This document shows positions 1-64,000 of a stretch of DNA of 64,000 nt, piece after piece. Both the position numbers and the translations under genes were made by a program. This DNA comes from Nitrospira defluvii (GTDB lineage Bacteria > Nitrospirota > Nitrospiria > Nitrospirales > Nitrospiraceae): positions 1,449,501-1,513,500 of the forward strand of contig FP929003.1 of assembly GCA_000196815.1 (NCBI GenBank), read 5' to 3'. Numbering within the stretch: position 1 is the first letter of the stretch; the number at the start of each line of letters is the position of its first letter. Under the pieces are notes generated by a model. It worked only from the letters and a program-made list of their open reading frames with translations. It was not told the DNA's origin and did not search any database.

Positions 1-416
1 CCGACCTTGCGCTCCAGAAGTGTCTGCGTCGCCCAATTGCCCAACGAACAGACCAACTTCGGCCGAATCATGGCGATCTGCTGCAAGAGAAACGGTTTGC
101 AGGTCTCGACTTCCTGAGGTTCGGGGTCGCGGTTATTCGGCGGTCGGCATTTGATCACATTGGCGATGTAAATATCCGCGCGCGACAGCCCCGCTGACTC
201 CAGCAAGTCGTTGAGCAATTGGCCGGCTGCCCCGACGAACGGCTCCCCCTTCTGATCCTCGTGAAATCCCGGTGCCTCCCCCACGAACATCACGGATGCA
301 TGGGGATTGCCGACGCCGAAGACGACCTGGTGACGACCCAGTTTGGCGAGCGGGCATCGTTGGCAATTGTGAAGCGACTCGGCGAGTTCCTGCAGGGTGG
401 TCGGGGATGAAGACAT
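1..416 (-). CDS. udg: Type-4 uracil-DNA glycosylase, C-terminally cut by window edge
   Basis: Removes uracil from DNA in base-excision repair. Translating the minus strand from ATG at 416 gives a start MSSSPTTLQELAES, then CQRCPLAKLG, GEAPGFHEDQKGEPFVGAAG (the conserved uracil-binding region) and a C-terminal stretch with KCRPPNNRDPEP and ETCKPFL. The four cysteines (about residues 17, 20, 86 and 102) have the spacing expected for the 4Fe-4S cluster of family 4 enzymes. The gene runs off the left end of the window, so only about 138 codons are visible of the roughly 200 usual. It lies 90 bp downstream of hpnE on the same strand and is probably the last visible gene of that operon. Family assignment is firm; full length cannot be seen. 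Confidence 0.9.
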   Translation of the reverse strand, partial: MSSSPTTLQELAESLHNCQRCPLAKLGRHQVVFGVGNPHASVMFVGEAPGFHEDQKGEPFVGAAGQLLNDLLESAGLSRADIYIANVIKCRPPNNRDPEPQEVETCKPFLLQQIAMIRPKLVCSLGNWATQTLLERKV

Positions 417-506
417 ATACGTTCCATTCGAGTGGAGGGCCAAATCTTAGTCGCGGTGGGAGGGGTTGTCAACGTGATGTCGTGAGCCATTCGCCCATCG
501 GACGAG

Positions 507-1817
507 TCATGATGCGTCGGCGGGAACGAGCGAGGCGGAGCGTTGGCCGCTGAGAATGGCGGACTCCAGATTGGCCGGCCAGCCGGTGTCCGTCCAGGCG
601 CCGGCGACGAGAAAGTTGGCAAACGGACTGGGTGAGAGCGGTCGGCATTGTTGCATGCCCGGTCTGGTGGCCAGGATGGCCGACGGGAGACGAACGACGT
701 CCGCCTCGATGAGCCTGGGAAGCGGGCCGCCGGGGAACGCTTTCTCCATGTCTCTCAGGGTCAGTTGAACGAGGTCGTCTTTTGATTGGGGCAACAGGTC
801 CGGCTCGTCGACTGCGGCGGCCCACAATACCGTTGCCTGCTCGTGCCGTTCCTCGTCTGCGTGCCGGATCATCCAATGAAACCGGTTGCGCTCCAGCAGG
901 ACGAGTTGTGTGTGTTCGACCGGTTGCGCCAGGTGCAGGCGAACGATCACCAGAGGTGACTCGCTCAGGCGGCTGATTTGCTGGAAATAGGCATAGTGCG
1001 TCACGACCCGTTCCGGCAAGAGCGGCGTGAGTCGATGGTGCGGCAGCGCGGAGATATACCAATCGGCGGTGAGCCGCGTGCGGTCTGCCAGTTCGACATG
1101 GGCGACACGATCCTGGGTGAAGTGCAATTGCGTCACCGTCGTGTTCACCCGCGATCGAACTCCTATCCGGTCAAGCTCCGCTCGAAGCGGCGTGAGCAAG
1201 AATGAATCGAGTCCGTGAGGCGGAATGATCAACTTCGTGGCGCGGGCACCCGTCAGAAAGCAGCGTCGCAGTGTGCGCATGAAGAGCCCTGCGGAGACCT
1301 GTGGAAGCGCCGCCCCCAGCAACAAGCGGGCAAGGCTGTTCCAGACACCGTGCCGGGCCTGTTCCGACTGGCCGATGCTCGCGAGCCACTCGTCGGCCGC
1401 TCGTGTGTCGAGATCGTTCGGCAACGGAGGATCCTGTTCCCATGTGCGTTCAAGGAAGGAGAGGAGATGCCAGCGGTCCCGCATCGACAGACCCTGGAAC
1501 AAGGTGGTTCCAAGGAGTGTGTTGAGCGGGGACGGCAGGGGAAGGTGCAGAAACTGGATCCGAGCGCCCGTCGCCTGAAGAAATTCAAGCGGGGTATGTC
1601 GAAGCCGTCTGGCGGCAGTGTCTTTGCCGAGGGTCTTGAGCAGCGACCAGGTGGCTGCGTGGGCTTCGAGGAGCAGCGGGGGCGGCGCTTGGCACAGTCG
1701 CCCTCCCAGGCGGTCGGCCTGCTCGATCACGGTGACAGTATGACCGTCGGCGGCGAGGTGCAAGGCTGCCGTCAAACCGGCGATCCCGCCGCCGAGGATG
1801 AGCACCGTCCGGTTCAT
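507..1817 (-). CDS. hpnE: Hydroxysqualene dehydroxylase HpnE (squalene-associated FAD-dependent desaturase)
   Basis: Flavoprotein that reduces hydroxysqualene to squalene in the HpnCDE route to hopanoids. The N-terminus RTVLILGGGIAGLTAALHLA is a textbook FAD-binding Rossmann motif (GxGxxG), followed by VIEQADRLGGRL. The C-terminus FLVAGAWTDTGWPANLESAI is the conserved amine-oxidase-type FAD end. I place the start at ATG 1817 (MNRTVL) rather than 1850 because it overlaps the hpnD stop in an ATGA arrangement, which indicates translational coupling. The product is 436 residues, typical for the family. The gene directly follows hpnD, which supports the specific HpnE assignment over a generic desaturase. 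Confidence 0.92.
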   Translation of the reverse strand: MNRTVLILGGGIAGLTAALHLAADGHTVTVIEQADRLGGRLCQAPPPLLLEAHAATWSLLKTLGKDTAARRLRHTPLEFLQATGARIQFLHLPLPSPLNTLLGTTLFQGLSMRDRWHLLSFLERTWEQDPPLPNDLDTRAADEWLASIGQSEQARHGVWNSLARLLLGAALPQVSAGLFMRTLRRCFLTGARATKLIIPPHGLDSFLLTPLRAELDRIGVRSRVNTTVTQLHFTQDRVAHVELADRTRLTADWYISALPHHRLTPLLPERVVTHYAYFQQISRLSESPLVIVRLHLAQPVEHTQLVLLERNRFHWMIRHADEERHEQATVLWAAAVDEPDLLPQSKDDLVQLTLRDMEKAFPGGPLPRLIEADVVRLPSAILATRPGMQQCRPLSPSPFANFLVAGAWTDTGWPANLESAILSGQRSASLVPADAS

Positions 1818-2689
1818 GGAGTCGAAGAGGGAAGGCGGGAGCGCAACCACACGCCCGCTGCCACGGCCAGCCGATGGCTCGGAGTCAGCGTGACCCGATC
1901 TCCCAAGACGCGGTAACCGGACTGCTCGATCCGTTGCAGGATCCGGCTATACACGCCGCGCATGATTTCCGCTACCGTCAGGGCCCGGCGTTCGGCGCGC
2001 GGCAGCGAATCGAGCGCCCGCGCTGCCTTGGCGTAAAATTCCTTTGCACGGCCGACTTCAAACCGCATGAACTCCGTAAATTCGGGCTTGTATCGCCGGT
2101 GCAGGAGATCCTCCTCCCGGTAGGCGAAACGCGCGAGGTCTTCTTGCGGCACGTAGACGCGACCGCATTCCGCATCGTTGCCCAGGTCGCGAAGAATATT
2201 GGTCAATTGAAAGGCCATGCCGAGATTGACGGCATAGTCCTGGGCGCGCGGGGAGGTGGTGCCGAACACGTGCAGGCAGATCAATCCCACCACCGACGCG
2301 ACCCGATAACAGTAGAGGGACAGTTGGTCGAAGGTGGCGTACCGCGTGGTGGTGAGGTCCATCTCGACGCCCTTGATGAGTTCTTCGAAATAGGCCTGCG
2401 GAATGGACAGCTCCCGTACGTGCCGGGCGAGGCTGACGGTGACGGGGAACGTCGGCGTGCCGTCGTAGGCGGCGGCCAGCTCGCGCCGCCAGCGTGTCAG
2501 TTCCTCCTGCGGATGACTGCCGGGGGGCGGCTCGTCCACGGCGTTGTCCACTTCCTTGCAGAAGGCGTAGACCGTGTACATTGCTTCGCGGCGGGCTTTC
2601 GGCAGAAACAAAAAGGAGTAGTAGAAATTGCTCCCGCTTTTTTTGGTGAGGGTCGTGCAGTAGGTTTGGGCTTCAGCTGGTGTCATCAT
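1814..2689 (-). CDS. hpnD: Presqualene diphosphate synthase HpnD
   Basis: Condenses two farnesyl diphosphates to presqualene diphosphate, the first step towards squalene and hopanoids. The squalene/phytoene synthase signatures are present: the SNFYYSFLFLPKARREAM entry helix, the first Asp-rich motif in CKEVDNAVDE, and the second in QLTNILRDLGNDAECGRVY. The best start is ATG 2689 (MMTPAEAQTY); the longer reading frame to 2758 would run back into the upstream gene. Length is 291 residues. The gene is 7 bp downstream of the cobalamin-binding-like gene and overlaps hpnE by 4 bp. The HpnC partner (hydroxysqualene synthase) is not in the window, so it must be elsewhere or beyond the left edge. Confidence 0.92.
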   Translation of the reverse strand: MMTPAEAQTYCTTLTKKSGSNFYYSFLFLPKARREAMYTVYAFCKEVDNAVDEPPPGSHPQEELTRWRRELAAAYDGTPTFPVTVSLARHVRELSIPQAYFEELIKGVEMDLTTTRYATFDQLSLYCYRVASVVGLICLHVFGTTSPRAQDYAVNLGMAFQLTNILRDLGNDAECGRVYVPQEDLARFAYREEDLLHRRYKPEFTEFMRFEVGRAKEFYAKAARALDSLPRAERRALTVAEIMRGVYSRILQRIEQSGYRVLGDRVTLTPSHRLAVAAGVWLRSRLPSSTP

Positions 2690-2696
2690 CGTGTCA

Positions 2697-3629
2697 TCAG
2701 TGTGAGTGCGTCGTCTGTCCCTCAAGTCGTTCGACGGACGCGGGAAGGTGGCGGCCATAAGAGGCCGGATGAAAAATGGCGGCGAGTTGTTCCACGCCGT
2801 CGATCAGTCGTGGGCCGGGGCGGCTGAAATACGAGAGCGCATCGACCAGGTAGATCTCTCCCCTCTGGACAGCGCAAAGATGTCGCCACTGCGGATGTGC
2901 CGTCAGGCTTGCGAGTTCGGCTTTCGTGCGCGGGACGGTAAATCCGCAGGGCATGAGGACGATCACGTCCGGTTCAGAGGCCGCGAGCGTGTCCCAATCC
3001 ATTGTTCGGGAGACGGTGCCGGCCTGCGCCAGGACGTCGATGCCCCCTGCGGCAGCCACCATGTCGGGAACCCAATGGCCTGCGGTATAGAGCGGCGAGA
3101 GCCATTCGATACAGGCAACTCTAGGGCGCATTGCCGGAGCGCCCACGGTGGCCCGCACGGTATTGAGCCTGCGGCGAAGCGCCGCGGACAATTGTATTCC
3201 GGCCTCTTCCCGCCCGATGGCTGTGCCAATCGTTTCAATGTCCCGCAGAATGTCCTCAAGTCGCCCGGGACTGAGGGTGAGCATGCGAGGCGGCGGCGAG
3301 AGTGCCTGTACGACCCGCTCCAACTGTAACGGGGTGATGGCGCAGACATCACACAGATTCTGGGCAATGATCAGGTCCGGTCGTGCGGCCAAGAGCCGGG
3401 TCTCATCCAATTCATAGAGCCCTGCCTCGGCGGCCACCAGCGCGCCCACCTGCTGATCGATCTCGACGCTGGAAAGATGATGGCTCTCGATGCGCGGACG
3501 CACCATCACGGGGATCTGTGCGAGGCTCGGTGGAAAGTCACATTCATGGCTGATACCGATGAGATCGTCTTGGCGGCCCAAGGCCGCGACGACTTCCGTG
3601 GCGCCCGGCACCAGCGAACAAATTCTCAT
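2697..3629 (-). CDS. BtuF/TroA-like cobalamin-binding family protein without signal peptide
   Basis: The sequence begins MRICSLVPGATEVVAALG, the hallmark of the BtuF/FepB-type substrate-binding fold, and keeps the GISHECDFP, TRLLAARPDLIIAQNLCDVC and ASEPDVIVLMPCGF segments seen in cobalamin-binding family proteins. There is no signal peptide or lipobox at the N-terminus, so the protein is probably cytoplasmic, as in many members annotated cobalamin-binding protein; the true ligand is not shown by the sequence. The start at ATG 3629 overlaps the stop of the upstream HAD gene (ATGA). No ABC permease or ATPase is adjacent, which argues against a classical transporter cassette. Confidence 0.8.
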   Translation of the reverse strand: MRICSLVPGATEVVAALGRQDDLIGISHECDFPPSLAQIPVMVRPRIESHHLSSVEIDQQVGALVAAEAGLYELDETRLLAARPDLIIAQNLCDVCAITPLQLERVVQALSPPPRMLTLSPGRLEDILRDIETIGTAIGREEAGIQLSAALRRRLNTVRATVGAPAMRPRVACIEWLSPLYTAGHWVPDMVAAAGGIDVLAQAGTVSRTMDWDTLAASEPDVIVLMPCGFTVPRTKAELASLTAHPQWRHLCAVQRGEIYLVDALSYFSRPGPRLIDGVEQLAAIFHPASYGRHLPASVERLEGQTTHSH

Positions 3630-4333
3630 GGGCGGCCTTGAGCCGCTCCCCACAGGCGCGCCTGCAGGTCCCGCAGTCTGGTGTCTGCAAGCGAATGGGT
3701 AATGGCGTCGGCTTCTCCGAGATCCTGCACCGTGTGGGTATTGGCGACGGCCAGCACTTTCATGCCGGCGGCGCGTGCGGCTCTGATGCCGGGCAGGGAA
3801 TCCTCGATGACCAGGCAGTCGTTCGGGGACAGTGCGGGTCGGTTCGCTTGTGAGTTCAATCCGGCCATCGCGTGGAGGAAGGGATCGGGCGCCGGCTTGC
3901 CACGGGTCACATCCTCGGCGCTGGTAATGTGCAGAAAGGCCTTACGAAGACCGGCCTCTTCCAGAATCAGTTCGATTTCATGCCGCAGCGCACCGGAGGC
4001 GATGGCGAGCGGATATCGGGCGGCGGCCTCATGAACCAGTTCGCGCACGCCGGGGAAGATTGCCAGATGTTGTTTGACGGCGGTCAGGTAGGCGTGGGCC
4101 TTGTGCTCCATCAATTCGCCTAGGAGTGAGGGAGAGGCCTGGCGCTGGTGGGACTGCAAGGCCGCCAGGAAGCAGCCGCGATCGTCGAACCCGAGGTAGT
4201 CGGTGTAGTACTCCGCTTCGGTAAGTGAGATGTCAATGCCGGCCAGCACCTGTCGCAGGGCGGCAAAGTGCAGAGGCTCGGTGTCGGCAATGACTCCGTC
4301 GAAATCAAAAATGATGGCGCGTAGTTCACTCAT
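3626..4333 (-). CDS. HAD-superfamily phosphatase, beta-phosphoglucomutase-like subfamily
   Basis: Haloacid-dehalogenase-type hydrolase, probably acting on a small phosphorylated metabolite. Motif I is IIFDFDGVIADTEPLH (nucleophile and acid/base Asp pair), motif II is around IASGA, the motif III Lys lies in TRGKPAPDPFLHA, and motif IV is CLVIEDSLPGIRAARAAGMKVLAV. An alpha-helical cap follows motif I, as in beta-phosphoglucomutase/phosphoglycolate-phosphatase-like enzymes. The start at ATG 4333 places motif I at residue 5-10; the ORF extends further upstream but without family similarity. It is the first gene of the five-gene minus-strand operon running to position 1. Substrate cannot be told from sequence. 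Confidence 0.85.
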   Translation of the reverse strand: MSELRAIIFDFDGVIADTEPLHFAALRQVLAGIDISLTEAEYYTDYLGFDDRGCFLAALQSHQRQASPSLLGELMEHKAHAYLTAVKQHLAIFPGVRELVHEAAARYPLAIASGALRHEIELILEEAGLRKAFLHITSAEDVTRGKPAPDPFLHAMAGLNSQANRPALSPNDCLVIEDSLPGIRAARAAGMKVLAVANTHTVQDLGEADAITHSLADTRLRDLQARLWGAAQGRP

Positions 4334-4419
4334 GGTCGTTGTTCGGGCATCCCTGTGTGCGGTTCGTTGGATGTCGGGCTGTCGGTCGTGTGGGCGCGGC
4401 ATTATAACAAGGGCGTGCG

Positions 4420-4463
4420 GACAAGAAAAGACGACGGCCCGTTCCACTGAGGAACGGGCCGTC
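4420..4463 (-). terminator. Rho-independent terminator of the SH3 protein gene
   Basis: Positions 4433-4463 form a perfect 13-bp stem (GACGGCCCGTTCC with its complement) around the loop ACTGA. Read on the minus strand it is followed by a T-rich run (TCTTTTCTTG). It lies just downstream of the stop at 4492 and separates that gene from the hpn operon. Confidence 0.85.
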
Positions 4464-4491
4464 ATATGGGGCACGAAAAACGATCGGGTGC

Positions 4492-5256
4492 TTAGCGTTT
4501 CAGTCTGAGGCTACGCTCAGGGATCCAGCCTTTTCGGCCGTCCTGAGCCCGTACCGAGTAGACCCAGCCGCGCTTTTGGTAATCGCCATCCAGGATCGTG
4601 AGTGTGGCGCCCGCCAGCACCGTCGTGCTGGTCTTGGTGCCGACGGCGTCAACGAAGAGAGGGATGGGGGACTTGGGCCTGGTCGGATCGGCGATGACCG
4701 TCACCCGTTGACCTTCCGCATAGAGTGGACCGGCGACGCGTACGGGGGGAGCCGCGGGCTTGGGGGCTGAGGCTGCGGGCCGGGGAGCCGGTATGGCAGG
4801 TGCGGGTGTGACGGGAGTCGGGATGGCGGACGATGGCGCCGATGACGGCGCGGGCACATCAGCCGGGGTCAGGGTGCTGTTGTCGGCCACCACCGGTGGC
4901 GCGGGTGGTGCCACCGTCGGACCTTGTTTCGGGGCCTGAGCGTTGACCGGCGGTTTCTGAATCACGGGTTGAGCAGGCTCTGCGCCTCCACCCAGATAAG
5001 GTTCAACCAGCTGCATGGCTCCATCCGGGTCCATGGCGACGTAGCCGACTCCTCCCGCCAGCAGGAGCAGCAGAATCCAGAGCAACGGCTTTTTACCGGA
5101 TTGCTTCGGCGAGTTCATCGGCGGCGCCGGGGGCGGCACCGATTCATCCAGGTCTTCCTCGGTGAATTCCAGATCCGGCTCCGGTTGACTTGCGAACAGG
5201 AGATGCCAGTTCGTCCACTCGCTGCGTATGGCAGGAATGCCCGTAGATGAAACCAT
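4492..5256 (-). CDS. Membrane-anchored bacterial SH3-domain protein
   Basis: Residues 1-55 are acidic and cytoplasmic, followed by one membrane helix (PLLWILLLLLAGGVGYVAM, about 56-74), a long Pro/Ala linker (about 95-170), and a C-terminal SH3b-like domain (about 180-254) with the segments RVTVIADPTRPKSPIPL, TTVLAGATLTILDGDYQKRGWVYSV and KGWIPERSLRL. Such domains usually bind peptidoglycan or cell-wall peptides, so a periplasmic envelope role is likely but unproved. The start ATG at 5256 is preceded by GAGGAGG. It is monocistronic, with a strong terminator directly downstream. Confidence 0.75.
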   Translation of the reverse strand: MVSSTGIPAIRSEWTNWHLLFASQPEPDLEFTEEDLDESVPPPAPPMNSPKQSGKKPLLWILLLLLAGGVGYVAMDPDGAMQLVEPYLGGGAEPAQPVIQKPPVNAQAPKQGPTVAPPAPPVVADNSTLTPADVPAPSSAPSSAIPTPVTPAPAIPAPRPAASAPKPAAPPVRVAGPLYAEGQRVTVIADPTRPKSPIPLFVDAVGTKTSTTVLAGATLTILDGDYQKRGWVYSVRAQDGRKGWIPERSLRLKR

Positions 5257-5548
5257 CGGAGGACCTCCTCATTCGAAACAATGGCGCGGGTCTGTGTACT
5301 CGTAGGTACTTATCACCCGTCCCACAGCCTGTCAATTTTGTTCGACAAAGCGGCAGGCGGCACGATGGTTCCGCGACAAGGACCGGCCGGCCGGGTTCGC
5401 CGGCGGATGAGAATGCAGGGGACTGAACGCTCGGTTCGATTGCGGGACGCGACGCGGGCACGCGCGCAGACCCGACATGCTGTCCCAGGGCTTGCAAGTT
5501 CGAACATCCTCGTTGCAGAATCGCTCACCACCCTGATTGTGACGACCG

Positions 5549-5962
5549 ATGAAGTCCTATCGAGAAGAACTCTGGTTTGAAACCAAGACCAGGCGCGCGT
5601 ATGTGAACATTACGCCGCAGGTCGAGGCCGTGGTGCGAAAAAGCGGGGTGCAGGAGGGGATGGTGCTGGTGAACGCCATGCACATCACCGCCAGCGTGTA
5701 TATCAACGACGACGAGGCAGGGTTGCTGCGTGACTATGACGAGTTTCTGGAGCGCCTCGCCCCGCACGAGGCGACGTACCGCCACAACGACACCGGGGAA
5801 GACAACGGCGATGCGCACATCAAGCGGCAGCTCATGGGGCGAGAGGTGGTGGTCGCCGTCACGGATGGGAAGCTGGACTTCGGGCCGTGGGAACAAATAT
5901 TTTACGGAGAGTTTGATGGACGGCGGCGCAAGCGTGTGCTGGTGAAAGTCATCGGGGAGTGA
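5549..5962 (+). CDS. YjbQ/UPF0047 family protein
   Basis: At 137 residues this is a full-length YjbQ-family protein. Conserved features are the [15 protein letters not shown] segment, then [19 protein letters not shown], which carries the conserved His/Asp/Glu cluster thought to bind a metal, and [20 protein letters not shown] near the C-terminus. Family members have been reported to have weak thiamine-phosphate-synthase activity, but the physiological role is unsettled. It stands alone between divergent and unrelated genes. A 7-bp-stem hairpin (5974-5999) follows the stop without a T-run. Confidence 0.88.
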
Positions 5963-6124
5963 GGTGTCAAAGATCTGCCGGCAAGGTGACGTCGGCAGAC
6001 CCTCCGGTGAGATCGACGAAGAACCGCATTCGCGCTTGCCACGTTCTGGAAAGTTTGGCAACATGGACGACAGGATGAACACAGACCATTCAGCAAGACT
6101 TCGTATCGACATGGGAGGCCGGCC

Positions 6125-7138
6125 ATGTTGAGTTGGTCACGACCGGATCCGCTGACGAGGGATTTGATTCATTTGATCAACGCCCGCCGCCATGACCATG
6201 GGGACACGGATGCCGCGATCGATACCCTGCAAGCCTTTATCGAGCAGGGACGCGAGCAGGATCTATTGACCGTCCTGGCCGCGCTCGATGAGGAGATGGC
6301 GGAGTGGATGTTTGATTTGGTGGCGGAGGCCTCGTGCGCCGTCATCATGGACGGGCCGGATGACGACAAGGGTGCGTATGCCTTGATGGCCGCATTGGAG
6401 TTGCCGCTCCAAGCCAACCTGGGGCTGCCGCTCGGATTGAAGATCGACCCCGTTGCGACGGCGGATCTGTTGCATCGACATTTGCAGATTCCGGCCGGTG
6501 TGGTCGTGCGGGTGGAACCCCGTCTCCTGACCGACGCGACCCTTGAAGGGTTGACCCTCCAGACGTTGAATGAACATCTCGTGAGTATTGCGGATTCTCA
6601 GCGTACTCAGGCGATTGCGTCGCGTCTCCATCCGCCGGTTGAAAACACGGCGTTTCTGTTCTTTCAATTGATCGGCCTGCCTGATCCCGGCCTGCCCGAT
6701 TCGCTCGAGGAACCGGAGCGTCGGGCGCTGCTGGAAGGGCTCGTCGCGCAATGCGCCGAACTGGCGCTGGCCCCGGATACGTTAGAGGTGCCGGTCTATG
6801 CATCGTATGCGTTGTTCGACGCGCAGAATGCCGTGCGATTGCACCGGTTGGCCGACGAAACCGCCGCAGTCTGGCGGGATTTGGATCCCATGGTGCGGGC
6901 GCGCACGATCGTCCATCTGCACACGCAATGCGGCAACGGCGTGTATATGCCCGTCTGGACCGATCTCTTCGATCCGGAGTTGCCGGAGGACCACGGTCCC
7001 GTGTGGACGTCGCCCGACGTATGGGTGTTCACGGCCGACCTCCCGATCGAATGGCCGGGGGAAATGCTGACCAATCGATTGCTGGCGGAAGGGTGTACTC
7101 GCTTCGAGAACCACATCGTCGAAGCACCCGAGAATTGA
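6125..7138 (+). CDS. Hypothetical acidic protein, 337 residues
   Basis: I do not recognise this family. The protein is strongly acidic, soluble-looking and without signal peptide or membrane helix. Residues 1-75 look like a helical repeat unit (DTDAAIDTLQAFIEQGREQDLLTVL), and the C-terminal part has a cluster of Trp and aromatic residues (DVWVFTADLPIEWPGEM). A GGGAGG ribosome-binding site precedes ATG 6125. Codon use resembles that of the neighbours, so it appears native. It sits between YjbQ and the Cys-rich protein gene, with about 120 bp to the next gene. Confidence 0.75.
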   Translation: MLSWSRPDPLTRDLIHLINARRHDHGDTDAAIDTLQAFIEQGREQDLLTVLAALDEEMAEWMFDLVAEASCAVIMDGPDDDKGAYALMAALELPLQANLGLPLGLKIDPVATADLLHRHLQIPAGVVVRVEPRLLTDATLEGLTLQTLNEHLVSIADSQRTQAIASRLHPPVENTAFLFFQLIGLPDPGLPDSLEEPERRALLEGLVAQCAELALAPDTLEVPVYASYALFDAQNAVRLHRLADETAAVWRDLDPMVRARTIVHLHTQCGNGVYMPVWTDLFDPELPEDHGPVWTSPDVWVFTADLPIEWPGEMLTNRLLAEGCTRFENHIVEAPEN

Positions 7139-7260
7139 GCGGCGGTTGCCGGACGATCCTATGCGTGCCGCACCGTCGCACGCGTCGAAGGGGCAATGGG
7201 AAGCCGCTTCCCACATCCCGCTGATCTGGCAAGATCGATCTCACATCCCGTAGGAGCTCC

Positions 7261-7872
7261 TTGGCTGGCCCATCCCGACTCGCTTCCATCGTGATCGTGA
7301 CAGTCCTCAGTTGTGTGGTGTTGGGTGCAGTCTGGAGCCTGGTGCTCTATACGCTGCCGCAGAGCGACCTGCCCCCGGAGCCGACACCGGCTTTTTCCCC
7401 GCCGCAGCCTGCGATACCTTCTGCTCCGGCACGTCCCGGTATTCAATCCCAGCCGACCCCGGAGCCGGTTTCGCAACCGGTGGTGGTGCGGGAACCGGCG
7501 CCGGTCGTACAAACCGAAGCCCGGGAGCATCCTCCGGCTGAACCTGTGCGCGCGCCGTTCGGGAGAGATCTGAAATGCGACCTGGAAATCGAGGCGTTGT
7601 GCCCCGAGGAGGAAGGGGAGCGGCGCGCCTGTCTGCAACGCAAGGCGGCACAACTCTCCGCCCCATGCCGGCCGATGCTGCGGGAACGGCTCGTGCGGAT
7701 GAAGGAGGCGATGCAACAGCTGCGCACAGCCTGTGAGGCGGACCGAAGGCAGTTCTGTCGGGAGGTGCCGCTAGGCGGCGGGGCGTTGGTGCAGTGTCTG
7801 GAATCTCATGCCCAGGAAGTCTCGGACCAGTGTTTTCAACTCCTGCCGAAACGGGGTCGCTTGCTCAACTAG
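7261..7872 (+). CDS. Membrane-anchored protein with GLG1-type cysteine-rich repeats
   Basis: The likely start is TTG at 7261 with TAGGAG four bases upstream; no ATG or GTG fits better. An N-terminal hydrophobic helix (about residues 8-30) is followed by a Pro-rich linker to about residue 100. The remainder contains two cysteine units, CDLEIEALCPEEEGERRACL...CRPML and ACEADRRQFCREVPLGGGALVQCLESH...CFQLL, matching the spacing of the Golgi-apparatus-protein-1 Cys-rich repeat, which also occurs in secreted bacterial proteins. Probably periplasmic with disulfides. Its last 8 bases overlap the convergent FHA gene. The function is unknown. Confidence 0.75.
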   Translation: MAGPSRLASIVIVTVLSCVVLGAVWSLVLYTLPQSDLPPEPTPAFSPPQPAIPSAPARPGIQSQPTPEPVSQPVVVREPAPVVQTEAREHPPAEPVRAPFGRDLKCDLEIEALCPEEEGERRACLQRKAAQLSAPCRPMLRERLVRMKEAMQQLRTACEADRRQFCREVPLGGGALVQCLESHAQEVSDQCFQLLPKRGRLLN

Positions 7873-8599
7873 CCTGTACAAGACTTCCCTTCGGGTCGCG
7901 CAGCAAAAATCGCATAGTGAGACCGGCCACTTCCACCACATCTCCGTTGCGAAGCGCGTGTTCCCCCTGAATGTGACGGCCGTTCACAAGGATACGTTTT
8001 CCGCTTTCGGTCTGGCTCACCACATATCCCTCGCCGCGCCGACTGATCATCGCGGCTGTTTTCGGCGCAAACCACCCGGTCAATGTGATGACGGCGTCGT
8101 CCTGCGCGCCGATCAGTGACACGTGTTTCGTCAGGTGATACTGTGCGTGCCCGCTCTTGCCCGAGAGAATCTCCACCACGCCGATTTTCTGTCCCGCCGG
8201 CGGGCGCTCGCCGCCCATCGGACGCGACACCACCAGCGTTTCGTCGGTGATCAGACTCTCGCCGGTGCCGGCCGTTTCCGCCGTGATCGGGTGCACATCC
8301 CGAAAAATCAACCGGTGTGTGCCAAGACGAATGCTGTCTGCGTCGCGTAATTGTCGCCGGTCGATTTTCTGCTCGTTCACGAATGTGCCGTTGGTGCTGG
8401 TCAGATCTTCGAGAAACAGCACTTGCTGCACCTGGACGATCCGCGCATGGTGGGCAGAGACCGCGAGGTCTTCCAGGCAGAGATCGTTGTCGTGCTTTCG
8501 CCCGATCGTGAACGGTGTGCGCGAGACCTCGAGTTCTCGTGTGCCCCCCTGTGGCGCTTTCACGAGGAGCGTGGGTGATGCTGGGTGGTGCTGGGACAT
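7865..8599 (-). CDS. Protein with two FHA domains
   Basis: Phosphothreonine-binding adaptor. FHA domain 1 (about residues 20-100) shows the canonical FTIGRKHDNDLCLED, VSAHHARI and LTSTNGTFVN motifs, meaning the key Gly-Arg, Ser-x-x-His and Asn are intact. A second FHA-like domain (about 140-240) is more divergent: its phosphate-site Arg and Ser-x-x-His equivalents (SLIGAQDDAVITL, KTAAMISRRG) are altered, though it keeps SGKRILVNGRHI. It is last in a three-gene operon after a PP2C phosphatase (10 bp upstream) and a Ser/Thr kinase, so it is the likely reader of that kinase's phosphorylation. Confidence 0.88.
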   Translation of the reverse strand: MSQHHPASPTLLVKAPQGGTRELEVSRTPFTIGRKHDNDLCLEDLAVSAHHARIVQVQQVLFLEDLTSTNGTFVNEQKIDRRQLRDADSIRLGTHRLIFRDVHPITAETAGTGESLITDETLVVSRPMGGERPPAGQKIGVVEILSGKSGHAQYHLTKHVSLIGAQDDAVITLTGWFAPKTAAMISRRGEGYVVSQTESGKRILVNGRHIQGEHALRNGDVVEVAGLTMRFLLRDPKGSLVQAS

Positions 8600-8608
8600 G
8601 GTCGCTCC

Positions 8609-9445
8609 TTAGGATGATTCGGTGGTCGGTGCCGTGAATAACTGTGCGCACATGCGATGCCACATGCCGGGCTTGCGCTGCCTGAACCTCGCCACGATGA
8701 CGGTCGTATTGTCGGTGCCCCCGGCGGCATTCGACAGGGCGATGAGACGGTCGGAGACGGCCTGCGGATCGGAAGACTCCTGCACGGCGCGGAGGATCGT
8801 GTCGGAGGAAACACCGGCGGTCAGGCCGTCGGAGCACAGGAGGACCATATCGCCGTCCAAAACGGGGAGCTCCCCCAGCTCGACATCTACCAGAGGATGC
8901 ACGCCGACGGCGCGGGTCAACACATGCTTGTGCGGCGCGCGCGTCGCGTCATGGGCGGTCAGGAGTCCGGACTGCACCTGTTCCTGGACCAGAGAATGGT
9001 CTGCCGTCAGGAGTTGCAGTGCATGGCCGCGGATCAAATAGAGGCGACTGTCGCCCACGTGGGCGATGGAGAGGATCGGTCCGACCAGCCAGGCCGCCAC
9101 GACCGTGGTGCCCATGCCGGTGTATTCGGCATGCCGCGCCGCCTCCTGATGCACCTGGTGATTGGCCAGCCGGACCGCGCTCGCCAGCCGGTTGGTGGCG
9201 GATGAGAACTCCGGTCGTACGGCGCCGGTCAGGGGGAGAGACGGGTCGGCCTCGGCCTCCGCCAGGTGGCGTGGAATGATGTCGATGACGCGACTGCTGG
9301 CGACTTCTCCGGCACGGTGGCCACCCATTCCGTCACAGACCACAAAGAGACCGGCGGAGGGATCGGCATGAAAGCGGTCTTCGTTGTGCGTGCGGGTCAA
9401 CCCGACGTCGGAGGTCGCTCCATGTGTGACGTGCAAGGAGTGCAT
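8609..9445 (-). CDS. PP2C-family serine/threonine protein phosphatase
   Basis: Metal-dependent phosphatase. The sequence contains SDVGLTRTHNEDRF (motif 1, metal-ligand Asp), FVVCDGMGGHRAGEVAS (motif 2), GTTVVAAWLVGPILSIAHVGDSRLYLIRG, LTRAVGVHPLVDVEL, MVLLCSDGLTAGV and TDNTTVIVARF, so all core catalytic motifs are intact. It is 278 residues with no membrane segment; the last about 30 residues are a basic tail. It lies between the kinase and FHA genes with 8-10 bp spacing and is the natural antagonist of that kinase. Confidence 0.93.
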   Translation of the reverse strand: MHSLHVTHGATSDVGLTRTHNEDRFHADPSAGLFVVCDGMGGHRAGEVASSRVIDIIPRHLAEAEADPSLPLTGAVRPEFSSATNRLASAVRLANHQVHQEAARHAEYTGMGTTVVAAWLVGPILSIAHVGDSRLYLIRGHALQLLTADHSLVQEQVQSGLLTAHDATRAPHKHVLTRAVGVHPLVDVELGELPVLDGDMVLLCSDGLTAGVSSDTILRAVQESSDPQAVSDRLIALSNAAGGTDNTTVIVARFRQRKPGMWHRMCAQLFTAPTTESS

Positions 9446-9453
9446 GGTCGGGC

Positions 9454-10863
9454 CTATCTCGGCATGATCTGAAACACGTCACGGAGGTCCTGCGCCATAT
9501 CGCTGGCGTGTCGGTATCGGTTCGGAATGTCTTTCTGGAGTGCGCGATCGAGGATGGCCTGGACCCTGGTGGGAAGATCGCGGCGGTATTTCAGCAGCGG
9601 GGCATGCGGAGCCTTGGCGATGCGCGTGACGAGCGCCGGCATGTTTTCCGCGTCGAACGGCCGTTCACCGGTCAACAGCTCGAAGAGGACGATGCCCAGG
9701 GAAAACACATCGGACCGGCCGTCCACATCTTTTCCCGTGGCCTGCTCCGGCGACATGTATCGCGGCGTGCCCAGAATCATACTGGTCTGGGTCTTCGAGC
9801 CGCTGGCCATCTTGGCAATGCCGAAATCCATCACCTTCACGAGGCGTTGTTTCAGAATCATGATGTTCGGTGGCTTCACGTCGCGATGGATGACCCCTTG
9901 GCTGTGTGCATAGTCCAGGGCATCGGCAACCGTCGCCACGATTTGCAAGGCCTGTTTGGCCGGGAGGATCGTGGATTTCTGGCAATAGCAGCTGAGTAGG
10001 GTGCCTTCGAGGTATTCCATCGCGATATAGGCGAGCCCCTCCTGTTCACCGGCGTCATAGACCGTGACGATATTGGGGTGCGAGAGGCGTCCGGTCGATT
10101 CGGCTTCGCGAAAAAAGCGGTCCCGGAATTCTTTGAGCTCGTCCTCGTTGTCGATGTCGTCGAGCCGCATGGTTTTGATGGCGACGTGGCGTTGGATCGT
10201 CGGATCTTTGCCCAGGTAGACGACGCCCATGGCGCCACGACCGAGTTCCCTGACGACCTGATAGCGGCCCAGCGTGTCCGGAACGGTGGCGCCATTGCGA
10301 ACGATCACGGTGCCGCCTGCACGGGTCGGGCTGGGAGTGATCGCGTCGGCGGTCGCCCGGGGCTCTCCGGTCGCCTCTGCCGGGGTCTTTTCCTCTTCAT
10401 CCGCACGATGGCGTGCACGACCGGCAAAGGCCCGGGTCAGCGCATCGGCATGACGAACCCAGGCGAACGTCAGCCAGATGGCCGCGCCGATCAGGCCGCC
10501 GGTGATCAGCCAGTTGTAAAGCGGTTGCTTGGGGGGCCCGAGCACCGGAACGCCGTGCGCCTCATAGGCGCGAGTGGCCACGAGGACGATCAGGAGGAGA
10601 GCGGAGGGAAACAGAATCGCGCGGAAAAAGGTTTGGCCCTTGCCGTTGTCGTGCAGGTCCTGCCTGGCCCGGGTCGCGGTGAGCCAGATCATCAACAGGC
10701 AGATCCCGTCGGCGATCAACCGCACGGCCTGCGCGGCGTTCATGCGTAACGGCTGGAGAAATGTGTGCGTGAAGAGCGGAAGGGTGGCCAGTAGCGGCCC
10801 GACCAGAATCGCAAGGATAATGACGATCAAATACGGGCCGATCCAGCCCCAGGATGTGGTCAT
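9454..10863 (-). CDS. Membrane serine/threonine protein kinase (Hanks type)
   Basis: Residues 1-145 hold about four membrane helices (for example PYLIVIILAILVGPLLATLPLF and LYNWLITGGLIGAAIWLTF). A short charged linker leads to a kinase domain at about 197-465 with LGRGAMGVVYLG (P-loop), VAIKTMRLDD (Lys), HRDVKPPNIMIL (HRD loop, RD-type), MDFGIAKM (DFG) and LGTPRYMSPEQ (APE-like). All catalytic residues are present. The membrane part precedes the kinase, unlike PknB-type kinases, which place one helix after it, and there is no PASTA region. It is the first gene of the kinase-phosphatase-FHA operon. Confidence 0.92.
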   Translation of the reverse strand: MTTSWGWIGPYLIVIILAILVGPLLATLPLFTHTFLQPLRMNAAQAVRLIADGICLLMIWLTATRARQDLHDNGKGQTFFRAILFPSALLLIVLVATRAYEAHGVPVLGPPKQPLYNWLITGGLIGAAIWLTFAWVRHADALTRAFAGRARHRADEEEKTPAEATGEPRATADAITPSPTRAGGTVIVRNGATVPDTLGRYQVVRELGRGAMGVVYLGKDPTIQRHVAIKTMRLDDIDNEDELKEFRDRFFREAESTGRLSHPNIVTVYDAGEQEGLAYIAMEYLEGTLLSCYCQKSTILPAKQALQIVATVADALDYAHSQGVIHRDVKPPNIMILKQRLVKVMDFGIAKMASGSKTQTSMILGTPRYMSPEQATGKDVDGRSDVFSLGIVLFELLTGERPFDAENMPALVTRIAKAPHAPLLKYRRDLPTRVQAILDRALQKDIPNRYRHASDMAQDLRDVFQIMPR

Positions 10864-11009
10864 GTGTTGGTAGTCGTGCGTAGTTGTTCCTCAGTGTAAC
10901 CGAAGGTCTTGGAGTGTCAACGAAACGAGGGAATAGTGCACCCTGGAGACAGGGGAGGGATTGGTCCCGGAGAAGGCGATGCGGTGATCGCCGGGCGACC
11001 GCCGGAAGA

Positions 11010-11858
11010 TCAGTTCGAGGTTGCGGCTTTTCTGAGCGGATCGAGCAGTTTCTCGGACACCTTCAACTGACCCCGGCCGATGCCCACCTCGATATCCGGC
11101 TTGGTGACGCCGTGGAAATCGCTTCCCCCGGTGACGAGGAGGTCGCACTGCTTGGCCAGCTCAAGGTACTCGGTGGTTTGACTGGGCGTGTGGGTGCTGT
11201 AGTGCACTTCGATGCCTCCCAGTCCGGCGGCCTTCAGGTCTCGGACCAGGGTCCGCAAGCCGTCGGCGGATGTTCTCACCCACGTGGGATGCGCCAGCAC
11301 CGGTACGCCGCCGGCCTCACGAATCCATCGCACCGCCTCGGCCGGTTCCGGCAACGCACGATCGACAAAGGCCGGGCGGCCGTTGGCCAGATAGCGGTCG
11401 AAGGCTTCCTTGGCCGACGTGACGAATTTTTTTTCCATCAAGAGCCGGGCGATGTGGGGGCGGCCCACCGATTCGGTGCCGGCCAGCGCCCGCACTTCCT
11501 CATACGTAATCGGGATGCCCAGCTCGTTGAGGCGTTGGACGATCCTCGGATTGCGCGTGTGGCGGCTGTCCCGCAAGGTGCCGAGACGTTGGGCCAGCAG
11601 CGGATCGGTCCAGTTCAGGAAATAGCCGAGGATATGGAGTTCGCTCTCGCCAAGGCGCGAGCTGATTTCGACGCCGGGGACGACTTCGATCCCGAGTTCA
11701 GCTCCGATGGCCGTGGCTTCCGCAATCCCCTCGACAATGTCGTGGTCGGTGATCGCGAGTGCCGTCACGCCGGCCTGCTTGGCAAAGGCCATCACGTCTC
11801 GGGTGGAAAAGCTGCCGTCCGAATGGGTGGTATGGAGGTGAAGGTCGATGCGGCTCAT
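11010..11858 (-). CDS. PHP-domain phosphoesterase (RNase AM/YciV-like)
   Basis: Metal-dependent phosphoesterase of the PHP superfamily, similar to enzymes hydrolysing 3',5'-nucleoside bisphosphates or trimming RNA 5' ends. Motifs: RIDLHLHTTHSDG (first metal cluster), ITDHDIVEG, VVPGVEIS, ELHILGYF, GGVPVLAHPTWVR and VTGGSDFHG near the C-terminus. It is 282 residues, a normal length. The ATG at 11858 overlaps the stop of the FolB-methyltransferase gene by 4 bp, so the two are translationally coupled, though no functional link is obvious. Confidence 0.9.
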   Translation of the reverse strand: MSRIDLHLHTTHSDGSFSTRDVMAFAKQAGVTALAITDHDIVEGIAEATAIGAELGIEVVPGVEISSRLGESELHILGYFLNWTDPLLAQRLGTLRDSRHTRNPRIVQRLNELGIPITYEEVRALAGTESVGRPHIARLLMEKKFVTSAKEAFDRYLANGRPAFVDRALPEPAEAVRWIREAGGVPVLAHPTWVRTSADGLRTLVRDLKAAGLGGIEVHYSTHTPSQTTEYLELAKQCDLLVTGGSDFHGVTKPDIEVGIGRGQLKVSEKLLDPLRKAATSN

Positions 11859-12784
11859 CGTAGTAGTTCAGGCCCCGCTTTCTGCGCGACCAAGCGCGCG
11901 GTGTAGCATGGCCCGCTGCCATGGCCCCCGTCATGTTCGCCCTCGTCGTAATGGAGCACGCGAAGCGGGGCGGTCAATCGGAGGAGTTCGTTCTGCGCCA
12001 GACAGAATTCCCATCGGCGCGGATGCTGGTGACGGAAGTAATTCTCGATGCTGAAGGTTTCGTAGAGCAAGATGCCGTTCGGTTTCAGCGCGTCTATCAG
12101 CACGGGAAAGAGGGGACGATGCAGGTAAAAAAAGACGACGATGGCATCATAACATTCCCGGCCCAGGCTCGGGGGATGGTCGGGCTTTTCTTCCAAATCC
12201 AGGACCCGCGTCGTGAGGCCGGAGAGCTGCCGCTCCTCGGCGGCCTCTTTCAGCGCCGTCAGTGCGAGACTGTCTCGATCAATGGCTTCGACTTCCATGC
12301 CATGGGACAGCAGATGCAGGGCATGGCGACCACGGCCTGCCGCGACATCCAGGACCCGCCCTTTGGGAAGGCGCCCAAGCTGCTGCGTCAGGAACGGTGC
12401 GGGGCTCGGTCCTGCCTGCTGCGCGGTGCGAGTCCGTTCGAAGCGAACACCCACTGAGCCGGCGACCATCGCCAACGGCGCGTGGAGTTTTCGGATCCAG
12501 AGCTGCACCCGGTCGACCGGGAATTCAGCGAAGAGCATCCCGACCAGTTGCTCCGCGAGAGTTTCCAGGAGCCGACAGGTCAATGAGCCACTGAGCGCCA
12601 CGAGACGTTCTGCAACCCGGGCATAGTCGATCGTCTCATCGAGGCGATCCGAGAGACCGGCGGCGTCGACCGCCGCTTCCATCTCCACATCGATCGCGAT
12701 CAATTGCGGTGTGCGGCGCTCTTCTTCCGTGACGCCGCAGCGGCCGTAACACTCCAGGCGTTCGATGATGATGCGCGGTGCCAT
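11855..12784 (-). CDS. Dihydroneopterin aldolase (FolB) fused to a SAM-dependent methyltransferase
   Basis: Residues 1-115 are a complete FolB-type domain: RIIIERLECYGRCGVTEEER, QLIAIDVEM, LDETIDYARVAERL and ETLAEQLVGMLFAEFPVDRVQLWIRKL match dihydroneopterin aldolase of folate synthesis. Residues about 135-309 are a class I methyltransferase resembling TehB-like enzymes: GRVLDVAAGRGRHALHLL (SAM motif I), VEAIDRDSLAL (motif II acid), YDAIVVFFYLHRPLFPVLIDALKPNGILLYETF. Start ATG 12784 (MAPRIII) is preferred; an upstream in-frame start at 12820 is possible. No frameshift lies between the two halves, so it is a genuine fusion ORF. The methyl acceptor is unknown. Confidence 0.85.
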   Translation of the reverse strand: MAPRIIIERLECYGRCGVTEEERRTPQLIAIDVEMEAAVDAAGLSDRLDETIDYARVAERLVALSGSLTCRLLETLAEQLVGMLFAEFPVDRVQLWIRKLHAPLAMVAGSVGVRFERTRTAQQAGPSPAPFLTQQLGRLPKGRVLDVAAGRGRHALHLLSHGMEVEAIDRDSLALTALKEAAEERQLSGLTTRVLDLEEKPDHPPSLGRECYDAIVVFFYLHRPLFPVLIDALKPNGILLYETFSIENYFRHQHPRRWEFCLAQNELLRLTAPLRVLHYDEGEHDGGHGSGPCYTARLVAQKAGPELLR

Positions 12785-12841
12785 GGCGGCATTGTCGTGG
12801 ATGGGCTTTCGGACTGTCAAGCAAGACGGGAGCGGGCCCGC

Positions 12842-13312
12842 CTACCAGCGGGCGGCGAGACGTTTGGCGAGTCCATTCGCCGGCGAGAGCGCACGGCGGA
12901 TCGAGGAAAGAACCGTTGAGGGGATAGGGATGTTCATGATCTGCTGCAGGAGGCAAGCGACGGTCAATCGCAGCAGCACTGCCGCTTGTGCGACGGTCGG
13001 TTCACCGCCGCGCCCAAGGCGCAGCAGTTTCAATTCGGCTGTATAGACCGCGCGGCGCCGCCAGGTGGCCTGAATGGCGACCGCGGCCACGATGGTGAGG
13101 AGCAAGGGATTCGGAGGCATGGAGAACAACCATCGCCACCATTCATAGACAGCCAGGGCACCGAGACACATCGGCAGCGAGAGGACATCGCCCCATGCCG
13201 ACTGGAGACGCCGGATCTGTTCGTCCACGGATTGTCCGGTGAGCCGCCGTGGAGTCAGTTGCAGGGGAGTGCGACGGTTTTTCGAACCGAATAATCGCGC
13301 GGGCAGAAACAT
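12842..13312 (-). CDS. Hypothetical membrane protein, 156 residues
   Basis: Not recognised. The basic N-terminus (about 1-45, including RRLTGQSVDEQIRRLQSAWGD) precedes two hydrophobic segments at about 47-64 and 69-86, then a charged middle and an amphipathic C-terminus. An AGGAGG site lies 8 bases before ATG 13312, so translation is well supported. It stands between the FolB fusion (58 bp away) and the repeat-filled gap to 13,748. No catalytic motif is visible. Confidence 0.65.
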   Translation of the reverse strand: MFLPARLFGSKNRRTPLQLTPRRLTGQSVDEQIRRLQSAWGDVLSLPMCLGALAVYEWWRWLFSMPPNPLLLTIVAAVAIQATWRRRAVYTAELKLLRLGRGGEPTVAQAAVLLRLTVACLLQQIMNIPIPSTVLSSIRRALSPANGLAKRLAARW

Positions 13313-13512
13313 TCCAGATCCCTCCTGTCGTGAACCAGCTCACGTACAGCAGGTATTGTATGGCAGGTCGGTTGATCGGAATAGCAAAGACAGAATTTCT
13401 GCAGCCGTCCAGGCCGGTGTATCCAGGTGCCTCCTAGCAATGTGTTGCCAAACGGTATGACGACCCCCGAAATGAAGTGCTCCTATACACGAAGACAGAA
13501 CCGAAATGCCCC

Positions 13513-13749
13513 GCAGGCAGTTAAGCAAGGCCGTTCAGCAAGGCCGCAGCCATGCGAAGAGGCGAGGCGTACATTCTTGCGCACCCTCCCCGAGCCTGCC
13601 AAGACAGGCTCTTGTCCCGTAGCGGTAGGGTGAGCCTGTGAGGTTCACGACGCGCGGAATCACGCGCGTCACGTTGGTGAACGCCGCCGAGACGGTGAGG
13701 CGGCAGTGTCCTGCGAGAACGCCGCTGGCGGACTGTATCAACAGCCTGC
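13513..13749. repeat. Dispersed inverted-repeat element, copy A
   Basis: Occupies most of the gap 13,313-13,748. Ends are inverted copies of GCAGGCWGTT (13513 and 13749). The right end read on the minus strand contains TCCGCCAGCGGCGTTCTCGC, nearly identical to the copies at 42,901 and 47,249, and the other end carries a GCTGCGGCCTTGCTGA-type segment shared with copy B. Internal hairpins occur at 13592-13611 and around 13650-13670. The stop codon of the 13749-13988 gene sits exactly at the element edge. The remaining bases 13313-13512 show nothing recognisable. Confidence 0.6.
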
Positions 13750-13988
13750 TATCGGTCTGCCTGTCCGCCGAGTTTGAGCACCAGGTAGGGCGTGAGGTAA
13801 TAACACACGACTGAAATCATCACGCCCGCCGCGGCGCCGATTAACCCGCGCACATAGACGCCGAAGAACGGGAGCAGGAACACGAGCAGGATCATCGCCA
13901 CTGCGATGCGCGTATGCCGTTCATAGAAGGCGGTGCGTCTCGCCGGAGTGAGCGAGTCGGAGAAAGAGACGGGAGATGGCACTGCCAT
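13749..13988 (-). CDS. Small two-helix membrane protein
   Basis: A 79-residue product from ATG 13988 (MAVPSPVSFSDSL); the longer frame to 14063 has an unlikely Cys/Arg-rich extension. Two hydrophobic helices (about 27-45 and 48-72: AVAMILLVFLLPFFGVYV and AAAGVMISVVCYYLTPYLVL) suggest an inner-membrane hairpin. No family recognised. Its TAG stop coincides with the edge of repeat copy A, which may therefore shape the transcript end. Confidence 0.6.
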   Translation of the reverse strand: MAVPSPVSFSDSLTPARRTAFYERHTRIAVAMILLVFLLPFFGVYVRGLIGAAAGVMISVVCYYLTPYLVLKLGGQADR

Positions 13989-14082
13989 GAGAGTGCGCCT
14001 ATTCCTTTTTTGCCGGATTGCGTGTAAGAACGTGCATCCCCGACATCCACGGGGCGTATTCATTTAACACGGGAGGCTGGGT

Positions 14083-14181
14083 ATGGCGAAGGGCATGCAG
14101 CAGAAAAAGGCGACGAAGAAGAAGCCGGCGAAGACGATGATGGAAAAACGCGCGGAAAAAAACGCGAAGAAGGGCCGCTGA
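14083..14181 (+). CDS. Lysine-rich 32-residue peptide
   Basis: An ATG at 14083 follows a good ribosome-binding site (GGGAGG) and opens 32 codons ending in TGA at 14181. The product starts MAKGMQQKKATKKKPAKT and is about one-third lysine, resembling small very basic proteins found next to housekeeping genes in several phyla, possibly nucleic-acid binding. It is short, so the case rests on the ribosome-binding site, the start and the strong composition. It is divergent from the small membrane protein gene at 13988. Confidence 0.6.
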   Translation: MAKGMQQKKATKKKPAKTMMEKRAEKNAKKGR

Positions 14182-14301
14182 TCCGGTTTCGTTCCTGCAT
14201 CACCGCCGTCCGATGATGGCGCCTACCTGTATGTCCGGAGGGGCGCCGAACCGCACGCCCTTCCGGTCACGCAGGCGGTCGACCGTTCTCCAGCGCCCGC
14301 C

Positions 14302-14820
14302 TCAACGCAACTTCTGCAGGACCCCCTCCGCGACGACGGCGTCCGGATCGCCTCCGACCATCAAGTCCTTGTCGCCGAAGTGCGAGGTCGAACTGGTGGT
14401 CACCCGCATCTTCAGACCGCCGGGAACGAGGGTATATTCGAAGAGGGCGGCTTCCTGCTGCTGGTTCAGATAGCCCTGGCTCGCCCGCTCGAAGGAGCCG
14501 CTGATCCCGACCGTCAATCGTCCCGGTCCTTTCTCTACACGTTCCACGACCATTCGTTGCACGCCGCCTCCCGGCGGAACGTATTCCACCGTTTGTCCGA
14601 CCTGCGACAGCTCCACTTGCCGCGTCAGCCCCTTGTTGTTGGTGTACGAGTAGAGGGGAAAGCCCTGCGGACTGAAGTCGATCTGCACTTCGGCCTGGCT
14701 GCCGTCGGCACTGCTGAGCAGGCCTTTCCATGCGCCGGTCAGGTCCGCCGCTTCAAGGGCGTCGGACATGACCAGCGCCATGACCATCACTCCCATGCCG
14801 AGAAGCCGCGTCATCTTCAT
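14302..14820 (-). CDS. Secreted protein of unknown function
   Basis: Start at ATG 14820 (MKMTRLLGMGVMVMALVMSD) with AGGAGG upstream gives a clear signal peptide cleaved near LEA-ADL. The mature part (about 150 residues) starts LTGAWKGLLSS and is predicted beta-rich, with pieces such as VQIDFSPQGFPLYSYTNNKG resembling small lipocalin-like or stress-related periplasmic proteins, though I cannot name a family. It is 28 bp downstream of the metacaspase-like gene on the same strand, so probably co-transcribed. Confidence 0.7.
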   Translation of the reverse strand: MKMTRLLGMGVMVMALVMSDALEAADLTGAWKGLLSSADGSQAEVQIDFSPQGFPLYSYTNNKGLTRQVELSQVGQTVEYVPPGGGVQRMVVERVEKGPGRLTVGISGSFERASQGYLNQQQEAALFEYTLVPGGLKMRVTTSSTSHFGDKDLMVGGDPDAVVAEGVLQKLR

Positions 14821-14848
14821 GACCCTACCCTCCTGTCGGTCATGGTCG

Positions 14849-15760
14849 TCACACCGTGAAGGGTCGCTGGCGCACGAAACGCGCGGCCGCCCCGAGGGTA
14901 AAGAGATTCGGTGTCTGGCTGGCCGGCAATCCCGCCTTGATGGCGGCGTGAAACTTGGCGTAGTTCCCGCTGTAGTTTCCATGGTTCCAGACCCTCAGCA
15001 CCTGTTCGGTGAACGCGCCGTTCTGCTCGCCGTCCATGGAGGTCTGGTTATCCTGGCAGCCTGAGATGAGAAGCACCGAAGCCTTGAAGTCTTTCGCGAT
15101 AGCCGTCAAGCGCGGACTCACGGCCAGTTGGGCGAGCACGCTATCCGGATCTACCACAGAAGCCTTGCCGGCCGCTTTGGCGACGTTGTTCTGCAAGGTG
15201 TCGTAAAATTGCTGGTGCTCGCGATAAGTGCGGAGGCCGACGGAGATCGGCATCATCTTCGAGCGCCTGACCGATGTGTTGGGATCGAATTGCGGGGGCC
15301 TGTTGCGGGTGACAGTGCCGCTATGGCAGCTGTCGGAGAACACCAGAATGCGCACGCCCGCCGCGAAGCGGCTCAATTCGAAGTACAACTCATCGTCGAT
15401 CAGTTGGCCGTCGTACAGGCACCAGGTTTCGTCCTGCTTGTCCGCTTCCTCACCGGTGACGTCGGGGACCTGTCCCCCGTGGCCCGAATAGGTCAGAAAA
15501 AAGAGATCGCCTTTCCGCAGTGTCTTTGCGGCCTTGCGCATGGCCGCCAGGGTTTTGGCGCGTGTCCCCTTCTTGGTCAGCAGCACGGTGGATTTCATGC
15601 CGCGCGAAGCGGCGATCGCCGCCATGTCCTTGGCATCGAACTCACAGGCCGCCAAGTCGCCGCTCCAGCCACCGTAGGCGGCGGGGCTCACGGCGTTGAG
15701 GCCGATGTGCAGGGAGAGGCCCTTCGGTTTGCTGCTGGATGACGACGTGGTCTTGGCCAT
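14849..15760 (-). CDS. Metacaspase-like caspase-family (C14) cysteine peptidase
   Basis: Caspase p20-type fold: the N-terminal beta strand [10 protein letters not shown], then [15 protein letters not shown] with catalytic His94, and [17 protein letters not shown] with catalytic Cys145. The first Asp-rich segment ([15 protein letters not shown]) fits the acidic S1-pocket environment of Arg/Lys-specific metacaspases. The product is 303 residues, essentially a lone p20/p10 catalytic domain with no signal peptide and no fused sensor domain. Such enzymes act in stress responses or as effectors in defence systems in other bacteria; here the only clear partner is the small secreted protein downstream. 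Confidence 0.88.
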
Positions 15761-16290
15761 ACGTACCTCCTTGGTCGGCGAGGATGGGTGAGTATAAGAC
15801 GTTCGATGATCAAAAGGATGGCGGTACGGTAATCGTTACGCGGGAATCTGTCAACGGACTGCGCCGGTAAATACTGGTATTTGAAACGATCGGCGGAAGA
15901 GGAACACCGCATCTTCCTCTGCATACTTCGCATCCTCCAGCCGGACGTACCGGCCCGCGCCCGATCGGCAGGAGTTACTCAAGCTCGTCCGGATAAGCCG
16001 CGTGTCTTCCCCCCTCCACGAGATACGCTTCACGAACGACGAGAGACGATTATTTTTTTCTCCTGTGACCCCGGATGTCACACCGCAGTGGTAGGGTGGC
16101 GGAGCTACGACGAAGAGCCGATGGCGTATGGCGGATGGTTTGAGGGGGAAGGTCCCATGAGAGATGTGTCACAAGGCACGCTTCACGAATAGAGAGGCCC
16201 TAGGCATTTCTCTAGGATGAAATGACAGATTCTTGCGCGGGACGGCTCTGTCGAATCTTGCTACAGTGCGTTGGCCGTTCAGAGGACAAC
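15761..16290. other. Gene-poor stretch, no supported gene
   Basis: A 530-bp gap. The only longish ORF (15881-16192, plus) lacks a ribosome-binding site and looks like noise. The word ACGAACGACGAGAGACGA at 16032 recurs in similar form near 36,450 and 47,405. The start of the metacaspase transcript should lie near 15,780-15,840, but no convincing promoter was picked. Confidence 0.4.
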
Positions 16291-16575
16291 ATGGCATGGA
16301 ATGAAGAAACGCAGATCAGATGCCGGTTTTCGTTCAAGTGCCCTCGATTGTGGCACCGCCTCCAGCCGACCGCAGAGGAAGGAGTCCGGCATTGTCATGA
16401 ATGCGATCGAGATGTATACCTCGCGCTGTCGGAAGCAGATGTGCGGCGATTCAGCGAGCAGGGCCGATGCATCGCGGTGCCTGTGGCGCAGCCTGATGGG
16501 GAGGCCCAATCTGATGAGCCCTGCTATGTGGTCGGCAGGGTGATGCCAGCTTATGACGGAGAGGAAGAAGAGTAA
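16291..16575 (+). CDS. Small protein with conserved Cys motif
   Basis: The 94-residue product from ATG 16291 (AGAGGA upstream) contains C11, C17, W21 and then GVRHCHECDRDVYLA with C35 and C38. This C-x5-C-x3-W...T...VRHC-x2-C pattern is shared by short uncharacterised bacterial proteins and probably binds a metal. The C-terminus is acidic (PAYDGEEEE). It lies upstream of the cas operon but looks unrelated to it. Confidence 0.65.
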   Translation: MAWNEETQIRCRFSFKCPRLWHRLQPTAEEGVRHCHECDRDVYLALSEADVRRFSEQGRCIAVPVAQPDGEAQSDEPCYVVGRVMPAYDGEEEE

Positions 16576-16654
16576 CCCCGGCTGAGCGAATCCAAGAGCG
16601 CTGGTGGTGGCAGATGTGGACGAAGTGGGGAGGGGCGAGAGCAACTCGCGAATC

Positions 16655-16867
16655 ATGAATCGACGCAACCTCTGTAAGGCACTCATTGCGTTGGCGCTGG
16701 GCGGACTGTTCAGACCGGTTAAGCATGCAGTGGCTGAACCGACTGCGATATCAGCGTCGGGGAACCATCCAGCCAGTGGAATCCAGAGAAACGAACAGAA
16801 GCTGGTGGTCTGTATTCTCAGGCGCCAAGCGCCGGGCACACCTGAGACGTTCTTGAAGAATATGTAA
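16655..16867 (+). CDS. Possible short exported peptide or gene remnant
   Basis: From ATG 16655 the frame gives MNRRNLCKALIALALGGLF followed by RPVKHAVAEP, which looks like a signal peptide, then about 40 residues with no recognisable domain. The ribosome-binding site is poor. It may be the 5' remnant of a longer secreted-protein gene cut at the boundary of the CRISPR-Cas region, where base composition drops. Weakly supported. Confidence 0.3.
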   Translation: MNRRNLCKALIALALGGLFRPVKHAVAEPTAISASGNHPASGIQRNEQKLVVCILRRQAPGTPETFLKNM

Positions 16868-16960
16868 TCAGGCCCAAGAGTAAATGATTCGCATTGTTGG
16901 ATGAAGAAAGTGCGGCATTGATAACACGATAGTCCACAACAACGGATAGATCCAGCGCGG

Positions 16961-19696
16961 GTGACCATGCAGGCTGACTACTTCCACTACTGGGGCAAAG
17001 CCGACGAGAAATATGTCGGCGCAACGACCTGGCATCCGCTGGTGTATCACAGCTTGGATGTGGCGGCCTGTGGGCATGCATTGCTTACTGTACAACCAAG
17101 TTGGCTCAGGACGATGCAGCGGTTGTCAGGGCTTCGTTCTGAAATTTTGCAACAATGGATCATATTTCTGCTTGCTATCCACGATGCAGGCAAGTTCAGC
17201 GACGGGTTCCAATTTCTACGGCCTGATTTGTGGAAGATACTACATGGGCGAACCGATAAGGCTCGGTATGGAGAACGCCATGACACTCTGGGCTATGAAT
17301 TGACGCTTGCAAACTTGTCCCAGTGGCTCAGGCAACCTGATTTAGCCAAACGAAGCGGGCAATGCCTGCAGCCTTGGTTAGCGTCTGTGACTGGTCATCA
17401 TGGGAAGCCGCCCAAGAACCTCTCAAAGGGGGATTCGGCGATGCTCCTGAGAGATCATTATCCTGTTCATGTGAGGAACGACGTCAAACAGTTCATCCTC
17501 GAAACACAAAATCTGTTGATGTCACAAGATTTTCAATGGACAGCGTTATTAGAGGGACAAGTGGAGCGGTATAGGCAAGCCTCTTGGATGCTTTCAGGGC
17601 TTGCAGTAACCGCCGATTGGTTGGGCTCAAACACACGCTGGTTTCCCTATCACAAACCAGACGTAGACATAACAGAGTACTGGAACACAATCGCATTGCC
17701 TGGCGCACAAAAGGCCATCGTTGAGAGTGGGTTAGGGTCTACCACAGCTCACTTTCCAGGAATCGGGAAGCTGTTCCCTCACATCAGTTCCTCAACGCCG
17801 CTACAAGCTTGGGCCGAGACGGTTCAAATGCATGCCGGGCCACAACTGTTTGTGCTGGAAGATCTCACAGGGTCAGGAAAGACTGAGGCCGCGTTAACAC
17901 TGGCGGCCCGGTTGATGGCAGCCGGAGAGGGCCAAGGTATCTACCTCGGTCTTCCTACAATGGCCACGGCGGATGCCATGTTTGACCGGGTGAAGAGAGG
18001 TGAGGGGTGGAAGCGGTTTTTTGCAGATGAACATGCTCAGCTTGCTTTGGCACACTCTGCCGATCGGCTGAAGCTTCGACTGGAAGAAGCGAATCGTCGA
18101 GATCATGGGTATGGAACAACCGAGGAACAATCCGCCTCCCAATCCTGTACGGCGTGGTTGGCTGATAACCGCAAGAAAGCCCTGTTGGCAGATTTTGGTG
18201 TCGGAACGTTGGATCAAGCTTTACTTGCGGTGCTCCCTCGGCGACATCAGTCGATCCGGTTATTAGGGCTGGCTGACAAAGTGCTGATTGTAGATGAGGT
18301 TCATGCCTGTGATGCCTATATGGGCGAACTGCTTTCTCGGCTGCTGCAATTTCATGCCGCATTGGGAGGTTCTGTTATCCTCCTGTCGGCAACGCTTCCA
18401 TTGGCTCAGCGCGCCCGCTATATCAAAGCATTTGCGGAAGGGGCAGAAATCACTGCTGCACGTCCGAAAGAAACCGCCTATCCATTAGCATGTCAATTTT
18501 CAGTAAACGGGTTTGTCGAACAGCCACTTGCACCTCGATCAGAATGTGTCCGACGAGTCAGTGTGCAAGCACTCCATGAGGAACCAAAGGTTTTGGAACA
18601 GCTACACGACGCTCTTATCCAAGGGCGCTGTGTTGTATGGGTGCGCAATACTGTGGCCGATGCGGTGGAAAGCTGGAAGACTTGGAATTCCACCTATCCC
18701 GAATATCCGGCAACCGTGTTTCATGCCCGCTTTGCTCTCGTTGATCGCCTACGGATCGGTAAAGAAATCGATACCGCTTTTGGTCCCAAGAGCACTGCTG
18801 CCGCAAGGTCTGGGAAATTGGTCATTGCCACTCAAGTTATCGAGCAATCCTTAGACGTAGACTTCGATGATATGGTGACCGACCTCGCGCCGATTGACTT
18901 GATCGTTCAACGAGCCGGACGGTTACAACGGCATCTGCGCGGGGCTGACGGAAATCGATTGGCCGAACCGGGAGCTTCCGATGGACGCGGCGGAGCACGA
19001 CTAGGCGTATTCATGCCTGTGCCTGTCGAAGATGCAGGGAAGGGATGGATGAGGGACTTGTTGCCGAAAGGGGGAAAAGTCTATCCCGATCACGGAAAGC
19101 TTTGGCTCACCGCACGCTGGCTTATGCAACATGAAGGGTTTGATTTACCGAGGCAAGCGCGAGACATGCTGGAAACTGTGTATGACGAGGCGGCTTTCGA
19201 TGGGTTGCCTGAAGGGTTGAAGGATGTCGCACTGAAAGTAGATGGTGTCTGCCGTGCAGACCAGGGAATTGCCCGCAGTAATGTATTGGCATTTGACGAA
19301 GGCTATAGTTCCACGAGTTTCCAATGGCAAGACGAAGACGAAGCGCCTACTCGACTTGGTGAAAAAACCGTACGAGTCCGTCTGGGATGCTTAGTTGACG
19401 GAATTCTCCGACCTTGGGCACAAACCACAACTGGTATGGAATGGGCCTTGTCCGAATTGAGCATCCCGTGTCGATTGATTGCGAAAGAGAGCGAGCGTAT
19501 GGCCGCATGGCTGGCAACAGCAAGAATGGTTATGCCGGATGAAGGCCGCTATGTCGTGATCGTTGCATTGGAGAGATATGGTGAAGCCTGGTGCGGTTAT
19601 GCAAGGAACCAGGAGGATCAAGAGGTGCGAGTGACGTACTCGTCTCTCGTTGGCTTGGCAGTGGACAAGGGAGTGAGTGATGAATCTGATCTATGA
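16961..19696 (+). CDS. cas3: CRISPR-associated helicase/nuclease Cas3, type I-E
   Basis: HD nuclease plus superfamily-2 helicase that degrades DNA recruited by Cascade. The HD domain (about 1-220) has HPLVYHSLDVAACGH and IHDAGKFSDGFQ. The helicase (about 290-750) has EDLTGSGKTEAAL (Walker A, about 303), LGLPTMATADAMFDRV, KVLIVDEVHACDAYMG (DEVH, about 445), ILLSATLP and QVIEQSLDVDFD...IQRAGRL-type motif V/VI. At 911 residues it is full length. The start may be GTG 16961 or ATG 16967. Its 3' end overlaps cas8e by 17 bp. Base composition is visibly less GC-rich than in the flanking chromosome. Confidence 0.96.
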   Translation: MTMQADYFHYWGKADEKYVGATTWHPLVYHSLDVAACGHALLTVQPSWLRTMQRLSGLRSEILQQWIIFLLAIHDAGKFSDGFQFLRPDLWKILHGRTDKARYGERHDTLGYELTLANLSQWLRQPDLAKRSGQCLQPWLASVTGHHGKPPKNLSKGDSAMLLRDHYPVHVRNDVKQFILETQNLLMSQDFQWTALLEGQVERYRQASWMLSGLAVTADWLGSNTRWFPYHKPDVDITEYWNTIALPGAQKAIVESGLGSTTAHFPGIGKLFPHISSSTPLQAWAETVQMHAGPQLFVLEDLTGSGKTEAALTLAARLMAAGEGQGIYLGLPTMATADAMFDRVKRGEGWKRFFADEHAQLALAHSADRLKLRLEEANRRDHGYGTTEEQSASQSCTAWLADNRKKALLADFGVGTLDQALLAVLPRRHQSIRLLGLADKVLIVDEVHACDAYMGELLSRLLQFHAALGGSVILLSATLPLAQRARYIKAFAEGAEITAARPKETAYPLACQFSVNGFVEQPLAPRSECVRRVSVQALHEEPKVLEQLHDALIQGRCVVWVRNTVADAVESWKTWNSTYPEYPATVFHARFALVDRLRIGKEIDTAFGPKSTAAARSGKLVIATQVIEQSLDVDFDDMVTDLAPIDLIVQRAGRLQRHLRGADGNRLAEPGASDGRGGARLGVFMPVPVEDAGKGWMRDLLPKGGKVYPDHGKLWLTARWLMQHEGFDLPRQARDMLETVYDEAAFDGLPEGLKDVALKVDGVCRADQGIARSNVLAFDEGYSSTSFQWQDEDEAPTRLGEKTVRVRLGCLVDGILRPWAQTTTGMEWALSELSIPCRLIAKESERMAAWLATARMVMPDEGRYVVIVALERYGEAWCGYARNQEDQEVRVTYSSLVGLAVDKGVSDESDL

Positions 19697-21242
19697 GTCA
19701 TGGATTCCGGTCAAACGACAGGATGGGACACGTGAAAAAGTCGCACCTTGGCGCATAACCGATTTCACGGAGGGCAAGAGCCCAATTGTTGCGATTGCCT
19801 CTCCGCGTCCTGATTTTGACGGCGCGCTTGTCCAGTTTCTAATTGGGCTACTGCAAACCACCTGCACCCCCAGTGAGAGTGGATGGTGGGATTGGCGAGA
19901 AAAACCGCCATCGCCGAAGACATTGTGCGAGCGCTTTGCGACAGTGGAACGAGCCTTCGAGATACAGGGCAAGACGGCATTCATGCAGGATTGGACATCT
20001 TCTGATTTGAGTAAGGAACTGAATGTTTCGGACCTCTTAATCGAAGCCCCTGGGGAGAAGACGCAAAAAGATAACACGGATCACTTCATTAAACGTGGGC
20101 GAGTAGAGCAGATGTGTTTGCTATGTGCGGCAACTGCACTTTTCACCCTCCAGACTAATGCCCCTTCTGGTGGCCAGGGACATCGGACTAGCCTACGTGG
20201 CGGAGGGCCGCTGTGTACGCTGGTGCTCGGTGATACCCTTTGGGAGACTTGTTGGCGAAATGTTTTGATGGACGCACGTTATTATGCCGCTGCTGACCCA
20301 GACAAGTTTGGTGAAGCAGACCGTTTTCCTTGGCTTGCGAGAACGCGCACGAGCGAACCGGCTTCACCAACAAAAACTACTGGACCTGTCGATGTTCATC
20401 CTGATCAACAATTCTGGGGTATGCCAAGGCGTATCCGACTACAGATTCGAGACCTTGAGAAGCCATCTTGCTGTGATCTTTGCGGGGCAGAGGCCAGGAA
20501 AGTGTGTCGCCACGCTGTTACGAAAAATTATGGCGTGAACTATGAAGGCTTTGCACACCCCTTAAGTCCGCATTATGTGAAAGACGGTGTCCCTAATCCG
20601 GTGCATCCACAACCTGGCGGTGTCGGCTATCGACATTGGCTTGGGCTTGTGGAAAACAGCATGGACGGAAACCTTGAGCGTCGGCCTGCCAAGGTCATCG
20701 AACAGTTCCGTTCTGTAGTACGAGAAGACGCGCGACTATGGGCATTTGGTTTCGATATGGACAATATGAAGGCTCGTTGTTGGTATGACGCCATTATGCC
20801 GATCCTTGCCGTACCGAGCGAAATGCATGAGGTATTCAAAGGACAGGTGGAACGGCTGGTTCGTGGGGCTAGTTGGGTTGCTCAGATCCTGCGCTGGCGA
20901 ATCAAGGATGTTTTGCTTGCGCAAGACGATAATCGTGGCGATCTCTCCTTTATTCAGAACCATTTCTGGGCTTCAACGGAATCAACATTTTACGAACACA
21001 TTCGGCATTTGCGGGACATCTTATCTATGTCGAAAGGAGAGGTAGCTGTGCTGGAAAGCTGGCATGCAGCTCTCCGTGTGGCAGCATTCTCCGTGTTTGA
21101 CCACTATGCTCAAGTTGGGGATTTCGATGGCGCTGATCCAAGACGGATAGCGAAAGCCCGTAATGACCTAAAGAAGGCGCTCAATGATAAGAAACTGCGC
21201 CAACTCCTTGGACTCTCTCAGCCCGTTCATCAAAAATCCTGA
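19680..21242 (+). CDS. cas8e: Cascade large subunit Cas8e (Cse1/CasA)
   Basis: PAM-recognising large subunit of the type I-E surveillance complex. It opens NLIYESWIPVKRQDG as Cse1 proteins do and includes LVQFLIGLLQTT, the zinc-site-like CCDLCGAEARKVC stretch (around residue 265), FAHPLSPHYVKDG and the C-terminal four-helix region. It is 520 residues, normal for Cse1. ATG 19680 is taken as the start because the preceding in-frame GTG adds only one residue. It overlaps cas3 and is followed after 18 bp by cse2. Confidence 0.95.
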   Translation: MNLIYESWIPVKRQDGTREKVAPWRITDFTEGKSPIVAIASPRPDFDGALVQFLIGLLQTTCTPSESGWWDWREKPPSPKTLCERFATVERAFEIQGKTAFMQDWTSSDLSKELNVSDLLIEAPGEKTQKDNTDHFIKRGRVEQMCLLCAATALFTLQTNAPSGGQGHRTSLRGGGPLCTLVLGDTLWETCWRNVLMDARYYAAADPDKFGEADRFPWLARTRTSEPASPTKTTGPVDVHPDQQFWGMPRRIRLQIRDLEKPSCCDLCGAEARKVCRHAVTKNYGVNYEGFAHPLSPHYVKDGVPNPVHPQPGGVGYRHWLGLVENSMDGNLERRPAKVIEQFRSVVREDARLWAFGFDMDNMKARCWYDAIMPILAVPSEMHEVFKGQVERLVRGASWVAQILRWRIKDVLLAQDDNRGDLSFIQNHFWASTESTFYEHIRHLRDILSMSKGEVAVLESWHAALRVAAFSVFDHYAQVGDFDGADPRRIAKARNDLKKALNDKKLRQLLGLSQPVHQKS

Positions 21243-21260
21243 TTTCATGAGGAGATGTTC

Positions 21261-21806
21261 ATGAGCCACACAACGAAACCAGACAATCCCTTTCCCCAAG
21301 GCAAATCCGACCATCCGTCCTTTAATGTTCTCAAGATGTGGTGGCAGGCACTGGAGTCAAACCGAGGCGAACGTGCCGCCCTGCGTCGGGCGGCCAGCCT
21401 CACCGAGGTGATGCTGAGCCCGGCTTTTCACCGGCTGCTCCATTCTTTACAGCGGGAAGGGTATGGAGTGGCGGAGTACCGTTATCCTAAGCTCGCTGCT
21501 ATCGCCGGATTGGCGGCACGGGTCAAGACGGAAACATCCGAGACGCTTGCTACCCGCATGGGCAACCCCAAGAGCGGAGGCGATAAAGCTGCCATGTCTG
21601 ACTTGCGGGTGCGGCGTGTGCTCGCCTGCGACGAAGTAGAGGAGCTGTATACTCTATTGCGACGAGCACTTGCCTTGCTTGGCGATCAGGCGAACTTGTC
21701 AGACCTTGCTGCGACACTCTGGCACTGGTCACCGATGGACGAAAAGCGCCCAAACGATCCGCGTCGTCGAATGGCCTACGATTACTACGCTGCGACACCA
21801 CTGTAA
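21261..21806 (+). CDS. cse2: Cascade small subunit Cse2 (CasB/Cas11e)
   Basis: Helical small subunit that dimerises along the Cascade belly and stabilises the R-loop. The sequence shows MWWQALESNRGERAALRRA and PAFHRLLHSL, then the VRRVLACDEVEELYTLLRRAL segment typical of Cse2, and a DYYAAT-type end. A GAGGAG motif just before 21255 favours ATG 21261 (MSHTTKPDN) over 21255. It is 181 residues, as expected, and fits the gene order cas8e-cse2-cas7e. Confidence 0.93.
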   Translation: MSHTTKPDNPFPQGKSDHPSFNVLKMWWQALESNRGERAALRRAASLTEVMLSPAFHRLLHSLQREGYGVAEYRYPKLAAIAGLAARVKTETSETLATRMGNPKSGGDKAAMSDLRVRRVLACDEVEELYTLLRRALALLGDQANLSDLAATLWHWSPMDEKRPNDPRRRMAYDYYAATPL

Positions 21807-21837
21807 TTAAATCGGTATTTAACGGAGGGAATGCACG

Positions 21838-23034
21838 ATGACAACTTTTCTGCAATTGCATCTCTTAACCAGCTACCCGCCCGCTTGCCTCAATCGTGAT
21901 GACCTCAACAGGCCGAAGACAGCGATGATGGGAGGTGTGCCGAGACTGCGGGTGTCGTCCCAGAGCCTCAAGCGCACGTGGCGTATTTCGGAGGTCTTCC
22001 ATGAAAAGGTCAATGAGCAAATGGGCATACGCTCTAAGGAGCTTGGCCTTCGCATCAAGGACGCCTTATTGACCGGGGTTGCCTTGACTGACCTGTTGAA
22101 CCTCGGCGTATCGAGAACTGAGTCGGATGGCAAAGTATCCGAGAAGAACGCGTCGGAATGGGCATGGATGATCGCAGGGGAATTTGTGGACAAGAAAAGC
22201 AAGGGTGGTGATGGAGAAACTGAGGACGAGGAATCGAAGGATAAGGGCAAGAAAAAAACAAAGAAATCCAACGTCAGCAAGGAAACGCTCAAGAGCGAAC
22301 AGATTGTCTTTTATTCGCAAAAGGAGATTGAGGCTCTGGTCATGCTGATTCAGAGTTTGCGCGAGAGCGGCAAGGCACCCTCTGCGGAGCAACTTAGTGC
22401 CATCAAGGCGAAAGAGGCTCAGGGCACTGCGGACTTGGCCTTATTTGGGAGAATGCTTGCGTCGAGTCCAGATTTCAACGTCGAAGCCGCCTGTCAGGTC
22501 GCCCACGCCATCACTGTCCACCGTGCTGCTGTGGAGGACGACTTCTTTACTGCAGTGGATGATCTCAACACCCACGAGGAAAATGCTGGTTCTGCGCATA
22601 TGGGTGAACAGGGCTTTGGAGCGGGGCTGTTTTATAGCTACGTGTGCATAGACTGCGATTTGTTGAGGGAAAATTTGGGCGGCGATGCTGGGTTGACGGA
22701 GAGCGCAATCAGAGCCTTAGTTGAAGCTGCTGCCACAGTCGCCCCCACCGGGAAGCAAAATAGCTTCGCTAACCGGGCATGGGCACCCTACGTGCTTGCC
22801 GAAAAAGGAAACCGTCAGCCGCGAGGGCTCTCATTGGCATTCATGAAACCGGTCAACGAATACGGTGAAGGTATGCTCGTCAATGCCGTATCGGCGCTCG
22901 ACACGATGCGCACGAACCTGGATAAGGTGTATCACAATGGTCAACCATTACCGAGTAAGAGTATTAACGCGCTGAAAGGTGAAGGCGACTTCCAAGTGCT
23001 GCTTAACTTTGCCGCTGGGAACGGAGGTGTGTAA
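21838..23034 (+). CDS. cas7e: Cascade backbone Cas7e (Cse4/CasC)
   Basis: Forms the six-copy RNA-binding backbone of Cascade. It starts FLQLHLLTSYPPACLNRDD and has GVPRLRVSSQSLKRTWR, the classical Cas7e region. Residues about 115-150 form a highly charged Lys/Glu/Asp-rich insertion (KKSKGGDGETEDEESKDK and onwards) that lengthens the protein to 398 residues against about 360 in E. coli. The C-terminal half (TVAPTGKQNSFANRAWAPYV) is well conserved. Its TAA overlaps the cas5e ATG by one base. Confidence 0.95.
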   Translation: MTTFLQLHLLTSYPPACLNRDDLNRPKTAMMGGVPRLRVSSQSLKRTWRISEVFHEKVNEQMGIRSKELGLRIKDALLTGVALTDLLNLGVSRTESDGKVSEKNASEWAWMIAGEFVDKKSKGGDGETEDEESKDKGKKKTKKSNVSKETLKSEQIVFYSQKEIEALVMLIQSLRESGKAPSAEQLSAIKAKEAQGTADLALFGRMLASSPDFNVEAACQVAHAITVHRAAVEDDFFTAVDDLNTHEENAGSAHMGEQGFGAGLFYSYVCIDCDLLRENLGGDAGLTESAIRALVEAAATVAPTGKQNSFANRAWAPYVLAEKGNRQPRGLSLAFMKPVNEYGEGMLVNAVSALDTMRTNLDKVYHNGQPLPSKSINALKGEGDFQVLLNFAAGNGGV

Positions 23035-23834
23035 TGCACGACTACCTCGTGTTTCAGCTGTACGGGCCGATAGCAGCGTGGGGTGACATTGCGGTAGGAG
23101 AGACGCGGCCCTCAACAATGACGCCGAGTAAATCTGCTGTGGTCGGGCTGGTAGCTGCCGCACTAGGGTTACGGCGGCCGGATACTGCTCAGACTGAAGC
23201 ACAACGCTCTGAATGGGAGTTGGATCACCTCGCTTTAGCAGATGGTTATGGTATGGCGATCAAAGTGGATGCCGTTGGTGTACCGCTCACTGATTATCAC
23301 ACTGTGCAAGTGCCCTCTTCCGGAACTGGCCGGAACCGCCAGTTCTTTGCTACACGTCGGGATGAATTGAATCGCGGCCCTAAAAGCGATCTCAATACAA
23401 TCCTTTCCCGCCGAGAGTATCGACAAGACGTCTATTATGCCATTGCGCTATGGGCCCGATCACAGGCCCCACATACGTTGCGTGAATTACGTCAGGCCTT
23501 ACTGGAACCTCGTTTTGTCCTCTATCTGGGTCGCAAGTCCTGCCCCCTTGGGCTCCCACTTCACCCAGAGATCAAGCAAGGGGAAACGATAGAAGCGGTA
23601 TTGGCCAACCTGTCTATTGAAAATGTTCTGTCGCAGTTGGTCGAAGCTGGTGGTGGAAGCGGAAGGCGTAAGAGTGGCCAGGGAATCCAGCAGGATTTGC
23701 CTTTGCTTGTGTGGGATAGCGATGCCGAAACTGGTTTATCCCCGGAACAGACCATCACCAGACGAGACGCCTCAACCTCTCGCCGGCGATGGCAGTTCGC
23801 AACACGAGAAGAACACCAAGCTTATCTCAGGTAG
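23034..23834 (+). CDS. cas5e: Cascade subunit Cas5e (CasD)
   Basis: Binds the 5' handle of the crRNA. The sequence starts DYLVFQLYGPIAAWGDIAVG and carries RPSTMTPSKSAVVGLVAAALG, the thumb-forming segment of Cas5e; the C-terminal region has FVLYLGRKSCPLGLPLHP. It is 266 residues. The start is fixed by the TAATG overlap with cas7e. The stop is 10 bp before cas6e. Confidence 0.95.
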   Translation: MHDYLVFQLYGPIAAWGDIAVGETRPSTMTPSKSAVVGLVAAALGLRRPDTAQTEAQRSEWELDHLALADGYGMAIKVDAVGVPLTDYHTVQVPSSGTGRNRQFFATRRDELNRGPKSDLNTILSRREYRQDVYYAIALWARSQAPHTLRELRQALLEPRFVLYLGRKSCPLGLPLHPEIKQGETIEAVLANLSIENVLSQLVEAGGGSGRRKSGQGIQQDLPLLVWDSDAETGLSPEQTITRRDASTSRRRWQFATREEHQAYLR

Positions 23835-23844
23835 GAAGGTTAGC

Positions 23845-24543
23845 ATGGAAATGTCTGCAAATTGGCTTTCTCGTATCTCGCTCAGAGGGGATGTTGGCTG
23901 TAAACAATTGGTTGGAATGGGAGAGCTTGACCTGTACGGCCAACATCGAGCGTTATGGAAGCTGTTCACCGTGGCACCAGAAGACCGCACAGAACGAGCA
24001 GAATTCCTTTTTCGCGCGGAACGTAAAGGATCGGTGCCGGTATTTTATGTGCTCTCCCGCCAACAGCCTATAGATCGTGCTGGTTTGTGGCACATTGAGA
24101 GCAAGCCATATCGGCCAGTTCTTAATGAGGGCGATCGTCTTGCTTTTAAGTTGCGTGTAAACCCGGTTGTAACTCGCAGGACCGAGGTGAATAAGCGCAG
24201 GAAGCGCCATGATGTGGTGATGGATGCAAAGTGTCAGTTGAATTGGAATGCTCTTCCCACGGATCAGCGTCCAGCGCTAGCGGATATCGTTCACAAGGCT
24301 GGTGTGACTTGGCTTCAGGCACGTGCGGAACGTCTTGGATGCAGCTTTCTCGAAGACTCAATCAGAGTTGATGGTTACCAGACTTGGCGCCAATCAGGTC
24401 TCAAAGGGATTGAGTTGTCCACTCTCGATTTTGACGGCATTCTGGCTATTACAGATCCTCATCGCTTTAGTGCTGCGCTAGTAGAAGGTGTCGGCCCCGC
24501 CAAAGGCTTTGGCTGTGGACTGTTGCTGGTCCGTCGTCTGTGA
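23845..24543 (+). CDS. cas6e: CRISPR RNA endonuclease Cas6e (CasE)
   Basis: Cleaves the repeat hairpin to make crRNAs. ATG 23845 is preceded by AGGAAGG and gives 232 residues. GQHRALWKLF (His34) is the catalytic-His segment of Cas6e. The C-terminal GVGPAKGFGCGLLLVRRL is the Gly-rich loop and terminal strand diagnostic of the Cas6/RAMP fold. The longer frame from 23617 runs inside cas5e and is not real. The crRNA repeat it would cut has a 6-bp CCCCGC/GTGGGG stem. Confidence 0.94.
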   Translation: MEMSANWLSRISLRGDVGCKQLVGMGELDLYGQHRALWKLFTVAPEDRTERAEFLFRAERKGSVPVFYVLSRQQPIDRAGLWHIESKPYRPVLNEGDRLAFKLRVNPVVTRRTEVNKRRKRHDVVMDAKCQLNWNALPTDQRPALADIVHKAGVTWLQARAERLGCSFLEDSIRVDGYQTWRQSGLKGIELSTLDFDGILAITDPHRFSAALVEGVGPAKGFGCGLLLVRRL

Positions 24544-24567
24544 TGTGGGTGGTCTTGGAGCGACTGC

Positions 24568-25783
<1,216 letters not shown>

Positions 25784-25860
25784 GGCTCCACAGAGTGAAA
25801 TTGAGCGGTAGGTTTTAGGGACAAGAAATTGTCCTGCTACATCAATCTCTTGTAGGAAGT
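25784..25860 (+). promoter_or_regulatory. CRISPR leader with IHF-like site
   Basis: The 77 bases between the cas2 stop and the first repeat. ATCAATCTCTTG at 25841-25852 matches the IHF consensus core (ATCAA-N4-TTR), the position used by IHF for leader-proximal integration in type I-E systems. GGACAA-GAAA-TTGTCC (25819-25834) forms a short hairpin. The diverged repeat lies at the far end of the array, consistent with this being the leader side. Confidence 0.7.
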
Positions 25861-27601
25861 GTGTTCCCCGCGCGAGTGGGGATGAACCGGAGGATACCCA
25901 GATGGCGAGAACACTACTCACGTGTTCCCCGCGCGAGTGGGGATGAACCGGAGATGTCGGTTTTAATGCGCGTCGTCACCGTGTGTTCCCCGCGCGAGTG
26001 GGGATGAACCGCAGGGGTCGAGGTATCCGAGCCGGACCAATCCGTGTTCCCCGCGCGAGTGGGGATGAACCGCTGGTAGTCGCTGGCGAGATCCCGAAGG
26101 TTAGGTGTTCCCCGCGCGAGTGGGGATGAACCGTTGTCTGTGATGAATACACATCCGATAGGAGTGTGTTCCCCGCGCGAGTGGGGATGAACCGGTCATT
26201 GATTTTGCAGGTGCCACGTGGGAATTGTGTTCCCCGCGCGAGTGGGGATGAACCGTCACAGATGTAGATGGTTTGTGAGGCGGTGAGGTGTTCCCCGCGC
26301 GAGTGGGGATGAACCGCCAGACAGGAAATCTCTAGTGGATTCACTGTCGTGTTCCCCGCGCGAGTGGGGATGAACCGTACCTCCTTCTTGCCCGGAACGT
26401 CCACGCCACGGTGTTCCCCGCGCGAGTGGGGATGAACCGCAATTTCAGGATACGGAACCTTAATCAAGCGAGTGTTCCCCGCGCGAGTGGGGATGAACCG
26501 ACGGGGGCGCCGCCGCGAATATCGCGACGCTCGTGTTCCCCGCGCGAGTGGGGATGAACCGCGGCATGTGGGAGTTGAACGCCCGCCGATTCGCGTGTTC
26601 CCCGCGCGAGTGGGGATGAACCGGCTACGTCCGGGTTCCGATCTATTGCGTATCAGTGTTCCCCGCGCGAGTGGGGATGAACCGAAATAGCATGTTCTCT
26701 CTCGCCACAGCAGAAAGTGTTCCCCGCGCGAGTGGGGATGAACCGCCATAGAAAAAGAGACCGGGAAACCGCTGGACGTGTTCCCCGCGCGAGTGGGGAT
26801 GAACCGAATTTGTAGGACTTCGGGTTGACGTTGAGCACGTGTTCCCCGCGCGAGTGGGGATGAACCGATGACGGAGGGCCATTTGAATATCCCGTATATG
26901 TGTTCCCCGCGCGAGTGGGGATGAACCGGAAACGGTTCTTCCGCGTACCCCTTCGCCTTTGTGTTCCCCGCGCGAGTGGGGATGAACCGGGCGAGACGGA
27001 ATCGGAACCGTCGTCCGTGGTGTGTTCCCCGCGCGAGTGGGGATGAACCGAGCGGGACGCATGGGGTTGCGGCTGGCAGCATGTGTTCCCCGCGCGAGTG
27101 GGGATGAACCGAACTGATGCGCGTGCCGACTTCTGATCTCGTGCGTGTTCCCCGCGCGAGTGGGGATGAACCGCGCGAATGCGGTACTGTGCAAATGGGT
27201 GCCTGTGTGTTCCCCGCGCGAGTGGGGATGAACCGGAAGAGCAGTTTCTCTCTGAGGGCGATGCTGTGTGTTCCCCGCGCGAGTGGGGATGAACCGCAAC
27301 TTCGCCGGATCCTCGTCTTGGGTGACGCGTGTTCCCCGCGCGAGTGGGGATGAACCGACCGGTAGGGCCTGCTCCGGAGCCCACCGTTTGTGTTCCCCGC
27401 GCGAGTGGGGATGAACCGGCTAGCCGTAAATGAGTTGACATACGGGGTGTGTGTGCCCCGCGCGAGTGGGGATGAACCGCCCCCAGAAGAGCCGCGTCTG
27501 TGGCGCGAAGAGTGTTCCCCGCGCGAGTGGGGATGAACCGAGTCCTTTCGGGTTGTTGGTTATACAGGAATCGTGTTCCCCGCGCGAGTGGGGATGAACC
27601 G
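25861..27601 (+). CRISPR. Type I-E CRISPR array, 29 repeats and 28 spacers
   Basis: The 29-nt repeat begins GTGTT, continues with the stem CCCCGC, tetraloop GCGA and stem GTGGGG, and ends ATGAACCG. Twenty-nine copies start at 25861, 25922, 25983 and so on up to 27573. Period is 61 bp, with four spacers of 33 nt (after repeats 9, 12, 21 and 22) and the rest 32 nt. All repeats are identical except number 27 (27451), which has T to G at the fifth base. Spacers all look different from one another. Orientation follows the cas genes, with the leader at 25784-25860. A thirtieth repeat occurs at 28206. Confidence 0.98.
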
Positions 27602-28205
27602 CTTCTTGCCAGTCCCCTTCTGAACATCAATGACGATATTCGACAGGGTCTTTGAGGGCCCTCCAAGAATGGGGGCAACAGGAATGCGTGGGCGCGTGGG
27701 CAGTGGTTTCTTGGCCGCCTGATCCACGGCATCGAGGAAGGCGTTAGCCACCTCCTGTCCTTGCCGCTCCAGATCGGTGAGATGCTTCAGGGAAAGGCGC
27801 TCTCGCCTTGGGGGCGACACGGCTGGAATGGATTCGGGGGCGTCTCGCTGCGGAGAGCCGAAATCTGTAGGGGGTGCCTCTGAGGTGGAGGAAGCCTGAG
27901 TCGAATCAGGCCGGTCTGCTACGGCACTGTCTTCAGGCCGGGAAAAGCCTTTTGAAGATAGGCGACGTTCTCTCTGCTGACTCGACGCAGTTCGTCGAGT
28001 TCGGAGGGCGTCAGCATCTCGGAAGTGTCCGAGGTAGTTGGCCTCTGAGGCGGTGAGGGCTGCGGGATCGACTCCGAATGTCTCTCTGATGGCATCGCCA
28101 AACCTAGTTTCGAGCAGTCGTACAAGCGTGCGTGACGGCGTCAGTATCCCACCGCGAGACGCATTTGTCAAAGTCACGACGTCGACCACCTGTCCGCCGT
28201 GGCTC
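27602..28205 (-). pseudogene. 604-bp internal gene fragment lying between two intact CRISPR repeats
   Basis: The interval between repeat 29 and the isolated repeat 30 is 604 bp instead of 32. One minus-strand frame stays open from one repeat to the other, without a start or stop of its own; it reads through into both repeats. The translation includes RTLVRLLETRFGDAIRETFG near one end, a Ser/Pro/Arg-rich middle and HLTDLERQGQEVANAFLDAV near the other, so it looks like an internal piece of a real coding sequence. I do not recognise the protein. A second minus frame (27919-28125) also has protein-like sequence, so a frameshifted gene cannot be excluded. Confidence 0.6.
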
Positions 28206-28234
28206 GTGTTCCCCGCGCGAGTGGGGATGAACCG
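28206..28234 (+). CRISPR. Isolated thirtieth CRISPR repeat
   Basis: A perfect copy of the 29-nt array repeat in the same orientation, 604 bp beyond the end of repeat 29. No further repeat follows at the 61-bp period; the sequence after it looks like coding DNA. Confidence 0.95.
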
Positions 28235-28379
28235 GAGTCATTGGCTGATGATCTTAAAGCCGCATTTTTGGATATGGGAGGCGATGCGGTTACTCCTGAA
28301 TGGCTTAGCGAGATCGCATCAAGCCTCGCTAGTGATAAGAAGCTTGCATATGGTTTTATGCTGCAGTGGAAGGCGAAAG
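28235..28379 (+). pseudogene. Start-less coding fragment abutting the last repeat
   Basis: Immediately after repeat 30 one plus frame reads ESLADDLKAAFLDMGGDAV, then TPEWLSEIASSLASDKKL and AYGFMLQWKAKAG with no start codon of its own. It is less GC-rich than the surroundings. The similarity to a genuine protein appears to end near 28375, where the toxin remnant begins in another frame. Source unknown. Confidence 0.45.
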
Positions 28380-28440
28380 CCGGGTCATCTATCGAGTCAT
28401 GCATCGTGGGAAGCGTATCGCTGGAGAGGAGAAGCCATGA
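28370..28440 (+). pseudogene. C-terminal remnant of a RelE/ParE-like toxin gene
   Basis: In the frame ending at TGA 28438-28440 the translation is GESRVIYRVMHRGKRIAGEE-KP. The YRV-x-H-x-GKRI pattern is typical of the last strand and tail of RelE/ParE-type toxins. The frame is closed by TAA at 28336, so at most about 33 codons remain of the roughly 90 expected. It overlaps the antitoxin start by ATGA, as in toxin-first TA operons. The 5' part has been replaced by the fragment next to the CRISPR repeat. Confidence 0.55.
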
Positions 28441-28637
28441 TCACGCTGCATCCAGAGATTCTCGTGAAGGATGGGAAAAAACAGTTTGTGGTGTTGCCGT
28501 ACGAAGAGTTCGTGTTGCTGAAGGAGCGACTGGAAGAAATGGAAGACTTGCTGCAACTCCGCAAAGCGGAAAAAGCGGAGGGCCGGAAACCCACGGTGCC
28601 GCTGGCACGCGCGAAGCGGCAACTGGGTCTGAAGTAA
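28437..28637 (+). CDS. Phd/YefM-like antitoxin (orphan)
   Basis: The 66-residue product MITLHPEILVKDGKKQFVVL, with PYEEFVLLKERLEEMEDLL, matches antitoxins of the prevent-host-death type that pair with RelE/ParE toxins; the C-terminus TVPLARAKRQLGLK is the toxin-wrapping tail type. GGAGAGGAG lies 9-14 bases before ATG 28437. Its toxin gene is reduced to a remnant just upstream, so the antitoxin now appears orphaned. Confidence 0.7.
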   Translation: MITLHPEILVKDGKKQFVVLPYEEFVLLKERLEEMEDLLQLRKAEKAEGRKPTVPLARAKRQLGLK

Positions 28638-28724
28638 GCGCACTCCGGCCTCGGCCGATTCACCCAGGCGAGGGAACGCTCGTGAGCTGTGAGTCGTCAA
28701 GCGGAAGGCGCACGAGGGGTTTTT

Positions 28725-28919
28725 CTAGAGAGAGGCCCTCAACTTCTTGAGGCGTTTCAGATCCTCGATGCTTTGAAGATAGGTCTTGATGGCATCTTCG
28801 ATGTTCTCCAGCGCTTCTTCTTCAGTCTTGCCTTGAGAGACACAGCCTTTTAAGGTCGGACAGGAGACGACATACCCTCCGGCTTCGAAGTCTGGCTCGA
28901 TGACGATGAGGTATTCCAT
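28725..28919 (-). CDS. HicB-like antitoxin family protein (orphan)
   Basis: The 64-residue product MEYLIVIEPDFEAGGYVVSC, with PTLKGCVSQGKTEEEALENIEDAI, is the HicB/UPF0150 partial RNase-H-fold core. GGGAGG precedes ATG 28919. No hicA-like gene (a small dsRBD-type toxin) is adjacent on either side, and the C-terminal DNA-binding domain of full HicB is absent, as in many short orphan members. Confidence 0.75.
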   Translation of the reverse strand: MEYLIVIEPDFEAGGYVVSCPTLKGCVSQGKTEEEALENIEDAIKTYLQSIEDLKRLKKLRASL

Positions 28920-29004
28920 ATGGGGCCTCCCGGTTGCTGGCGATAGACGTGATTCTATACCAGACCGCTTGAGCGATCTCCACGCTGCCTGCCCGCTCTG
29001 CTCC

Positions 29005-29135
29005 CCTAGCCCGCATTATTCATGAGCACTTCTGCTGCAATCGCCGATTCACTGCTACGACGGGCCTTCGGCCGGCGGGCTCGCCACGCGACTCGGCGCT
29101 TTCGCGACGAACCGTCATGAATAATGCGGGCTAGG
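29005..29135. mobile_element. 131-bp MITE-like element with perfect 21-bp inverted ends
   Basis: Left end CCTAGCCCGCATTATTCATG(A) at 29005-29025 is exactly repeated in inverted form at 29115-29135. CTAG is present at both ends and may be a duplicated target site or part of the ends. The interior is GC-rich, holds GGGCC-TTC-GGCC hairpins and has no ORF. Size and structure fit a non-autonomous transposon; the parent insertion sequence is not in the window. The right end supplies the stop codon of hipB (29131-29133). Confidence 0.75.
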
Positions 29136-29331
29136 CCATTCCGAGGCATCTGAAAATCTTCAACGCCGATTCCAGCGTAATGCTCGTTCGTTGCTGCTCA
29201 AACGCATTCACGGTCGGCCCGCTGACGCCCGCGAGGACGGCCAATGTCTTTTGCGTCAATTTCTGTTCCTTGCGCCGCTTTACGGCTTCTTCGACAAGGC
29301 TTTGCCAATCAAGGCGAAGGTTCCGTTCCAT
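29131..29331 (-). CDS. hipB: HipB-like helix-turn-helix antitoxin
   Basis: The 66-residue XRE-family DNA-binding protein from ATG 29331: WQSLVEEAVKRRKEQKLTQK, TLAVLAGVSGPTVNAFEQQR and TSITLESALKIFRCLGMA. It neutralises HipA and represses the operon in known systems. The TAG stop lies in the right inverted repeat of the 131-bp element, so the original C-terminus may have been changed by that insertion. It starts 52 bp inside the 3' end of hipA, i.e. antitoxin second, the reverse of E. coli hipBA. Confidence 0.8.
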   Translation of the reverse strand: MERNLRLDWQSLVEEAVKRRKEQKLTQKTLAVLAGVSGPTVNAFEQQRTSITLESALKIFRCLGMA

Positions 29332-30485
29332 CTTTTTCCCATGAAGGTACTGATGGCATCCCGCAATTCCGCGGGGCCCGTTGTGCATTCGGCAATGGCG
29401 TTCCTGGCCGCTGTCTGCCGCTTTTCAAGTTGGCCGGCGGCCATGGCAATGGCCTGCTTCGATAACCCGAACTCTTCACCCAAACGGATGAGCGTTCGTG
29501 GCTTCATCTCACCGATGGGAATGTGCGCGCTGCCGCCTATGGATAACGCGATGGTGTTGTACCCGTATAACGTCGCCGATACCGCGTCATAGGCTGGTGT
29601 CAGGCGCAGTCCGGCCTCGGTGTGAAACATCGCGAAATTTTTCAGGTGCATATCGGTATTCCCAAGGAGAACGCCGGCAAGAATGCGCAAGTAGAGCCGG
29701 TAGATCTCGGCCGGCAGGCAACCGGGCGTCTGCCGGATGAAATCCGGCATGCTTTTGTGACTGCCTTCGTATTTGGCGTGGGACGGATAGCCGAGCAGCT
29801 GATTGAATTCTTCGAAATGAATGCGTTGTCCGTCGTCGGTTCGGTCGAAGCGTGTGATGATCAGGGCCGGCTCTTCGAATCCGGCAACGTGGCCCATGCG
29901 CAGATCGACAATGTCGTCACCGGGCAGCAACGCCTGCAGCGCCTTCGTGGTCAGATATTCGTTGGCCGTCAGGTCGCCGTGCCGCGACGAGGGAAACTTG
30001 GCGATATGGGTGCTGAGTTCATCCGTTCGCGCGGGACGGAATTGTCCGTCCCGGCGGACCAGGGCCAGTTTCGGCTGAATGCCGGAGAGCGACGCTCTCC
30101 CCGACATGACGGCGATATCCATCGGATCGTCCGGTCGGGCGGCGTCCCGGCGTTCTGGATCGGGATCGATGATGGAGACAGCGCCCGCGCAATCCTGGCC
30201 GAAGGCCAGCAGCAGCTCGAAGCGCGAGACACGACGTTTTCCCAACAGCCGCGTCTGTGCTTCCTCGAGCCAGCCCTCGGCCACCAGATTGTCAAAAAAC
30301 GGCGGTAGTCCGGACTGGCTGATAATGGTGTCCGTCCTCAAGGGCAGCGTATGGGCTATGGAGGGGTGGTGCCCCGCCAGATAATGTTCATCGTAGGTAA
30401 ACGAAATCCGTTCGCCCGGTTCCTGGCGCAGCACGCCCGCGAAGCGATCTTGATAATAGACATTGCCCCAGAGAAGGTTCGCCAT
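29280..30485 (-). CDS. hipA: HipA-family serine/threonine kinase toxin
   Basis: Toxin kinase of the HipA type (E. coli HipA phosphorylates GltX). Visible features: an N-terminal subdomain ending GLPPFFDNLVAEGWLEEAQ, the P-loop-like SLSGIQPKLAL (residues 132-141, with Ser134 at the autophosphorylation position), NTDMHLKNFAM (catalytic Asp278) and LTPAYDAVSA (metal-binding Asp300). Catalytic residues look intact over 401 residues. The start at ATG 30485 (MANLLWG) is chosen because a TATAAT box and a palindrome lie directly upstream. It overlaps hipB by 52 bp. Confidence 0.9.
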   Translation of the reverse strand: MANLLWGNVYYQDRFAGVLRQEPGERISFTYDEHYLAGHHPSIAHTLPLRTDTIISQSGLPPFFDNLVAEGWLEEAQTRLLGKRRVSRFELLLAFGQDCAGAVSIIDPDPERRDAARPDDPMDIAVMSGRASLSGIQPKLALVRRDGQFRPARTDELSTHIAKFPSSRHGDLTANEYLTTKALQALLPGDDIVDLRMGHVAGFEEPALIITRFDRTDDGQRIHFEEFNQLLGYPSHAKYEGSHKSMPDFIRQTPGCLPAEIYRLYLRILAGVLLGNTDMHLKNFAMFHTEAGLRLTPAYDAVSATLYGYNTIALSIGGSAHIPIGEMKPRTLIRLGEEFGLSKQAIAMAAGQLEKRQTAARNAIAECTTGPAELRDAISTFMGKRWNGTFALIGKALSKKP

Positions 30486-30519
30486 GGTAAGTTGAAGTTT
30501 ACCAGGATCTGAGATTATA
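30486..30519 (-). promoter_or_regulatory. Putative hipA promoter and operator
   Basis: On the minus strand a perfect TATAAT (-10) is at 30519-30514, followed by the imperfect palindrome GGTAAACTTCAACTTACC (30503-30486) ending at the hipA ATG. An operator between -10 box and start codon fits autoregulation by HipB. No good -35 box was found. Confidence 0.5.
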
Positions 30520-30635
30520 TCAATTGGTAAAATATAGCTGACCACAATTAGGCGCTATAAGCGATCATGGAAATTATAGTTTACTATCGCGCCCGGTCCT
30601 GCGAGGCGGACGGCATCATGCGGCTTGTGTTCGAG

Positions 30636-30654
30636 GTGTCCCCCGCGCGAGTGG
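30636..30654 (+). repeat. Decayed CRISPR-repeat remnant
   Basis: GTGTCCCCCGCGCGAGTGG matches the first 19 bases of the array repeat at 18 of 19 positions, same orientation, and then diverges. It is 2.4 kb past the last intact repeat and outside any gene. Confidence 0.6.
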
Positions 30655-30773
30655 CGAACAGGTACCTAGAGCCATCGGGGGCAGGCCAGGTGGGGAGGGT
30701 TGTAAGGGTGAGATGAGGCGTTCGGCAGAATGACCCAGGTTTGTATCGTCAGACGATCACGCTGCCTCAACCC

Positions 30774-30923
30774 TCACGGCTCCGCTTCTTCGATGGCTTC
30801 GACCGATTCTCTGAGTGCGGCGACGAACGCCTCCGGCGCGGCTAACGCCTGCTCCGTCAGTTGGAATTCAGACACCAACACACCGTCTTTATCCACCACG
30901 ATCAAACGATAGCCCTGTTTCAC
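30774..30923 (-). CDS. Small acidic hypothetical protein
   Basis: GTG at 30923 is preceded by AAAGGAGG at ideal spacing, giving 49 residues beginning VKQGYRLIVVDKDGVLVSEF and ending in an acidic helix (ALRESVEAIEEAEP). The longer ATG-initiated frame from 30977 ignores this site. No family is recognised; the fold looks like a short beta hairpin plus helix. Confidence 0.5.
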   Translation of the reverse strand: MKQGYRLIVVDKDGVLVSEFQLTEQALAAPEAFVAALRESVEAIEEAEP

Positions 30924-31123
30924 GACGCCTCCTTTCAAGACGAAGTCCGGCTGGTTCCGGATGCGAGAGAATGGCACGAATGTGCCGGGCCATCTTACAG
31001 GAAACCAGCCACCATGCGATCCGCCCCGGCTATAGGATGAATCTTAGGTTTTCTTCGAGCATTGCTGGTAGGATGAGGGGACGTTCCCGATTCATTCTGT
31101 CATCGAGAGAAAGGATACCCAGC

Positions 31124-32155
31124 TTGAATACAACTAAAGTCATGGCCGCATGTCTCGTGTTATCTCTGATCGGGGTGCCGACCGTTTCCTTCGCGAAGGC
31201 GCGGGGTGGATCGGGGGGAGGGTTCTCCAGCGGTTCACGCGGCAGTAGTTCCTCAGGCAGCATGGGCAGTCGCGGCTCGCGCACGTATCAGGACAATGGA
31301 GCCAAGCCGATCGAACAGTCGACGACCGCGCGGCCGTCCACAGCGCCACCCTCTTCTGTCGCATCGGGGCCGGCGGCTCGACCCGCGCCTGCCGCGCAGC
31401 CTTCGTGGATTCAGCGCAATCCCCTGCTGGCGGGTATCGCCGGCGGTCTGGCCGGATCATGGATCGGTCACATGCTATTCGGGGCGACCGACAGCAGCGC
31501 GCGCACGAACGAGGCGGGTGAGCAGGTCGGGGACAACGGTCAGGGCGGAGCGTCCGGCCCGAGCGGGATGTTCATGTTGCTGTTGCTCATGGGAGCGGGG
31601 GCTCTGTTTTTCTATCTGCGCTCGCGTAAGCCTGCGGTGGCGCCTGATTTCTCAGGCATCACGCGGAGCCGCGCGGTGAGTGGCTCACTGTTGGCAGACT
31701 CGCCCGTGTCGACGCTCCGAACGGCCACGATCGATAGCGAGATCACCTCAGCCGACAAGGCGGCCTTTCAGCAATCGCTGACTGACATCCAAACCGCCTG
31801 GGGCCAGCAGGATCTGTCCGCATTGCGTCGACTGGTGACGCCGGAGATGCTGGAGTATTTCAGTACCGGCCTGGCCGAACTGACCAGCCAGGATCAGGCG
31901 AACCGTGTGGAGGATGTGGTGCTGCTCCAAGCTGAAGTTCGGGAGTCGTGGGTTGAAAATACGGTGCAGTATGCGACGGTGAGCCTGCATTGGAGCGCCC
32001 GGGACTATACCGTTTCCTTGTCGAAGGCACCGGGCGATGCCGGGTATCTCATCGAGGGTAGTGCGGAGAAGCCGATCGAGACGACCGAAGTCTGGACCTT
32101 CATGCGCTATCAACACGGCAAGTGGTTGTTGTCTGCGATTCAGCAGGTCGCGTAA
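31124..32155 (+). CDS. Tim44-like domain membrane protein
   Basis: The start is probably TTG 31124 (AAAGGA eight bases upstream) giving the signal peptide MNTTKVMAACLVLSLIGVPT-VSFA; ATG 31142 is an alternative. After a Gly/Ser-rich stretch (KARGGSGGGFSSGSRGSSSS) and a low-complexity linker come a glycine-rich helix (LLAGIAGGLAGSWIGHMLFG) and a second membrane helix (GMFMLLLLMGAGALFFYLRS). Residues about 205-343 are a Tim44-like domain (AFQQSLTDIQTAWGQQDLSA, LRRLVTPEMLEYFSTGL, VWTFMRYQHGKWLLSAIQQV). Bacterial members of this type are of unclear function, probably at the inner membrane. Confidence 0.85.
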   Translation: MNTTKVMAACLVLSLIGVPTVSFAKARGGSGGGFSSGSRGSSSSGSMGSRGSRTYQDNGAKPIEQSTTARPSTAPPSSVASGPAARPAPAAQPSWIQRNPLLAGIAGGLAGSWIGHMLFGATDSSARTNEAGEQVGDNGQGGASGPSGMFMLLLLMGAGALFFYLRSRKPAVAPDFSGITRSRAVSGSLLADSPVSTLRTATIDSEITSADKAAFQQSLTDIQTAWGQQDLSALRRLVTPEMLEYFSTGLAELTSQDQANRVEDVVLLQAEVRESWVENTVQYATVSLHWSARDYTVSLSKAPGDAGYLIEGSAEKPIETTEVWTFMRYQHGKWLLSAIQQVA

Positions 32156-32523
32156 GATTCGGTCGAGCGGTCCCCGGTGGGGACAGCGTGAGAGAGTTGG
32201 ATACGGGGGCGGTCACGCGGGTGGCTGCCCCCGTTCTATTTTCTGCCGCACCGCTTGCTGGTCCGGTCGCACGACCTCCACGTGTTCGGCGTTGCGGGAT
32301 CGCTTCATGGTGACTTCACCTCTTCTTCGGCGAATTTTCATGATCGCCGTTGTACCTTCTCTTTGAACGTGGAGTGGGCGGCCGATTCGGCTGCCTGCAA
32401 GGCTCCCCCACAGCATACAGTCGTCACAGCGACCCTCGCTGCCCTGTCGATCGCTCGCCTCCGCCGCCGGACGCGAGGCTGAAGGGCACGTCTCACGCTG
32501 GACCGGACAAAGGGAAAAAGACC
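32156..32523. other. Intergenic stretch, possible tiny minus-strand ORF
   Basis: No confident gene. A minus-strand frame 32308-32213 (start MKRSRNAEHVEVVRPDQQ, 31 residues) has an AGGTG six bases from its ATG and may encode a small basic protein, but nothing else supports it. Confidence 0.3.
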
Positions 32524-33189
32524 ATGCGGATTGCTCATATCAGCCCGTTTCTGGAACAGGTTTCATCCGAGAGTCAGGACCCGCAGGGCAGGACGATTTT
32601 CCATTTGACGAAGCACTTGACCCGGCTGGGACATGACGTGAGGGTCTTTGCCAGTGGGGACAGCAGAACGGCTTGTGAGTTGGTCCCCGTGGCTCCCCTC
32701 GCCATGCGATCCTATCCTGCGCCGAAACGCCATCTTGCCGAAGCCTTGGCCATGCTGGCATTGGAGAAAGCGCTCGCCACACTGCCGTCTTTCGACCTCA
32801 TCCATCTTCACTCAGGATTGTCGTGTTTGCCCCTGATGCGTCGTAGCCCGATTCCGATCGTCGCGACCGTGTACGAGGCTCTGGACGCTCCCGAAGTGAT
32901 CGGGGTCTATCGTGAATTTAAAGAGTTGGCCTTGATCGCCACGTGCGCAGAGCAACTCACACAGGTGCCTGACTTGAATTGGCAAGCGGTCATTCCCTGC
33001 GTGGACCTGCTGCGGTGGCAGCAGGAGCCGCAGGCTGTGGAAAAGATCGTGCGCGCGCACGAGACGGTCTACGAATGGAGTACGATCGGGATGGGGCTCC
33101 CCGAACGCGTCGCTCCGCACTTGCGGTTCGTCACGAGCGCGAAGGCCAACGCTGCTCAGGAGCGCTCTATCGTCGCGTCGCCCTATTGA
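32524..33189 (+). CDS. GT4-type glycosyltransferase, N-terminal domain only
   Basis: The sequence RIAHISPFLEQVSSESQDPQ, with GRTIFHLTKHLTRLGHDVRVFASGD and FDLIHLHSGLSCLPLMRRSPIPIVATVY, is the acceptor-side Rossmann domain of GT-B glycosyltransferases of family 4. The donor-sugar-binding C-terminal domain with its E-x7-E motif is missing: after about 175 residues the sequence diverges and ends at residue 221. Either a truncated gene or a specialised single-domain protein. AAGGG precedes ATG 32524. The downstream 237 bp contain a hairpin (33197-33228). Confidence 0.65.
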   Translation: MRIAHISPFLEQVSSESQDPQGRTIFHLTKHLTRLGHDVRVFASGDSRTACELVPVAPLAMRSYPAPKRHLAEALAMLALEKALATLPSFDLIHLHSGLSCLPLMRRSPIPIVATVYEALDAPEVIGVYREFKELALIATCAEQLTQVPDLNWQAVIPCVDLLRWQQEPQAVEKIVRAHETVYEWSTIGMGLPERVAPHLRFVTSAKANAAQERSIVASPY

Positions 33190-33196
33190 TGACATC

Positions 33197-33228
33197 GGGC
33201 CGATGAGCCGCTGAACTCTCATCGGTCC
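33197..33228 (+). terminator. Weak terminator-like hairpin
   Basis: GGCCGATGAG pairs with CTCATCGGTCC (one bulge) around a 10-nt loop, just after the glycosyltransferase stop. There is no T-run, so it may only be an mRNA 3'-end structure. Confidence 0.3.
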
Positions 33229-33426
33229 GTCAGTAACATCTGCGTTCCCGATTCCAGCTTCCTGACGCCCGTTCACGCGTCCGCGCGTCTCCTCTTTCTC
33301 TCCCTCCTCGCTGATCGAATCGAGGCGGGCTCATGTATTAGTATGATGACGATAGGCCCGGCCACGGGAACATCGCAGGCTACTGATTTCTTCACCCTTC
33401 GATCGTTCGATGGAGCATGTATCGGT

Positions 33427-34110
33427 ATGCGCATTCTTCTCGTAGAAGATGATGCTGACCTGGCGCAATTCATCCGAAAGGGCTTGAAGGAAGAGCGCTA
33501 TGCGGTGGATGTCGCGTCCAACGGCGAGCAGGGGTTCGAGCTCGGCATCGCGAATCCGTACGATCTCATCATCCTGGACATCATGCTGCCAGTGCTCGAT
33601 GGCCTGTCACTGTGTCGTCGTTTGCGCAGCACAGGCGTGACGGCGCCGGTCTTGCTGTTGACCGCACGCGATACGGTGCAGGACAAGGTGTCAGGCTTAG
33701 ACTTGGGGGCCGATGATTATTTGACAAAGCCGTTTGCCTTCGCAGAACTCCTCGCGAGGGCGAGAGCCCTGTTGCGGCGGGGCGGGCCTCAACTGCAGGC
33801 CCGGCTGACGGCTGCCGACCTGGAGCTGGATCCGGCGACTCACCGGGTGTGCAGGGGCGGCAATGAAATCGCACTGACGAACAAGGAGTACGCGTTGCTC
33901 GAATTTCTCTTGCGGAACAAGAATCGTGTGCTGACCAGGACCGCCATCATCGAGCATGTGTGGGATATCAGTTATGACCCCATGACGAATATCGTGGATG
34001 CGCACATCCGGTCGTTGCGGGCGAAGATGGATCGCGACTTTTCCCCCGCGTTGATCACCACCGTGCGGGGGGCCGGCTATATGCTGGAAGATGAGGAAGC
34101 CGGACGATGA
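33427..34110 (+). CDS. OmpR/PhoB-family response regulator
   Basis: Receiver domain (1-115) with MRILLVEDDADLAQF (acid pair), LIILDIMLPVLDGL (phospho-Asp51) and LTKPFAF (Lys), followed by an OmpR winged helix (about 130-225) with LTNKEYALLEFLLRNKNRVL and IVDAHIRSLRAKMDR...TVRGAGYML. It resembles CusR/QseB-type regulators of heavy-metal or envelope stress, but the signal is not shown. The stop overlaps the kinase ATG (ATGA), so the pair is an operon. Confidence 0.93.
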   Translation: MRILLVEDDADLAQFIRKGLKEERYAVDVASNGEQGFELGIANPYDLIILDIMLPVLDGLSLCRRLRSTGVTAPVLLLTARDTVQDKVSGLDLGADDYLTKPFAFAELLARARALLRRGGPQLQARLTAADLELDPATHRVCRGGNEIALTNKEYALLEFLLRNKNRVLTRTAIIEHVWDISYDPMTNIVDAHIRSLRAKMDRDFSPALITTVRGAGYMLEDEEAGR

Positions 34111-35552
34111 ATTCGCTGGGACGCCTGATCCGCCGGACGGCGCTGATCCTGATGGGCGGGTTGCTCCTCGGGTTTTCGGCGTTGATCTATGTCGGCGGCG
34201 ACACGCTGTTGAGCCGCTATGTCGATGGGCGTCTGCTTGAACTTGCGGAAACATTGGGCCGCATTATCGAACAGCGTCCGGATGTGATTCGCGGGGCGGC
34301 TGACGAGCTGGTCGTCTTGGGGGAGAAGGGCCGCAGCCAGGAAGAGCAACATGAACTCCGGGAGGCCGCGCATAGCGTCCGGATCTTGTCGATCGACGGA
34401 CAACTGCTGTGGAAGGGGTCCGATGTGGTTCCTCGGCCTCCCGTGTCGGCCTCCCTCCTCGAACAGGTCAAGCAGGGCCAGACCGTCTTCGATATGGTGC
34501 AGCTGCGCGAGGGCTCCCCTGTGCGGCGCGTCTCGATCCCTGTGCCCAGGCGCGGCCAGGTCCGGTATATGTTGCAGGCGGAGGAGTCGCTTCACTTTTC
34601 GAAGGAAACCCTCAAGGGGCTCGCGATTCTGCTGGCGCTCGGGTCGGGCCTCGTCATCCTCGTGGCCTGGGCCGGCAGCGCATGGATCGCGCGAACGGTT
34701 CTGACGCCGATCGGTCTTTTGAGCCGGCGGGCGGAAACCATGTCGGAAGCCGACCTGGGCGAGCGATTGTCTCTCGATTCTCCGTTTCAAGAGTTCCACC
34801 GGTTGACACACACCTTTAACGCCATGATGGACCGGTTCCAGAAAAGCTGTGAGAGCCAGCGCCGGTTTGTCGATTACGCCGCCCACGAAATGCAGACGCC
34901 GCTGACCGTGTTGCAGGGGAACCTGGAAGTCACGCTTCAAAAGGCCAGATCCACGGAGGAATATCGTGAGGCGCTCATCGGGAACCTGGAACAGGTAGAG
35001 AAGCTGATCGCACTGGCTCGGTCGCTGCTCACGCTCACGAAGGTGACGGGCGATCGGCCTCCGCTGCACCTCGCTCCCGTCGAACTGGAACCCCTGCTTC
35101 AGGAGCTGATCATCGAGCTGAAGCTACTGGCCGATGACCGCCGGATCTCACTCGCCCTCGAGGTGGTGCCCGTGCCTACGATTTCGGCGGACGCGCAGTG
35201 GTTGAAACAGGCGTTGATCAATCTGCTGGATAATAGTCTGAAGTATACGCCGCCCGGCGGCTCGGTCACGGTTCGTCTTCGCCGTTCCGATGGATCGCTT
35301 GAGATTGCGGTCCGGGACACAGGCCCGGGAATCGAGGCGGAACATGTGCCGTTCCTCTTCGATCGGTTCTATCGGGCGGACAAGGCCAGGGCACGGGAGT
35401 CCGGAGGGACAGGCTTAGGGCTGGCTATTGTCAAGGGTATTGTCGAGGCGCACGGGGGCACGGTCGCCGTCGACACGCAGCCTGGAAAAGGGTCTGAATT
35501 TACGATCCGCTTGCCCCTTGGCCGCGCTCCTGAAGGCCATCCATCGAACTAA
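34107..35552 (+). CDS. Sensor histidine kinase, HAMP-type
   Basis: Membrane sensor paired with the regulator just upstream. First helix at about 8-30, a periplasmic domain of about 130 residues, second helix at about 170-192 (LKGLAILLALGSGLVILVAW), then HAMP (about 193-245), HisKA with FVDYAAHEMQTPLTVLQGN (H box), and a HATPase with LINLLDNSLKYTPPGG (N box), AVRDTGPGIEAE (G1) and GGTGLGLAIVKGIVEAHGG (G2). The H box has EMQTP instead of ELRTP, common in CusS-like kinases. Full length 481 residues; its end overlaps the convergent gene at 35549 by 4 bp. Confidence 0.93.
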   Translation: MNSLGRLIRRTALILMGGLLLGFSALIYVGGDTLLSRYVDGRLLELAETLGRIIEQRPDVIRGAADELVVLGEKGRSQEEQHELREAAHSVRILSIDGQLLWKGSDVVPRPPVSASLLEQVKQGQTVFDMVQLREGSPVRRVSIPVPRRGQVRYMLQAEESLHFSKETLKGLAILLALGSGLVILVAWAGSAWIARTVLTPIGLLSRRAETMSEADLGERLSLDSPFQEFHRLTHTFNAMMDRFQKSCESQRRFVDYAAHEMQTPLTVLQGNLEVTLQKARSTEEYREALIGNLEQVEKLIALARSLLTLTKVTGDRPPLHLAPVELEPLLQELIIELKLLADDRRISLALEVVPVPTISADAQWLKQALINLLDNSLKYTPPGGSVTVRLRRSDGSLEIAVRDTGPGIEAEHVPFLFDRFYRADKARARESGGTGLGLAIVKGIVEAHGGTVAVDTQPGKGSEFTIRLPLGRAPEGHPSN

Positions 35553-35869
35553 CCCGTCTGCCGTTTTTTTCTCCCCTTCGCCGGTCGTGTCACCGCCACA
35601 TCCCCGGCCGACAGCAGGGTCTGCGCCTGGGTGATCGCATCCAGCAGGGCGTTTCGTTCCTTGTCCAGCTCTTGCACGTAGGGCACGCCGTTCACGAACT
35701 CTTCCGCTGCCGTCATCAAGGTATGCATCGCCGCGGCCATTCCGTTCGGCGCAGGCGTCTGTGATGCCGCGGCCCTGCGGGACAGGGCGCTTCTTCTCCG
35801 AGGCCCGACATAGAGCTGCGGCGCTGTCGGGTTATCTTTTTCCAATTCCGGTCGTCTCGATCTCGCCAT
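35549..35869 (-). CDS. Hypothetical basic protein, 106 residues
   Basis: The start ATG 35869 has GGAGGA upstream. The N-terminal 40 residues and the last 15 are basic and probably disordered (LYVGPRRRSALSRR, PAKGRKKRQTG); the middle is one helix (AMHTLMTAAEEFVNGVPYVQ, ELDKERNALLDAITQAQTLL). No family recognised. It overlaps the histidine kinase gene by 4 bp, tail to tail. Confidence 0.6.
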   Translation of the reverse strand: MARSRRPELEKDNPTAPQLYVGPRRRSALSRRAAASQTPAPNGMAAAMHTLMTAAEEFVNGVPYVQELDKERNALLDAITQAQTLLSAGDVAVTRPAKGRKKRQTG

Positions 35870-36159
35870 TATTCCTCCAGGTCAGCGGGCACCGATGTGT
35901 GACGGGAACACTCTACTCGATCCTTGGTGGCGATTGCATCGGGGTAAAAGCTGAAGGGACGGGCGAACCGGAGGACTCGACAACCGGTTCTCGTCCACCG
36001 GCTGCCACGTCTCCAGGGAGAAGACCTGGAGAGTCCAGGGGTTCATCCAGTCCCGGAACTCAGCGTCGCAGGGTAGACATAAAGCAGGGATGTGTAAACA
36101 TGGAGAGTCAATCCAAACCAAAACGGATGTGCCCCGATCAGGAAAGGGAGGGAGCCACC

Positions 36160-36339
36160 ATGCGGAAGCAACTCGAACGTCCGGTTCATCGGAGCAAGAG
36201 CCGACGGGCTGATGATGGAAAGCAGGAAATCTGGCCCCTGTCGGCACGCGAGTTCATGAAACTGCCCGTTTCGGGGTTGATGTCGGCGGGTCAGCAACTT
36301 AGGTTCACTCCGTTCACGCCATCGGATCAGGCGGCCTAG
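36160..36339 (+). CDS. Small hypothetical protein, 59 residues
   Basis: ATG 36160 follows AGGGAGG at good spacing and gives MRKQLERPVHRSKSRRADDG, then KQEIWPLSAREFMKLPVSGL and a short hydrophilic end. An in-frame upstream ATG at 36100 has no such site. Function unknown; DNA or RNA binding is conceivable from its basic N-terminus. Confidence 0.45.
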   Translation: MRKQLERPVHRSKSRRADDGKQEIWPLSAREFMKLPVSGLMSAGQQLRFTPFTPSDQAA

Positions 36340-36488
36340 TGAAACGTACCACGTCAATCGTGAAACGCGGCCAGGGAGAAATAAGAGCCTCTGGTTCGTA
36401 GCGTGTAGCAAAGACGCCCGCTCTCGCCTGCCGGCCGGAGGCTCTTGTCTGCGGACGGGAGACGAACGACGTTCACGAACGACGGACT

Positions 36489-37193
36489 TCAACCGGCGCT
36501 GTTTCCCTGGGGGCAGGAGAGGCTCGGGCTGATCCGGCCGGCATCCCATTTCCAATAGAGGCAAAAGTCGGTGCGGTGCGGCTCGTTAAAAATGTCCCGG
36601 TAACAGACCCGGCCGTGAAAGTAGATCGCAGAATTGCCGCCCTTGATGGCTCCGACCTCAGCCGCCGTGAGGGGGCTTTCCCGTGCGATTCCGGGGCGCT
36701 TGGGCGTTCCGATGAACCACTTCCCCGCCTTCGGGTCCGGTGCGACATAGCGACACTCGTCGTTGACCAGTGTGCGCGTCAGCGGGTATTCCCTCACCAG
36801 AATTCTTGAAAACGACCCGTTGTCATACGCGGGGGTCCGCCCGATATTGTGGAAGCTGTCGTGGACACGAGGCACCAGCCCCTCCTCGATCGCGCTCATC
36901 CCCTGGGGCCGCACATCGATGTAGGCGCGCAGTTGGCGTTTCGCCGCCTCTTGAACGATATAGTTTTCCCAACTGGGATAGCCGGTCGCAAAGGCCGCCA
37001 CAATCGCCGCGATCACCACGCCCCAGAACATCATCAGTTTCAGCCGGAATTGCTTGTTCGCGCTCTCGGAGGGTAACCGGGGCGGCGGCAGGACTGGACT
37101 GCCGTTCCCGTGAGCCGAAGGGGATTGGTCTCGCGGAGATGCACCGGCCTGATGCGCGGTATCGGGTGCCCCTGCTTCGTCTCGACTTGCCAT
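36489..37193 (-). CDS. Hypothetical single-pass membrane protein
   Basis: Residues 1-48 are a disordered Pro/Ser-rich cytoplasmic segment, followed by one helix at about 52-70 (LMMFWGVVIAAIVAAFATGY). The outer domain (about 75-234) begins KRQLRAYIDVRPQGMSAIEE and contains HDSFHNIGRTPAYDNGSFSR, a pattern seen in uncharacterised membrane-anchored proteins with a beta-rich domain. GGGAG precedes ATG 37193. No partner gene is evident. Confidence 0.65.
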   Translation of the reverse strand: MASRDEAGAPDTAHQAGASPRDQSPSAHGNGSPVLPPPRLPSESANKQFRLKLMMFWGVVIAAIVAAFATGYPSWENYIVQEAAKRQLRAYIDVRPQGMSAIEEGLVPRVHDSFHNIGRTPAYDNGSFSRILVREYPLTRTLVNDECRYVAPDPKAGKWFIGTPKRPGIARESPLTAAEVGAIKGGNSAIYFHGRVCYRDIFNEPHRTDFCLYWKWDAGRISPSLSCPQGNSAG

Positions 37194-37449
37194 GGAGTAC
37201 TCCCCATTCGTGGTTCGTACCAGGAAGGCGTCACATAGCTCAGACGCGGAGCGCCTGGTTCTCCACTATAGGAAAGTGGAAGGATGAAGGCAACAGGAAG
37301 CAGCCAGGGCATGGACGTCTTCCGGTTGCGCGAGCCAGAGGGATCAACTAGCCTGGATCATTCGTGAATGCCGCCGCGAGGTGTTTCGGTGCCCGTGTGG
37401 CGATGAGTGGACCTGATCCCATTGTGCAAGGTGTGAGAGGAGAAACGCT

Positions 37450-38718
37450 GTGAGGGCTACAGATCAGACCCTGCCGACGAAGGGTGAGGACTATGTTCGC
37501 ATGAGGGCCCTGGCGACCGGGCTCCTGTTGCTCATGGCGCTGTTGTTTGTCGTCGCGCTCGTTCAACAGGAGGCGCATCCCTTCTTTGCATGGCTCCGGG
37601 CCTTCTCCGAGGCCGCCATGGTGGGCGCACTTGCGGACTGGTATGCGGTGACGGCATTGTTCAGGCATCCCCTCGGCTTGCCGATCCCGCATACGGCCAT
37701 CATCCCCGGGAATACCGAGCGCATTGCCTCCAATATCGGCAGCCTTACTCAACGGAAATTGGTCACGCCCGAGGGGATCGCCCGATTGGTTGCTTCCTGG
37801 CACATCCCTGAAGAATTGATCGAGGCGCTCCTCGCTCCCGAACGCAGGCGTGCCCTGCGTGATGAATGCGCGCAACTGCTCGTTCGAGCGCTGAACGCGT
37901 CGGAAGATGCCGCGATGCAGCGGATGCTTCGCGAGATTGCCACCAAGATTATTCGAGGTGTGAGTGTTGCCCCCCTTGCCGGTCAGATGCTGGCCGGCTT
38001 TCTCGGGAGCCACCAACGGGATCGCCTCTTGAACGACATCCTGTCTGCGGTGCTCGAGTACGTGGACGCCAACAGAGACGCGTTGGGCAGGACGGTGGCT
38101 GAAAAGCTTCCCTGGTCGCGGGTGCTCAGTTTTGTGAAATTGGATTACTCCGTCTCACACAAAGTCCTGGACTCCGTCTACGACACGCTTTGCACGATGC
38201 GGGACGATCCGCACGATCCGATGCGGCGAAAGGCGATTGATCGGCTCCATGAATTGTCCGAGTGGCTCATGCAGTCCGACGAGGCGTTGAGGCGGGAGGC
38301 GTCGCTCAAAGAAAAGCTGCTGGGTTACGACACGTTGTTGCAGTTCCTTGATGATTCATGGCACCAGCTTAAGCAATGGATGCTGGACGACTTAAGCCAG
38401 GATCCGTCCGATATTCGGGCCTATCTCGATGCCGCCCTGGCCGATGCCGGGCGCACCTTGCAGAAAGACGCCGTATTGCGCGCCATGTTGCATGATGGGG
38501 TGCAGGGGCTGGTTAAGGCACTCGCCGTCAGGCACAGCGACAAGATTGGGGAGTTGGTGGCCAACACGGTCAGGGAATGGTCGCCGGCCCAGATGGTGGA
38601 GACCGTCGAGCGGGAAGTCGGCAACGACCTGCAGTACATTCGCGTCAACGGAACGATCGTCGGCGGCCTGGTGGGATTGCTCCTGCATGCCCTGGCGCTG
38701 ATGATCGGGGGGCGGTAA
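37450..38718 (+). CDS. DUF445-family membrane protein
   Basis: GTG start at 37450 with GAGGAG nine bases upstream. The N-terminal helix (ALATGLLLLMALLFVVAL) is followed by the DUF445 hallmark FSEAAMVGALADWYAVTALF-RHPLGLPIPHTAIIP, long helical repeats, and a C-terminal membrane helix (IVGGLVGLLLHALALMIG). It is 422 residues, as usual. The biological role of the family is not established. Confidence 0.9.
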   Translation: MRATDQTLPTKGEDYVRMRALATGLLLLMALLFVVALVQQEAHPFFAWLRAFSEAAMVGALADWYAVTALFRHPLGLPIPHTAIIPGNTERIASNIGSLTQRKLVTPEGIARLVASWHIPEELIEALLAPERRRALRDECAQLLVRALNASEDAAMQRMLREIATKIIRGVSVAPLAGQMLAGFLGSHQRDRLLNDILSAVLEYVDANRDALGRTVAEKLPWSRVLSFVKLDYSVSHKVLDSVYDTLCTMRDDPHDPMRRKAIDRLHELSEWLMQSDEALRREASLKEKLLGYDTLLQFLDDSWHQLKQWMLDDLSQDPSDIRAYLDAALADAGRTLQKDAVLRAMLHDGVQGLVKALAVRHSDKIGELVANTVREWSPAQMVETVEREVGNDLQYIRVNGTIVGGLVGLLLHALALMIGGR

Positions 38719-38835
38719 ACCGAGGGAGCGTTGCCATCGCGAAGCGTGGGCCGACTTTGTGGGCCGGCAGTGAAGGCGGCGTTTGTCGCGTGCGCATGGC
38801 GTGAGATGTGAGAGGTCCGGAAGTGGGTGGAGCGA

Positions 38836-39027
38836 TTACGCTGAGGTATAGCGGCCGGCTTTCTGGGTGCCGCTGCGTGGTCCCAGCCCTGCTTCGAGGA
38901 GCGCGTTCAATAGATCCATGGTTCCGTGCTTGGAGCCCCGCACGCTCTCGCGAATCTCCTTGGGGGGCATTGACCGGCGGTCCTTCAACAATTGCAGCAA
39001 CTGCTCTTGCCGTGGTCGCAACGTCAC
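38836..39027 (-). CDS. Winged-helix-like ORF, possibly the end of a frameshifted gene
   Basis: From GTG 39027 the product begins TLRPRQEQLLQLLKDRRSMP and PKEIRESVRGSKHGTMDLLN, resembling a winged-helix domain with a C-terminal GTQKAGRYTSA wing. The same frame stays open and protein-like upstream to about 39115 (LDRVWTRIQRLGASAEPKQV) but has no start there, whereas a neighbouring frame starts at ATG 39131 (MSAGNERKATLSMLQRWIES) and stops at 39024. One indel would join them, so this may be a degraded regulator gene. Confidence 0.4.
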   Translation of the reverse strand: MTLRPRQEQLLQLLKDRRSMPPKEIRESVRGSKHGTMDLLNALLEAGLGPRSGTQKAGRYTSA

Positions 39028-39127
39028 CTGCTTCGGTTCGGCGCTCGCTCCGAGACGCTGAATGCGCGTCCAGACTCGATCCAGCGTTGGAGCATGCTCA
39101 AGGTGGCCTTGCGCTCATTGCCCGCGC

Positions 39128-40489
39128 TCATGAGGAAATCTGGGGCTCCGTGGGACGAGTGGTATCGGACGAGCGAGGAATGGTGGCCGGTTCGGCGGCG
39201 GGCGCGACCTGCCCGGCATCGAGGAGGATGGCGACGAGCATATCGCTCATGACGTTCACACCGGAGCGGGCGCGGGCGATGATCCAATCCACCGTCATGA
39301 TGAGCGGAATGGCCGCGATGATGACGTGGTCCGGCAGGCCCGCGGCGGCCAGCACCAGCGGCAGGACAATCAGTCCGGCTTCGGGAATGCCCGCCACCCC
39401 GGCCCCCGCGATGATGGAGGCGAGCACGATCAGCACCTGTTTGACCATCGGCAGGTCGAAGCCCAGCGCCTGCGCGAGAAAGAGCGCGGCCATGGCTTCA
39501 TAGAGGGTAATGCCGTCGTTGTTGAGGTTCGTGCCGACACAGGCCGCGAGGCGGGACGATTGCGGCGAGACGTTCATGCGATGGAGGCACTGGAGCGTCA
39601 CCGGAACGGTCGCGAGGCTGCTGTTGCAGGACACGGCGGTCAGGATGGCGTCGGCCCCCTGGCCCAGGTAGACCTTGGGCGATTTCTTTCCCACCAGCCA
39701 GGCGAGGAGCGGATAATAGATGAGCGCGTGGGCTGCGAGTCCTGCGAGCATGGCGACGAGGAAGATCCAGAGCACGGAAAAGACGCCGATGCCGGCCTTG
39801 CCCACGACCTGGGCGACGACGCCGAACACGGCGAGCGGCACCACCAGGATGATCCATTCGAGTATCTGCACCAGCCAGACATAGACCCACTCGATGCCGC
39901 GCACGAGGGCATTGACCAGCCCGGTGGTCTGGTCCTTTTCGCTCCGGACCATCCGCAGGGTGGCGCCGAGCACCAGGGCGAGGAGGACGACGCCGATGAT
40001 GTTGTTGCTCGAAAACGGGTCGGCGATGGTGCGGGGAATATAGGAGGCGAGGTACTCGATCGGGCTTTGGGATCCGGCTTGCACATTGGCCAGCACGGTT
40101 GCGGAGGGCTTGGTTCCCGGCACCAGTTGGAGCAGGGCATCGACGCGGCCTTGCCAGGCCAGGCCCGGCTGCCAGGTGTTCATGATGGCGAGGCCGATGG
40201 CCATGGCGACGGAGACGTTCACGAGGCAGATCAGCAGGAGTTTACCGCCCTGACGCAGCGGAATGGTGGTGCGGATGAGCGCATCGAGGATCGCGAAAAA
40301 GATCAACGGAATGGCGAGTGTCTTGAGCAGGGTGACGACGAAGAGCCCGAGTTTGCCCAGCTGGGCATTGCGCAGACCGCCCCAATAGGGCTCCTGTCCG
40401 AAAAGGGCGCCCAACAGCCCGCCGCAGATCACGGCAATGAGCACTTGTGTGTAGAGCGGCAGCGGGATCCAGCGATGCGTCGGCTTCAT
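39128..40489 (-). CDS. Dicarboxylate/amino acid:cation symporter (DAACS family)
   Basis: GltP/DctA-type secondary transporter for dicarboxylates or acidic amino acids. ATG 40489 (MKPTHRWIPLPLYTQVLIAV) is chosen over 40540. Eight hydrophobic segments and the family signatures are present: TLAIPLIFFAILDALIRT, SCNSSLATVPVTLQCL (serine-rich hairpin HP1) and GTNLNNDGITLYEAMAALFL (TM7 NMDGT-type motif, here NNDGI). The variant NNDGI and the moderately unusual HP1 suggest an unusual substrate. Product 453 residues. Confidence 0.9.
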   Translation of the reverse strand: MKPTHRWIPLPLYTQVLIAVICGGLLGALFGQEPYWGGLRNAQLGKLGLFVVTLLKTLAIPLIFFAILDALIRTTIPLRQGGKLLLICLVNVSVAMAIGLAIMNTWQPGLAWQGRVDALLQLVPGTKPSATVLANVQAGSQSPIEYLASYIPRTIADPFSSNNIIGVVLLALVLGATLRMVRSEKDQTTGLVNALVRGIEWVYVWLVQILEWIILVVPLAVFGVVAQVVGKAGIGVFSVLWIFLVAMLAGLAAHALIYYPLLAWLVGKKSPKVYLGQGADAILTAVSCNSSLATVPVTLQCLHRMNVSPQSSRLAACVGTNLNNDGITLYEAMAALFLAQALGFDLPMVKQVLIVLASIIAGAGVAGIPEAGLIVLPLVLAAAGLPDHVIIAAIPLIMTVDWIIARARSGVNVMSDMLVAILLDAGQVAPAAEPATIPRSSDTTRPTEPQISS

Positions 40490-40781
40490 AACGATCTCTA
40501 GTGGAGGCGGAAGAATACCGGTTTCTTCACTGGATAACATCCGGGTGGAGAGAAAGGCTAGCCCGGACTCTTCTTGTGGGCCTCCTCAGTCCTCGGCTCC
40601 TCTCGATCCAGGGGCTTCAGTCTTGAACTCCTGGGGACGATCAGGTGAACAATCCTGGCCGGGGCCTCACGGAGTGGGTCCGAAACCCGGCGCAGGAGAT
40701 CAGCTCCGGCCCTGCCCATTGCGAGGACCCTGTGAAAGGAGTATTTTCTTACGCATCCCTACCTCACAGAAGGAGGCTATC

Positions 40782-41966
40782 ATGAGACGCTTCCGACTCC
40801 TCTCCTTGACCCTCGGGCTGCTTCTTTCCTGTTCGGCGCCGGCCTTGGCGGAGCTGCTGGCTCTGCTCAACTATGAGAGCAACCCAGAGCAATCGGTCAG
40901 ACGCGAAGGAATCGCGATTATGGACATCGATCCCGAGTCGTCGGACTTCGGAAAGGTCTTGATGGAGATTCCGCTTCCGCCGGACCTTGTCGCGCACCAT
41001 ATTTTCTTCAACCGCGACCGGACGAAAGCCTACATCACGGCCTTAGGCAAAAGCGTCCTCCACGTTGTGGACCTCACACGTTTTCCCTTCCGGCTCCACG
41101 CCATCGAGGTGCCCGACTGCCAGGTGTTGGAAGATCTGGTGGTGTCGGACGACAACCGGACCTGGTACCTGACCTGTATGGGTTCGAGCGCCGTCATCAT
41201 GGGCGATGCCGTGAAGGACAAGCCGGTCAAGACCATCCGTACGCCTGACGGCGGGGGCGCGTCCGTGCTCTATCCCCATGGCATCGCGATTCACAACGGG
41301 ATCGACCGTGTGTTGATTACGAGCACGGTGAAGCCCGACATGTCGGATGCAGGCGACTCGGTGACGGTGTTGCAGGCGAGTACCGGTGCGGTGCTCTCGA
41401 CGCACAAAGTGTCGTCCAAACCGTCACCGGCCAAGGCGGCTCCGGTCGAGGTGATGTTCGTGCCCTTTTCGAACCCGCCGGTGGTGCAGATCACGAACAT
41501 GTTGGAGGGAACCTTGTGGACCGGCACCTGGGATGCGGCGAGTCAGTCGTTTTCGTTTCAGCAGGTGGACGACTACGGGCCCCGGCAGCAGGGTATGCCG
41601 TTGGAGATGCTCTACAATGCGAAGGGGGACCGATTGTTCGTCACGACGGCGAAGCCGGGATTTGTGAACGTGTACGACAATTCCGACCCCGGTCACCCGC
41701 GGTTTCTCCAGGCCATTCCCGCGGCCCAGGGCGCGCATCATAGCGTGCTGTCGCCCGATGAACGGTACCTCTTTGTTCAAAACAGCCTGCTCAACCTGGA
41801 AGGCATGAGCGACGGGTCCATCACCGTGATTGATCTGGCCAAAGGCGGGACGGTGCTGGGGAGTATCGACACGTTGAAGGCGCAAGGGTTCAACCCGAAC
41901 TGCATTATGCTGCTGCCGAATCATTTCCGACAGGCCGACTTGCGCGCAAGCCTCGTTGCAGAGTGA
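40782..41966 (+). CDS. Secreted seven-bladed beta-propeller protein
   Basis: The start ATG 40782 follows AGGAGG. A signal peptide (MRRFRLLSLTLGLLLSCSAP-ALA) leads into repeated blades of the YVTN/lactonase type: RDRTKAYITALGKSVLHVVD, DNRTWYLTCMGSSAVIMGD, AKGDRLFVTTAKPGFVNVYD and DERYLFVQNSLLNLEG. The protein is likely periplasmic. A substrate or enzyme activity cannot be named; similarity to nitrous-oxide-reductase-like or cytochrome-associated propellers is possible but not shown by metal-binding motifs. Confidence 0.8.
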   Translation: MRRFRLLSLTLGLLLSCSAPALAELLALLNYESNPEQSVRREGIAIMDIDPESSDFGKVLMEIPLPPDLVAHHIFFNRDRTKAYITALGKSVLHVVDLTRFPFRLHAIEVPDCQVLEDLVVSDDNRTWYLTCMGSSAVIMGDAVKDKPVKTIRTPDGGGASVLYPHGIAIHNGIDRVLITSTVKPDMSDAGDSVTVLQASTGAVLSTHKVSSKPSPAKAAPVEVMFVPFSNPPVVQITNMLEGTLWTGTWDAASQSFSFQQVDDYGPRQQGMPLEMLYNAKGDRLFVTTAKPGFVNVYDNSDPGHPRFLQAIPAAQGAHHSVLSPDERYLFVQNSLLNLEGMSDGSITVIDLAKGGTVLGSIDTLKAQGFNPNCIMLLPNHFRQADLRASLVAE

Positions 41967-42147
41967 ACGGGTGAGAGGGCACAAAGCAGGCCCAGGTGAC
42001 AGCGAAGACGGATGTTCAGTGTGAGAGCGGAAGAAACTCCGGCATTCTGGTGCCCGGATCCGCTCGCTTCCCTTCTTGACTCCCATTTTCACCGGCTCCT
42101 ATAATTCGGCGGTTCACACGCGGCAACCAGCTGATTTGGCGTAGAGA

Positions 42148-42645
42148 ATGGCCGAGTTTACGCATTTCAACGAGTCGGGGCGGGCACGGATGGTCGATGT
42201 CGGGGCGAAGGCCTCCACCGAGCGTCTCGCGACGGCGCAAGCCACGGTATTCCTTCGGCCCGAGACCCTCGAAAAGATCCAGCAGGGGAAGATCGCCAAG
42301 GGGGATGTGCTGGCCGTTGCCCAGGTCGCCGGGGTGATGGGGGCGAAGAAGACCCCGGATTTGATCCCCATGTGCCATCCCATCCTTCTGACCAGCGTCG
42401 ATATTTCTTTCACCGAAACAGCCGAGCCCGACCAGGAAGGGCGTTGCGCGATCACGATTACCGCCACGGCCAAGACCACCGGTCCGACCGGCGTGGAAAT
42501 GGAAGCCATGACCGCCGCATCGGTGGCCGCGTTGACGATCTACGATATGTGCAAGGCGGTGGACCGGGGCATGAGCTTCGGCGACATCTGTCTGTTGACG
42601 AAATCCGGCGGGAAGTCCGGCCTCTATACCAGAAAGGCCGGCTGA
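42148..42645 (+). CDS. moaC: Cyclic pyranopterin monophosphate synthase MoaC
   Basis: With MoaA converts GTP to cyclic pyranopterin monophosphate, the first step of molybdenum cofactor synthesis. Signatures are RMVDVGAKASTER, KGDVLAVAQVAGVMGAKKT, DLIPMCHPILLTSVDI (the conserved MCHP) and GPTGVEMEAMTAASVAALTI-YDMCKAVDRGM. It is 165 residues, complete. The first gene of moaC-moaD-moaE-moaA; its stop is separated from moaD by a single base. Confidence 0.97.
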   Translation: MAEFTHFNESGRARMVDVGAKASTERLATAQATVFLRPETLEKIQQGKIAKGDVLAVAQVAGVMGAKKTPDLIPMCHPILLTSVDISFTETAEPDQEGRCAITITATAKTTGPTGVEMEAMTAASVAALTIYDMCKAVDRGMSFGDICLLTKSGGKSGLYTRKAG

Positions 42646-42646
42646 G

Positions 42647-42910
42647 ATGGTCACGATCCACCTGTTCGGCATGACCAAGATGTTGGCCGGTAACCAAGGG
42701 ACGCTGTCGCTGTCGCTGCACGACGGGAAACGGGTCAAGGACCTGGTGTCGGTGATCGATGCCGCCTATCCGAAGATCGGCGAATTGTTGCAGAAGAAAA
42801 AGGTGCTGGTGTCGGTTAATCAAGAGATCGCACACGAGGATCTTGAAGTGAAAGATGGGGACGAAATTGCCTTGCTCCCGCCCTTTGCGGGCGGAAGTGA
42901 AGGATGCTGA
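42647..42910 (+). CDS. moaD: Molybdopterin synthase sulfur carrier MoaD with extra C-terminal residues
   Basis: Ubiquitin-like small subunit that carries sulfur as a C-terminal thiocarboxylate. The fold signatures are VTIHLFGMTKMLAGNQG, VNQEIAHEDLEVKDGDEIALLPPFAGG. MoaD proteins normally end in Gly-Gly; here GG is followed by Ser-Glu-Gly-Cys before TGA. The last bases of the gene (from 42901) are also the first bases of repeat copy B, which suggests the tail was created by its insertion. Thiocarboxylation would require trimming or a second carrier. Length 87 residues. Confidence 0.88.
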   Translation: MVTIHLFGMTKMLAGNQGTLSLSLHDGKRVKDLVSVIDAAYPKIGELLQKKKVLVSVNQEIAHEDLEVKDGDEIALLPPFAGGSEGC

Positions 42911-43021
42911 AACAGGCTGCCGGCGTCGTTCTCGCTGTGGGCGTCGGCTCAACGTACCCACAGGGTACGCCTCATTTTCGTGCTCGCTGCGGCCTTGCTG
43001 AGCAGGTTCTGTGAGCATCCT
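42901..43021. repeat. Dispersed inverted-repeat element, copy B
   Basis: Begins AGGATGCTGAAACAGGCTGC and ends with the inverted AGCATCCT at 43014-43021. The GCCGGCGTCGTTCTCGC segment near the left end and the GCTGCGGCCTTGCTGAGC segment near the right end match copy A. It overlaps the last codons and the stop of moaD. Confidence 0.65.
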
Positions 43022-43063
43022 TGGGGATGCGCGTCACTGGGCAGACTAGAAGAGGACCGAACA

Positions 43064-43537
43064 ATGAGTCTCGAACAGGCCACCAAAGCCGATCAGCCCG
43101 CGACCGACGATGACGCGATGCTGGTCCGTGTGCAACGGGAAGACTTCTCGATCGACGAGGAACTCAAGCGAGTACGCCGGCGCTCCAAACGGATCGGCGG
43201 CATTGCCATGTTTCTGGGCACGGCCCGTGACCGCTCGAAGGGGAAGGATGTGGATGGCATCACCTTCGAGCATTACGAGGGCATGGCGCAGAAGAAGCTC
43301 CGCGAGATTCGCGAGCGTGCCATCAGGGAGTTCGGCGTGATCGAGGTGCTGGTCCTGCACCGGTACGGTGAGATCGCCATCGGAGACAATATTGTGCTGA
43401 TCATCGCCGCGGCTGAGCATCGCGCCGAGGCCTTCCGTGCCTGTCAGTGGGCGATCGACGAACTGAAGCAAATTACGCCGATTTGGAAACTCGAGCACAC
43501 CCCCGAAGGAGAGGTGTGGGTCGAGGAGCACCCGTAG
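43064..43537 (+). CDS. moaE: Molybdopterin synthase catalytic subunit MoaE
   Basis: Uses MoaD thiocarboxylate to build the dithiolene of molybdopterin. The sequence has DEELKRVRRRSKRIGGIAMF, VDGITFEHYEGMAQKKLREI, VLHRYGEIAIGDNIVLIIAA-AEHRAEAFRACQWAIDELK and the C-terminal PIWKLEHTPEGEVWVEE with the catalytic Lys pair region. ATG 43064 (GAGGACCGAACA before it) gives 157 residues, including an N-terminal extension of about 20. Intact. Confidence 0.95.
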   Translation: MSLEQATKADQPATDDDAMLVRVQREDFSIDEELKRVRRRSKRIGGIAMFLGTARDRSKGKDVDGITFEHYEGMAQKKLREIRERAIREFGVIEVLVLHRYGEIAIGDNIVLIIAAAEHRAEAFRACQWAIDELKQITPIWKLEHTPEGEVWVEEHP

Positions 43538-43589
43538 CCCTGTCAGGGGCGAGCAGTCAGGGGGGAGAGGCCCGCGCCTTCGAGTCACC

Positions 43590-44654
43590 ATGGACCATCG
43601 CACGCTCGATACACCCGCTCCCACAATTTTCGACCGCCTAGGGCGCCCGCTCCGCAGTCTGCGCCTGTCTGTGACCGACCGCTGCAACCTTCGGTGCAAG
43701 TATTGTATGCCCGAAGACGACTATGCCTGGTTGCCGCGCGACACCATCCTGACCTTTGAGGAGATGGCCGAACTCACGGCGATTTTCACGGAGCTGGGGG
43801 TGGACAAGGTCCGGTTGACGGGCGGGGAGCCGCTGCTGCGTCGGGACCTGCCACGGTTTGTCCGGCAGCTATCCGAGAATCGCCGTATTACGGAGATCGC
43901 CCTCACGAGCAACGGCGTGCTCATGGCGGACCAGGCTGCCGACTTGTCGTTCGCCGGGTTGAATCGCGTCACGATCAGCCTGGATACCCTGCGGGCCGAC
44001 CGGTTCCGCACGTTGACCAAGCGTGATCTCCATCATCAGGTGTTCGACGGTATCAAGGCGGTGGTGCAGGCCGGGTTTCCCTCGCTGAAATTCGACACGG
44101 TCATCATCAAAGGGTACAACGACGACGAACTCATCGATTTGATTGAGTACGGAAAAACAGTGGGCGGCGAGGTCCGGTTCATTGAGTACATGGATGTGGG
44201 AGGGGCCACGGACTGGTCCATGAATCAGGTACTGTCGCGGGCGGAGATGCTGGAGCACATCGGCCGACACTACGGCGGGGTACAACCGATCGTCGAGAAC
44301 AGTGTCGCGCCGGCGGAACGATTCCGGTTACCGGACGGCACCAGCTTCGGCATCATTCCGTCCACCACGACGCCCTTTTGCCGTTCATGCGATCGGAGCC
44401 GCCTCACGGCGGACGGCATGTGGTATCTCTGTCTGTATGCGAAGGACGGCCTCGACCTGCGGGCGCCCTTGCGCCAGGGCCGCTCCCGCGACGAGATCAA
44501 ATCGTTGATCACCGCTGCCTGGGAAGGGCGAGCGGATCGGGGCGCCGAAGAGCGCAAGGCGCTCGAAGCGCTCGGCCTGCGTGAACAACGACTCATCGAA
44601 ATCAACCGTCTACGCGAAGATCCCCACCTGGAAATGCATGCGCGAGGGGGCTGA
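43590..44654 (+). CDS. moaA: GTP 3',8-cyclase MoaA (radical SAM)
   Basis: The first enzyme of molybdenum cofactor synthesis. Radical-SAM motif CNLRCKYCMPEDD (residues about 31-43), VRLTGGEPLLRRDLP, TSNGVLMADQA and ISLDTLRADRFRTLT, and the C-terminal second cluster ligands in TTPFCRSCDRSRLTADGMWY-LCLYAKDG. It ends in HARGG, the conserved C-terminal Gly-Gly of MoaA needed for activity. 354 residues. The last gene of the moa cluster, 53 bp after moaE. Confidence 0.97.
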   Translation: MDHRTLDTPAPTIFDRLGRPLRSLRLSVTDRCNLRCKYCMPEDDYAWLPRDTILTFEEMAELTAIFTELGVDKVRLTGGEPLLRRDLPRFVRQLSENRRITEIALTSNGVLMADQAADLSFAGLNRVTISLDTLRADRFRTLTKRDLHHQVFDGIKAVVQAGFPSLKFDTVIIKGYNDDELIDLIEYGKTVGGEVRFIEYMDVGGATDWSMNQVLSRAEMLEHIGRHYGGVQPIVENSVAPAERFRLPDGTSFGIIPSTTTPFCRSCDRSRLTADGMWYLCLYAKDGLDLRAPLRQGRSRDEIKSLITAAWEGRADRGAEERKALEALGLREQRLIEINRLREDPHLEMHARGG

Positions 44655-44714
44655 CCGTCAGTTCATGCTGTTCCTGTTACCGGGGCAGTCGAGGCACCTC
44701 TCCCGGAGCAGTGA

Positions 44715-45422
44715 ATGTTCGATCCTCATACCCTGACCATCCTGAGTCTTGGATTCGTGCTGGGGCTGCGTCATGCCCTGGACGCGGATCATCTTGCTGC
44801 GCTCTCCACGGTGCTGGCGGAGCGGCCGACCGTGCAGGCGTCCACCGCTATTGGATTTTTTTGGGGTCTCGGGCACACGCTGATGTTGCTGTGTGTCGGG
44901 GGCCTGCTGTTGGCGTTGAACCTCACGATTCCTGACACTCTTGCCAGTCTGTTCGAGTTTGCCGTCGGGGTGATGTTGGTGGTTCTCGGCCTCTCGCTGG
45001 CACGCCGGATCTACCGGGAGCAATGGCATCTCCATACGCACGAACACGATGGACAACCGCACGTGCATCTACATAGCCATCATTTGAAGCCGGATCACGC
45101 GCACGGACATTGGTACCAGGGATCGCTGCGGCCGCTCTTGATCGGGATGGCTCACGGGCTGGCAGGATCGGCGGCGCTGATGTTGATCGTGCTCTCAACG
45201 GTGACGGGGATCGGCCAAGGCATCGGCTATATCGTGGTGTTCGGCGTCGGATCGATTCTGGGCATGGTCGGTGTCGGGGCGATACTGAGTCTGCCGGTGG
45301 TCTATTCTGTCACAGTCGGCCCGCGCGCCTATTGGATGGTGCAGGGCTTGGCTTGTCTGGCGAGTATCGGCTTGGGATTGTTGATGATGGTCCGGATCGG
45401 GCTGGGCGGCGGCTGGTCCTAA
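44715..45422 (+). CDS. UreH/NiCoT-like nickel or cobalt transporter
   Basis: An inner-membrane transporter of about six helices. LGLRHALDADHLAAL contains the HX4DH motif of NiCoT-type nickel/cobalt transporters, and FFWGLGHTLMLL the second motif. A His-rich cytoplasmic loop (HLHTHEHDGQPHVHLHSHHL, residues about 105-128) would bind transition metals. The second half has LLIGMAHGLAGSAALMLIVL. Metal specificity cannot be read from sequence. Length 235 residues; it stands between moaA and a metallo-beta-lactamase-fold gene. Confidence 0.82.
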   Translation: MFDPHTLTILSLGFVLGLRHALDADHLAALSTVLAERPTVQASTAIGFFWGLGHTLMLLCVGGLLLALNLTIPDTLASLFEFAVGVMLVVLGLSLARRIYREQWHLHTHEHDGQPHVHLHSHHLKPDHAHGHWYQGSLRPLLIGMAHGLAGSAALMLIVLSTVTGIGQGIGYIVVFGVGSILGMVGVGAILSLPVVYSVTVGPRAYWMVQGLACLASIGLGLLMMVRIGLGGGWS

Positions 45423-45612
45423 GTGCCTGCATGATGTGTTCATGACCGCGTCACTCCCGCCCATGTTATGTGAGGTCTTCCCGGAGCGGGCCGTGCAAAT
45501 CTGTGTGCGCCTTTTCGAGAGGTATGCTATTCTGCCGCGCAGTGCGGAGGACTCATCCACAAGCTTCTGAGGGAGCGACGGAGTTCGGGGGACGTTCCGG
45601 GAATCCGGAGCC

Positions 45613-46401
45613 ATGAATGTCCGCGTGCTGGGTTGTCATGGGTCCGGACAGTTGGTTCCGGGAACGAACGGTCCGATCCAGTGCGGTACCTGTGGGTTCC
45701 TGGTCAATGACCGGTTGCTCATGGATGCCGGCACGATCGGGTCGCGCCTCTTCCTCGAAGAGCAGCGGCGAATCCGGGTGGTTCTGCTGACCCACCTGCA
45801 CTTCGACCATATTCGTGAATTGCCGACGCTGGCCGACAACCTGGTCGGTGAGATCGACGAGCCGGTGGTCATCGCGGCTATTCCTGAAGTGTTGGATGGG
45901 CTACGCGCGCATATTTTTAACGGAACGGTGTACCCTGATTTCTTCCGGTTGCCCGATTCCGCCAGGCCGGTGTTCGTCCCGTATGAGTTGCGAGAGGGAC
46001 GAGAGGACCTGCTGTGCGGGATGGGCGTGACGCCGATTCGCGTCAACCATGTCGTGCCGACCGTGGGATTTCTGCTTCGCGAGGGAGCACATACCGTGCT
46101 CTATAGCGGCGATACCTATCAAACGGATGCACTCTGGCAGGTAGCCCAGGACGTAACCGGCTTGCGGGCGGCGTTTATCGAGAGTTCGTTTCCCAATGAG
46201 ATGGAAGAGTTGGCACGTGTGGCGAAACATCTGACTCCGGCGCTGCTGGCACAGGAATTTGCCAAGATGGCGCAGCCGGAGTTGCCGGTCTACGCCTACC
46301 ATCTCAAACCGCGGTTTCGCGAACAGATCCGGCAGGAGCTCGGGCAACTGGGTATTCTTCATTTGACCGCGCTTGAAGAGGGTCAAACCCTTGTACTATA
46401 G
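45613..46401 (+). CDS. Metallo-beta-lactamase-fold hydrolase, class II phosphodiesterase-like
   Basis: The motif VVLLTHLHFDHIRELPTLAD is the HxHxDH zinc site, with further ligands in NHVVPTVGFLL, VLYSGDTYQTDALW and FIESSFPNE. The N-terminus VRVLGCHGSGQLVPGTNGPI, with QCGTCGFLVNDRLLMDAGT, resembles cyclic-nucleotide phosphodiesterases of the MBL superfamily. 262 residues, no signal peptide. The gene ends 10 bp before accD. Substrate uncertain. Confidence 0.8.
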   Translation: MNVRVLGCHGSGQLVPGTNGPIQCGTCGFLVNDRLLMDAGTIGSRLFLEEQRRIRVVLLTHLHFDHIRELPTLADNLVGEIDEPVVIAAIPEVLDGLRAHIFNGTVYPDFFRLPDSARPVFVPYELREGREDLLCGMGVTPIRVNHVVPTVGFLLREGAHTVLYSGDTYQTDALWQVAQDVTGLRAAFIESSFPNEMEELARVAKHLTPALLAQEFAKMAQPELPVYAYHLKPRFREQIRQELGQLGILHLTALEEGQTLVL

Positions 46402-46411
46402 GTGAGCACAG

Positions 46412-47248
46412 ATGGCATGGTTTAAAAAAGGTAAAACCGAGGAGGCAGAGCCCCCCAAACGCTCCAAAGTGGCAGAGGGGATGTGGCTCAAGTGTAATCA
46501 CTGCCGGGAGATCGTGTATCGCAAGGAGGTGGACCGGAACAATAAGGTCTGTCCGAAGTGCGACTATCACTTTCCCATTTCGGTGATTGAACGCATCAAT
46601 CTCCTGGTCGACCTCGGGACCTTCAAAGAGTGGGATGCCGAGCTGGAGCCGCAAGACCCGCTCCAGTTTCAGGATACCCGTACGTATAAAGACCGGACTA
46701 AGGCGCAACAGGAAAAGACCGGCCGTAAAGACGCCATGGTCATCGGCCAGGGGGCGATCAACGGGCGCAAGGTGGCCCTGTGCGTCTTCGATTTCGGGTT
46801 CATGGGCGGCAGTATGGGGTCGGTCGTCGGTGAAAAGATCTGTCGCGCCGTCGATCGGGCATTGGAAGGGCGCATGCCGTTGATCCTCGTGACGGCATCG
46901 GGCGGCGCCCGCATGCAGGAGGGCATCCTGTCGCTCATGCAGATGGCCAAGACGTCCGCAGCGGTCGCGAAGTTGGGAGAGGCGAAGGTGCCGTTCATCT
47001 CCATCTTGGCGGACCCGACGTTCGGCGGAGTGACCGCGAGCATCGCGATGCTGGGAGACGTCATTATTGCCGAGCCGAAGGCTCTGATCGGGTTTGCCGG
47101 TCCGCGCGTCATCGAGCAAACCATCAAACAGCAATTGCCGGATCAGTTTCAGCGGGCCGAGTTCTTACTGGATCACGGCATGATCGACATGATCGTCGAA
47201 CGAAAACAGTTGAAGGAAGCGGTCAGCACCCTGGTCGGCCACTTCTGA
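46412..47248 (+). CDS. accD: Acetyl-CoA carboxylase carboxyltransferase subunit beta (AccD)
   Basis: Transfers carboxyl from biotin to acetyl-CoA, the first step of fatty-acid synthesis, with AccA. The N-terminal zinc finger is [15 protein letters not shown]...[13 protein letters not shown] (four Cys). The catalytic crotonase-like core includes [20 protein letters not shown] and [20 protein letters not shown], then [20 protein letters not shown]. 278 residues, complete. Its TGA is directly at the left end of repeat copy C. AccA is not in the window. Confidence 0.97.
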
Positions 47249-47453
47249 CAGGATGCGGAAAAAGTCTGCCAGCGGCGTTCTCGCCCTGCGTGAAGCGTAT
47301 CGCGTTGCGGGTAAGATCGTATGGCTGCTGGCTGAGAGCAAAGATGCCCATGCTCGATGGCTGGCCATACGATATGAGCCCTATGCCATGGGCCCTTTTC
47401 TGCGGACGAGAGACGAACGACGGACGGTGGGGACGACCTTTTTGCGCATCCTG
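47249..47453. repeat. Dispersed inverted-repeat element, copy C
   Basis: Begins CAGGATGCGGAAAAAGTCTG at the base after the accD stop and ends GACCTTTTTGCGCATCCTG at 47435-47453; the ends are inverted repeats of each other (15 of 19). GCCAGCGGCGTTCTCGCCC next to the left end is shared with copies A and B. The interior carries CGGACGAGAGACGAACGACG, also seen near 36,450. The remaining gap to folC (47454-47550) shows nothing else. Confidence 0.7.
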
Positions 47454-47550
47454 CTGGCATTCCACTTTCAGCATGCTACGTGACCTGATCCGGATGTCTG
47501 GTGCACAGGGGATTTTCCCGCAGTCTTCTAGCGCAGGCGAGTTCTCACGC

Positions 47551-48855
47551 ATGACCACAATGACCTATTCCGCCACCGTCCAATTTCTCTACGGCCTGCA
47601 GCAGCACGGCATCAAGTTGGGATTGGAGACCGTCCGTGCCCTGCTTACCAGGATGGGGGAGCCGCACCGTTGCTATCCGGTGCTTCACATCGGCGGGACG
47701 AACGGGAAAGGTTCTACCGCGGCGATGACTGCGGCCATCTTGCAGGCTGCCGGATATCGAGTGGGGCTCTACACGTCGCCGCATCTGATCGACTTCCGTG
47801 AACGTATTCGTATCAACGGTGCGATGATTCCGGAGGACACTGTCAGTAGACTGGTCGAGACCTTACGGAGTGCCGCTGCGCCCGATCTTGCACCGACGTT
47901 TTTTGAGTTCACGACGGCACTGGCGTTCCAGTATTTTGCGGACTGTCAGGTGGATGTGGCGGTGCTTGAAGTCGGGTTGGGCGGACGGTTCGACGCCACC
48001 AATGTGGTGGAGCCGCTGGCTTGCGCTATTACGACGATCGGCCTGGACCATGAGGCCTATCTCGGGTCCACGCTGGAGGCGATTGCATTCGAGAAGGCGG
48101 GCATTGTGAAACCGGCTGTGCCGGTCGTGCTTGGTCGCATCGAGTCTTTGACTCGCCGGGTGATTGAACAGCGCGCGTCGGAGGTGGCGGCTCCCTTGTA
48201 TTGTTTGGGGCGCGAGTTTCAGTGCGACGGCCCTTCAACGGCTGATTGCCGGTATGTCGGTAGGTCTTCGCACTACGATCATCTCTCCTGCCCGCTCCAG
48301 GGACGGTTTCAACTGGACAATATCGCCTGTTCGCTGGCCTTGATCGAACTCGCCCGCGAGCGCGGGCTCGGTGTGTCTGAGCCGGCGGTGCGGAGCGGAC
48401 TGCAGCATGTCGCATGGGAAGGCCGGCTGGAAATTGTTGCCGAGTCGCCGACGATCATGGTGGATGGGGCCCACAATCCTGCTGCCGCGGCTGTGCTGGC
48501 CGGGTATCTCGCCGATTGGCGGCGTGGCCGGCCCGGAGCGCGGATCAGCCTGATCGTCGGAATGATGCGCGACAAACATCCACGCGAATTCCTTGCGCCG
48601 TTATTGTCCCAGGCCGATACGTTGATCCTGACTCAGGCGGATCTGCCGCGTGCGTCTACCGGCTCGGAATTGCGAACACTTCTGCAAGACTGTGCGCCTA
48701 CCGCCCAGGTGGCGGCCACCCCCGCCGATGCGCTGACTGCTGCGAAGCGATCCGCCGCTCCGTCCGATCTGATTTGTGTCACGGGCTCCTTGATGCTGGT
48801 CGGCGAGATCAAGGCCCTTCTCCGAGGGTGTTCCCTCTCACCTGTTCGTGGTTGA
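47551..48855 (+). CDS. folC: Folylpolyglutamate synthase/dihydrofolate synthase FolC
   Basis: Adds glutamate to dihydropteroate and folates. Motifs: the P-loop HIGGTNGKGSTAAMTAAILQ, YTSPHLIDFRERIRING, VAVLEVGLGGRFDATNVV, TTIGLDHEAYLGSTLEAIAF-EKAGIVK (lysine carbamate region) and ESPTIMVDGAHNPAAAAVLA. I take ATG 47551 (MTTMTYSATVQFLYGL) as start, since the frame further upstream runs through the repeat. 434 residues. It overlaps the start region of lptD; the accD-folC order is common. Confidence 0.95.
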   Translation: MTTMTYSATVQFLYGLQQHGIKLGLETVRALLTRMGEPHRCYPVLHIGGTNGKGSTAAMTAAILQAAGYRVGLYTSPHLIDFRERIRINGAMIPEDTVSRLVETLRSAAAPDLAPTFFEFTTALAFQYFADCQVDVAVLEVGLGGRFDATNVVEPLACAITTIGLDHEAYLGSTLEAIAFEKAGIVKPAVPVVLGRIESLTRRVIEQRASEVAAPLYCLGREFQCDGPSTADCRYVGRSSHYDHLSCPLQGRFQLDNIACSLALIELARERGLGVSEPAVRSGLQHVAWEGRLEIVAESPTIMVDGAHNPAAAAVLAGYLADWRRGRPGARISLIVGMMRDKHPREFLAPLLSQADTLILTQADLPRASTGSELRTLLQDCAPTAQVAATPADALTAAKRSAAPSDLICVTGSLMLVGEIKALLRGCSLSPVRG

Positions 48856-51340
48856 GATGGGGCCAGACCGCTACTCGGCTTCGATACGGCGGCGGGCGAC
48901 GGGTTGTCCGTTCCCGATGATCCTCCTGACTCTTCTCCTCAGTTGGTTGCTGCTGGTCGAATCCGCCTCGGCGCAATCAACGGTGACCACCGCCTCACCC
49001 AGCAACCAGCCTCTCACGGTGACGGCCGAACGCATCGACCATCTGCAGGAGCAGGAGGTATACGAAGCGGACGGGTCGGTGGTGGTGACGCAAGGCTCGT
49101 TTCGACTCACGGCCGATCATGTCACGATCAATTCGCTGCCGGGTACCTTAGTGGCGACCGGGCATGTGCATTTCTTCGACCCGAGTTCCGATCTGAAGTC
49201 GGAGCGGCTGGAGTTGAACGTGAATACCGAAGCCGGAGTCATCGCCCATGGGTCGATGTATATCCGGCCGAGCAACTCGTTTTTTACCGGTCGCAGCATC
49301 CGGAGGCTGTCCGAGGATCACTATCGCATCAAGGAGGGCACGTTCACGAATTGCGACGCCAAAGACGGCGAAGTGCCGGCGTGGCGATTCAAGTTCGACG
49401 ATCTTGATGTGAACACGGGCGAAAGTATCGGGATGAAGCGGGCATGGCTCTGCATGCGGGATACGCCCATCATCCCGGTGCCGACCCTGACCTATCCGCT
49501 CAGCAATCGTCACAGCGGGTTCCTCATTCCCACGCCCGGCTACGACAACCGCTTCGGGCTGCATTACCAGCAGGGGTATTTCTGGGCCATTAACCCCAGC
49601 CAGGACCTGACGATCGCACCTTCGTATTATTCGGATCTCGGGTACGGCAGCGATTTTACCTATCGCTATTATCTGGACCGTCGGTCGAGCGGGCAGTGGT
49701 TTGCCAGCTTTCTGCAGCAGACGAAGCTGCCGAATGTGTCGGGCGTCGATCAGACCGCCTCGGATGAGCGGCGCTTGCGAGGCTTGATCAGCGGCCAGCA
49801 TGTGCAACAGGTCACGGACACACTGCTGGTGCGAGGCCAGGCGTCGTTTGTGTCAGATCGGCAGTATCTCCAACAGTTGAGCAACTCAGGCGCGCAACGG
49901 GCCTCTCCCAGCGGCGAATCCACATTGCTGGCCACGCAACGCCTGCCCTACGGCAGCGCCTATTTTCTGGGCCAGTATCTCCAGCCGTTGAACTCCGGCG
50001 GTCCCGACACGTTCCAGCGCCTCCCGGAGGTCGGCTATGTGTTGCCGAATACGTCGGCGTTCGGGCTGCCGCTGCTCATGAACCTCGACAGTAACTTTGT
50101 GAATTTTTATCGCGAGCAGGGATTCGCGGTGAATCGCATGGATTTTATGCCCGGGGTCACTACCGATGTGATCGATGTCGGGCATGTGATCGGGTTGACG
50201 CCGCATTTTAAGTTCAAGGAAGTCTACTATACGCGCGGCATTCAGGAGGCGAGTCCGCTCCATCGCGAAACGTTCTGGGCGGCCATGGATGCGTCTTCCA
50301 GGCTGAGCCGCCGGTATACCGGGGGGGACGGCGGGAGTTTCCTGCACACAATCGAACCGAGCGTGATGTATGAATACGTGCCAGGGAGTAACCAGTCTCA
50401 GATCGCTCAGATCGATCAAGTCGATGACATCCCGAAGAAAAATCTATTGACCTATTCACTCCGGACCAAGTTGCTTGAACAACAGGTGAACGGCCAATCG
50501 TTCAACTGGCTCGACTTGACCCTGGCGCAGAGTTATCACGTGGGCGGGGTACAGACCCGTGCGCGGGAGTTTACTCCCGGCGTGTTACCGTTCCTGGGAT
50601 CTCTCACGCAGCCCTTGCAGCCGGCGACGGTGGAGGTGCAGGGACGAAAACTGTCCGACTTGTGGCTGCGGGCGGTGATCGGCAATACCGCGCCGGAATT
50701 CTTTCGTCCACCTGGTGTTAACGAAGCGCTCGGAAAGAACGTGACCGGCGGACAGATGTTGCCTCCGACGAATTCCTATCTGACGGTCGATGCCTTTCTC
50801 GATCCGTACCGGGGGACGTTCAGCCAGTGGAATACCGATCTTCGCGTGCAGCAATCCAACTACTGGTACGTGGAGGTCGGGCAACGGTTCAGTCGTGACG
50901 GCAACCGGGTCCGGCGCGGCGATATTTGGAATCCGGTCTCGTTCAATGAAGTCTATGCTCCCACCGAGGAAATCCAGTTCGTCACCGCAGGCGGTGGATT
51001 CCGAACACCCTGGGGCTGGACCGTCGGCGCCAAGGGCTATTACGATGTCAAAGGTGGACGCAGTCCGGAGTATGATGTGGTCGCCCTTTATCAGAATCCG
51101 TGCAAGTGCTGGTCGCTCGGGTTGTACTATCTGCAGTTCCCGGATCGCCAGAGTTACTCCTTCATGCTGAGCATGACGGGCATCGGCTGGACAGAGAACT
51201 TCGGTACGATTGTGGCGCGCACGATTCTGGGTCCATTGCTGGTCGGGGATCGCGGATTACCTTGGGCCGCGCCAGGTGGCCCCTACGGGCGAACCCTGAA
51301 TCCGCTGCCGGTGCAGTCGATGCCGATGGGTCGGTATTGA
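48848..51340 (+). CDS. lptD: LPS-assembly outer-membrane protein LptD
   Basis: Outer-membrane beta-barrel that inserts lipopolysaccharide with LptE. GTG 48848 or ATG 48857 begins about 30 residues before the hydrophobic signal sequence MILLTLLLSWLLLVESASA-Q. The periplasmic OstA-like beta-jellyroll (about 50-200) has LTVTAERIDHLQEQEVYEAD, then GTLVATGHVHFFDPSSDLKS and FFTGRSIRRLSEDHYRIKEG. The rest is a large beta-barrel (for example SGFLIPTPGYDNRFGLHYQQ) ending near the C-terminus. 830 residues. Unpaired Cys pairs typical of E. coli LptD are only partly present, so the disulfide pattern differs. Proof that the cell has a lipopolysaccharide-type outer membrane. Confidence 0.9.
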   Translation: MVEMGPDRYSASIRRRATGCPFPMILLTLLLSWLLLVESASAQSTVTTASPSNQPLTVTAERIDHLQEQEVYEADGSVVVTQGSFRLTADHVTINSLPGTLVATGHVHFFDPSSDLKSERLELNVNTEAGVIAHGSMYIRPSNSFFTGRSIRRLSEDHYRIKEGTFTNCDAKDGEVPAWRFKFDDLDVNTGESIGMKRAWLCMRDTPIIPVPTLTYPLSNRHSGFLIPTPGYDNRFGLHYQQGYFWAINPSQDLTIAPSYYSDLGYGSDFTYRYYLDRRSSGQWFASFLQQTKLPNVSGVDQTASDERRLRGLISGQHVQQVTDTLLVRGQASFVSDRQYLQQLSNSGAQRASPSGESTLLATQRLPYGSAYFLGQYLQPLNSGGPDTFQRLPEVGYVLPNTSAFGLPLLMNLDSNFVNFYREQGFAVNRMDFMPGVTTDVIDVGHVIGLTPHFKFKEVYYTRGIQEASPLHRETFWAAMDASSRLSRRYTGGDGGSFLHTIEPSVMYEYVPGSNQSQIAQIDQVDDIPKKNLLTYSLRTKLLEQQVNGQSFNWLDLTLAQSYHVGGVQTRAREFTPGVLPFLGSLTQPLQPATVEVQGRKLSDLWLRAVIGNTAPEFFRPPGVNEALGKNVTGGQMLPPTNSYLTVDAFLDPYRGTFSQWNTDLRVQQSNYWYVEVGQRFSRDGNRVRRGDIWNPVSFNEVYAPTEEIQFVTAGGGFRTPWGWTVGAKGYYDVKGGRSPEYDVVALYQNPCKCWSLGLYYLQFPDRQSYSFMLSMTGIGWTENFGTIVARTILGPLLVGDRGLPWAAPGGPYGRTLNPLPVQSMPMGRY

Positions 51341-51418
51341 GCCGCGAACGCTCGCCTGACGGGTTGAGATTGAGCGGCCAGGAACGCGATGCGGAGACGG
51401 TGAGGGAGGCGCATCCTC

Positions 51419-51952
51419 GTGCGACGACACCAGCTCTTCCTGTTGGTCGGATTGTGCTTGTGGGTTGCGGTTCAGGGCGCGGTTCCGGCTCAGCTGGCCG
51501 CGGCGGAGCAGCCATCGCATCTTCAGCGTGCGGCGGTGTTTCTCAAGGCCGCTGACTACCGTCAGGCGGTAGAGGCCTGTCAGGCGGCGGTTCGGGAGAC
51601 CCCCTCGGCTCGAACCTATGTCTTTCTTACGTATGTGTATCACGCGCTCGATGGCTACCTTGAACACCTGGCGACCACCGATCAATGGGTTCGCGTGGAA
51701 CAGCTCTACCTGAATCTCGCGACGGGACGGAGTGAAGATTTGATTGATCCGCCGGATGTGCTTGCGCGGATCGCAAAAGAAGTGATCCAGCAGGCGGTGC
51801 AGCGACAGTCTGACGTCACTGCGGCGATGGCGGCTCGCCTGGATGAGGCCCTCGTGAAGCAGCTCTGGCAGGAGCAGGATGCGTGGCGACGCGCCAGGCC
51901 GACGGACTGGTGGTCGGGTGCGCCGGCTGAGTGGCACTGGGACAGGCCGTGA
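51419..51952 (+). CDS. Secreted helical protein, possible TPR-like
   Basis: GTG 51419 (GGGAGG about 9 bases upstream) opens a frame with a signal peptide (RRHQLFLLVGLCLWVAVQGA-VPAQLAAA), then helices HLQRAAVFLKAADYRQAVEA and CQAAVRETPSARTYVFLTYV that look like tetratricopeptide units. The rest is helical and acidic-polar, ending in Trp-rich WWSGAPAEWHWDRP. 177 residues. Not recognised as a family; it lies between lptD and trxA. Confidence 0.65.
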   Translation: MRRHQLFLLVGLCLWVAVQGAVPAQLAAAEQPSHLQRAAVFLKAADYRQAVEACQAAVRETPSARTYVFLTYVYHALDGYLEHLATTDQWVRVEQLYLNLATGRSEDLIDPPDVLARIAKEVIQQAVQRQSDVTAAMAARLDEALVKQLWQEQDAWRRARPTDWWSGAPAEWHWDRP

Positions 51953-52056
51953 TTTGACTCTCTGCAAAACCGTGTTATAGGATGACGAACGGTGTGTGGA
52001 ACCGCTTCAACACATCGAAAAGCGATGACATGGCAGGTCGAGCGAAGGAGGACACT

Positions 52057-52404
52057 GTGGCAGGCGATGCGTTGAAGGCGACTGATGCGACGTGGGATGA
52101 GGATGTCATGAAGGCATCCGAATTAGTGATGGTGGATTTTTGGGCGGTCTGGTGCGGGCCTTGTCAGATGGTCGCGCCGATCGTCGATGAATTAGCAACA
52201 GAATATGCGGGCAAGGTCAAGGTCCGTAAGCTCAATACCGATGAGAACCCGGAAATCGCCGGTCGCTATCAGGTGATGAGCATTCCGACCATTCTCTTTT
52301 TCAAGAACGGTCAAGCGGTCGAGCGGCTGGTGGGGGCGCGCCCGAAGCGCCAGTTCAAAGAAATCATCGATTCGCTTCTCGCACAACATTCCGGCGCTGC
52401 CTAG
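52057..52404 (+). CDS. trxA: Thioredoxin TrxA
   Basis: GTG 52057 with GAAGGAGG five bases upstream gives 115 residues, as expected; the longer frame from 51982 lacks a ribosome-binding site. VMVDFWAVWCGPCQMVAPIV has the redox WCGPC active site and YQVMSIPTILFFKNGQAV the cis-Pro loop, both intact. A cytosolic disulfide reductase. It is followed after 18 bp by recN. Confidence 0.95.
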   Translation: MAGDALKATDATWDEDVMKASELVMVDFWAVWCGPCQMVAPIVDELATEYAGKVKVRKLNTDENPEIAGRYQVMSIPTILFFKNGQAVERLVGARPKRQFKEIIDSLLAQHSGAA

Positions 52405-52422
52405 CGCCTGATCCTCAGCGGC

Positions 52423-54120
52423 ATGCTGACCGAGCTGCGCATCTCGAATTTCGGCGTGATCGAGCAGCTGGCTGTCCGTTTCGGCTCCGGCTTCATCGTG
52501 TTTACCGGTGAAACCGGAGCCGGCAAATCTCTCCTCATCGATGCGGTGACTCTCCTGGTCGGGGGGCGTGCCTCGACCGATCAGATCCGTGCCCAATCCG
52601 ATGAAGCCGATCTCGAAGCGGCGTTTGTGTTGCCGTCCGACCATCCCATTCTCCATCTGCTCCGGACCAAGGAATTCGCCCGTCCGGGTGAAACGGACAT
52701 TGTCATCCGTCGGGTGATTTCCAGGACGGGGCGCAACCGGACCTATCTCAACGGCAATCTCTGTCCGGTTCATCTTCTGGAAGAACTGGGCGGCGCGTTG
52801 GTGGATGTACATGGTCAGCACGAGCAACAGTCGCTGTTGTCTTCCGGGGCTCAGCTGGAGGCCTTGGATGCCTTCGGCCGACTTCATGCGCTTCGTCAGG
52901 ACTACCAGGCCGCGTATCGGTCGTGGCAGGAGCGGGTGGCTGAACGTGAGACGCTGACTGCGCACATCGCCCAACGCCGGGAGCGAGAGGATCTGCTGCG
53001 ATTTCAATTTCAGGAAATCTCCGATGCCGCAGTGGAGGCGGGGGAGGACGCCCGACTTGAACAGGAACGTCCGCGCCTGATGCATAGTCAACAACTAGGG
53101 GACCTTTCCGACCAACTCCACGAATTGCTGTACGCGGGTGATCAGGGTGTGCTGAGCCTGCTGGCTTCGGCGCGAAAACTGCTCGCGAAGATGGTGTCGA
53201 TCGATCGGACGGCCGTCGAATGGACGCGGGTGGTAGAGGACGCCATCGTTCCGCTGAGGGACCTGGCCGACCAGATCCGGCATTATCGTGATCAAGTCGA
53301 AGCCAACCCGGCACGATTGATGGAAATCGAGCAGCGCCTGGATCGGTTGCATCGGCTGAGCAAGAAATACGGCGGGTCGTTGGATGCCATGCTGGTGTTG
53401 CAGGATTCTTTACGCGTTCAGCTGGCTCAATTGGACACAGCGGAAACCAGGCTGCAGGATCTGGCCTCTGCCGTAGAGGATGCCGCGCGTCGCGTGGCTG
53501 AACTCGCCGGGCGCCTTTCCCGCAAGCGAATCGAGGCGGCCAAGAAACTCACGACGCAGGTGACGAAAGAGTTGAACGCGCTCCGGATGGAGCGAACCCG
53601 CTTCGCGGTGGAGGTGCTTCCGCTGCCCGGCGAGGCGTCCTACGGCCAGATGGGGCACGATGCTGTGGAGTTCGTGTTTTCGGCCAATCCTGGTGAACCA
53701 CTCAAGCCGCTTGCCAAAGTGGCTTCCGGGGGTGAGCTCTCCCGTGTCATGTTGGCGTTGAAAACCATTTTGGCCGAGAGCGATCGAGTTCCTGTGCTGA
53801 TTTTTGACGAAGTCGATGCCGGCGTCGGCGGGGCCGTGGCTGAGGTGATGGGGACACGTCTCCGGGATCTCAGTCGGCACCACCAGGTGCTCTGTGTGAC
53901 GCATCTCCCGCAGGTCGGGTCCCAAGCTCATGCGCATTACCTGGTTGAAAAGCAGGTGCGCCAGCAGCGCACCATGACGCAAGTCCGGTTGTTGACGGAG
54001 CGCGAACGTGAAGAGGAAGTGGCGCGGATGTTAGCCGGGGTCACGGTGACCGACCGTGCGCGCGCGGCGGCGGCTGAAATGATCGGCGGCGCGAAGGAAC
54101 GACGGGCGCGACCGGACTAG
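52423..54120 (+). CDS. recN: DNA repair protein RecN
   Basis: SMC-like ATPase of double-strand-break repair. The Walker A is VFTGETGAGKSLLIDAVTLL (residues about 27-40); a coiled-coil middle (about 160-380) includes ERVAERETLTAHIAQRRERE; the ABC signature is VASGGELSRVMLALKTILAE and Walker B PVLIFDEVDAGVGGAVAEVM, and H-loop CVTHLPQVGSQAHAHY. 565 residues, full length. Its end overlaps the convergent HD response-regulator gene by 4 bp. Confidence 0.96.
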   Translation: MLTELRISNFGVIEQLAVRFGSGFIVFTGETGAGKSLLIDAVTLLVGGRASTDQIRAQSDEADLEAAFVLPSDHPILHLLRTKEFARPGETDIVIRRVISRTGRNRTYLNGNLCPVHLLEELGGALVDVHGQHEQQSLLSSGAQLEALDAFGRLHALRQDYQAAYRSWQERVAERETLTAHIAQRREREDLLRFQFQEISDAAVEAGEDARLEQERPRLMHSQQLGDLSDQLHELLYAGDQGVLSLLASARKLLAKMVSIDRTAVEWTRVVEDAIVPLRDLADQIRHYRDQVEANPARLMEIEQRLDRLHRLSKKYGGSLDAMLVLQDSLRVQLAQLDTAETRLQDLASAVEDAARRVAELAGRLSRKRIEAAKKLTTQVTKELNALRMERTRFAVEVLPLPGEASYGQMGHDAVEFVFSANPGEPLKPLAKVASGGELSRVMLALKTILAESDRVPVLIFDEVDAGVGGAVAEVMGTRLRDLSRHHQVLCVTHLPQVGSQAHAHYLVEKQVRQQRTMTQVRLLTEREREEEVARMLAGVTVTDRARAAAAEMIGGAKERRARPD

Positions 54121-55259
54121 GTCGTCGGTGAGGTTTTTGCGATCGCGAGGGCGGGCAGGGAAGATTTGCATTCCTGCACGACTTGGGCAAACAGCTTCGT
54201 CAGTTTCGGATCGAAGTGAGTATCCGCTTGGAGTACGATCTTGCGGATGGCGTCGTCGATGGACATCGGGAGGTGCCCCGGCATATCAACCGTTAGGTTA
54301 TCGAAGGCTTGGGCGATAGCGACGATGCGTGCCAGGAGCGGAATGCCTTCGCCCTCCAGCCCGTGAGGATTGCCCAGTCCGTCGAATCGTTCATGGTGAT
54401 AGGCCACGATCTGTCCCACCTCGGCCTGAAATTCAAGCGGTAACAGCATCCGTGCGCCGGCTTCGGAGTATGCTTTGGCGAGGGCCCCGTTCTTGATACC
54501 GTCGTCATCGTCCGCTGCATACTTATAGTTGGGAATACTGATCTTGCCGATATCGTGGAGAAACGCGCCCAGCGCGAGGGCCTTCTGATCGGGAAGGGAG
54601 AGGTTGAGCTGGTTGGCAAGGAGCGAGGCATAAAAGCTGACGCGGCTGCAGTGGTTGAGGAGTTGGCGATCCTTCGCTTCGAGGAGGTCGGATAACAGGG
54701 GGATCAGCGCGGTGACATCGCCTGGATTGGCGGAAAGCTCGGGGGCGGATTTGCCGATGGCGAAATAGTTGGCTTGCAGATCTCTCCACGCCTGGCCTGC
54801 TTCCTGTTCCGTGCCCCACAAGGCGGTCGATGTTTTGAGAAACGAGCGCAGGTAGTCCAGCCGCTGCTTTTTCTCGAGTGTTTGGTTGATGAGGGTAATC
54901 AGTTCGGTCACGTTGAATGGTTTGAGCAGATATCCCGCCGCGCCGTGCCGGATGCCTTCCATCGCAGACTTCAAACTGCCATAGCCGGTAATGATGATGA
55001 CTTCGATGTCGGCGTAGTCTTGCTTGATGTCTTGCAGCAGATCGATTCCCTGGCGGTCGGGTAGTTTTTGATCGAGGGTGATGAGGTCGATATGCTGATC
55101 TTTGAGGACCCGCAGGGCTGATTTAGCGTTGTCGGCGGAGTGGATGGTGAAGAACGGGCGAAGAATGACTTTGAGCGCGTCCCGTGGGCCTGTCTCATCA
55201 TCGACGACCAGTACCGACGGTTTGGTGCCTACGTATTCAGGTGATGTATGGGTCCCCAT
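54117..55259 (-). CDS. Response regulator with HD-GYP-like output (GNP variant)
   Basis: The receiver domain (about 10-135) has VLVVDDETGPRDALKVI, DLITLDQKLPDRQGIDLL and LLKPFNV. The output domain (about 180-365) is HD-GYP-like, with LNHCSRVSFYASLLANQL, GAFLHDIGKISIPN (HD) and VAYHHERFDGLGNPHGLEGE-GIPLLARIVAIAQAFDNLT. The GYP signature is replaced by GNP, and the helix before it is HHERFDG. It may hydrolyse cyclic di-GMP or act as a binding-only variant. Start ATG 55259 (MGTHTSPEYVG) is a choice among several; earlier in-frame ATGs exist. Confidence 0.85.
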   Translation of the reverse strand: MGTHTSPEYVGTKPSVLVVDDETGPRDALKVILRPFFTIHSADNAKSALRVLKDQHIDLITLDQKLPDRQGIDLLQDIKQDYADIEVIIITGYGSLKSAMEGIRHGAAGYLLKPFNVTELITLINQTLEKKQRLDYLRSFLKTSTALWGTEQEAGQAWRDLQANYFAIGKSAPELSANPGDVTALIPLLSDLLEAKDRQLLNHCSRVSFYASLLANQLNLSLPDQKALALGAFLHDIGKISIPNYKYAADDDDGIKNGALAKAYSEAGARMLLPLEFQAEVGQIVAYHHERFDGLGNPHGLEGEGIPLLARIVAIAQAFDNLTVDMPGHLPMSIDDAIRKIVLQADTHFDPKLTKLFAQVVQECKSSLPALAIAKTSPTT

Positions 55260-55447
55260 CCAGAGCGCTCCCGGGTGCATTGCAGGCGTTACTGAAGGAC
55301 AAACGCAAAACCTATACCGCTCCCGCTTGTGCTGATCGGCCAATATATAGCAGGTCCCGCATATTCAGGCCACTAGATATTTGATGTAGGTGTTTCCACC
55401 TTTTGATGCAATGAGGCAGGGGGCGGGACATGTTGCGCCAACCTGTG

Positions 55448-56860
55448 TCATTCTTGAGTCAGTGGAGGCTCGGGATTCACCCCGTTATCGGGCCGGCCGA
55501 TGCCCAGGGAATCCATGCGGTACTTCAGCATACGGCGGCTGATTCCCAGCATGGCGGCCGCATGGGTCTGTACGTACGTTGTTCGCTTGAGTGCGTCCAG
55601 GATGATTTCACGCTCGAATTCCATGACGGCTTTTTCGAGCGACAATCGCCCCGCCAGGGTGTCGTCCCGGAGTGAGGTGGAGCGCGTATCGGTTCGCAGG
55701 ATATTCGGTAAATGCTCCGGTGTGATGGTGCCGGAGCCTTTCGACCAGATAAACGCCTGCTCGATGATGTTCTCCATCTCGCGGACGTTTCCGGGCCAGG
55801 GATAGTGCGAGATCAACTCCAGCGAGTCTTTGGTGAATTCCTGAGGAGGACGTTTCTCTTCTTCGATACGTTTTGCCAGAAAGTGTTTGGCCAGGAGGGC
55901 GATGTCCTCGCCACGCTCGCGCAGGGGCGGTAGATACAACGCGATGACGTTGATGCGGTAATACAGGTCCTCGCGGAACTGGTTTTTCCGGACCATCTCA
56001 TCGAGGTTTTTGTTGGTGGCGGCGACGATTCGGACATCCACCTTAATGGACTGCACTCCGCCCACACGGGTGAACTCACGTTCCTGCAGCACGCGAAGGA
56101 GTTTGGCCTGGGTCGCCGGACTGAGGTCCCCGATTTCATCGAGAAAGAGCGTGCCGGTATGTGCCAATTCGAACTGGCCCACGCGCCGCGCCGTAGCATC
56201 GGTAAAGGAGCCTTTTTCGTGGCCGAACAATTCGCTTTCGATCAGGGTTTCGGGAAGAGCCGCGCAATTGAGCGCCACAAACGGGCGTTCGCGACGCGCA
56301 CTGTTGTAATGAATGGCCTTGGCGACCAGTTCTTTTCCGGTTCCGCTCTCGCCGGTTACCAGGACGGTGGTGCGACTGTCGGCCACTTGCTCGATCTTTG
56401 CATAGATTTCCTGCATCGCCGGGCTTTTGCCGATCAGATTGTGAAAGGCATACCGTTGCACGACCTGTGCGCGTAGTTGACGAACCTCTTGTTCCAATTC
56501 CTGTTTGCCCAGCGTGCGCTCGATGACGATTTGCAGCTCTTCGACATCGAATGGCTTGGAGAGATAGTCGGCTGCCCCCAGTTTCATGGCATCGACAGCC
56601 GTCTTGACCGATTTGGTTCCGGTCAGCATGATCACCGGTACGGCACGATTCTCGGTGCGCATTGTCTGGAGCGCCGCCAGACCGTCCGTTCCCGGGAGGA
56701 TCACGTCCAGCAGGACCAGATCCGGCGTATCGTGTTTGAAACTCTTGAGGCCTTCCGCGGCATCCGCCGCTTCAAGAATCTCATAGGTCGGTTCCAGCAC
56801 TGTTCTCAGCGAGGCGCGGACACGCGGCTCGTCATCGACAAGTAGTACCCGTTTTTTCAT
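55448..56860 (-). CDS. Sigma-54-dependent response regulator (NtrC family)
   Basis: Three domains: receiver (VLLVDDEPRVRASLRTVLEP, LVLLDVILPGTDGLAALQTM, YLSKPFDV), AAA+ activator (VLVTGESGTGKELVAKAIHY, LFLDEIGDLSPATQAKLLRV) and a C-terminal Fis-type helix-turn-helix (YVQTHAAAMLGISRRMLKYR). The sigma-54 contact loop, normally GAFTGA, reads GSFTDA here (HEKGSFTDATARR). GGGAGT precedes ATG 56860 (MKKRVLL). 470 residues. The GAF-kinase upstream ends one base before its start, so the two form an operon and probably a cognate pair. Confidence 0.94.
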   Translation of the reverse strand: MKKRVLLVDDEPRVRASLRTVLEPTYEILEAADAAEGLKSFKHDTPDLVLLDVILPGTDGLAALQTMRTENRAVPVIMLTGTKSVKTAVDAMKLGAADYLSKPFDVEELQIVIERTLGKQELEQEVRQLRAQVVQRYAFHNLIGKSPAMQEIYAKIEQVADSRTTVLVTGESGTGKELVAKAIHYNSARRERPFVALNCAALPETLIESELFGHEKGSFTDATARRVGQFELAHTGTLFLDEIGDLSPATQAKLLRVLQEREFTRVGGVQSIKVDVRIVAATNKNLDEMVRKNQFREDLYYRINVIALYLPPLRERGEDIALLAKHFLAKRIEEEKRPPQEFTKDSLELISHYPWPGNVREMENIIEQAFIWSKGSGTITPEHLPNILRTDTRSTSLRDDTLAGRLSLEKAVMEFEREIILDALKRTTYVQTHAAAMLGISRRMLKYRMDSLGIGRPDNGVNPEPPLTQE

Positions 56861-56861
56861 A

Positions 56862-58142
56862 TTACTCCCGTGCGGCTGAAACTGTGGTGCGTGCATCCGG
56901 TGCTGGAAGATTCACGGAAAACGTCGAACCTGCGCCGACCCGACTTTCCACCAATAGCGTGCCGCCATGTTCGCGGACGATTTGATGCGCGGTGGTCAGG
57001 CCAAGGCCGGACCCATCGCTCGCGCTATTGGTATGTTTGGTCGTAAAAAACGGATCGAAAATATGCTCCAGATGGTCCGGGGCAATGCCGCATCCCTCGT
57101 CCTCGACCTCCAGTTGCACCCAGGGTGTACGACCGGTTAGCGGCAGCATGCGCGTGCGGATTTGAATCACGCCGTTTCCGTTGGGCATGGCATCGAGCGC
57201 ATTCAAGAGCAGGTTCAAAAGTACCTGCTTGATTTGCTGGCGGTCGAGCGAGAGCGTAGGCAGTTGAGGGGCGAGTGTCGTGCGCAGACGAATTCCTCGG
57301 TGAGACGCGGTGGACGAGACAAATCCAAGGCAAGAGGTGACCAGTTCGTTCAGGTCCACGTCGCTCGGCTGGGGGGTCATGTAACTCGCATAGTCGAGGA
57401 TTTCGTGCAGCAACCGCTCGATGCGATGGACGTCCTCAATGGCGACTTGGCTGAATTCACGAATGAACACCGGGTCCTGTTGGCGTTGCGGAGCTAATTG
57501 AATAAAGGTCTTGATCGAGGTGAGGGGGTTGCGGATTTCATGCGCAAACCCGCCCGCCATAATTTCCAGCGAGCGTAATCGATCGGTGCGCCTCATTAAG
57601 GTGGAGGAACGACGAAGGTCGTCTTGCGCCAGGTGATGCTCCAAGGTAGTGCAGGCGATACGTGCGACGGTCTCTGCAATGATCACGGTTTCTTCGTCCA
57701 GGTGACAGTTTGTGCCGATCGGCCCAAGGGTGCAGAGTCCGAGGAGCTGCGTCTTGTTCCGGAGAGGAAGGCATACCGCTGCCTGTATCGACATCATGGC
57801 TGAGCCGGCGGGCGAAGATGAGGTCTGGTCGTATCGGAGCAGGCGTAGCCGATCGGAAAGACTCGTGACAAGGGCGTGCTTATCCGGCAGGCTGGCCGGC
57901 AATGCCGCACGCGTGCTGTGTCCCAGAGAAGCAAGGAGATGGTATTGACCGTCTGCATCTCGTATCCAGATGGCGGCTTCCGGCAAGCGCAACTGCTCGC
58001 TGAGGACCCTCAAGATGCACTCGCCGACCTGCGGGAGGCCGGTGGCCTGCCCCACCGATTCGGCAAACGCGCCGATCATTCTGATGGGAGCTTCGGAAGT
58101 GGAAAGAATAGGGGTGTGCCGAATGTGCTCGTGGAGTGCCAT
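56862..58142 (-). CDS. Cytosolic GAF-domain sensor histidine kinase, partner of NtrC-type regulator
   Basis: Residues about 25-175 are a GAF-like sensor (PQVGECILRVLSEQLRLPEA, CLPLRNKTQLLGLCTLGPIG). The HisKA has SLEIMAGGFAHEIRNPLTSI (H box His) and the HATPase QVLLNLLLNALDAMPNGNGV (N box), VEDEGCGIAPDHLEHIFDPF (G1/F) and DGSGLGLTTAHQIVREHGGT (G2), all intact. No membrane helix. 426 residues. It is similar in layout to NtrB-type kinases. The stop adjoins the regulator gene directly. Confidence 0.93.
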   Translation of the reverse strand: MALHEHIRHTPILSTSEAPIRMIGAFAESVGQATGLPQVGECILRVLSEQLRLPEAAIWIRDADGQYHLLASLGHSTRAALPASLPDKHALVTSLSDRLRLLRYDQTSSSPAGSAMMSIQAAVCLPLRNKTQLLGLCTLGPIGTNCHLDEETVIIAETVARIACTTLEHHLAQDDLRRSSTLMRRTDRLRSLEIMAGGFAHEIRNPLTSIKTFIQLAPQRQQDPVFIREFSQVAIEDVHRIERLLHEILDYASYMTPQPSDVDLNELVTSCLGFVSSTASHRGIRLRTTLAPQLPTLSLDRQQIKQVLLNLLLNALDAMPNGNGVIQIRTRMLPLTGRTPWVQLEVEDEGCGIAPDHLEHIFDPFFTTKHTNSASDGSGLGLTTAHQIVREHGGTLLVESRVGAGSTFSVNLPAPDARTTVSAARE

Positions 58143-58248
58143 AGTTCTGCGCAGAAAATATCCACCCGGACACCACCGTGCACGTGGTGTCGACCACCGC
58201 GCCGCATGTCGTGTGTTAGTGACTGAAGTATATATGCGAGGTATTTTT

Positions 58249-61200
58249 TCAGCCAGCGGAATCAGGTTTTTCGGCGAGGGCGACCAGAATCTGTCCGGAG
58301 AACATACGCACGAGCCTTACCGGAGCCGAGGTGACTTGGGCGAGGGCGGTGCTGAGGCCCTCTTCATGGAATGCGTGTAGTTGACCGACGCGCAGGGCGA
58401 CGCAACACTGAGCCATACGATTGAGCGCAAGGCGGGCGTCTCCCGAGAAGGCATCGACGCCGAGTTCCTGCAAGGACGGGCGATAGGGGATGGCCATGTC
58501 TGCCAAGGGGGTGACGGCACTCACGATGAGTTTTCCGCCAGGGCGAAGCACGCGGAACAGTTCACGAAGCGCATGGAGAGGAGATCGTGAAAAGCTGAGA
58601 GAGAGATTCGCCAGGACGCGATCGAATGAATGGTCCGCGAAGGGAAGCGTTTCTACGGATCGACCCAGTACCCACTGCTGACTGACGGGTGTCGGCCCGG
58701 AGATGCGTCCGGAGAACAGCCGATCCACGTGTTTCAAGGCATCATTCGTCGCGTCCTGCGCGGCATGCAGCGCAGCCACTGAGAAGTCTACCCCGATGTA
58801 TCGAAGCGGTTGATTCTGATTCCAGGTTTGAGCGCGGAGACGGTAGGAAAGGTTTAAGAGCAGGAGTCTGGCGAATGAATGAATGCCACATCCGACATCG
58901 AGCAGGGCCAGGCCTCCATCGAGCGGCTGGAGGAGTTGATACAGCTGGTCGATATACTGCCAATGCGCGGGGAGTTCATCCAAACTTCGTGTGAGGTCGG
59001 TCTGTGCGGCCCAGAGGCGCTCGCGGCCTGCCGTTCCGGCGGCATATTTGATGCGGAGTCGATCACGTTCGAATCGTGCGCGGGTGGAGGTTATGCGTGA
59101 GAGGTCTAGGAGAGCCGGGACGGTGGGATGAGGAAAGCGATCCGAAGCGAGGCAGAGCTGAGCGATCCGTTGCCAGCTTGCGATCAGTGCCGTTGGTGCG
59201 ACAGCATCGGCAGGTAGAAGGGGAGCTTGTAGCATGACGCGACTGCCTCTTGATCCGAGCCGATGCAGCGCATCCTCCACGAGTGCCGGCGCCGGAGAGG
59301 GAGTCGGGTATTCAGCGGTGCCTGGACCGGTCGTTAGAAACACGACGTCGGTTCCGCAATGCGAGAGGTCCTCCTGAAGCGCGGTGTTCTCTGTATATCG
59401 ACCGGTCACGGCGTCGGCCACGAAATGATCGATGTCCAGTGGAATCCCCATGAGGTTACCGAGCCCGAGCCGGGTTCCCGCCAGATGTTCACCGACCAGA
59501 TCCCGCTGATGAAGGCTCGTCAGGCAGTTTCGGATGTCGAGTGCCGGGTTGAGCAGTAAGAGCCTGTTGACCCGCCTGTGCCAGTCCTGGCGCCGCAATA
59601 CGATGCGGCCGAGCAGGTCCGGTGCCAGCACGGTGAGGGGGATTCCGGGGAACTCTTTCTGCGCAAAGCTCAGTACGGTATCGAGGTCGTCTTCCAGGGA
59701 TGTGAGCGTGGTTTGCGTAGGGTCGCCGTCGCTCAGCCCGATGTGACGGCTGTGATCATAACGCAGGATTTGCAGCCCGCATGCAGCCAGTGTGTAGGCG
59801 AGGGCGACATAGGCCTGTTGAGTTGTCCCATACCCGGGACAGAGTAGCACCAGCGGGTACTGTGTGCTGTCTGTTCGTGTCGGAACATCGTGACACAGTG
59901 CAATCGTGAGGCCCTCACGATTGCGTAGATTGTGTGAAACGGTGAGGACCGGCGAGTCTGACAGCGGTTCGGCGAGATCTTGCGAAGTAGCGATTCTCGA
60001 CGAGATGAGGGCTCGCAGTTTCTGCTCCTGCGCGGGCGATAAGCCTTCAAAGCGCACCCCGAAGCGGCGCAGGCCTTCTGTCTGTGGAAGATTCAAGGTT
60101 GGCCTGGTCCGAGGCTGACTTGTCCAGACAATCCGAGCCGGCCAAGGGTTTTCAGAACCCTCAGGCAAGGCGGCGCCGATTGACGAAGTGTTTGGCTCGA
60201 CAGGTGCCAAGTGAAGGATCTGCCGGCCAACAGGGAAGTCGTGGCCTCCCGGCACTTCGATGCAGGCCCCCTCCAGGCTCAGGTTGACCGTCACTCCGAG
60301 TGGACGGGTTGGCGTGACTGGTGAGCCGAGCAGTCGAATCGGGCATGGGACGTGCAGCCGTGCGGCCTCACGCCTTTCTGTCGGCGTTGCGATGGAGGGG
60401 CGAGAGGCGTCAGGGTTGTGTTCGGCGGTTGTGAAAAAAGGAAGGATCAATCCTTCGAACGTGACGATTGTTGAACCGTCTTGCAGCCCGTCGAGCAGTG
60501 AACGGAGGACATTGCGGTCGCGCTCGCCGCTCGATGAAAAGGAAATCACAAAGTTCTTGATGGCAGTGAGAGGCAGATCCGTAAGTGCAGCCGGTCGTTC
60601 ATGCACGACGCCTTGAAGTTCCAGGAAGCTCACGGGTGTCTTGATCACTACGTAGGCTGGTTGCAAATGAATGGAGGCCGATAGGTCATGGATGGTGAGA
60701 AGGGCGCCGCCCGTACTCATGTTTCGTAAGACGCCTCGAAGGGTTGTGCCTCCGATGGATAGTTGCACGGGGAGTGCGAACAGCTTGCGCTCTGAACGCC
60801 GTCGATCGGGTCGTTGTCCTGCGATGGGCTGCGATTGACGTCGAGCGAGGTCGGGTGTAGCGGGCAGGGCTGTGGACGATTCAGTGCCTTCGTCTGAGAA
60901 CAGATGAGCAGGAACAGGAATTCGCACTGTGATGGTGAGACCGCTGTCTGGTGCATGTTCAATTTCGATGGCGCCACCATGTGCCCGGACAATTTGGTGA
61001 GCGCGGAAGAATTGCTCGGGAGAAATATGGAAATCCGGCTGTTCGCCGACGGGAGTAGCGGTGCGCCCGGCACTTTCCTTGATGGTGACGCTCACATACT
61101 CGCGCGAGGTGCTCGAATGCAGCGGAAGCGTGCGTGAAACGAGTGAGGGAGCGTCTCCGGAGGGCGGCGCCGTCTGGAGCAGAAGATGAGAGGGCGCGTC

Positions 61201-62451
61201 AGGCCGGGACGTGTATTGGTGTGCATAATTGAGGAGGATTCTCACGAGATCCTCCAGCGCGCCCGGTGAGCCCAGAATGAGCGGAAGGTGTTGAGCCAGG
61301 TGCATGGTCACGAGGAGCCCCGAGCCTTCTGTCTCATGCCGGATCGATTGCACCACCGTCTCAAGAAGATGGTGAAGATCGACGGGGGCAAATTCCAAAG
61401 GCGGAGCATGGATGGCTTGAGCCAGTTGATGACCAAGTTGGCTGGCCTGCGACGCCTGTTCGACCATCGTTTCGACATGTTGCTCGATCTTGCTGTGCTG
61501 TATGGAGCTGAGCAATCGTTGTGAATCTTGCAGGAGCGTGGTGAGCGGCTGTTGGAGCTGGCGGGATACCCGGGCTGCCTCCCGGGAAAGCGTGAGTTGA
61601 CGGGTGGTTTCCTGGAGGCGCGACTCCAACTCGGTGAGGCGGTCCTGTTGCGCCTTCTGTTGTGAAAGGTCTCGCAGGACCCCGATCGTGCCGAGGTAAC
61701 GATTGGCCGAATCGAAGAGCCCCTTGGCCGTTACGTCGACGGCGATCGATGCGGGAGGTGCATCGGGTAGAGCTTTCCGATGCAGTGTAAGCTCAAGCCT
61801 GCGTACGGAGCGGCTGCCGGCCCGTCGTTCGTTCAAGCGAAAGCGTCCTGCCGCCTCCTGTAGGGGAGGGAGTAGAAGCGAATAGTGTTGTCCGGCAAGC
61901 TCCTCGGGAGTATAGCCGAGCATGGCGGTCACAGCGGTGCCCACGTAGACAAAACGACCGTCCCGATCGAGCTCGTACACCAAGTCGCTCAGTGTTTCGA
62001 TGAACCGCTGGTGCCGTTGAAAGGTGTGGTCCAGTTTCATTTGGAGGTCGCGCTTTTCAACCGCTTCCTGGACGGAAAATAACAACTCGGTGATAAAGGC
62101 GGGGGACCGTTTGAACAGGAGGAAGTCAGCGCCGTTTTGCAGCGCCTGGACGGCGGTTTGGGAATCGCTCTCATTCGTTTGGAGGAGGATGGCTGCATAG
62201 GGAGCATTCCGACGAAGGCGGGAAAGAATATCGAGACCGCGTTCAGGGCGTAAGTCGTGATCGATGAGGATGATGTGCCATTCGCCTTGATGGCTGAATG
62301 TCAGGGCTTCTTCGGATGAGTAGCCCGCTTCGATCCGGCAGCCGGGAAAAAACCCTCTCAGGCTGGAGGTCACCAGTTTGATTTCATCCGGTTGTTCGTT
62401 GATGAGGAGGATGTTGAGGGACGGTTCAACGGGCGACATGGAGGATTTCAT
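58249..62451 (-). CDS. Multidomain protein: receiver, PAS, kinase-like, two PilZ, LuxD-like hydrolase and SAM methyltransferase
   Basis: One uninterrupted 1,400-residue ORF. About 12-135: receiver-like (ILLINEQPDEIKLV, acid pair changed to N-E; IILIDHDLRPERGL; LLFKRSP). 145-265: PAS (LVYELDRDGRFVYVGTAVTA). 285-510: kinase-like region whose H box reads SRQLQQPLTTLL with no His and whose N box reads LLNYAHQYT without the conserved Asn, so probably inactive. 550-660 and 690-815: two PilZ domains, each with RxxxR and N-x-S-x-x-G (RRSERK/NMSTGG and RREAARL/NLSLEG), i.e. cyclic-di-GMP sites. 845-1120: alpha/beta-hydrolase similar to LuxD acyltransferase (RYDHSRHIGLSDGD), though the nucleophile-elbow Ser is not apparent (LAPDLLGR). 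1180-1390: methyltransferase (LLDVGCGIHSFARLLLL, FDRVLANLSLSF, RVLRPGGKLIVSAVTPL). Enzyme product unknown. Confidence 0.8.
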   Translation of the reverse strand: MKSSMSPVEPSLNILLINEQPDEIKLVTSSLRGFFPGCRIEAGYSSEEALTFSHQGEWHIILIDHDLRPERGLDILSRLRRNAPYAAILLQTNESDSQTAVQALQNGADFLLFKRSPAFITELLFSVQEAVEKRDLQMKLDHTFQRHQRFIETLSDLVYELDRDGRFVYVGTAVTAMLGYTPEELAGQHYSLLLPPLQEAAGRFRLNERRAGSRSVRRLELTLHRKALPDAPPASIAVDVTAKGLFDSANRYLGTIGVLRDLSQQKAQQDRLTELESRLQETTRQLTLSREAARVSRQLQQPLTTLLQDSQRLLSSIQHSKIEQHVETMVEQASQASQLGHQLAQAIHAPPLEFAPVDLHHLLETVVQSIRHETEGSGLLVTMHLAQHLPLILGSPGALEDLVRILLNYAHQYTSRPDAPSHLLLQTAPPSGDAPSLVSRTLPLHSSTSREYVSVTIKESAGRTATPVGEQPDFHISPEQFFRAHQIVRAHGGAIEIEHAPDSGLTITVRIPVPAHLFSDEGTESSTALPATPDLARRQSQPIAGQRPDRRRSERKLFALPVQLSIGGTTLRGVLRNMSTGGALLTIHDLSASIHLQPAYVVIKTPVSFLELQGVVHERPAALTDLPLTAIKNFVISFSSSGERDRNVLRSLLDGLQDGSTIVTFEGLILPFFTTAEHNPDASRPSIATPTERREAARLHVPCPIRLLGSPVTPTRPLGVTVNLSLEGACIEVPGGHDFPVGRQILHLAPVEPNTSSIGAALPEGSENPWPARIVWTSQPRTRPTLNLPQTEGLRRFGVRFEGLSPAQEQKLRALISSRIATSQDLAEPLSDSPVLTVSHNLRNREGLTIALCHDVPTRTDSTQYPLVLLCPGYGTTQQAYVALAYTLAACGLQILRYDHSRHIGLSDGDPTQTTLTSLEDDLDTVLSFAQKEFPGIPLTVLAPDLLGRIVLRRQDWHRRVNRLLLLNPALDIRNCLTSLHQRDLVGEHLAGTRLGLGNLMGIPLDIDHFVADAVTGRYTENTALQEDLSHCGTDVVFLTTGPGTAEYPTPSPAPALVEDALHRLGSRGSRVMLQAPLLPADAVAPTALIASWQRIAQLCLASDRFPHPTVPALLDLSRITSTRARFERDRLRIKYAAGTAGRERLWAAQTDLTRSLDELPAHWQYIDQLYQLLQPLDGGLALLDVGCGIHSFARLLLLNLSYRLRAQTWNQNQPLRYIGVDFSVAALHAAQDATNDALKHVDRLFSGRISGPTPVSQQWVLGRSVETLPFADHSFDRVLANLSLSFSRSPLHALRELFRVLRPGGKLIVSAVTPLADMAIPYRPSLQELGVDAFSGDARLALNRMAQCCVALRVGQLHAFHEEGLSTALAQVTSAPVRLVRMFSGQILVALAEKPDSAG

Positions 62452-62840
62452 GGTTCCTATGCAGGGGTATGATCGTTCTGCCTCGATGCCGCCGGGGGTA
62501 CGCCTAGGACTTCACCACCGCACAGAGATGAACATAGGCTTGCTGTCAAAGGGACGATTGTGTCCTCAGGTAGTCGGTTGGAGTGCATGGTTGGTTCAAT
62601 ATCATACACCTTGTTGAGAATCCCAGCCCGCTGCCTGAGGGGGCGCGTTTACTTCAGTAGGGGAGTGTGCTGTTCGGAGTGGGCAAAAGTGATCATGCTC
62701 CACGAATACGGCGCAATTGTCGTTGGGGAGGGATTCGGAGCGAGGGGTTTGCCGGTCGGGTGATGCGCCGGAAGCTTGGGAATCGAACGGGATGCCCACC
62801 GCAATCGTTGGACCGCGGTGGGCGGGGAACTCCCCTATGT
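62452..62840. other. Intergenic stretch without a supported gene
   Basis: About 390 bp between the 1,400-residue protein gene and the secreted His-rich protein gene. Short ORFs here have no ribosome-binding site. Apart from the hairpin at 62794-62823 I see nothing distinctive. Confidence 0.4.
62794..62823 (-). terminator. Terminator-like hairpin after the secreted protein gene
   Basis: GCCCACCGC pairs perfectly with GCGGTGGGC around a 12-nt loop, 18 bp beyond the stop at 62841. No T-run follows on the minus strand, so termination efficiency is uncertain. Confidence 0.45.
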
Positions 62841-63842
62841 CTAGCGTGCTGAGGCGGTGTTGGCAGATTGGGGGCACACGCCAGGGGTCATATACAGCAG
62901 GTAATTTCCCATTCCATGCTGAATATTCGGGTTTTGAAGCGGGTGGTGGTGAACCATCACCATTTCATAGTCATCGCGTTTGGTTACCGTGAACCCTTTG
63001 TCATTCCGGTATACCTGATGGGGGCGAAAATCACGAAACGTGCCGTCCGCATCCACTTCGGGCACCGTTCGCAGGAGAGTTTCTCGCGAGGTTTTATTCT
63101 CCAGGGCAACCATCAGCAACTCATCGTGGCCGTGAGGGTAGGCAAATTTGACGCAGCCGTCCATATTGAATTTCAGGGGCGCTGAGAGGACCGAGACCCC
63201 GGGCTTGATTTCGATGCCTTCGTCGGTCTGGTCCGCGCCACGCTGGCCGAACTTGCTGTAGCAGACAATGTTGACGCCCACCTGGTAGACATCCATTTCC
63301 TGCACCTTCGTGCCTTTCGGCGCGACATACATCGTGAAACGGGCCATCACGTCTTTTGTCGGTGGAGCTTTGTGGTAGAACGCCACAACGGACATGAGGT
63401 TTTGCCCTTTTCCCAGCTTGACTCCGTACCCGTCCGGAAAACGTGCTTCCGTCATTTCCAACCCGGCACCAGCGAAGAACAGCGGCTCGCCGTCGCATGA
63501 CACGCTCGGCTTGTCGTTGTTCAGCATGAGAATATGATGGAGGTAGTTCTTCGGCAGCGGCTGGCCGTCCTTCGTGAAGACCTCGGACTTATAGCCGATC
63601 ATGTAGGTATCGTCCGGCAACTGGAAGACCTTCTTGGGCATGCTGGACGCCAGATCGCCGTCATGGCCGGTCGGCAAATCGACCGGTCCGAACGTGAGCG
63701 TGACCGTGTGATCATCGATGGCAATCTTCGTGTCGCCTAAACTCGGCATGGTAGGAATGACATGGTGATCGTGGCCACCGTCGGCATAGACCGTACTCGT
63801 GACCATCAGCAGCATAACCATCAATAGCAGCACACGATTCAT
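62841..63842 (-). CDS. Secreted His-rich protein, possible copper-type (PHM-like) fold
   Basis: A signal peptide (MNRVLLLMVMLLMVTSTVYA-DGGHDHH) is followed by a His-rich N-terminus. The mature protein has KNYLHHILMLNNDKPSVSCD, FFAGAGLEMTEARFPDGYGV and MVHHHPLQNPNIQHGMGNYL, suggesting a beta-sandwich with His metal sites, like the PHM-type or Nod19-like proteins of bacteria. I cannot assign a substrate. 333 residues; GAGGAGG precedes ATG 63842. No clear operon partner in the window. Confidence 0.65.
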   Translation of the reverse strand: MNRVLLLMVMLLMVTSTVYADGGHDHHVIPTMPSLGDTKIAIDDHTVTLTFGPVDLPTGHDGDLASSMPKKVFQLPDDTYMIGYKSEVFTKDGQPLPKNYLHHILMLNNDKPSVSCDGEPLFFAGAGLEMTEARFPDGYGVKLGKGQNLMSVVAFYHKAPPTKDVMARFTMYVAPKGTKVQEMDVYQVGVNIVCYSKFGQRGADQTDEGIEIKPGVSVLSAPLKFNMDGCVKFAYPHGHDELLMVALENKTSRETLLRTVPEVDADGTFRDFRPHQVYRNDKGFTVTKRDDYEMVMVHHHPLQNPNIQHGMGNYLLYMTPGVCPQSANTASAR

Positions 63843-63914
63843 AGCCCCTCCTCGTTATAACAGACCGGCCGTCCGTGAGTGTGTATGAGAGAATGTCGGG
63901 AAATAGGCCACCCG

Positions 63915-64000
63915 TTAGGGAGCCGTCGGTGGCGGGGTCAGTCGTTTCCACAGGTACGTACCGCCATGTTGCCGGGGCGGAATATTGTCTCTGGTGCCGA
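63915..64000 (-). CDS. Possible C-terminal end of a gene cut by the window edge
   Basis: One minus-strand frame entering from the right edge reads GTRDNIPPRQHGGTYLWKRL, then TPPPTAP and TAA at 63917-63915. It looks like a protein C-terminus, and the spacing to the gene at 63842 (73 bp) would fit an operon. Only 28 codons are visible. Confidence 0.35.
   Translation of the reverse strand, partial: GTRDNIPPRQHGGTYLWKRLTPPPTAP

Follow-up and report, generated by a model that had tools for sequence, protein, structure and literature searches.

A phage gene piece between two intact repeats of a Nitrospira defluvii type I-E CRISPR array and its possible origin by recombination at spacers

Introduction

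How can an internal piece of a phage gene come to occupy the place of a spacer between two intact CRISPR repeats? The question is raised by a type I-E locus of Nitrospira defluvii, located in a stretch of 64,000 nucleotides (positions 1449501-1513500; hereafter the window, to which all coordinates refer unless stated otherwise) of a genome assembled as a single contig of 4,317,083 bp. The accounts of Nitrospira CRISPR-Cas systems that were found give only their presence and spacer number (PMC5767232).

The locus and its array

The locus is assigned to type I-E by the cas gene set beside the array and by repeat and spacer lengths, which fit in 28 of the 29 intervals. Within the cas operon, cse1 through cas2 were called above the NCBIfam curated cut-off, and cas3 through the cas3_core and cas3_HD domain models. 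The main features are as follows:

16961-25783, plus strand: complete type I-E cas operon (cas3, cse1/cas8e, cse2, cas7e, cas5e, cas6e, cas1e, cas2e)
25784-25860, plus strand: probable leader, from the cas2 stop to repeat 1, placed by position
25861-27601, plus strand: regular array, repeats 1-29 with 28 spacers
27573-27601, plus strand: repeat 29, perfect, its 3' end adjoining the phage piece
27602-28205, minus strand: phage polyvalent-protein gene, internal piece of 604 bp, open throughout, without a start or stop of its own
28206-28234, plus strand: repeat 30, perfect, terminal repeat of the array
28235-28400, plus strand: array trailer, a relic of type I-G cas3 that also occurs at the I-E array of genome G169, identified by sequence identity

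The array consists of 30 repeats of 29 nt each (GTGTTCCCCGCGCGAGTGGGGATGAACCG), spanning 25861-28234; of the order's 197 genomes, 12 carry this repeat. Spacers in 28 of the 29 intervals measure 32 nt (24) or 33 nt (4), whereas the last interval, at 604 nt, falls outside the 32-33 nt of an ordinary I-E spacer. Repeat 27, one base off, is the sole variant among repeats 1-29. Repeats 29 and 30 are perfect, co-oriented copies exactly 604 nt apart, as the initial annotation had described, and since the cas genes lie to the left of the array, the long interval is at its distal, oldest end. Repeat 30 is the true end of the array and not a chance copy, because the trailer that follows it (73% amino acid identity with a Cas3g open reading frame of G108) also follows the terminal repeat of the I-E array in G169, with 89% nucleotide identity. 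The terminal repeat of G169 (GATGATCCG) itself resembles a hybrid between a repeat and cas3.

Identity of the 604-bp piece

A translated search of 27602-28205, which the initial annotation had suggested, returned phage proteins. Residues 2-82 of the insert match positions 158-241 of the 242 in the phage family phrog_22413 (E=1e-14), which is related in sequence to a phosphoribosyltransferase (PRTase)-like stretch, and residues 122-201 match the phage polyvalent protein of viral contig L016 (E=2e-11), a very large, DarB-like protein, in an alignment (7239-7478) that extends to the last codon before repeat 29. The piece thus contains the end of a PRTase-like domain, a linker and the start of the next domain. 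As judged from these matches, the 604 bp is a contiguous piece of a phage gene, 201 codons long and cut in mid-domain on both sides, which refines the earlier view of an internal coding piece lacking its own ends.

A minus-strand frame is open over the whole interval and both flanking repeats, as had been noted before, although openness by itself is unremarkable and weak as evidence: some frame is open in 3.7% of first-order shuffles and, elsewhere in this G+C-rich window, in 48% of 604-bp stretches. The coding nature of the insert is instead indicated by the phrog_22413 match, the polyvalent-protein match and the distribution of its divergence over codon positions, described below. The insert is present as a single copy in the genome. 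Searches of phages, plasmids and viral contigs at the DNA and protein levels yielded no close donor phage, and the N. defluvii array, when searched against phages, matched only other CRISPR arrays. No signs of an insertion sequence (IS) or prophage were found at the insert, whether transposase or integrase genes, terminal inverted repeats, att sites or a residual spacer; apart from the CRISPR repeat itself there is no direct duplication, in agreement with the previously reported lack of inverted ends and target duplication.

Two side observations may be added. A second minus-strand frame within 27602-28205 holds a small overlapping open reading frame (MLTPSELDEL...KTVP, then a stop) whose start and stop are kept in the homologue described below; the third-position bias falls there, and it may represent an overlapping phage gene. 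In addition, type I-G Csb2 (GSU0054) proteins encoded in L005 and L008 (genomes G057 and G028) are interrupted by a phosphoribosyltransferase-like domain, which is related to the PRTase domain of phages.

The same junction in a sister species

Among the Nitrospirota genomes searched, a strong homologue of the insert occurs only in G060, the metagenome-assembled genome (MAG) of Nitrospira sp. S2bin.17. Its chromosomal flanks are those of N. defluvii (93% and 88% identity on the right, 92-94% on the left), and it has a type I-G system where N. defluvii has I-E. In the direction of the window, the order in G060 is I-G array, one Y repeat, phage-gene piece, I-E repeat, 32-nt spacer, I-E repeat and flank, with the Y repeat (TAGCGCCCGTCCTTAGTGACGGGCGAGGATTGAAAC) representing a third kind that forms a full array at the same locus in G038. 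The G060 piece is 68% identical to the N. defluvii insert in amino acids, reaches further into the same phage gene, and passes into the I-E repeat at precisely the base where the N. defluvii insert does. Its other end is flush with the Y repeat, and homology to L016 reaches the last codon there too. The piece lacks two stretches that are present in L016, one of them lost out of frame, so that either it is decaying or its phage differed. The trailer of this MAG is unlike that of N. defluvii.

More generally, one locus with conserved flanks (window 1-16439 and 29125-36056) carries an I-E, an I-G and a Y-repeat array in three Nitrospira genomes (L014, L015, L048-L051), and its distal end retains relic repeats of other CRISPR kinds. 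Beyond the trailer, window 29005-29135 contains a perfect inverted repeat with arms of 21 nt (CCTAGCCCGCATTATTCATGA) separated by 89 nt. Parts of this element are found in many copies in Nitrospira genomes, in the manner of a dispersed REP or MITE-type repeat.

The shared junction bears directly on a further explanation, in which the interval is an artefact of the assembly or the library, or else what is left of a decayed prophage or IS that a random deletion brought next to the array. The assemblies of G060 and of two further genomes with oversized intervals, G118 and G161, are fragmented, another G118 array contains a scaffold gap, and the internal deletions of the G060 piece relative to L016 would be in keeping with decay. 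However, the N. defluvii genome is one contig, and misassembly is unlikely because an unrelated assembly, that of G060, shows the same junction between gene and repeat; for the same reason, neither an assembly collapse nor a chance copy of the repeat, both raised earlier as possible objections, can account for the arrangement. Moreover, there is no prophage or IS at the site, and a random deletion or insertion should have left between 0 and 32 nt of spacer by the repeats, whereas none is found at the borders checked against native homologues. An artefact or a randomly joined remnant is thus very improbable.

Borders and putative anchor spacers

In both N. defluvii and G060, the borders of the insert are flush with the repeats, and phage homology at the protein level continues to the last codon (within 0-3 nt). 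The outermost 32 nt on each side can be read as former spacers:

27602-27633, plus strand: putative anchor spacer A, directly adjoining repeat 29 at its 3' end, placed from the border
28171-28173, plus strand: AAG directly upstream of putative spacer B
28174-28205, plus strand: putative anchor spacer B (32 nt), directly adjoining repeat 30 at its 5' end

At spacer A, native gene sequence reaches the border by comparison with L016, and the protospacer-adjacent motif (PAM) of this spacer would sit in phage DNA absent from the N. defluvii array. The region of spacer B is identical at 28 of 32 nt in G060, with the same junction. In N. defluvii and G060 alike, AAG, the E. coli type I-E PAM, is separated from the shared border by exactly 32 nt, with the reservations that it may not be the PAM of this system, that its frequency within the insert, and hence its chance at a given place, is 1.5%, and that the two genomes are not independent. 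In viral contigs, no exact match was found to 22 nt of putative spacer A and no match to a 20-mer of spacer 1, and the spacers of nine related arrays gave only weak, chance-level matches against all fetched loci.

Divergence of the two inserts

Differences between the N. defluvii and G060 inserts are distributed over first, second and third codon positions as 49:28:98 (26%, 15% and 51%), and the gaps between them are multiples of three. A single inherited insertion would be expected to have diverged like host genes and evenly over codon positions, and 12 flanking host genes of the two species differ by 13.6% at third positions. A third-position difference of 51% versus 13.6%, combined with coding constraint, means that the alleles diverged as working genes before their hosts split, and presumably did so in phages; the codon-position pattern rules out vertical inheritance of one decaying insert. 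Given that divergence preceded the host split, the shared border must originate on the array side, which implies that phage DNA was captured twice at a single ancestral anchor or that a replacement occurred there.

The replacement variant deserves separate consideration. It holds that a single insertion of phage DNA in an ancestor, by whatever route, was inherited by both species, and that one allele was later overwritten by a related phage via homologous recombination. One founding event would then account for the shared right border, and the further reach of the G060 piece into the same gene would fit as well. On the other hand, an extra replacement step is required between alleles that are only 72% identical, the repeat-flush left borders (repeat 29 in one species, Y in the other) are unexplained, and the spacing of AAG at 32 nt is left to chance. 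An inherited insert with later replacement is accordingly regarded as improbable.

Recombination anchored in spacers

The reading that we tentatively prefer, with confidence a little short of even, is that phage DNA recombined with spacers of the array and replaced the stretch between two anchoring spacers. An ancestral array would have held spacer B, derived from the phage gene and adjoining the distal repeat, and spacer A would have been gained later, as expected of primed adaptation, from the strand and gene that had supplied B. Phage DNA entering the cell may then have recombined with the array at the two spacer/protospacer identities of about 32 bp, through host RecA or a phage annealing recombinase active on such short homology. 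Such a double exchange would swap the array units lying between A and B, repeats as well as spacers, for the phage DNA between the protospacers, and repeat-flush borders would result. In G060, a like exchange may have linked the I-E spacer B to a spacer from an array built on a different repeat, and the simplest account of the shared border would be that ancestral spacer B served as an anchor twice.

This reading is favoured because the two species share the junction while their phage sequences are separately diverged alleles; the AAG at 32 nt from that border, the flush left borders and the two repeat types around the G060 piece also speak for it. Several observations count against it: no donor phage was found, two other long inserts (see below) lack AAG at the corresponding place, and identity between the two inserts declines smoothly away from their common end and shows no distinct drop where spacer B stops. 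In addition, recombination via 32-bp homologies is rare, and the comparison genome G060 is a MAG with a different trailer. As for consequences, the insert is probably a by-product that erased some immunity, and a function of the fragment itself is unlikely. The crRNA precursor predicted from the array would carry 32 anti-phage nucleotides after repeat 29, followed by a 3' part that is far too long.

Oversized intervals in other arrays

Two other I-E arrays contain oversized intervals flush with perfect repeats. In G118, a 1185-bp interval comprises two overlapping gene pieces, for which a search revealed no donor. In G161, a 6581-bp interval (C57:9235-15815, L084) is bounded by a truncated transposase gene and a truncated ugd gene, each of which, by comparison with native homologues, breaks off precisely at a repeat; the ugd gene of this 6.6-kb foreign segment shares about 80% identity with its counterpart in another genus of the family. 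These flush inserts indicate that the phenomenon recurs. The triplet 32 nt inside the right border is CGG in G118 and AAT in G161, and most homologues show CAG as the native triplet on the left side of the G161 insert; because AAG is absent there, the weight of the AAG spacing in N. defluvii is lowered. A 1289-bp interval in G038 was considered as a further case and rejected, as it is an IS3-type element with spacer remnants, and by contrast with that interval an IS insertion was ruled out for the 604-bp interval.

G118 and G161 give no support to a strict two-spacer model and are as well explained by integration of long DNA. In that alternative, Cas1-Cas2 together with host repair integrated untrimmed phage DNA, hundreds of base pairs long, with the repeat duplicated as for a normal spacer. 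Perfect identical repeats and flush borders are the outcome of integrase chemistry, inserts of 1185 and 6581 bp show them in two other I-E arrays, and AAG at 32 nt from one end could mark a normally processed end. Integration of this kind predicts a single repeat type on both sides, which is seen in N. defluvii, G118 and G161, but G060 has two, an arrangement not producible by one Cas1-Cas2 integration. It also needs the same end point twice, or else the vertical inheritance excluded by the codon-position divergence, and Cas1-Cas2 acts as a ruler whose normal product is 32-33 nt. Long-DNA integration is therefore unlikely for N. defluvii, if still a possibility to be taken seriously.

Taken together, spacer-anchored recombination is the best explanation among the readings considered, and long integration by Cas1-Cas2 is its main rival. 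Of the three mechanisms offered by the initial annotation, recombination that replaced spacers hence fits best and long integration persists as a serious competitor, whereas simple end-joining of foreign DNA leaves the repeat-exact borders unexplained.

A spacer is by design identical to its protospacer, so that an array offers the elements it targets a series of short homology arms, and entry and rewriting of the array by phage DNA through them is an obvious possibility. It is conceivable, though doubtful, that phages use the arrays directed against them as recombination partners, so that the DNA between two protospacers replaces parts of an array or joins arrays of different CRISPR types, and that recurrent spacer loss, kilobase inserts and array swaps at one Nitrospira locus have this common cause. 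If recombination at spacers does occur, phages may erase immunity, arrays may gain kilobase inserts and CRISPR-Cas loci may be exchanged. If long integration is correct, Cas1-Cas2 exceeds its ruler length by far, which would matter for the mechanism and for DNA-recording tools.

Comparison with known systems

A limited literature search found no documented case of phage DNA entering and rewriting arrays via spacers, and given that limit novelty of the mechanism is stated with caution. The closest published case found, a different event, is that of Streptococcus pyogenes MGAS315/SSI-1, where a prophage is integrated in the terminal repeat of CRISPR1 (PMC3089615). The likeness is that phage DNA parts the terminal repeat from the remaining CRISPR locus. 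In S. pyogenes, however, a whole prophage entered via its own att site and the repeat was split into a 14-bp piece and a chimaeric repeat (PMC3089615), whereas the N. defluvii array has two whole repeats with nothing but an internal gene piece between them. The IS within a CRISPR spacer of G038 likewise produces an oversized interval between perfect repeats, but transposase frames and a residual spacer remain there, and the N. defluvii insert has neither. With regard to phage polyvalent proteins (DarB-like, with InPase and PRTase domains; phrog_22413), the insert represents a 201-codon piece of such a gene without the gene ends. Finally, ordinary I-E spacer acquisition also places foreign DNA flush between identical repeats, with AAG 32 nt inside one border as here, but the N. 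defluvii interval differs from it in measuring 604 nt instead of 32-33 and in sharing its border with a sister species on two differently diverged phage sequences.

Follow-up and report, generated by a model that had tools for sequence, protein, structure and literature searches.

Several families of short mobile repeats resemble the elements described here. Members of the IS5 family of insertion sequences encode a DDE transposase and duplicate a 4-bp Py-T-A-Pu target, of which CTAG is the commonest (PMC5493358). In Pseudomonas syringae, MITEPsy1 is a MITE flanked by a CTAG or YTAA 4-nt duplicate, with ends related to those of the IS5-family element ISPsy2, and its transposition was shown (PMC3189936). 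In Streptococcus pneumoniae, RUP, BOX and SPRITE are abundant intergenic MITE-like repeats; RUP is proposed to be moved by IS630-Spn1, and the modular BOX gives a stop codon to 36 annotated genes (PMC3049150). REPs of Escherichia coli that lie no more than 15 nt from a stop codon were reported to affect translation (PMC12306157).

The repeat family of Nitrospira defluvii analysed in this work is like MITEPsy1 in being a short MITE with the same type of 4-nt duplicate and with IS5-related ends, but MITEPsy1 is 100 nt long, has few copies and has other ends; the part of its account used here contains no relation to stop codons (PMC3189936). The duplicate type is also that of IS5, which, unlike the MITE, is autonomous; the terminal repeats of the Nitrospira family are CAGGCTGCGGAAAAA. 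RUP, BOX and SPRITE differ in their ends, families and targets and, unlike the Nitrospira repeat, are over-represented between convergent genes (PMC3049150). With the E. coli REPs the family shares hairpins near stop codons. The kind of element is thus a known one, and what appears from the sequences to be new is the family itself, the arithmetic that links its target to stop codons and the exchange of its loop modules. No description of it was found in the Nitrospira literature, as searched with thin coverage of subscription journals and ISfinder outside the search, and the repeat is apparently both abundant and unnamed.

Results

The source genome is a single contig of 4,317,083 bases, of which the 64,000 nucleotides from 1449501 to 1513500 constitute the window to which all coordinates given below as window positions refer. 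The original prediction described three repeats in this window that share a core and inverted ends and lie at the stop codons of a small membrane protein gene, moaD and accD. With up to 3 mismatches, the core was indeed found three times in the window, exactly at 13713-13729 (minus strand) and 47268-47284 (plus strand) and with 2 mismatches in the moaD copy (42919-42935), so that it is identical in two copies only. Since 4 of 100 shuffled sequences also reached three matches (chance mean 0.60), the window by itself is weak evidence. The genome-wide count, however, was decisive: allowing 2 mismatches, the core occurred 75 times, 32 of them exact, against 5 matches for the reversed pattern, and the ends TAGCAGGNTGCGGAAAAA gave 95 matches against 1 in the control. 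The three window copies therefore belong to one real family.

A full-length copy measures 199 bp, has the ends CAGG[A/C/T]TGCGGAAAAA and is flanked by perfect 4-bp YTAR duplicates, mostly CTAG. Pairing of the inverted ends, CAGGATGCGGAAAAA and CAGG[CT]TGCGGAAAAA, gave a standard element that starts with CAGGATGCGGAAAAAGTCC and finishes with ...GTTTTTCCGCA[A/G]CCTG; it is short and non-coding, as expected of a MITE. An internal inverted copy of the left end, at 123 bp, gives rise to a long hairpin. In the source genome 16 copies were exactly 199 bp long with identical flanking tetranucleotides, and the copies 2129502, 3504061 and 3529222 were identical over the 199 bp. Identical 4-bp duplicates flanked 20 of the 75 copies in this genome and 16 of the 26 copies recognised in relatives. 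At 35 perfect-duplicate sites from both sources, after sites without TA had been left out (one such in the source genome, CTGG), the tetranucleotide was CTAG 24 times, CTAA 5 times, TTAG 4 times and ATAG and GTAG once each. Some copies carry extra loop modules; at a loose threshold module A was found in 13 and module B in 6 of the 75 copies. At a similarly loose threshold, a GAGAGACGAACGACG-like string matched 7 of the 75 element regions.

The copy downstream of accD starts directly behind the stop codon (TGA, 47246-47248), as predicted, but does not end at 47453. This position is the last one of an internal inverted end (47439-47453). The element, with the left end CAGGATGCGGAAAAA, occupies 47249..47527 on the plus strand, its degenerate right end lying at 47509-47527, and is followed by the right target duplicate CTAG at 47528..47531. 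Its loop is an unrelated module in place of the original. The left duplicate (47245..47248) now reads CTGA, its last three bases being the accD stop. Because relatives show TAG, TAA or TGA at this position, we propose that the duplicate may have passed from CTAG to CTAA to CTGA, with a stop at every step. Part of the loop (47391-47422) is one copy of a second small repeat, GACGGGAGACGAACGACG-like, which also occurs at window positions 668-699 and 36440-36471.

The copy at 13.7 kb follows a gene on the minus strand (13749-14063) whose TAG stop occupies 13751-13749. The stop placement was predicted correctly, whereas the boundaries 13513-13749 should be moved: the element starts at 13748 and, judged from a CTAG at 13434-13437, probably extends to about 13438 (13438..13748, minus strand). 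It belongs to an older subfamily with the left end CAGGCTGTTGA and loop modules A and B, and its left target duplicate ATAG (13749..13752, minus strand) holds the stop of the upstream gene. The third copy, in the moaD-moaE gap (42901..43021, plus strand), is old and decayed and has no clear target duplication. It overlaps moaD as described, supplying the present TGA stop (42908-42910) about 8 bases within the element.

Genome-wide placement was examined with a purpose-built hexamer gene caller, trained on 35 long ORFs of the window, which misses short genes; one false call over a CRISPR array was removed by hand. Directly abutting an in-frame stop were 28 of the 75 copies, and for 41 a facing stop was no more than 15 nt away. 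Among the 13 within 15 nt that do not abut, inspection by eye suggests that decay accounts for some. Other genomes yielded 28 loci, 26 of them recognised, and 10 of these 26 abut a stop. The background comprised 568 YTAR sites, 264 of them genic; of the 304 non-genic sites 58 (0.19) were stop codons and 61 were within 15 nt of a stop, compared with 41 of 75 for the elements. A random spread relative to genes was thus not seen. Genes were avoided, since 1 of 35 young sites was classed as genic against 264 of the 568 background sites.

The strength of the stop-codon association depended on the null. A plain genome-wide expectation of 0.203 was exceeded both by all copies (28/75, P=5e-4) and by young sites (14/34, P=0.004). 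The stop share of non-genic YTAR sites is 0.19-0.25 genome-wide, but reaches 0.375 (39/104) in gaps of at most 400 bp. When each young site was compared with YTAR sites of its own gap (n=34, the single genic-classed site of 35 being set aside), 14 stop sites were observed and 12.4 expected (P=0.25). The effect of age was tested on 68 copies, after removal of seven (15711, 501177, 1108765, 2584059, 3047735, 3637133 and 3859630) with no recognisable right arm; the stop-abutting fraction is 23/68 without and 28/75 with these seven. Junction stops were as frequent in the half closer to the consensus (11/34) as in the other half (12/34), and these 68 copies therefore provide no evidence of longer retention at stop sites.

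The site behind accD was inspected by eye in 29 genomes of the genus: an element was clear in 15, reduced to a fragment or eroded in seven and absent from seven. At least 10 of the 15 left-end letters were found directly 3' of the accD stop in 17 of the 29. In six of the seven element-free genomes the gap to the next gene was 27-28 nt. One empty site, G016 cacttCTAGgtcgaatgccc (sequence cacttcTAGgtcgaatgccc), matched a filled one, G001 cacttCTAG-[element]-CGAGgtcgaatgccc. Here the element lies between cacttcTAG and gtcgaatgccc, its right duplicate CGAG being one letter off CTAG. The G001 element is reversed in orientation (reverse core 14/17, reverse right arm 18/20), from which it follows that the CTAG of the accD stop was used at least twice. 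A test for a shared right tail in six genomes showed a common degenerate right end and flank in G000, G011, G023 and G028, with different loops and with stop-to-duplicate distances of 286, 318, 206 and 313 nt, respectively. We infer from this that these four carry one old insertion in which the loop was exchanged.

Between moaD and moaE, an element was present at 11 of 30 loci from the 29 genomes, in one case as a short fragment, and at nine of these 11 the moaD stop was a TGA inside the element. MoaD of the window (42647-42910) ends in FAGG plus SEGC because of the element insertion. In element-free genomes FAGG is mostly followed by a short tail, for instance NR or SR; MoaD of Nitrospira thus has residues beyond the usual C-terminal GG. 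One genome, G007, has a pair of close moaD loci of which one carries the element and the other does not; given its listed contamination of 8%, it is probably a mixed assembly.

The source genome contains a 1,316-bp insertion sequence (2773274-2774589) with the ends of the MITE, TTAG on both sides and a 342-codon gene. The 342-aa product matches NCBIfam transpos_IS5_4 (E 4.5e-83, 278.9 bits, cut-off 140), which identifies it as an IS5-type DDE transposase, and also Pfam DUF772 and DDE_Tnp_1. It was the sole match in its own genome, where a single intact insertion sequence of this kind is present. Homologous versions of 1,314-1,317 bp with the same ends and CTAG/CTAG flanks were found in G020 (two copies) and G018; the MITE thus has its ends in common with an autonomous element. 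All four two-ended copies had YTAR duplicates, TTAG in the source genome and CTAG at the three in relatives. Of the 29 genus genomes, 17 had a transposase match with an E value of at most 0.001, in many cases a distant one. A second group of insertion sequences (L189-L192 and L210), about 43% identical, has the ends CAG[GT][CG]TGTTGACAAA and the duplicates CTAG, TTAG or ATAG; the duplicates of L210 differ by one letter and the two ends are slightly unlike in L191 and L210. This group may have small derivatives of its own.

Among 148 genomes of the phylum, a 24-nt core pattern was detected in 30, all within the 32 of the same bacterial family, and in none of the 116 outside. A 127-nt unit was present in each of the 29 genus genomes, with a weak match in G003. 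This genome, the one genus member that is nearly MITE-free, has 14 weak transposase matches that all score the same and apparently belong to another insertion sequence, one that has expanded. For a 28-nt stretch of the element, the named matches among those listed were labelled Nitrospira, Nitrospiraceae or Nitrospirae, and two (isolate NOB2) Nitrosospira.

Discussion

The predicted MITE-like, intergenic and genome-wide nature of the repeat is borne out by the 199-bp copies with inverted repeats at their termini, by the target duplicates and by the 75 genome-wide matches. Very probably, and in keeping with the insertion sequence sharing its ends, the family consists of non-autonomous MITEs of the IS5 type that a DDE transposase of the IS5 family moves in trans, targeted to YTAR and without recognition of stop codons. 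Movement in trans in vivo is suggested indirectly by the identical copies and by the filled and empty sites. Against this mobiliser stand the presence of just one intact insertion sequence in the source genome and the fact that 12 of the 29 genus genomes gave no significant transposase match, yet the 127-nt unit was found in all 29.

For the placement, we propose that the transposase cuts at YTAR. Where YTAR consists of Y and the TAG or TAA at a gene end, the 4-bp duplication would rebuild the stop; the insertion would then be neutral for the protein and the element tolerated because of this. Insertions within genes would be lost by selection. Since the same-gap null matches the observed placement, the target sequence, selection against genic insertion and short gaps would be sufficient, and recognition of the stop codon itself would be unnecessary. 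The predicted alternative of elements that target gene 3' ends or are tolerated there thus holds for the strong 3'-end association; the target, however, would be the YTAR tetranucleotide and not the stop. A caveat is that the excess at stops vanishes only with the short-gap or same-gap null, both obtained with the purpose-built gene caller. That excess over the plain genome-wide null could also mean that transposition is actively directed to gene 3' ends or stops, for example via terminator structure or translation termination. We consider this very unlikely, as there was no preference within the same gap and intergenic YTAR sites more than 15 nt from a stop were used as well (20/35).

It was also suggested that the elements may act as transcript terminators or stabilisers. 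They might be domesticated for this purpose and kept at gene ends by selection, and they do fold more stably than shuffled sequences (z −3.88 for the accD copy, −3.79 and −4.39 for the two strands of the canonical copy), with a GC-rich stem flanked by an A-tract and a T-tract on both strands. Good folding is to be expected of every element that has long inverted repeats, however, and the strong hairpin between left end and internal inverted copy may simply follow from the way the element is built. The T-tract takes part in the pairing of the stem, and a terminator consensus scan, restricted to loops of 3-8, found nothing in the accD copy and one small candidate in the canonical tail that is not the main hairpin; a promoter consensus scan of the elements found no promoter. 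Genes flanking 68 elements were convergent in 14, tandem in 43 and divergent in 7 cases, similar to the YTAR background (45, 126 and 33 of 304), so that convergent pairs (14/68 against 45/304) were not enriched. In both accD-folC and moaD-moaE the two genes run in the same direction, an arrangement in which a strong terminator would be expected to do harm, and several genomes have a partial or eroded element at accD. The covariation signal at the moaD-moaE site was weak. In eight orthologues (of ten extracted hairpins, the short-loop ones of G027 and G005 being left out and the G004 fragment not being among those extracted), 94.4% of cells pair against 92.2% in shuffles and both-side changes affect 8 cells against 4.4, but the number of pairs changed on both sides, 3, equals the shuffled value of 3.0. 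An Rfam search of three loci returned one chance-level match only (E 0.44). Selection as terminators or stabilisers is an improbable explanation, and neither the scans nor gene orientation bore out the suggested terminator function.

By likeness to the E. coli REPs (PMC12306157), an effect on the upstream gene is possible, and the 28 of 75 copies starting directly at a stop and the 41 within 15 nt would be well situated for it. That these hairpins regulate translation of that gene is nevertheless improbable, since the placement follows from the target sequence and the accD element is eroded in several genomes. A kinship with REP elements, implied by the label REP/MITE-like, has to be abandoned. 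Short hairpins, many copies and two Y1_Tnp genes in the genome would fit mobilisation by a RAYT, but inverted repeats at the termini, combined with 4-bp duplicates of the target, are, to our knowledge, not RAYT features; E. coli REPs, as far as we know, have neither and depend on another mobiliser. No family end lies beside either Y1 gene, L076 having only one 3-mismatch core match, and we regard a Y1 origin as practically negligible.

The IS5-type MITE targeted to YTAR offers a simple, testable reason for placement at stop codons, namely a target containing TAG or TAA together with a duplication by which it is restored. This reasoning should extend to any YTAR- or CTAG-targeting element, IS5 included, in genomes with few CTAG inside genes. 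Stop-proximal hairpins alone are no evidence of regulation. As a speculation to which we give little weight, the MITE population might form a modular 3'-UTR system in Nitrospiraceae, in which CTAG insertion puts strong hairpins on the stops of many genes, loop cassettes are exchanged between copies in place and some loci gain regulated transcript ends. In practical terms, the repeat affects the annotation of gene ends in Nitrospira genomes.

Elsewhere in the window, the CRISPR array (25849-27602) has some 29 repeats (GTGTTCCCCGCGCGAGTGGGGATGAACCG), a single repeat being set apart at 28194-28235; judged by their size and order, the large ORFs at 16961-25783 may be a type I-E cas operon.
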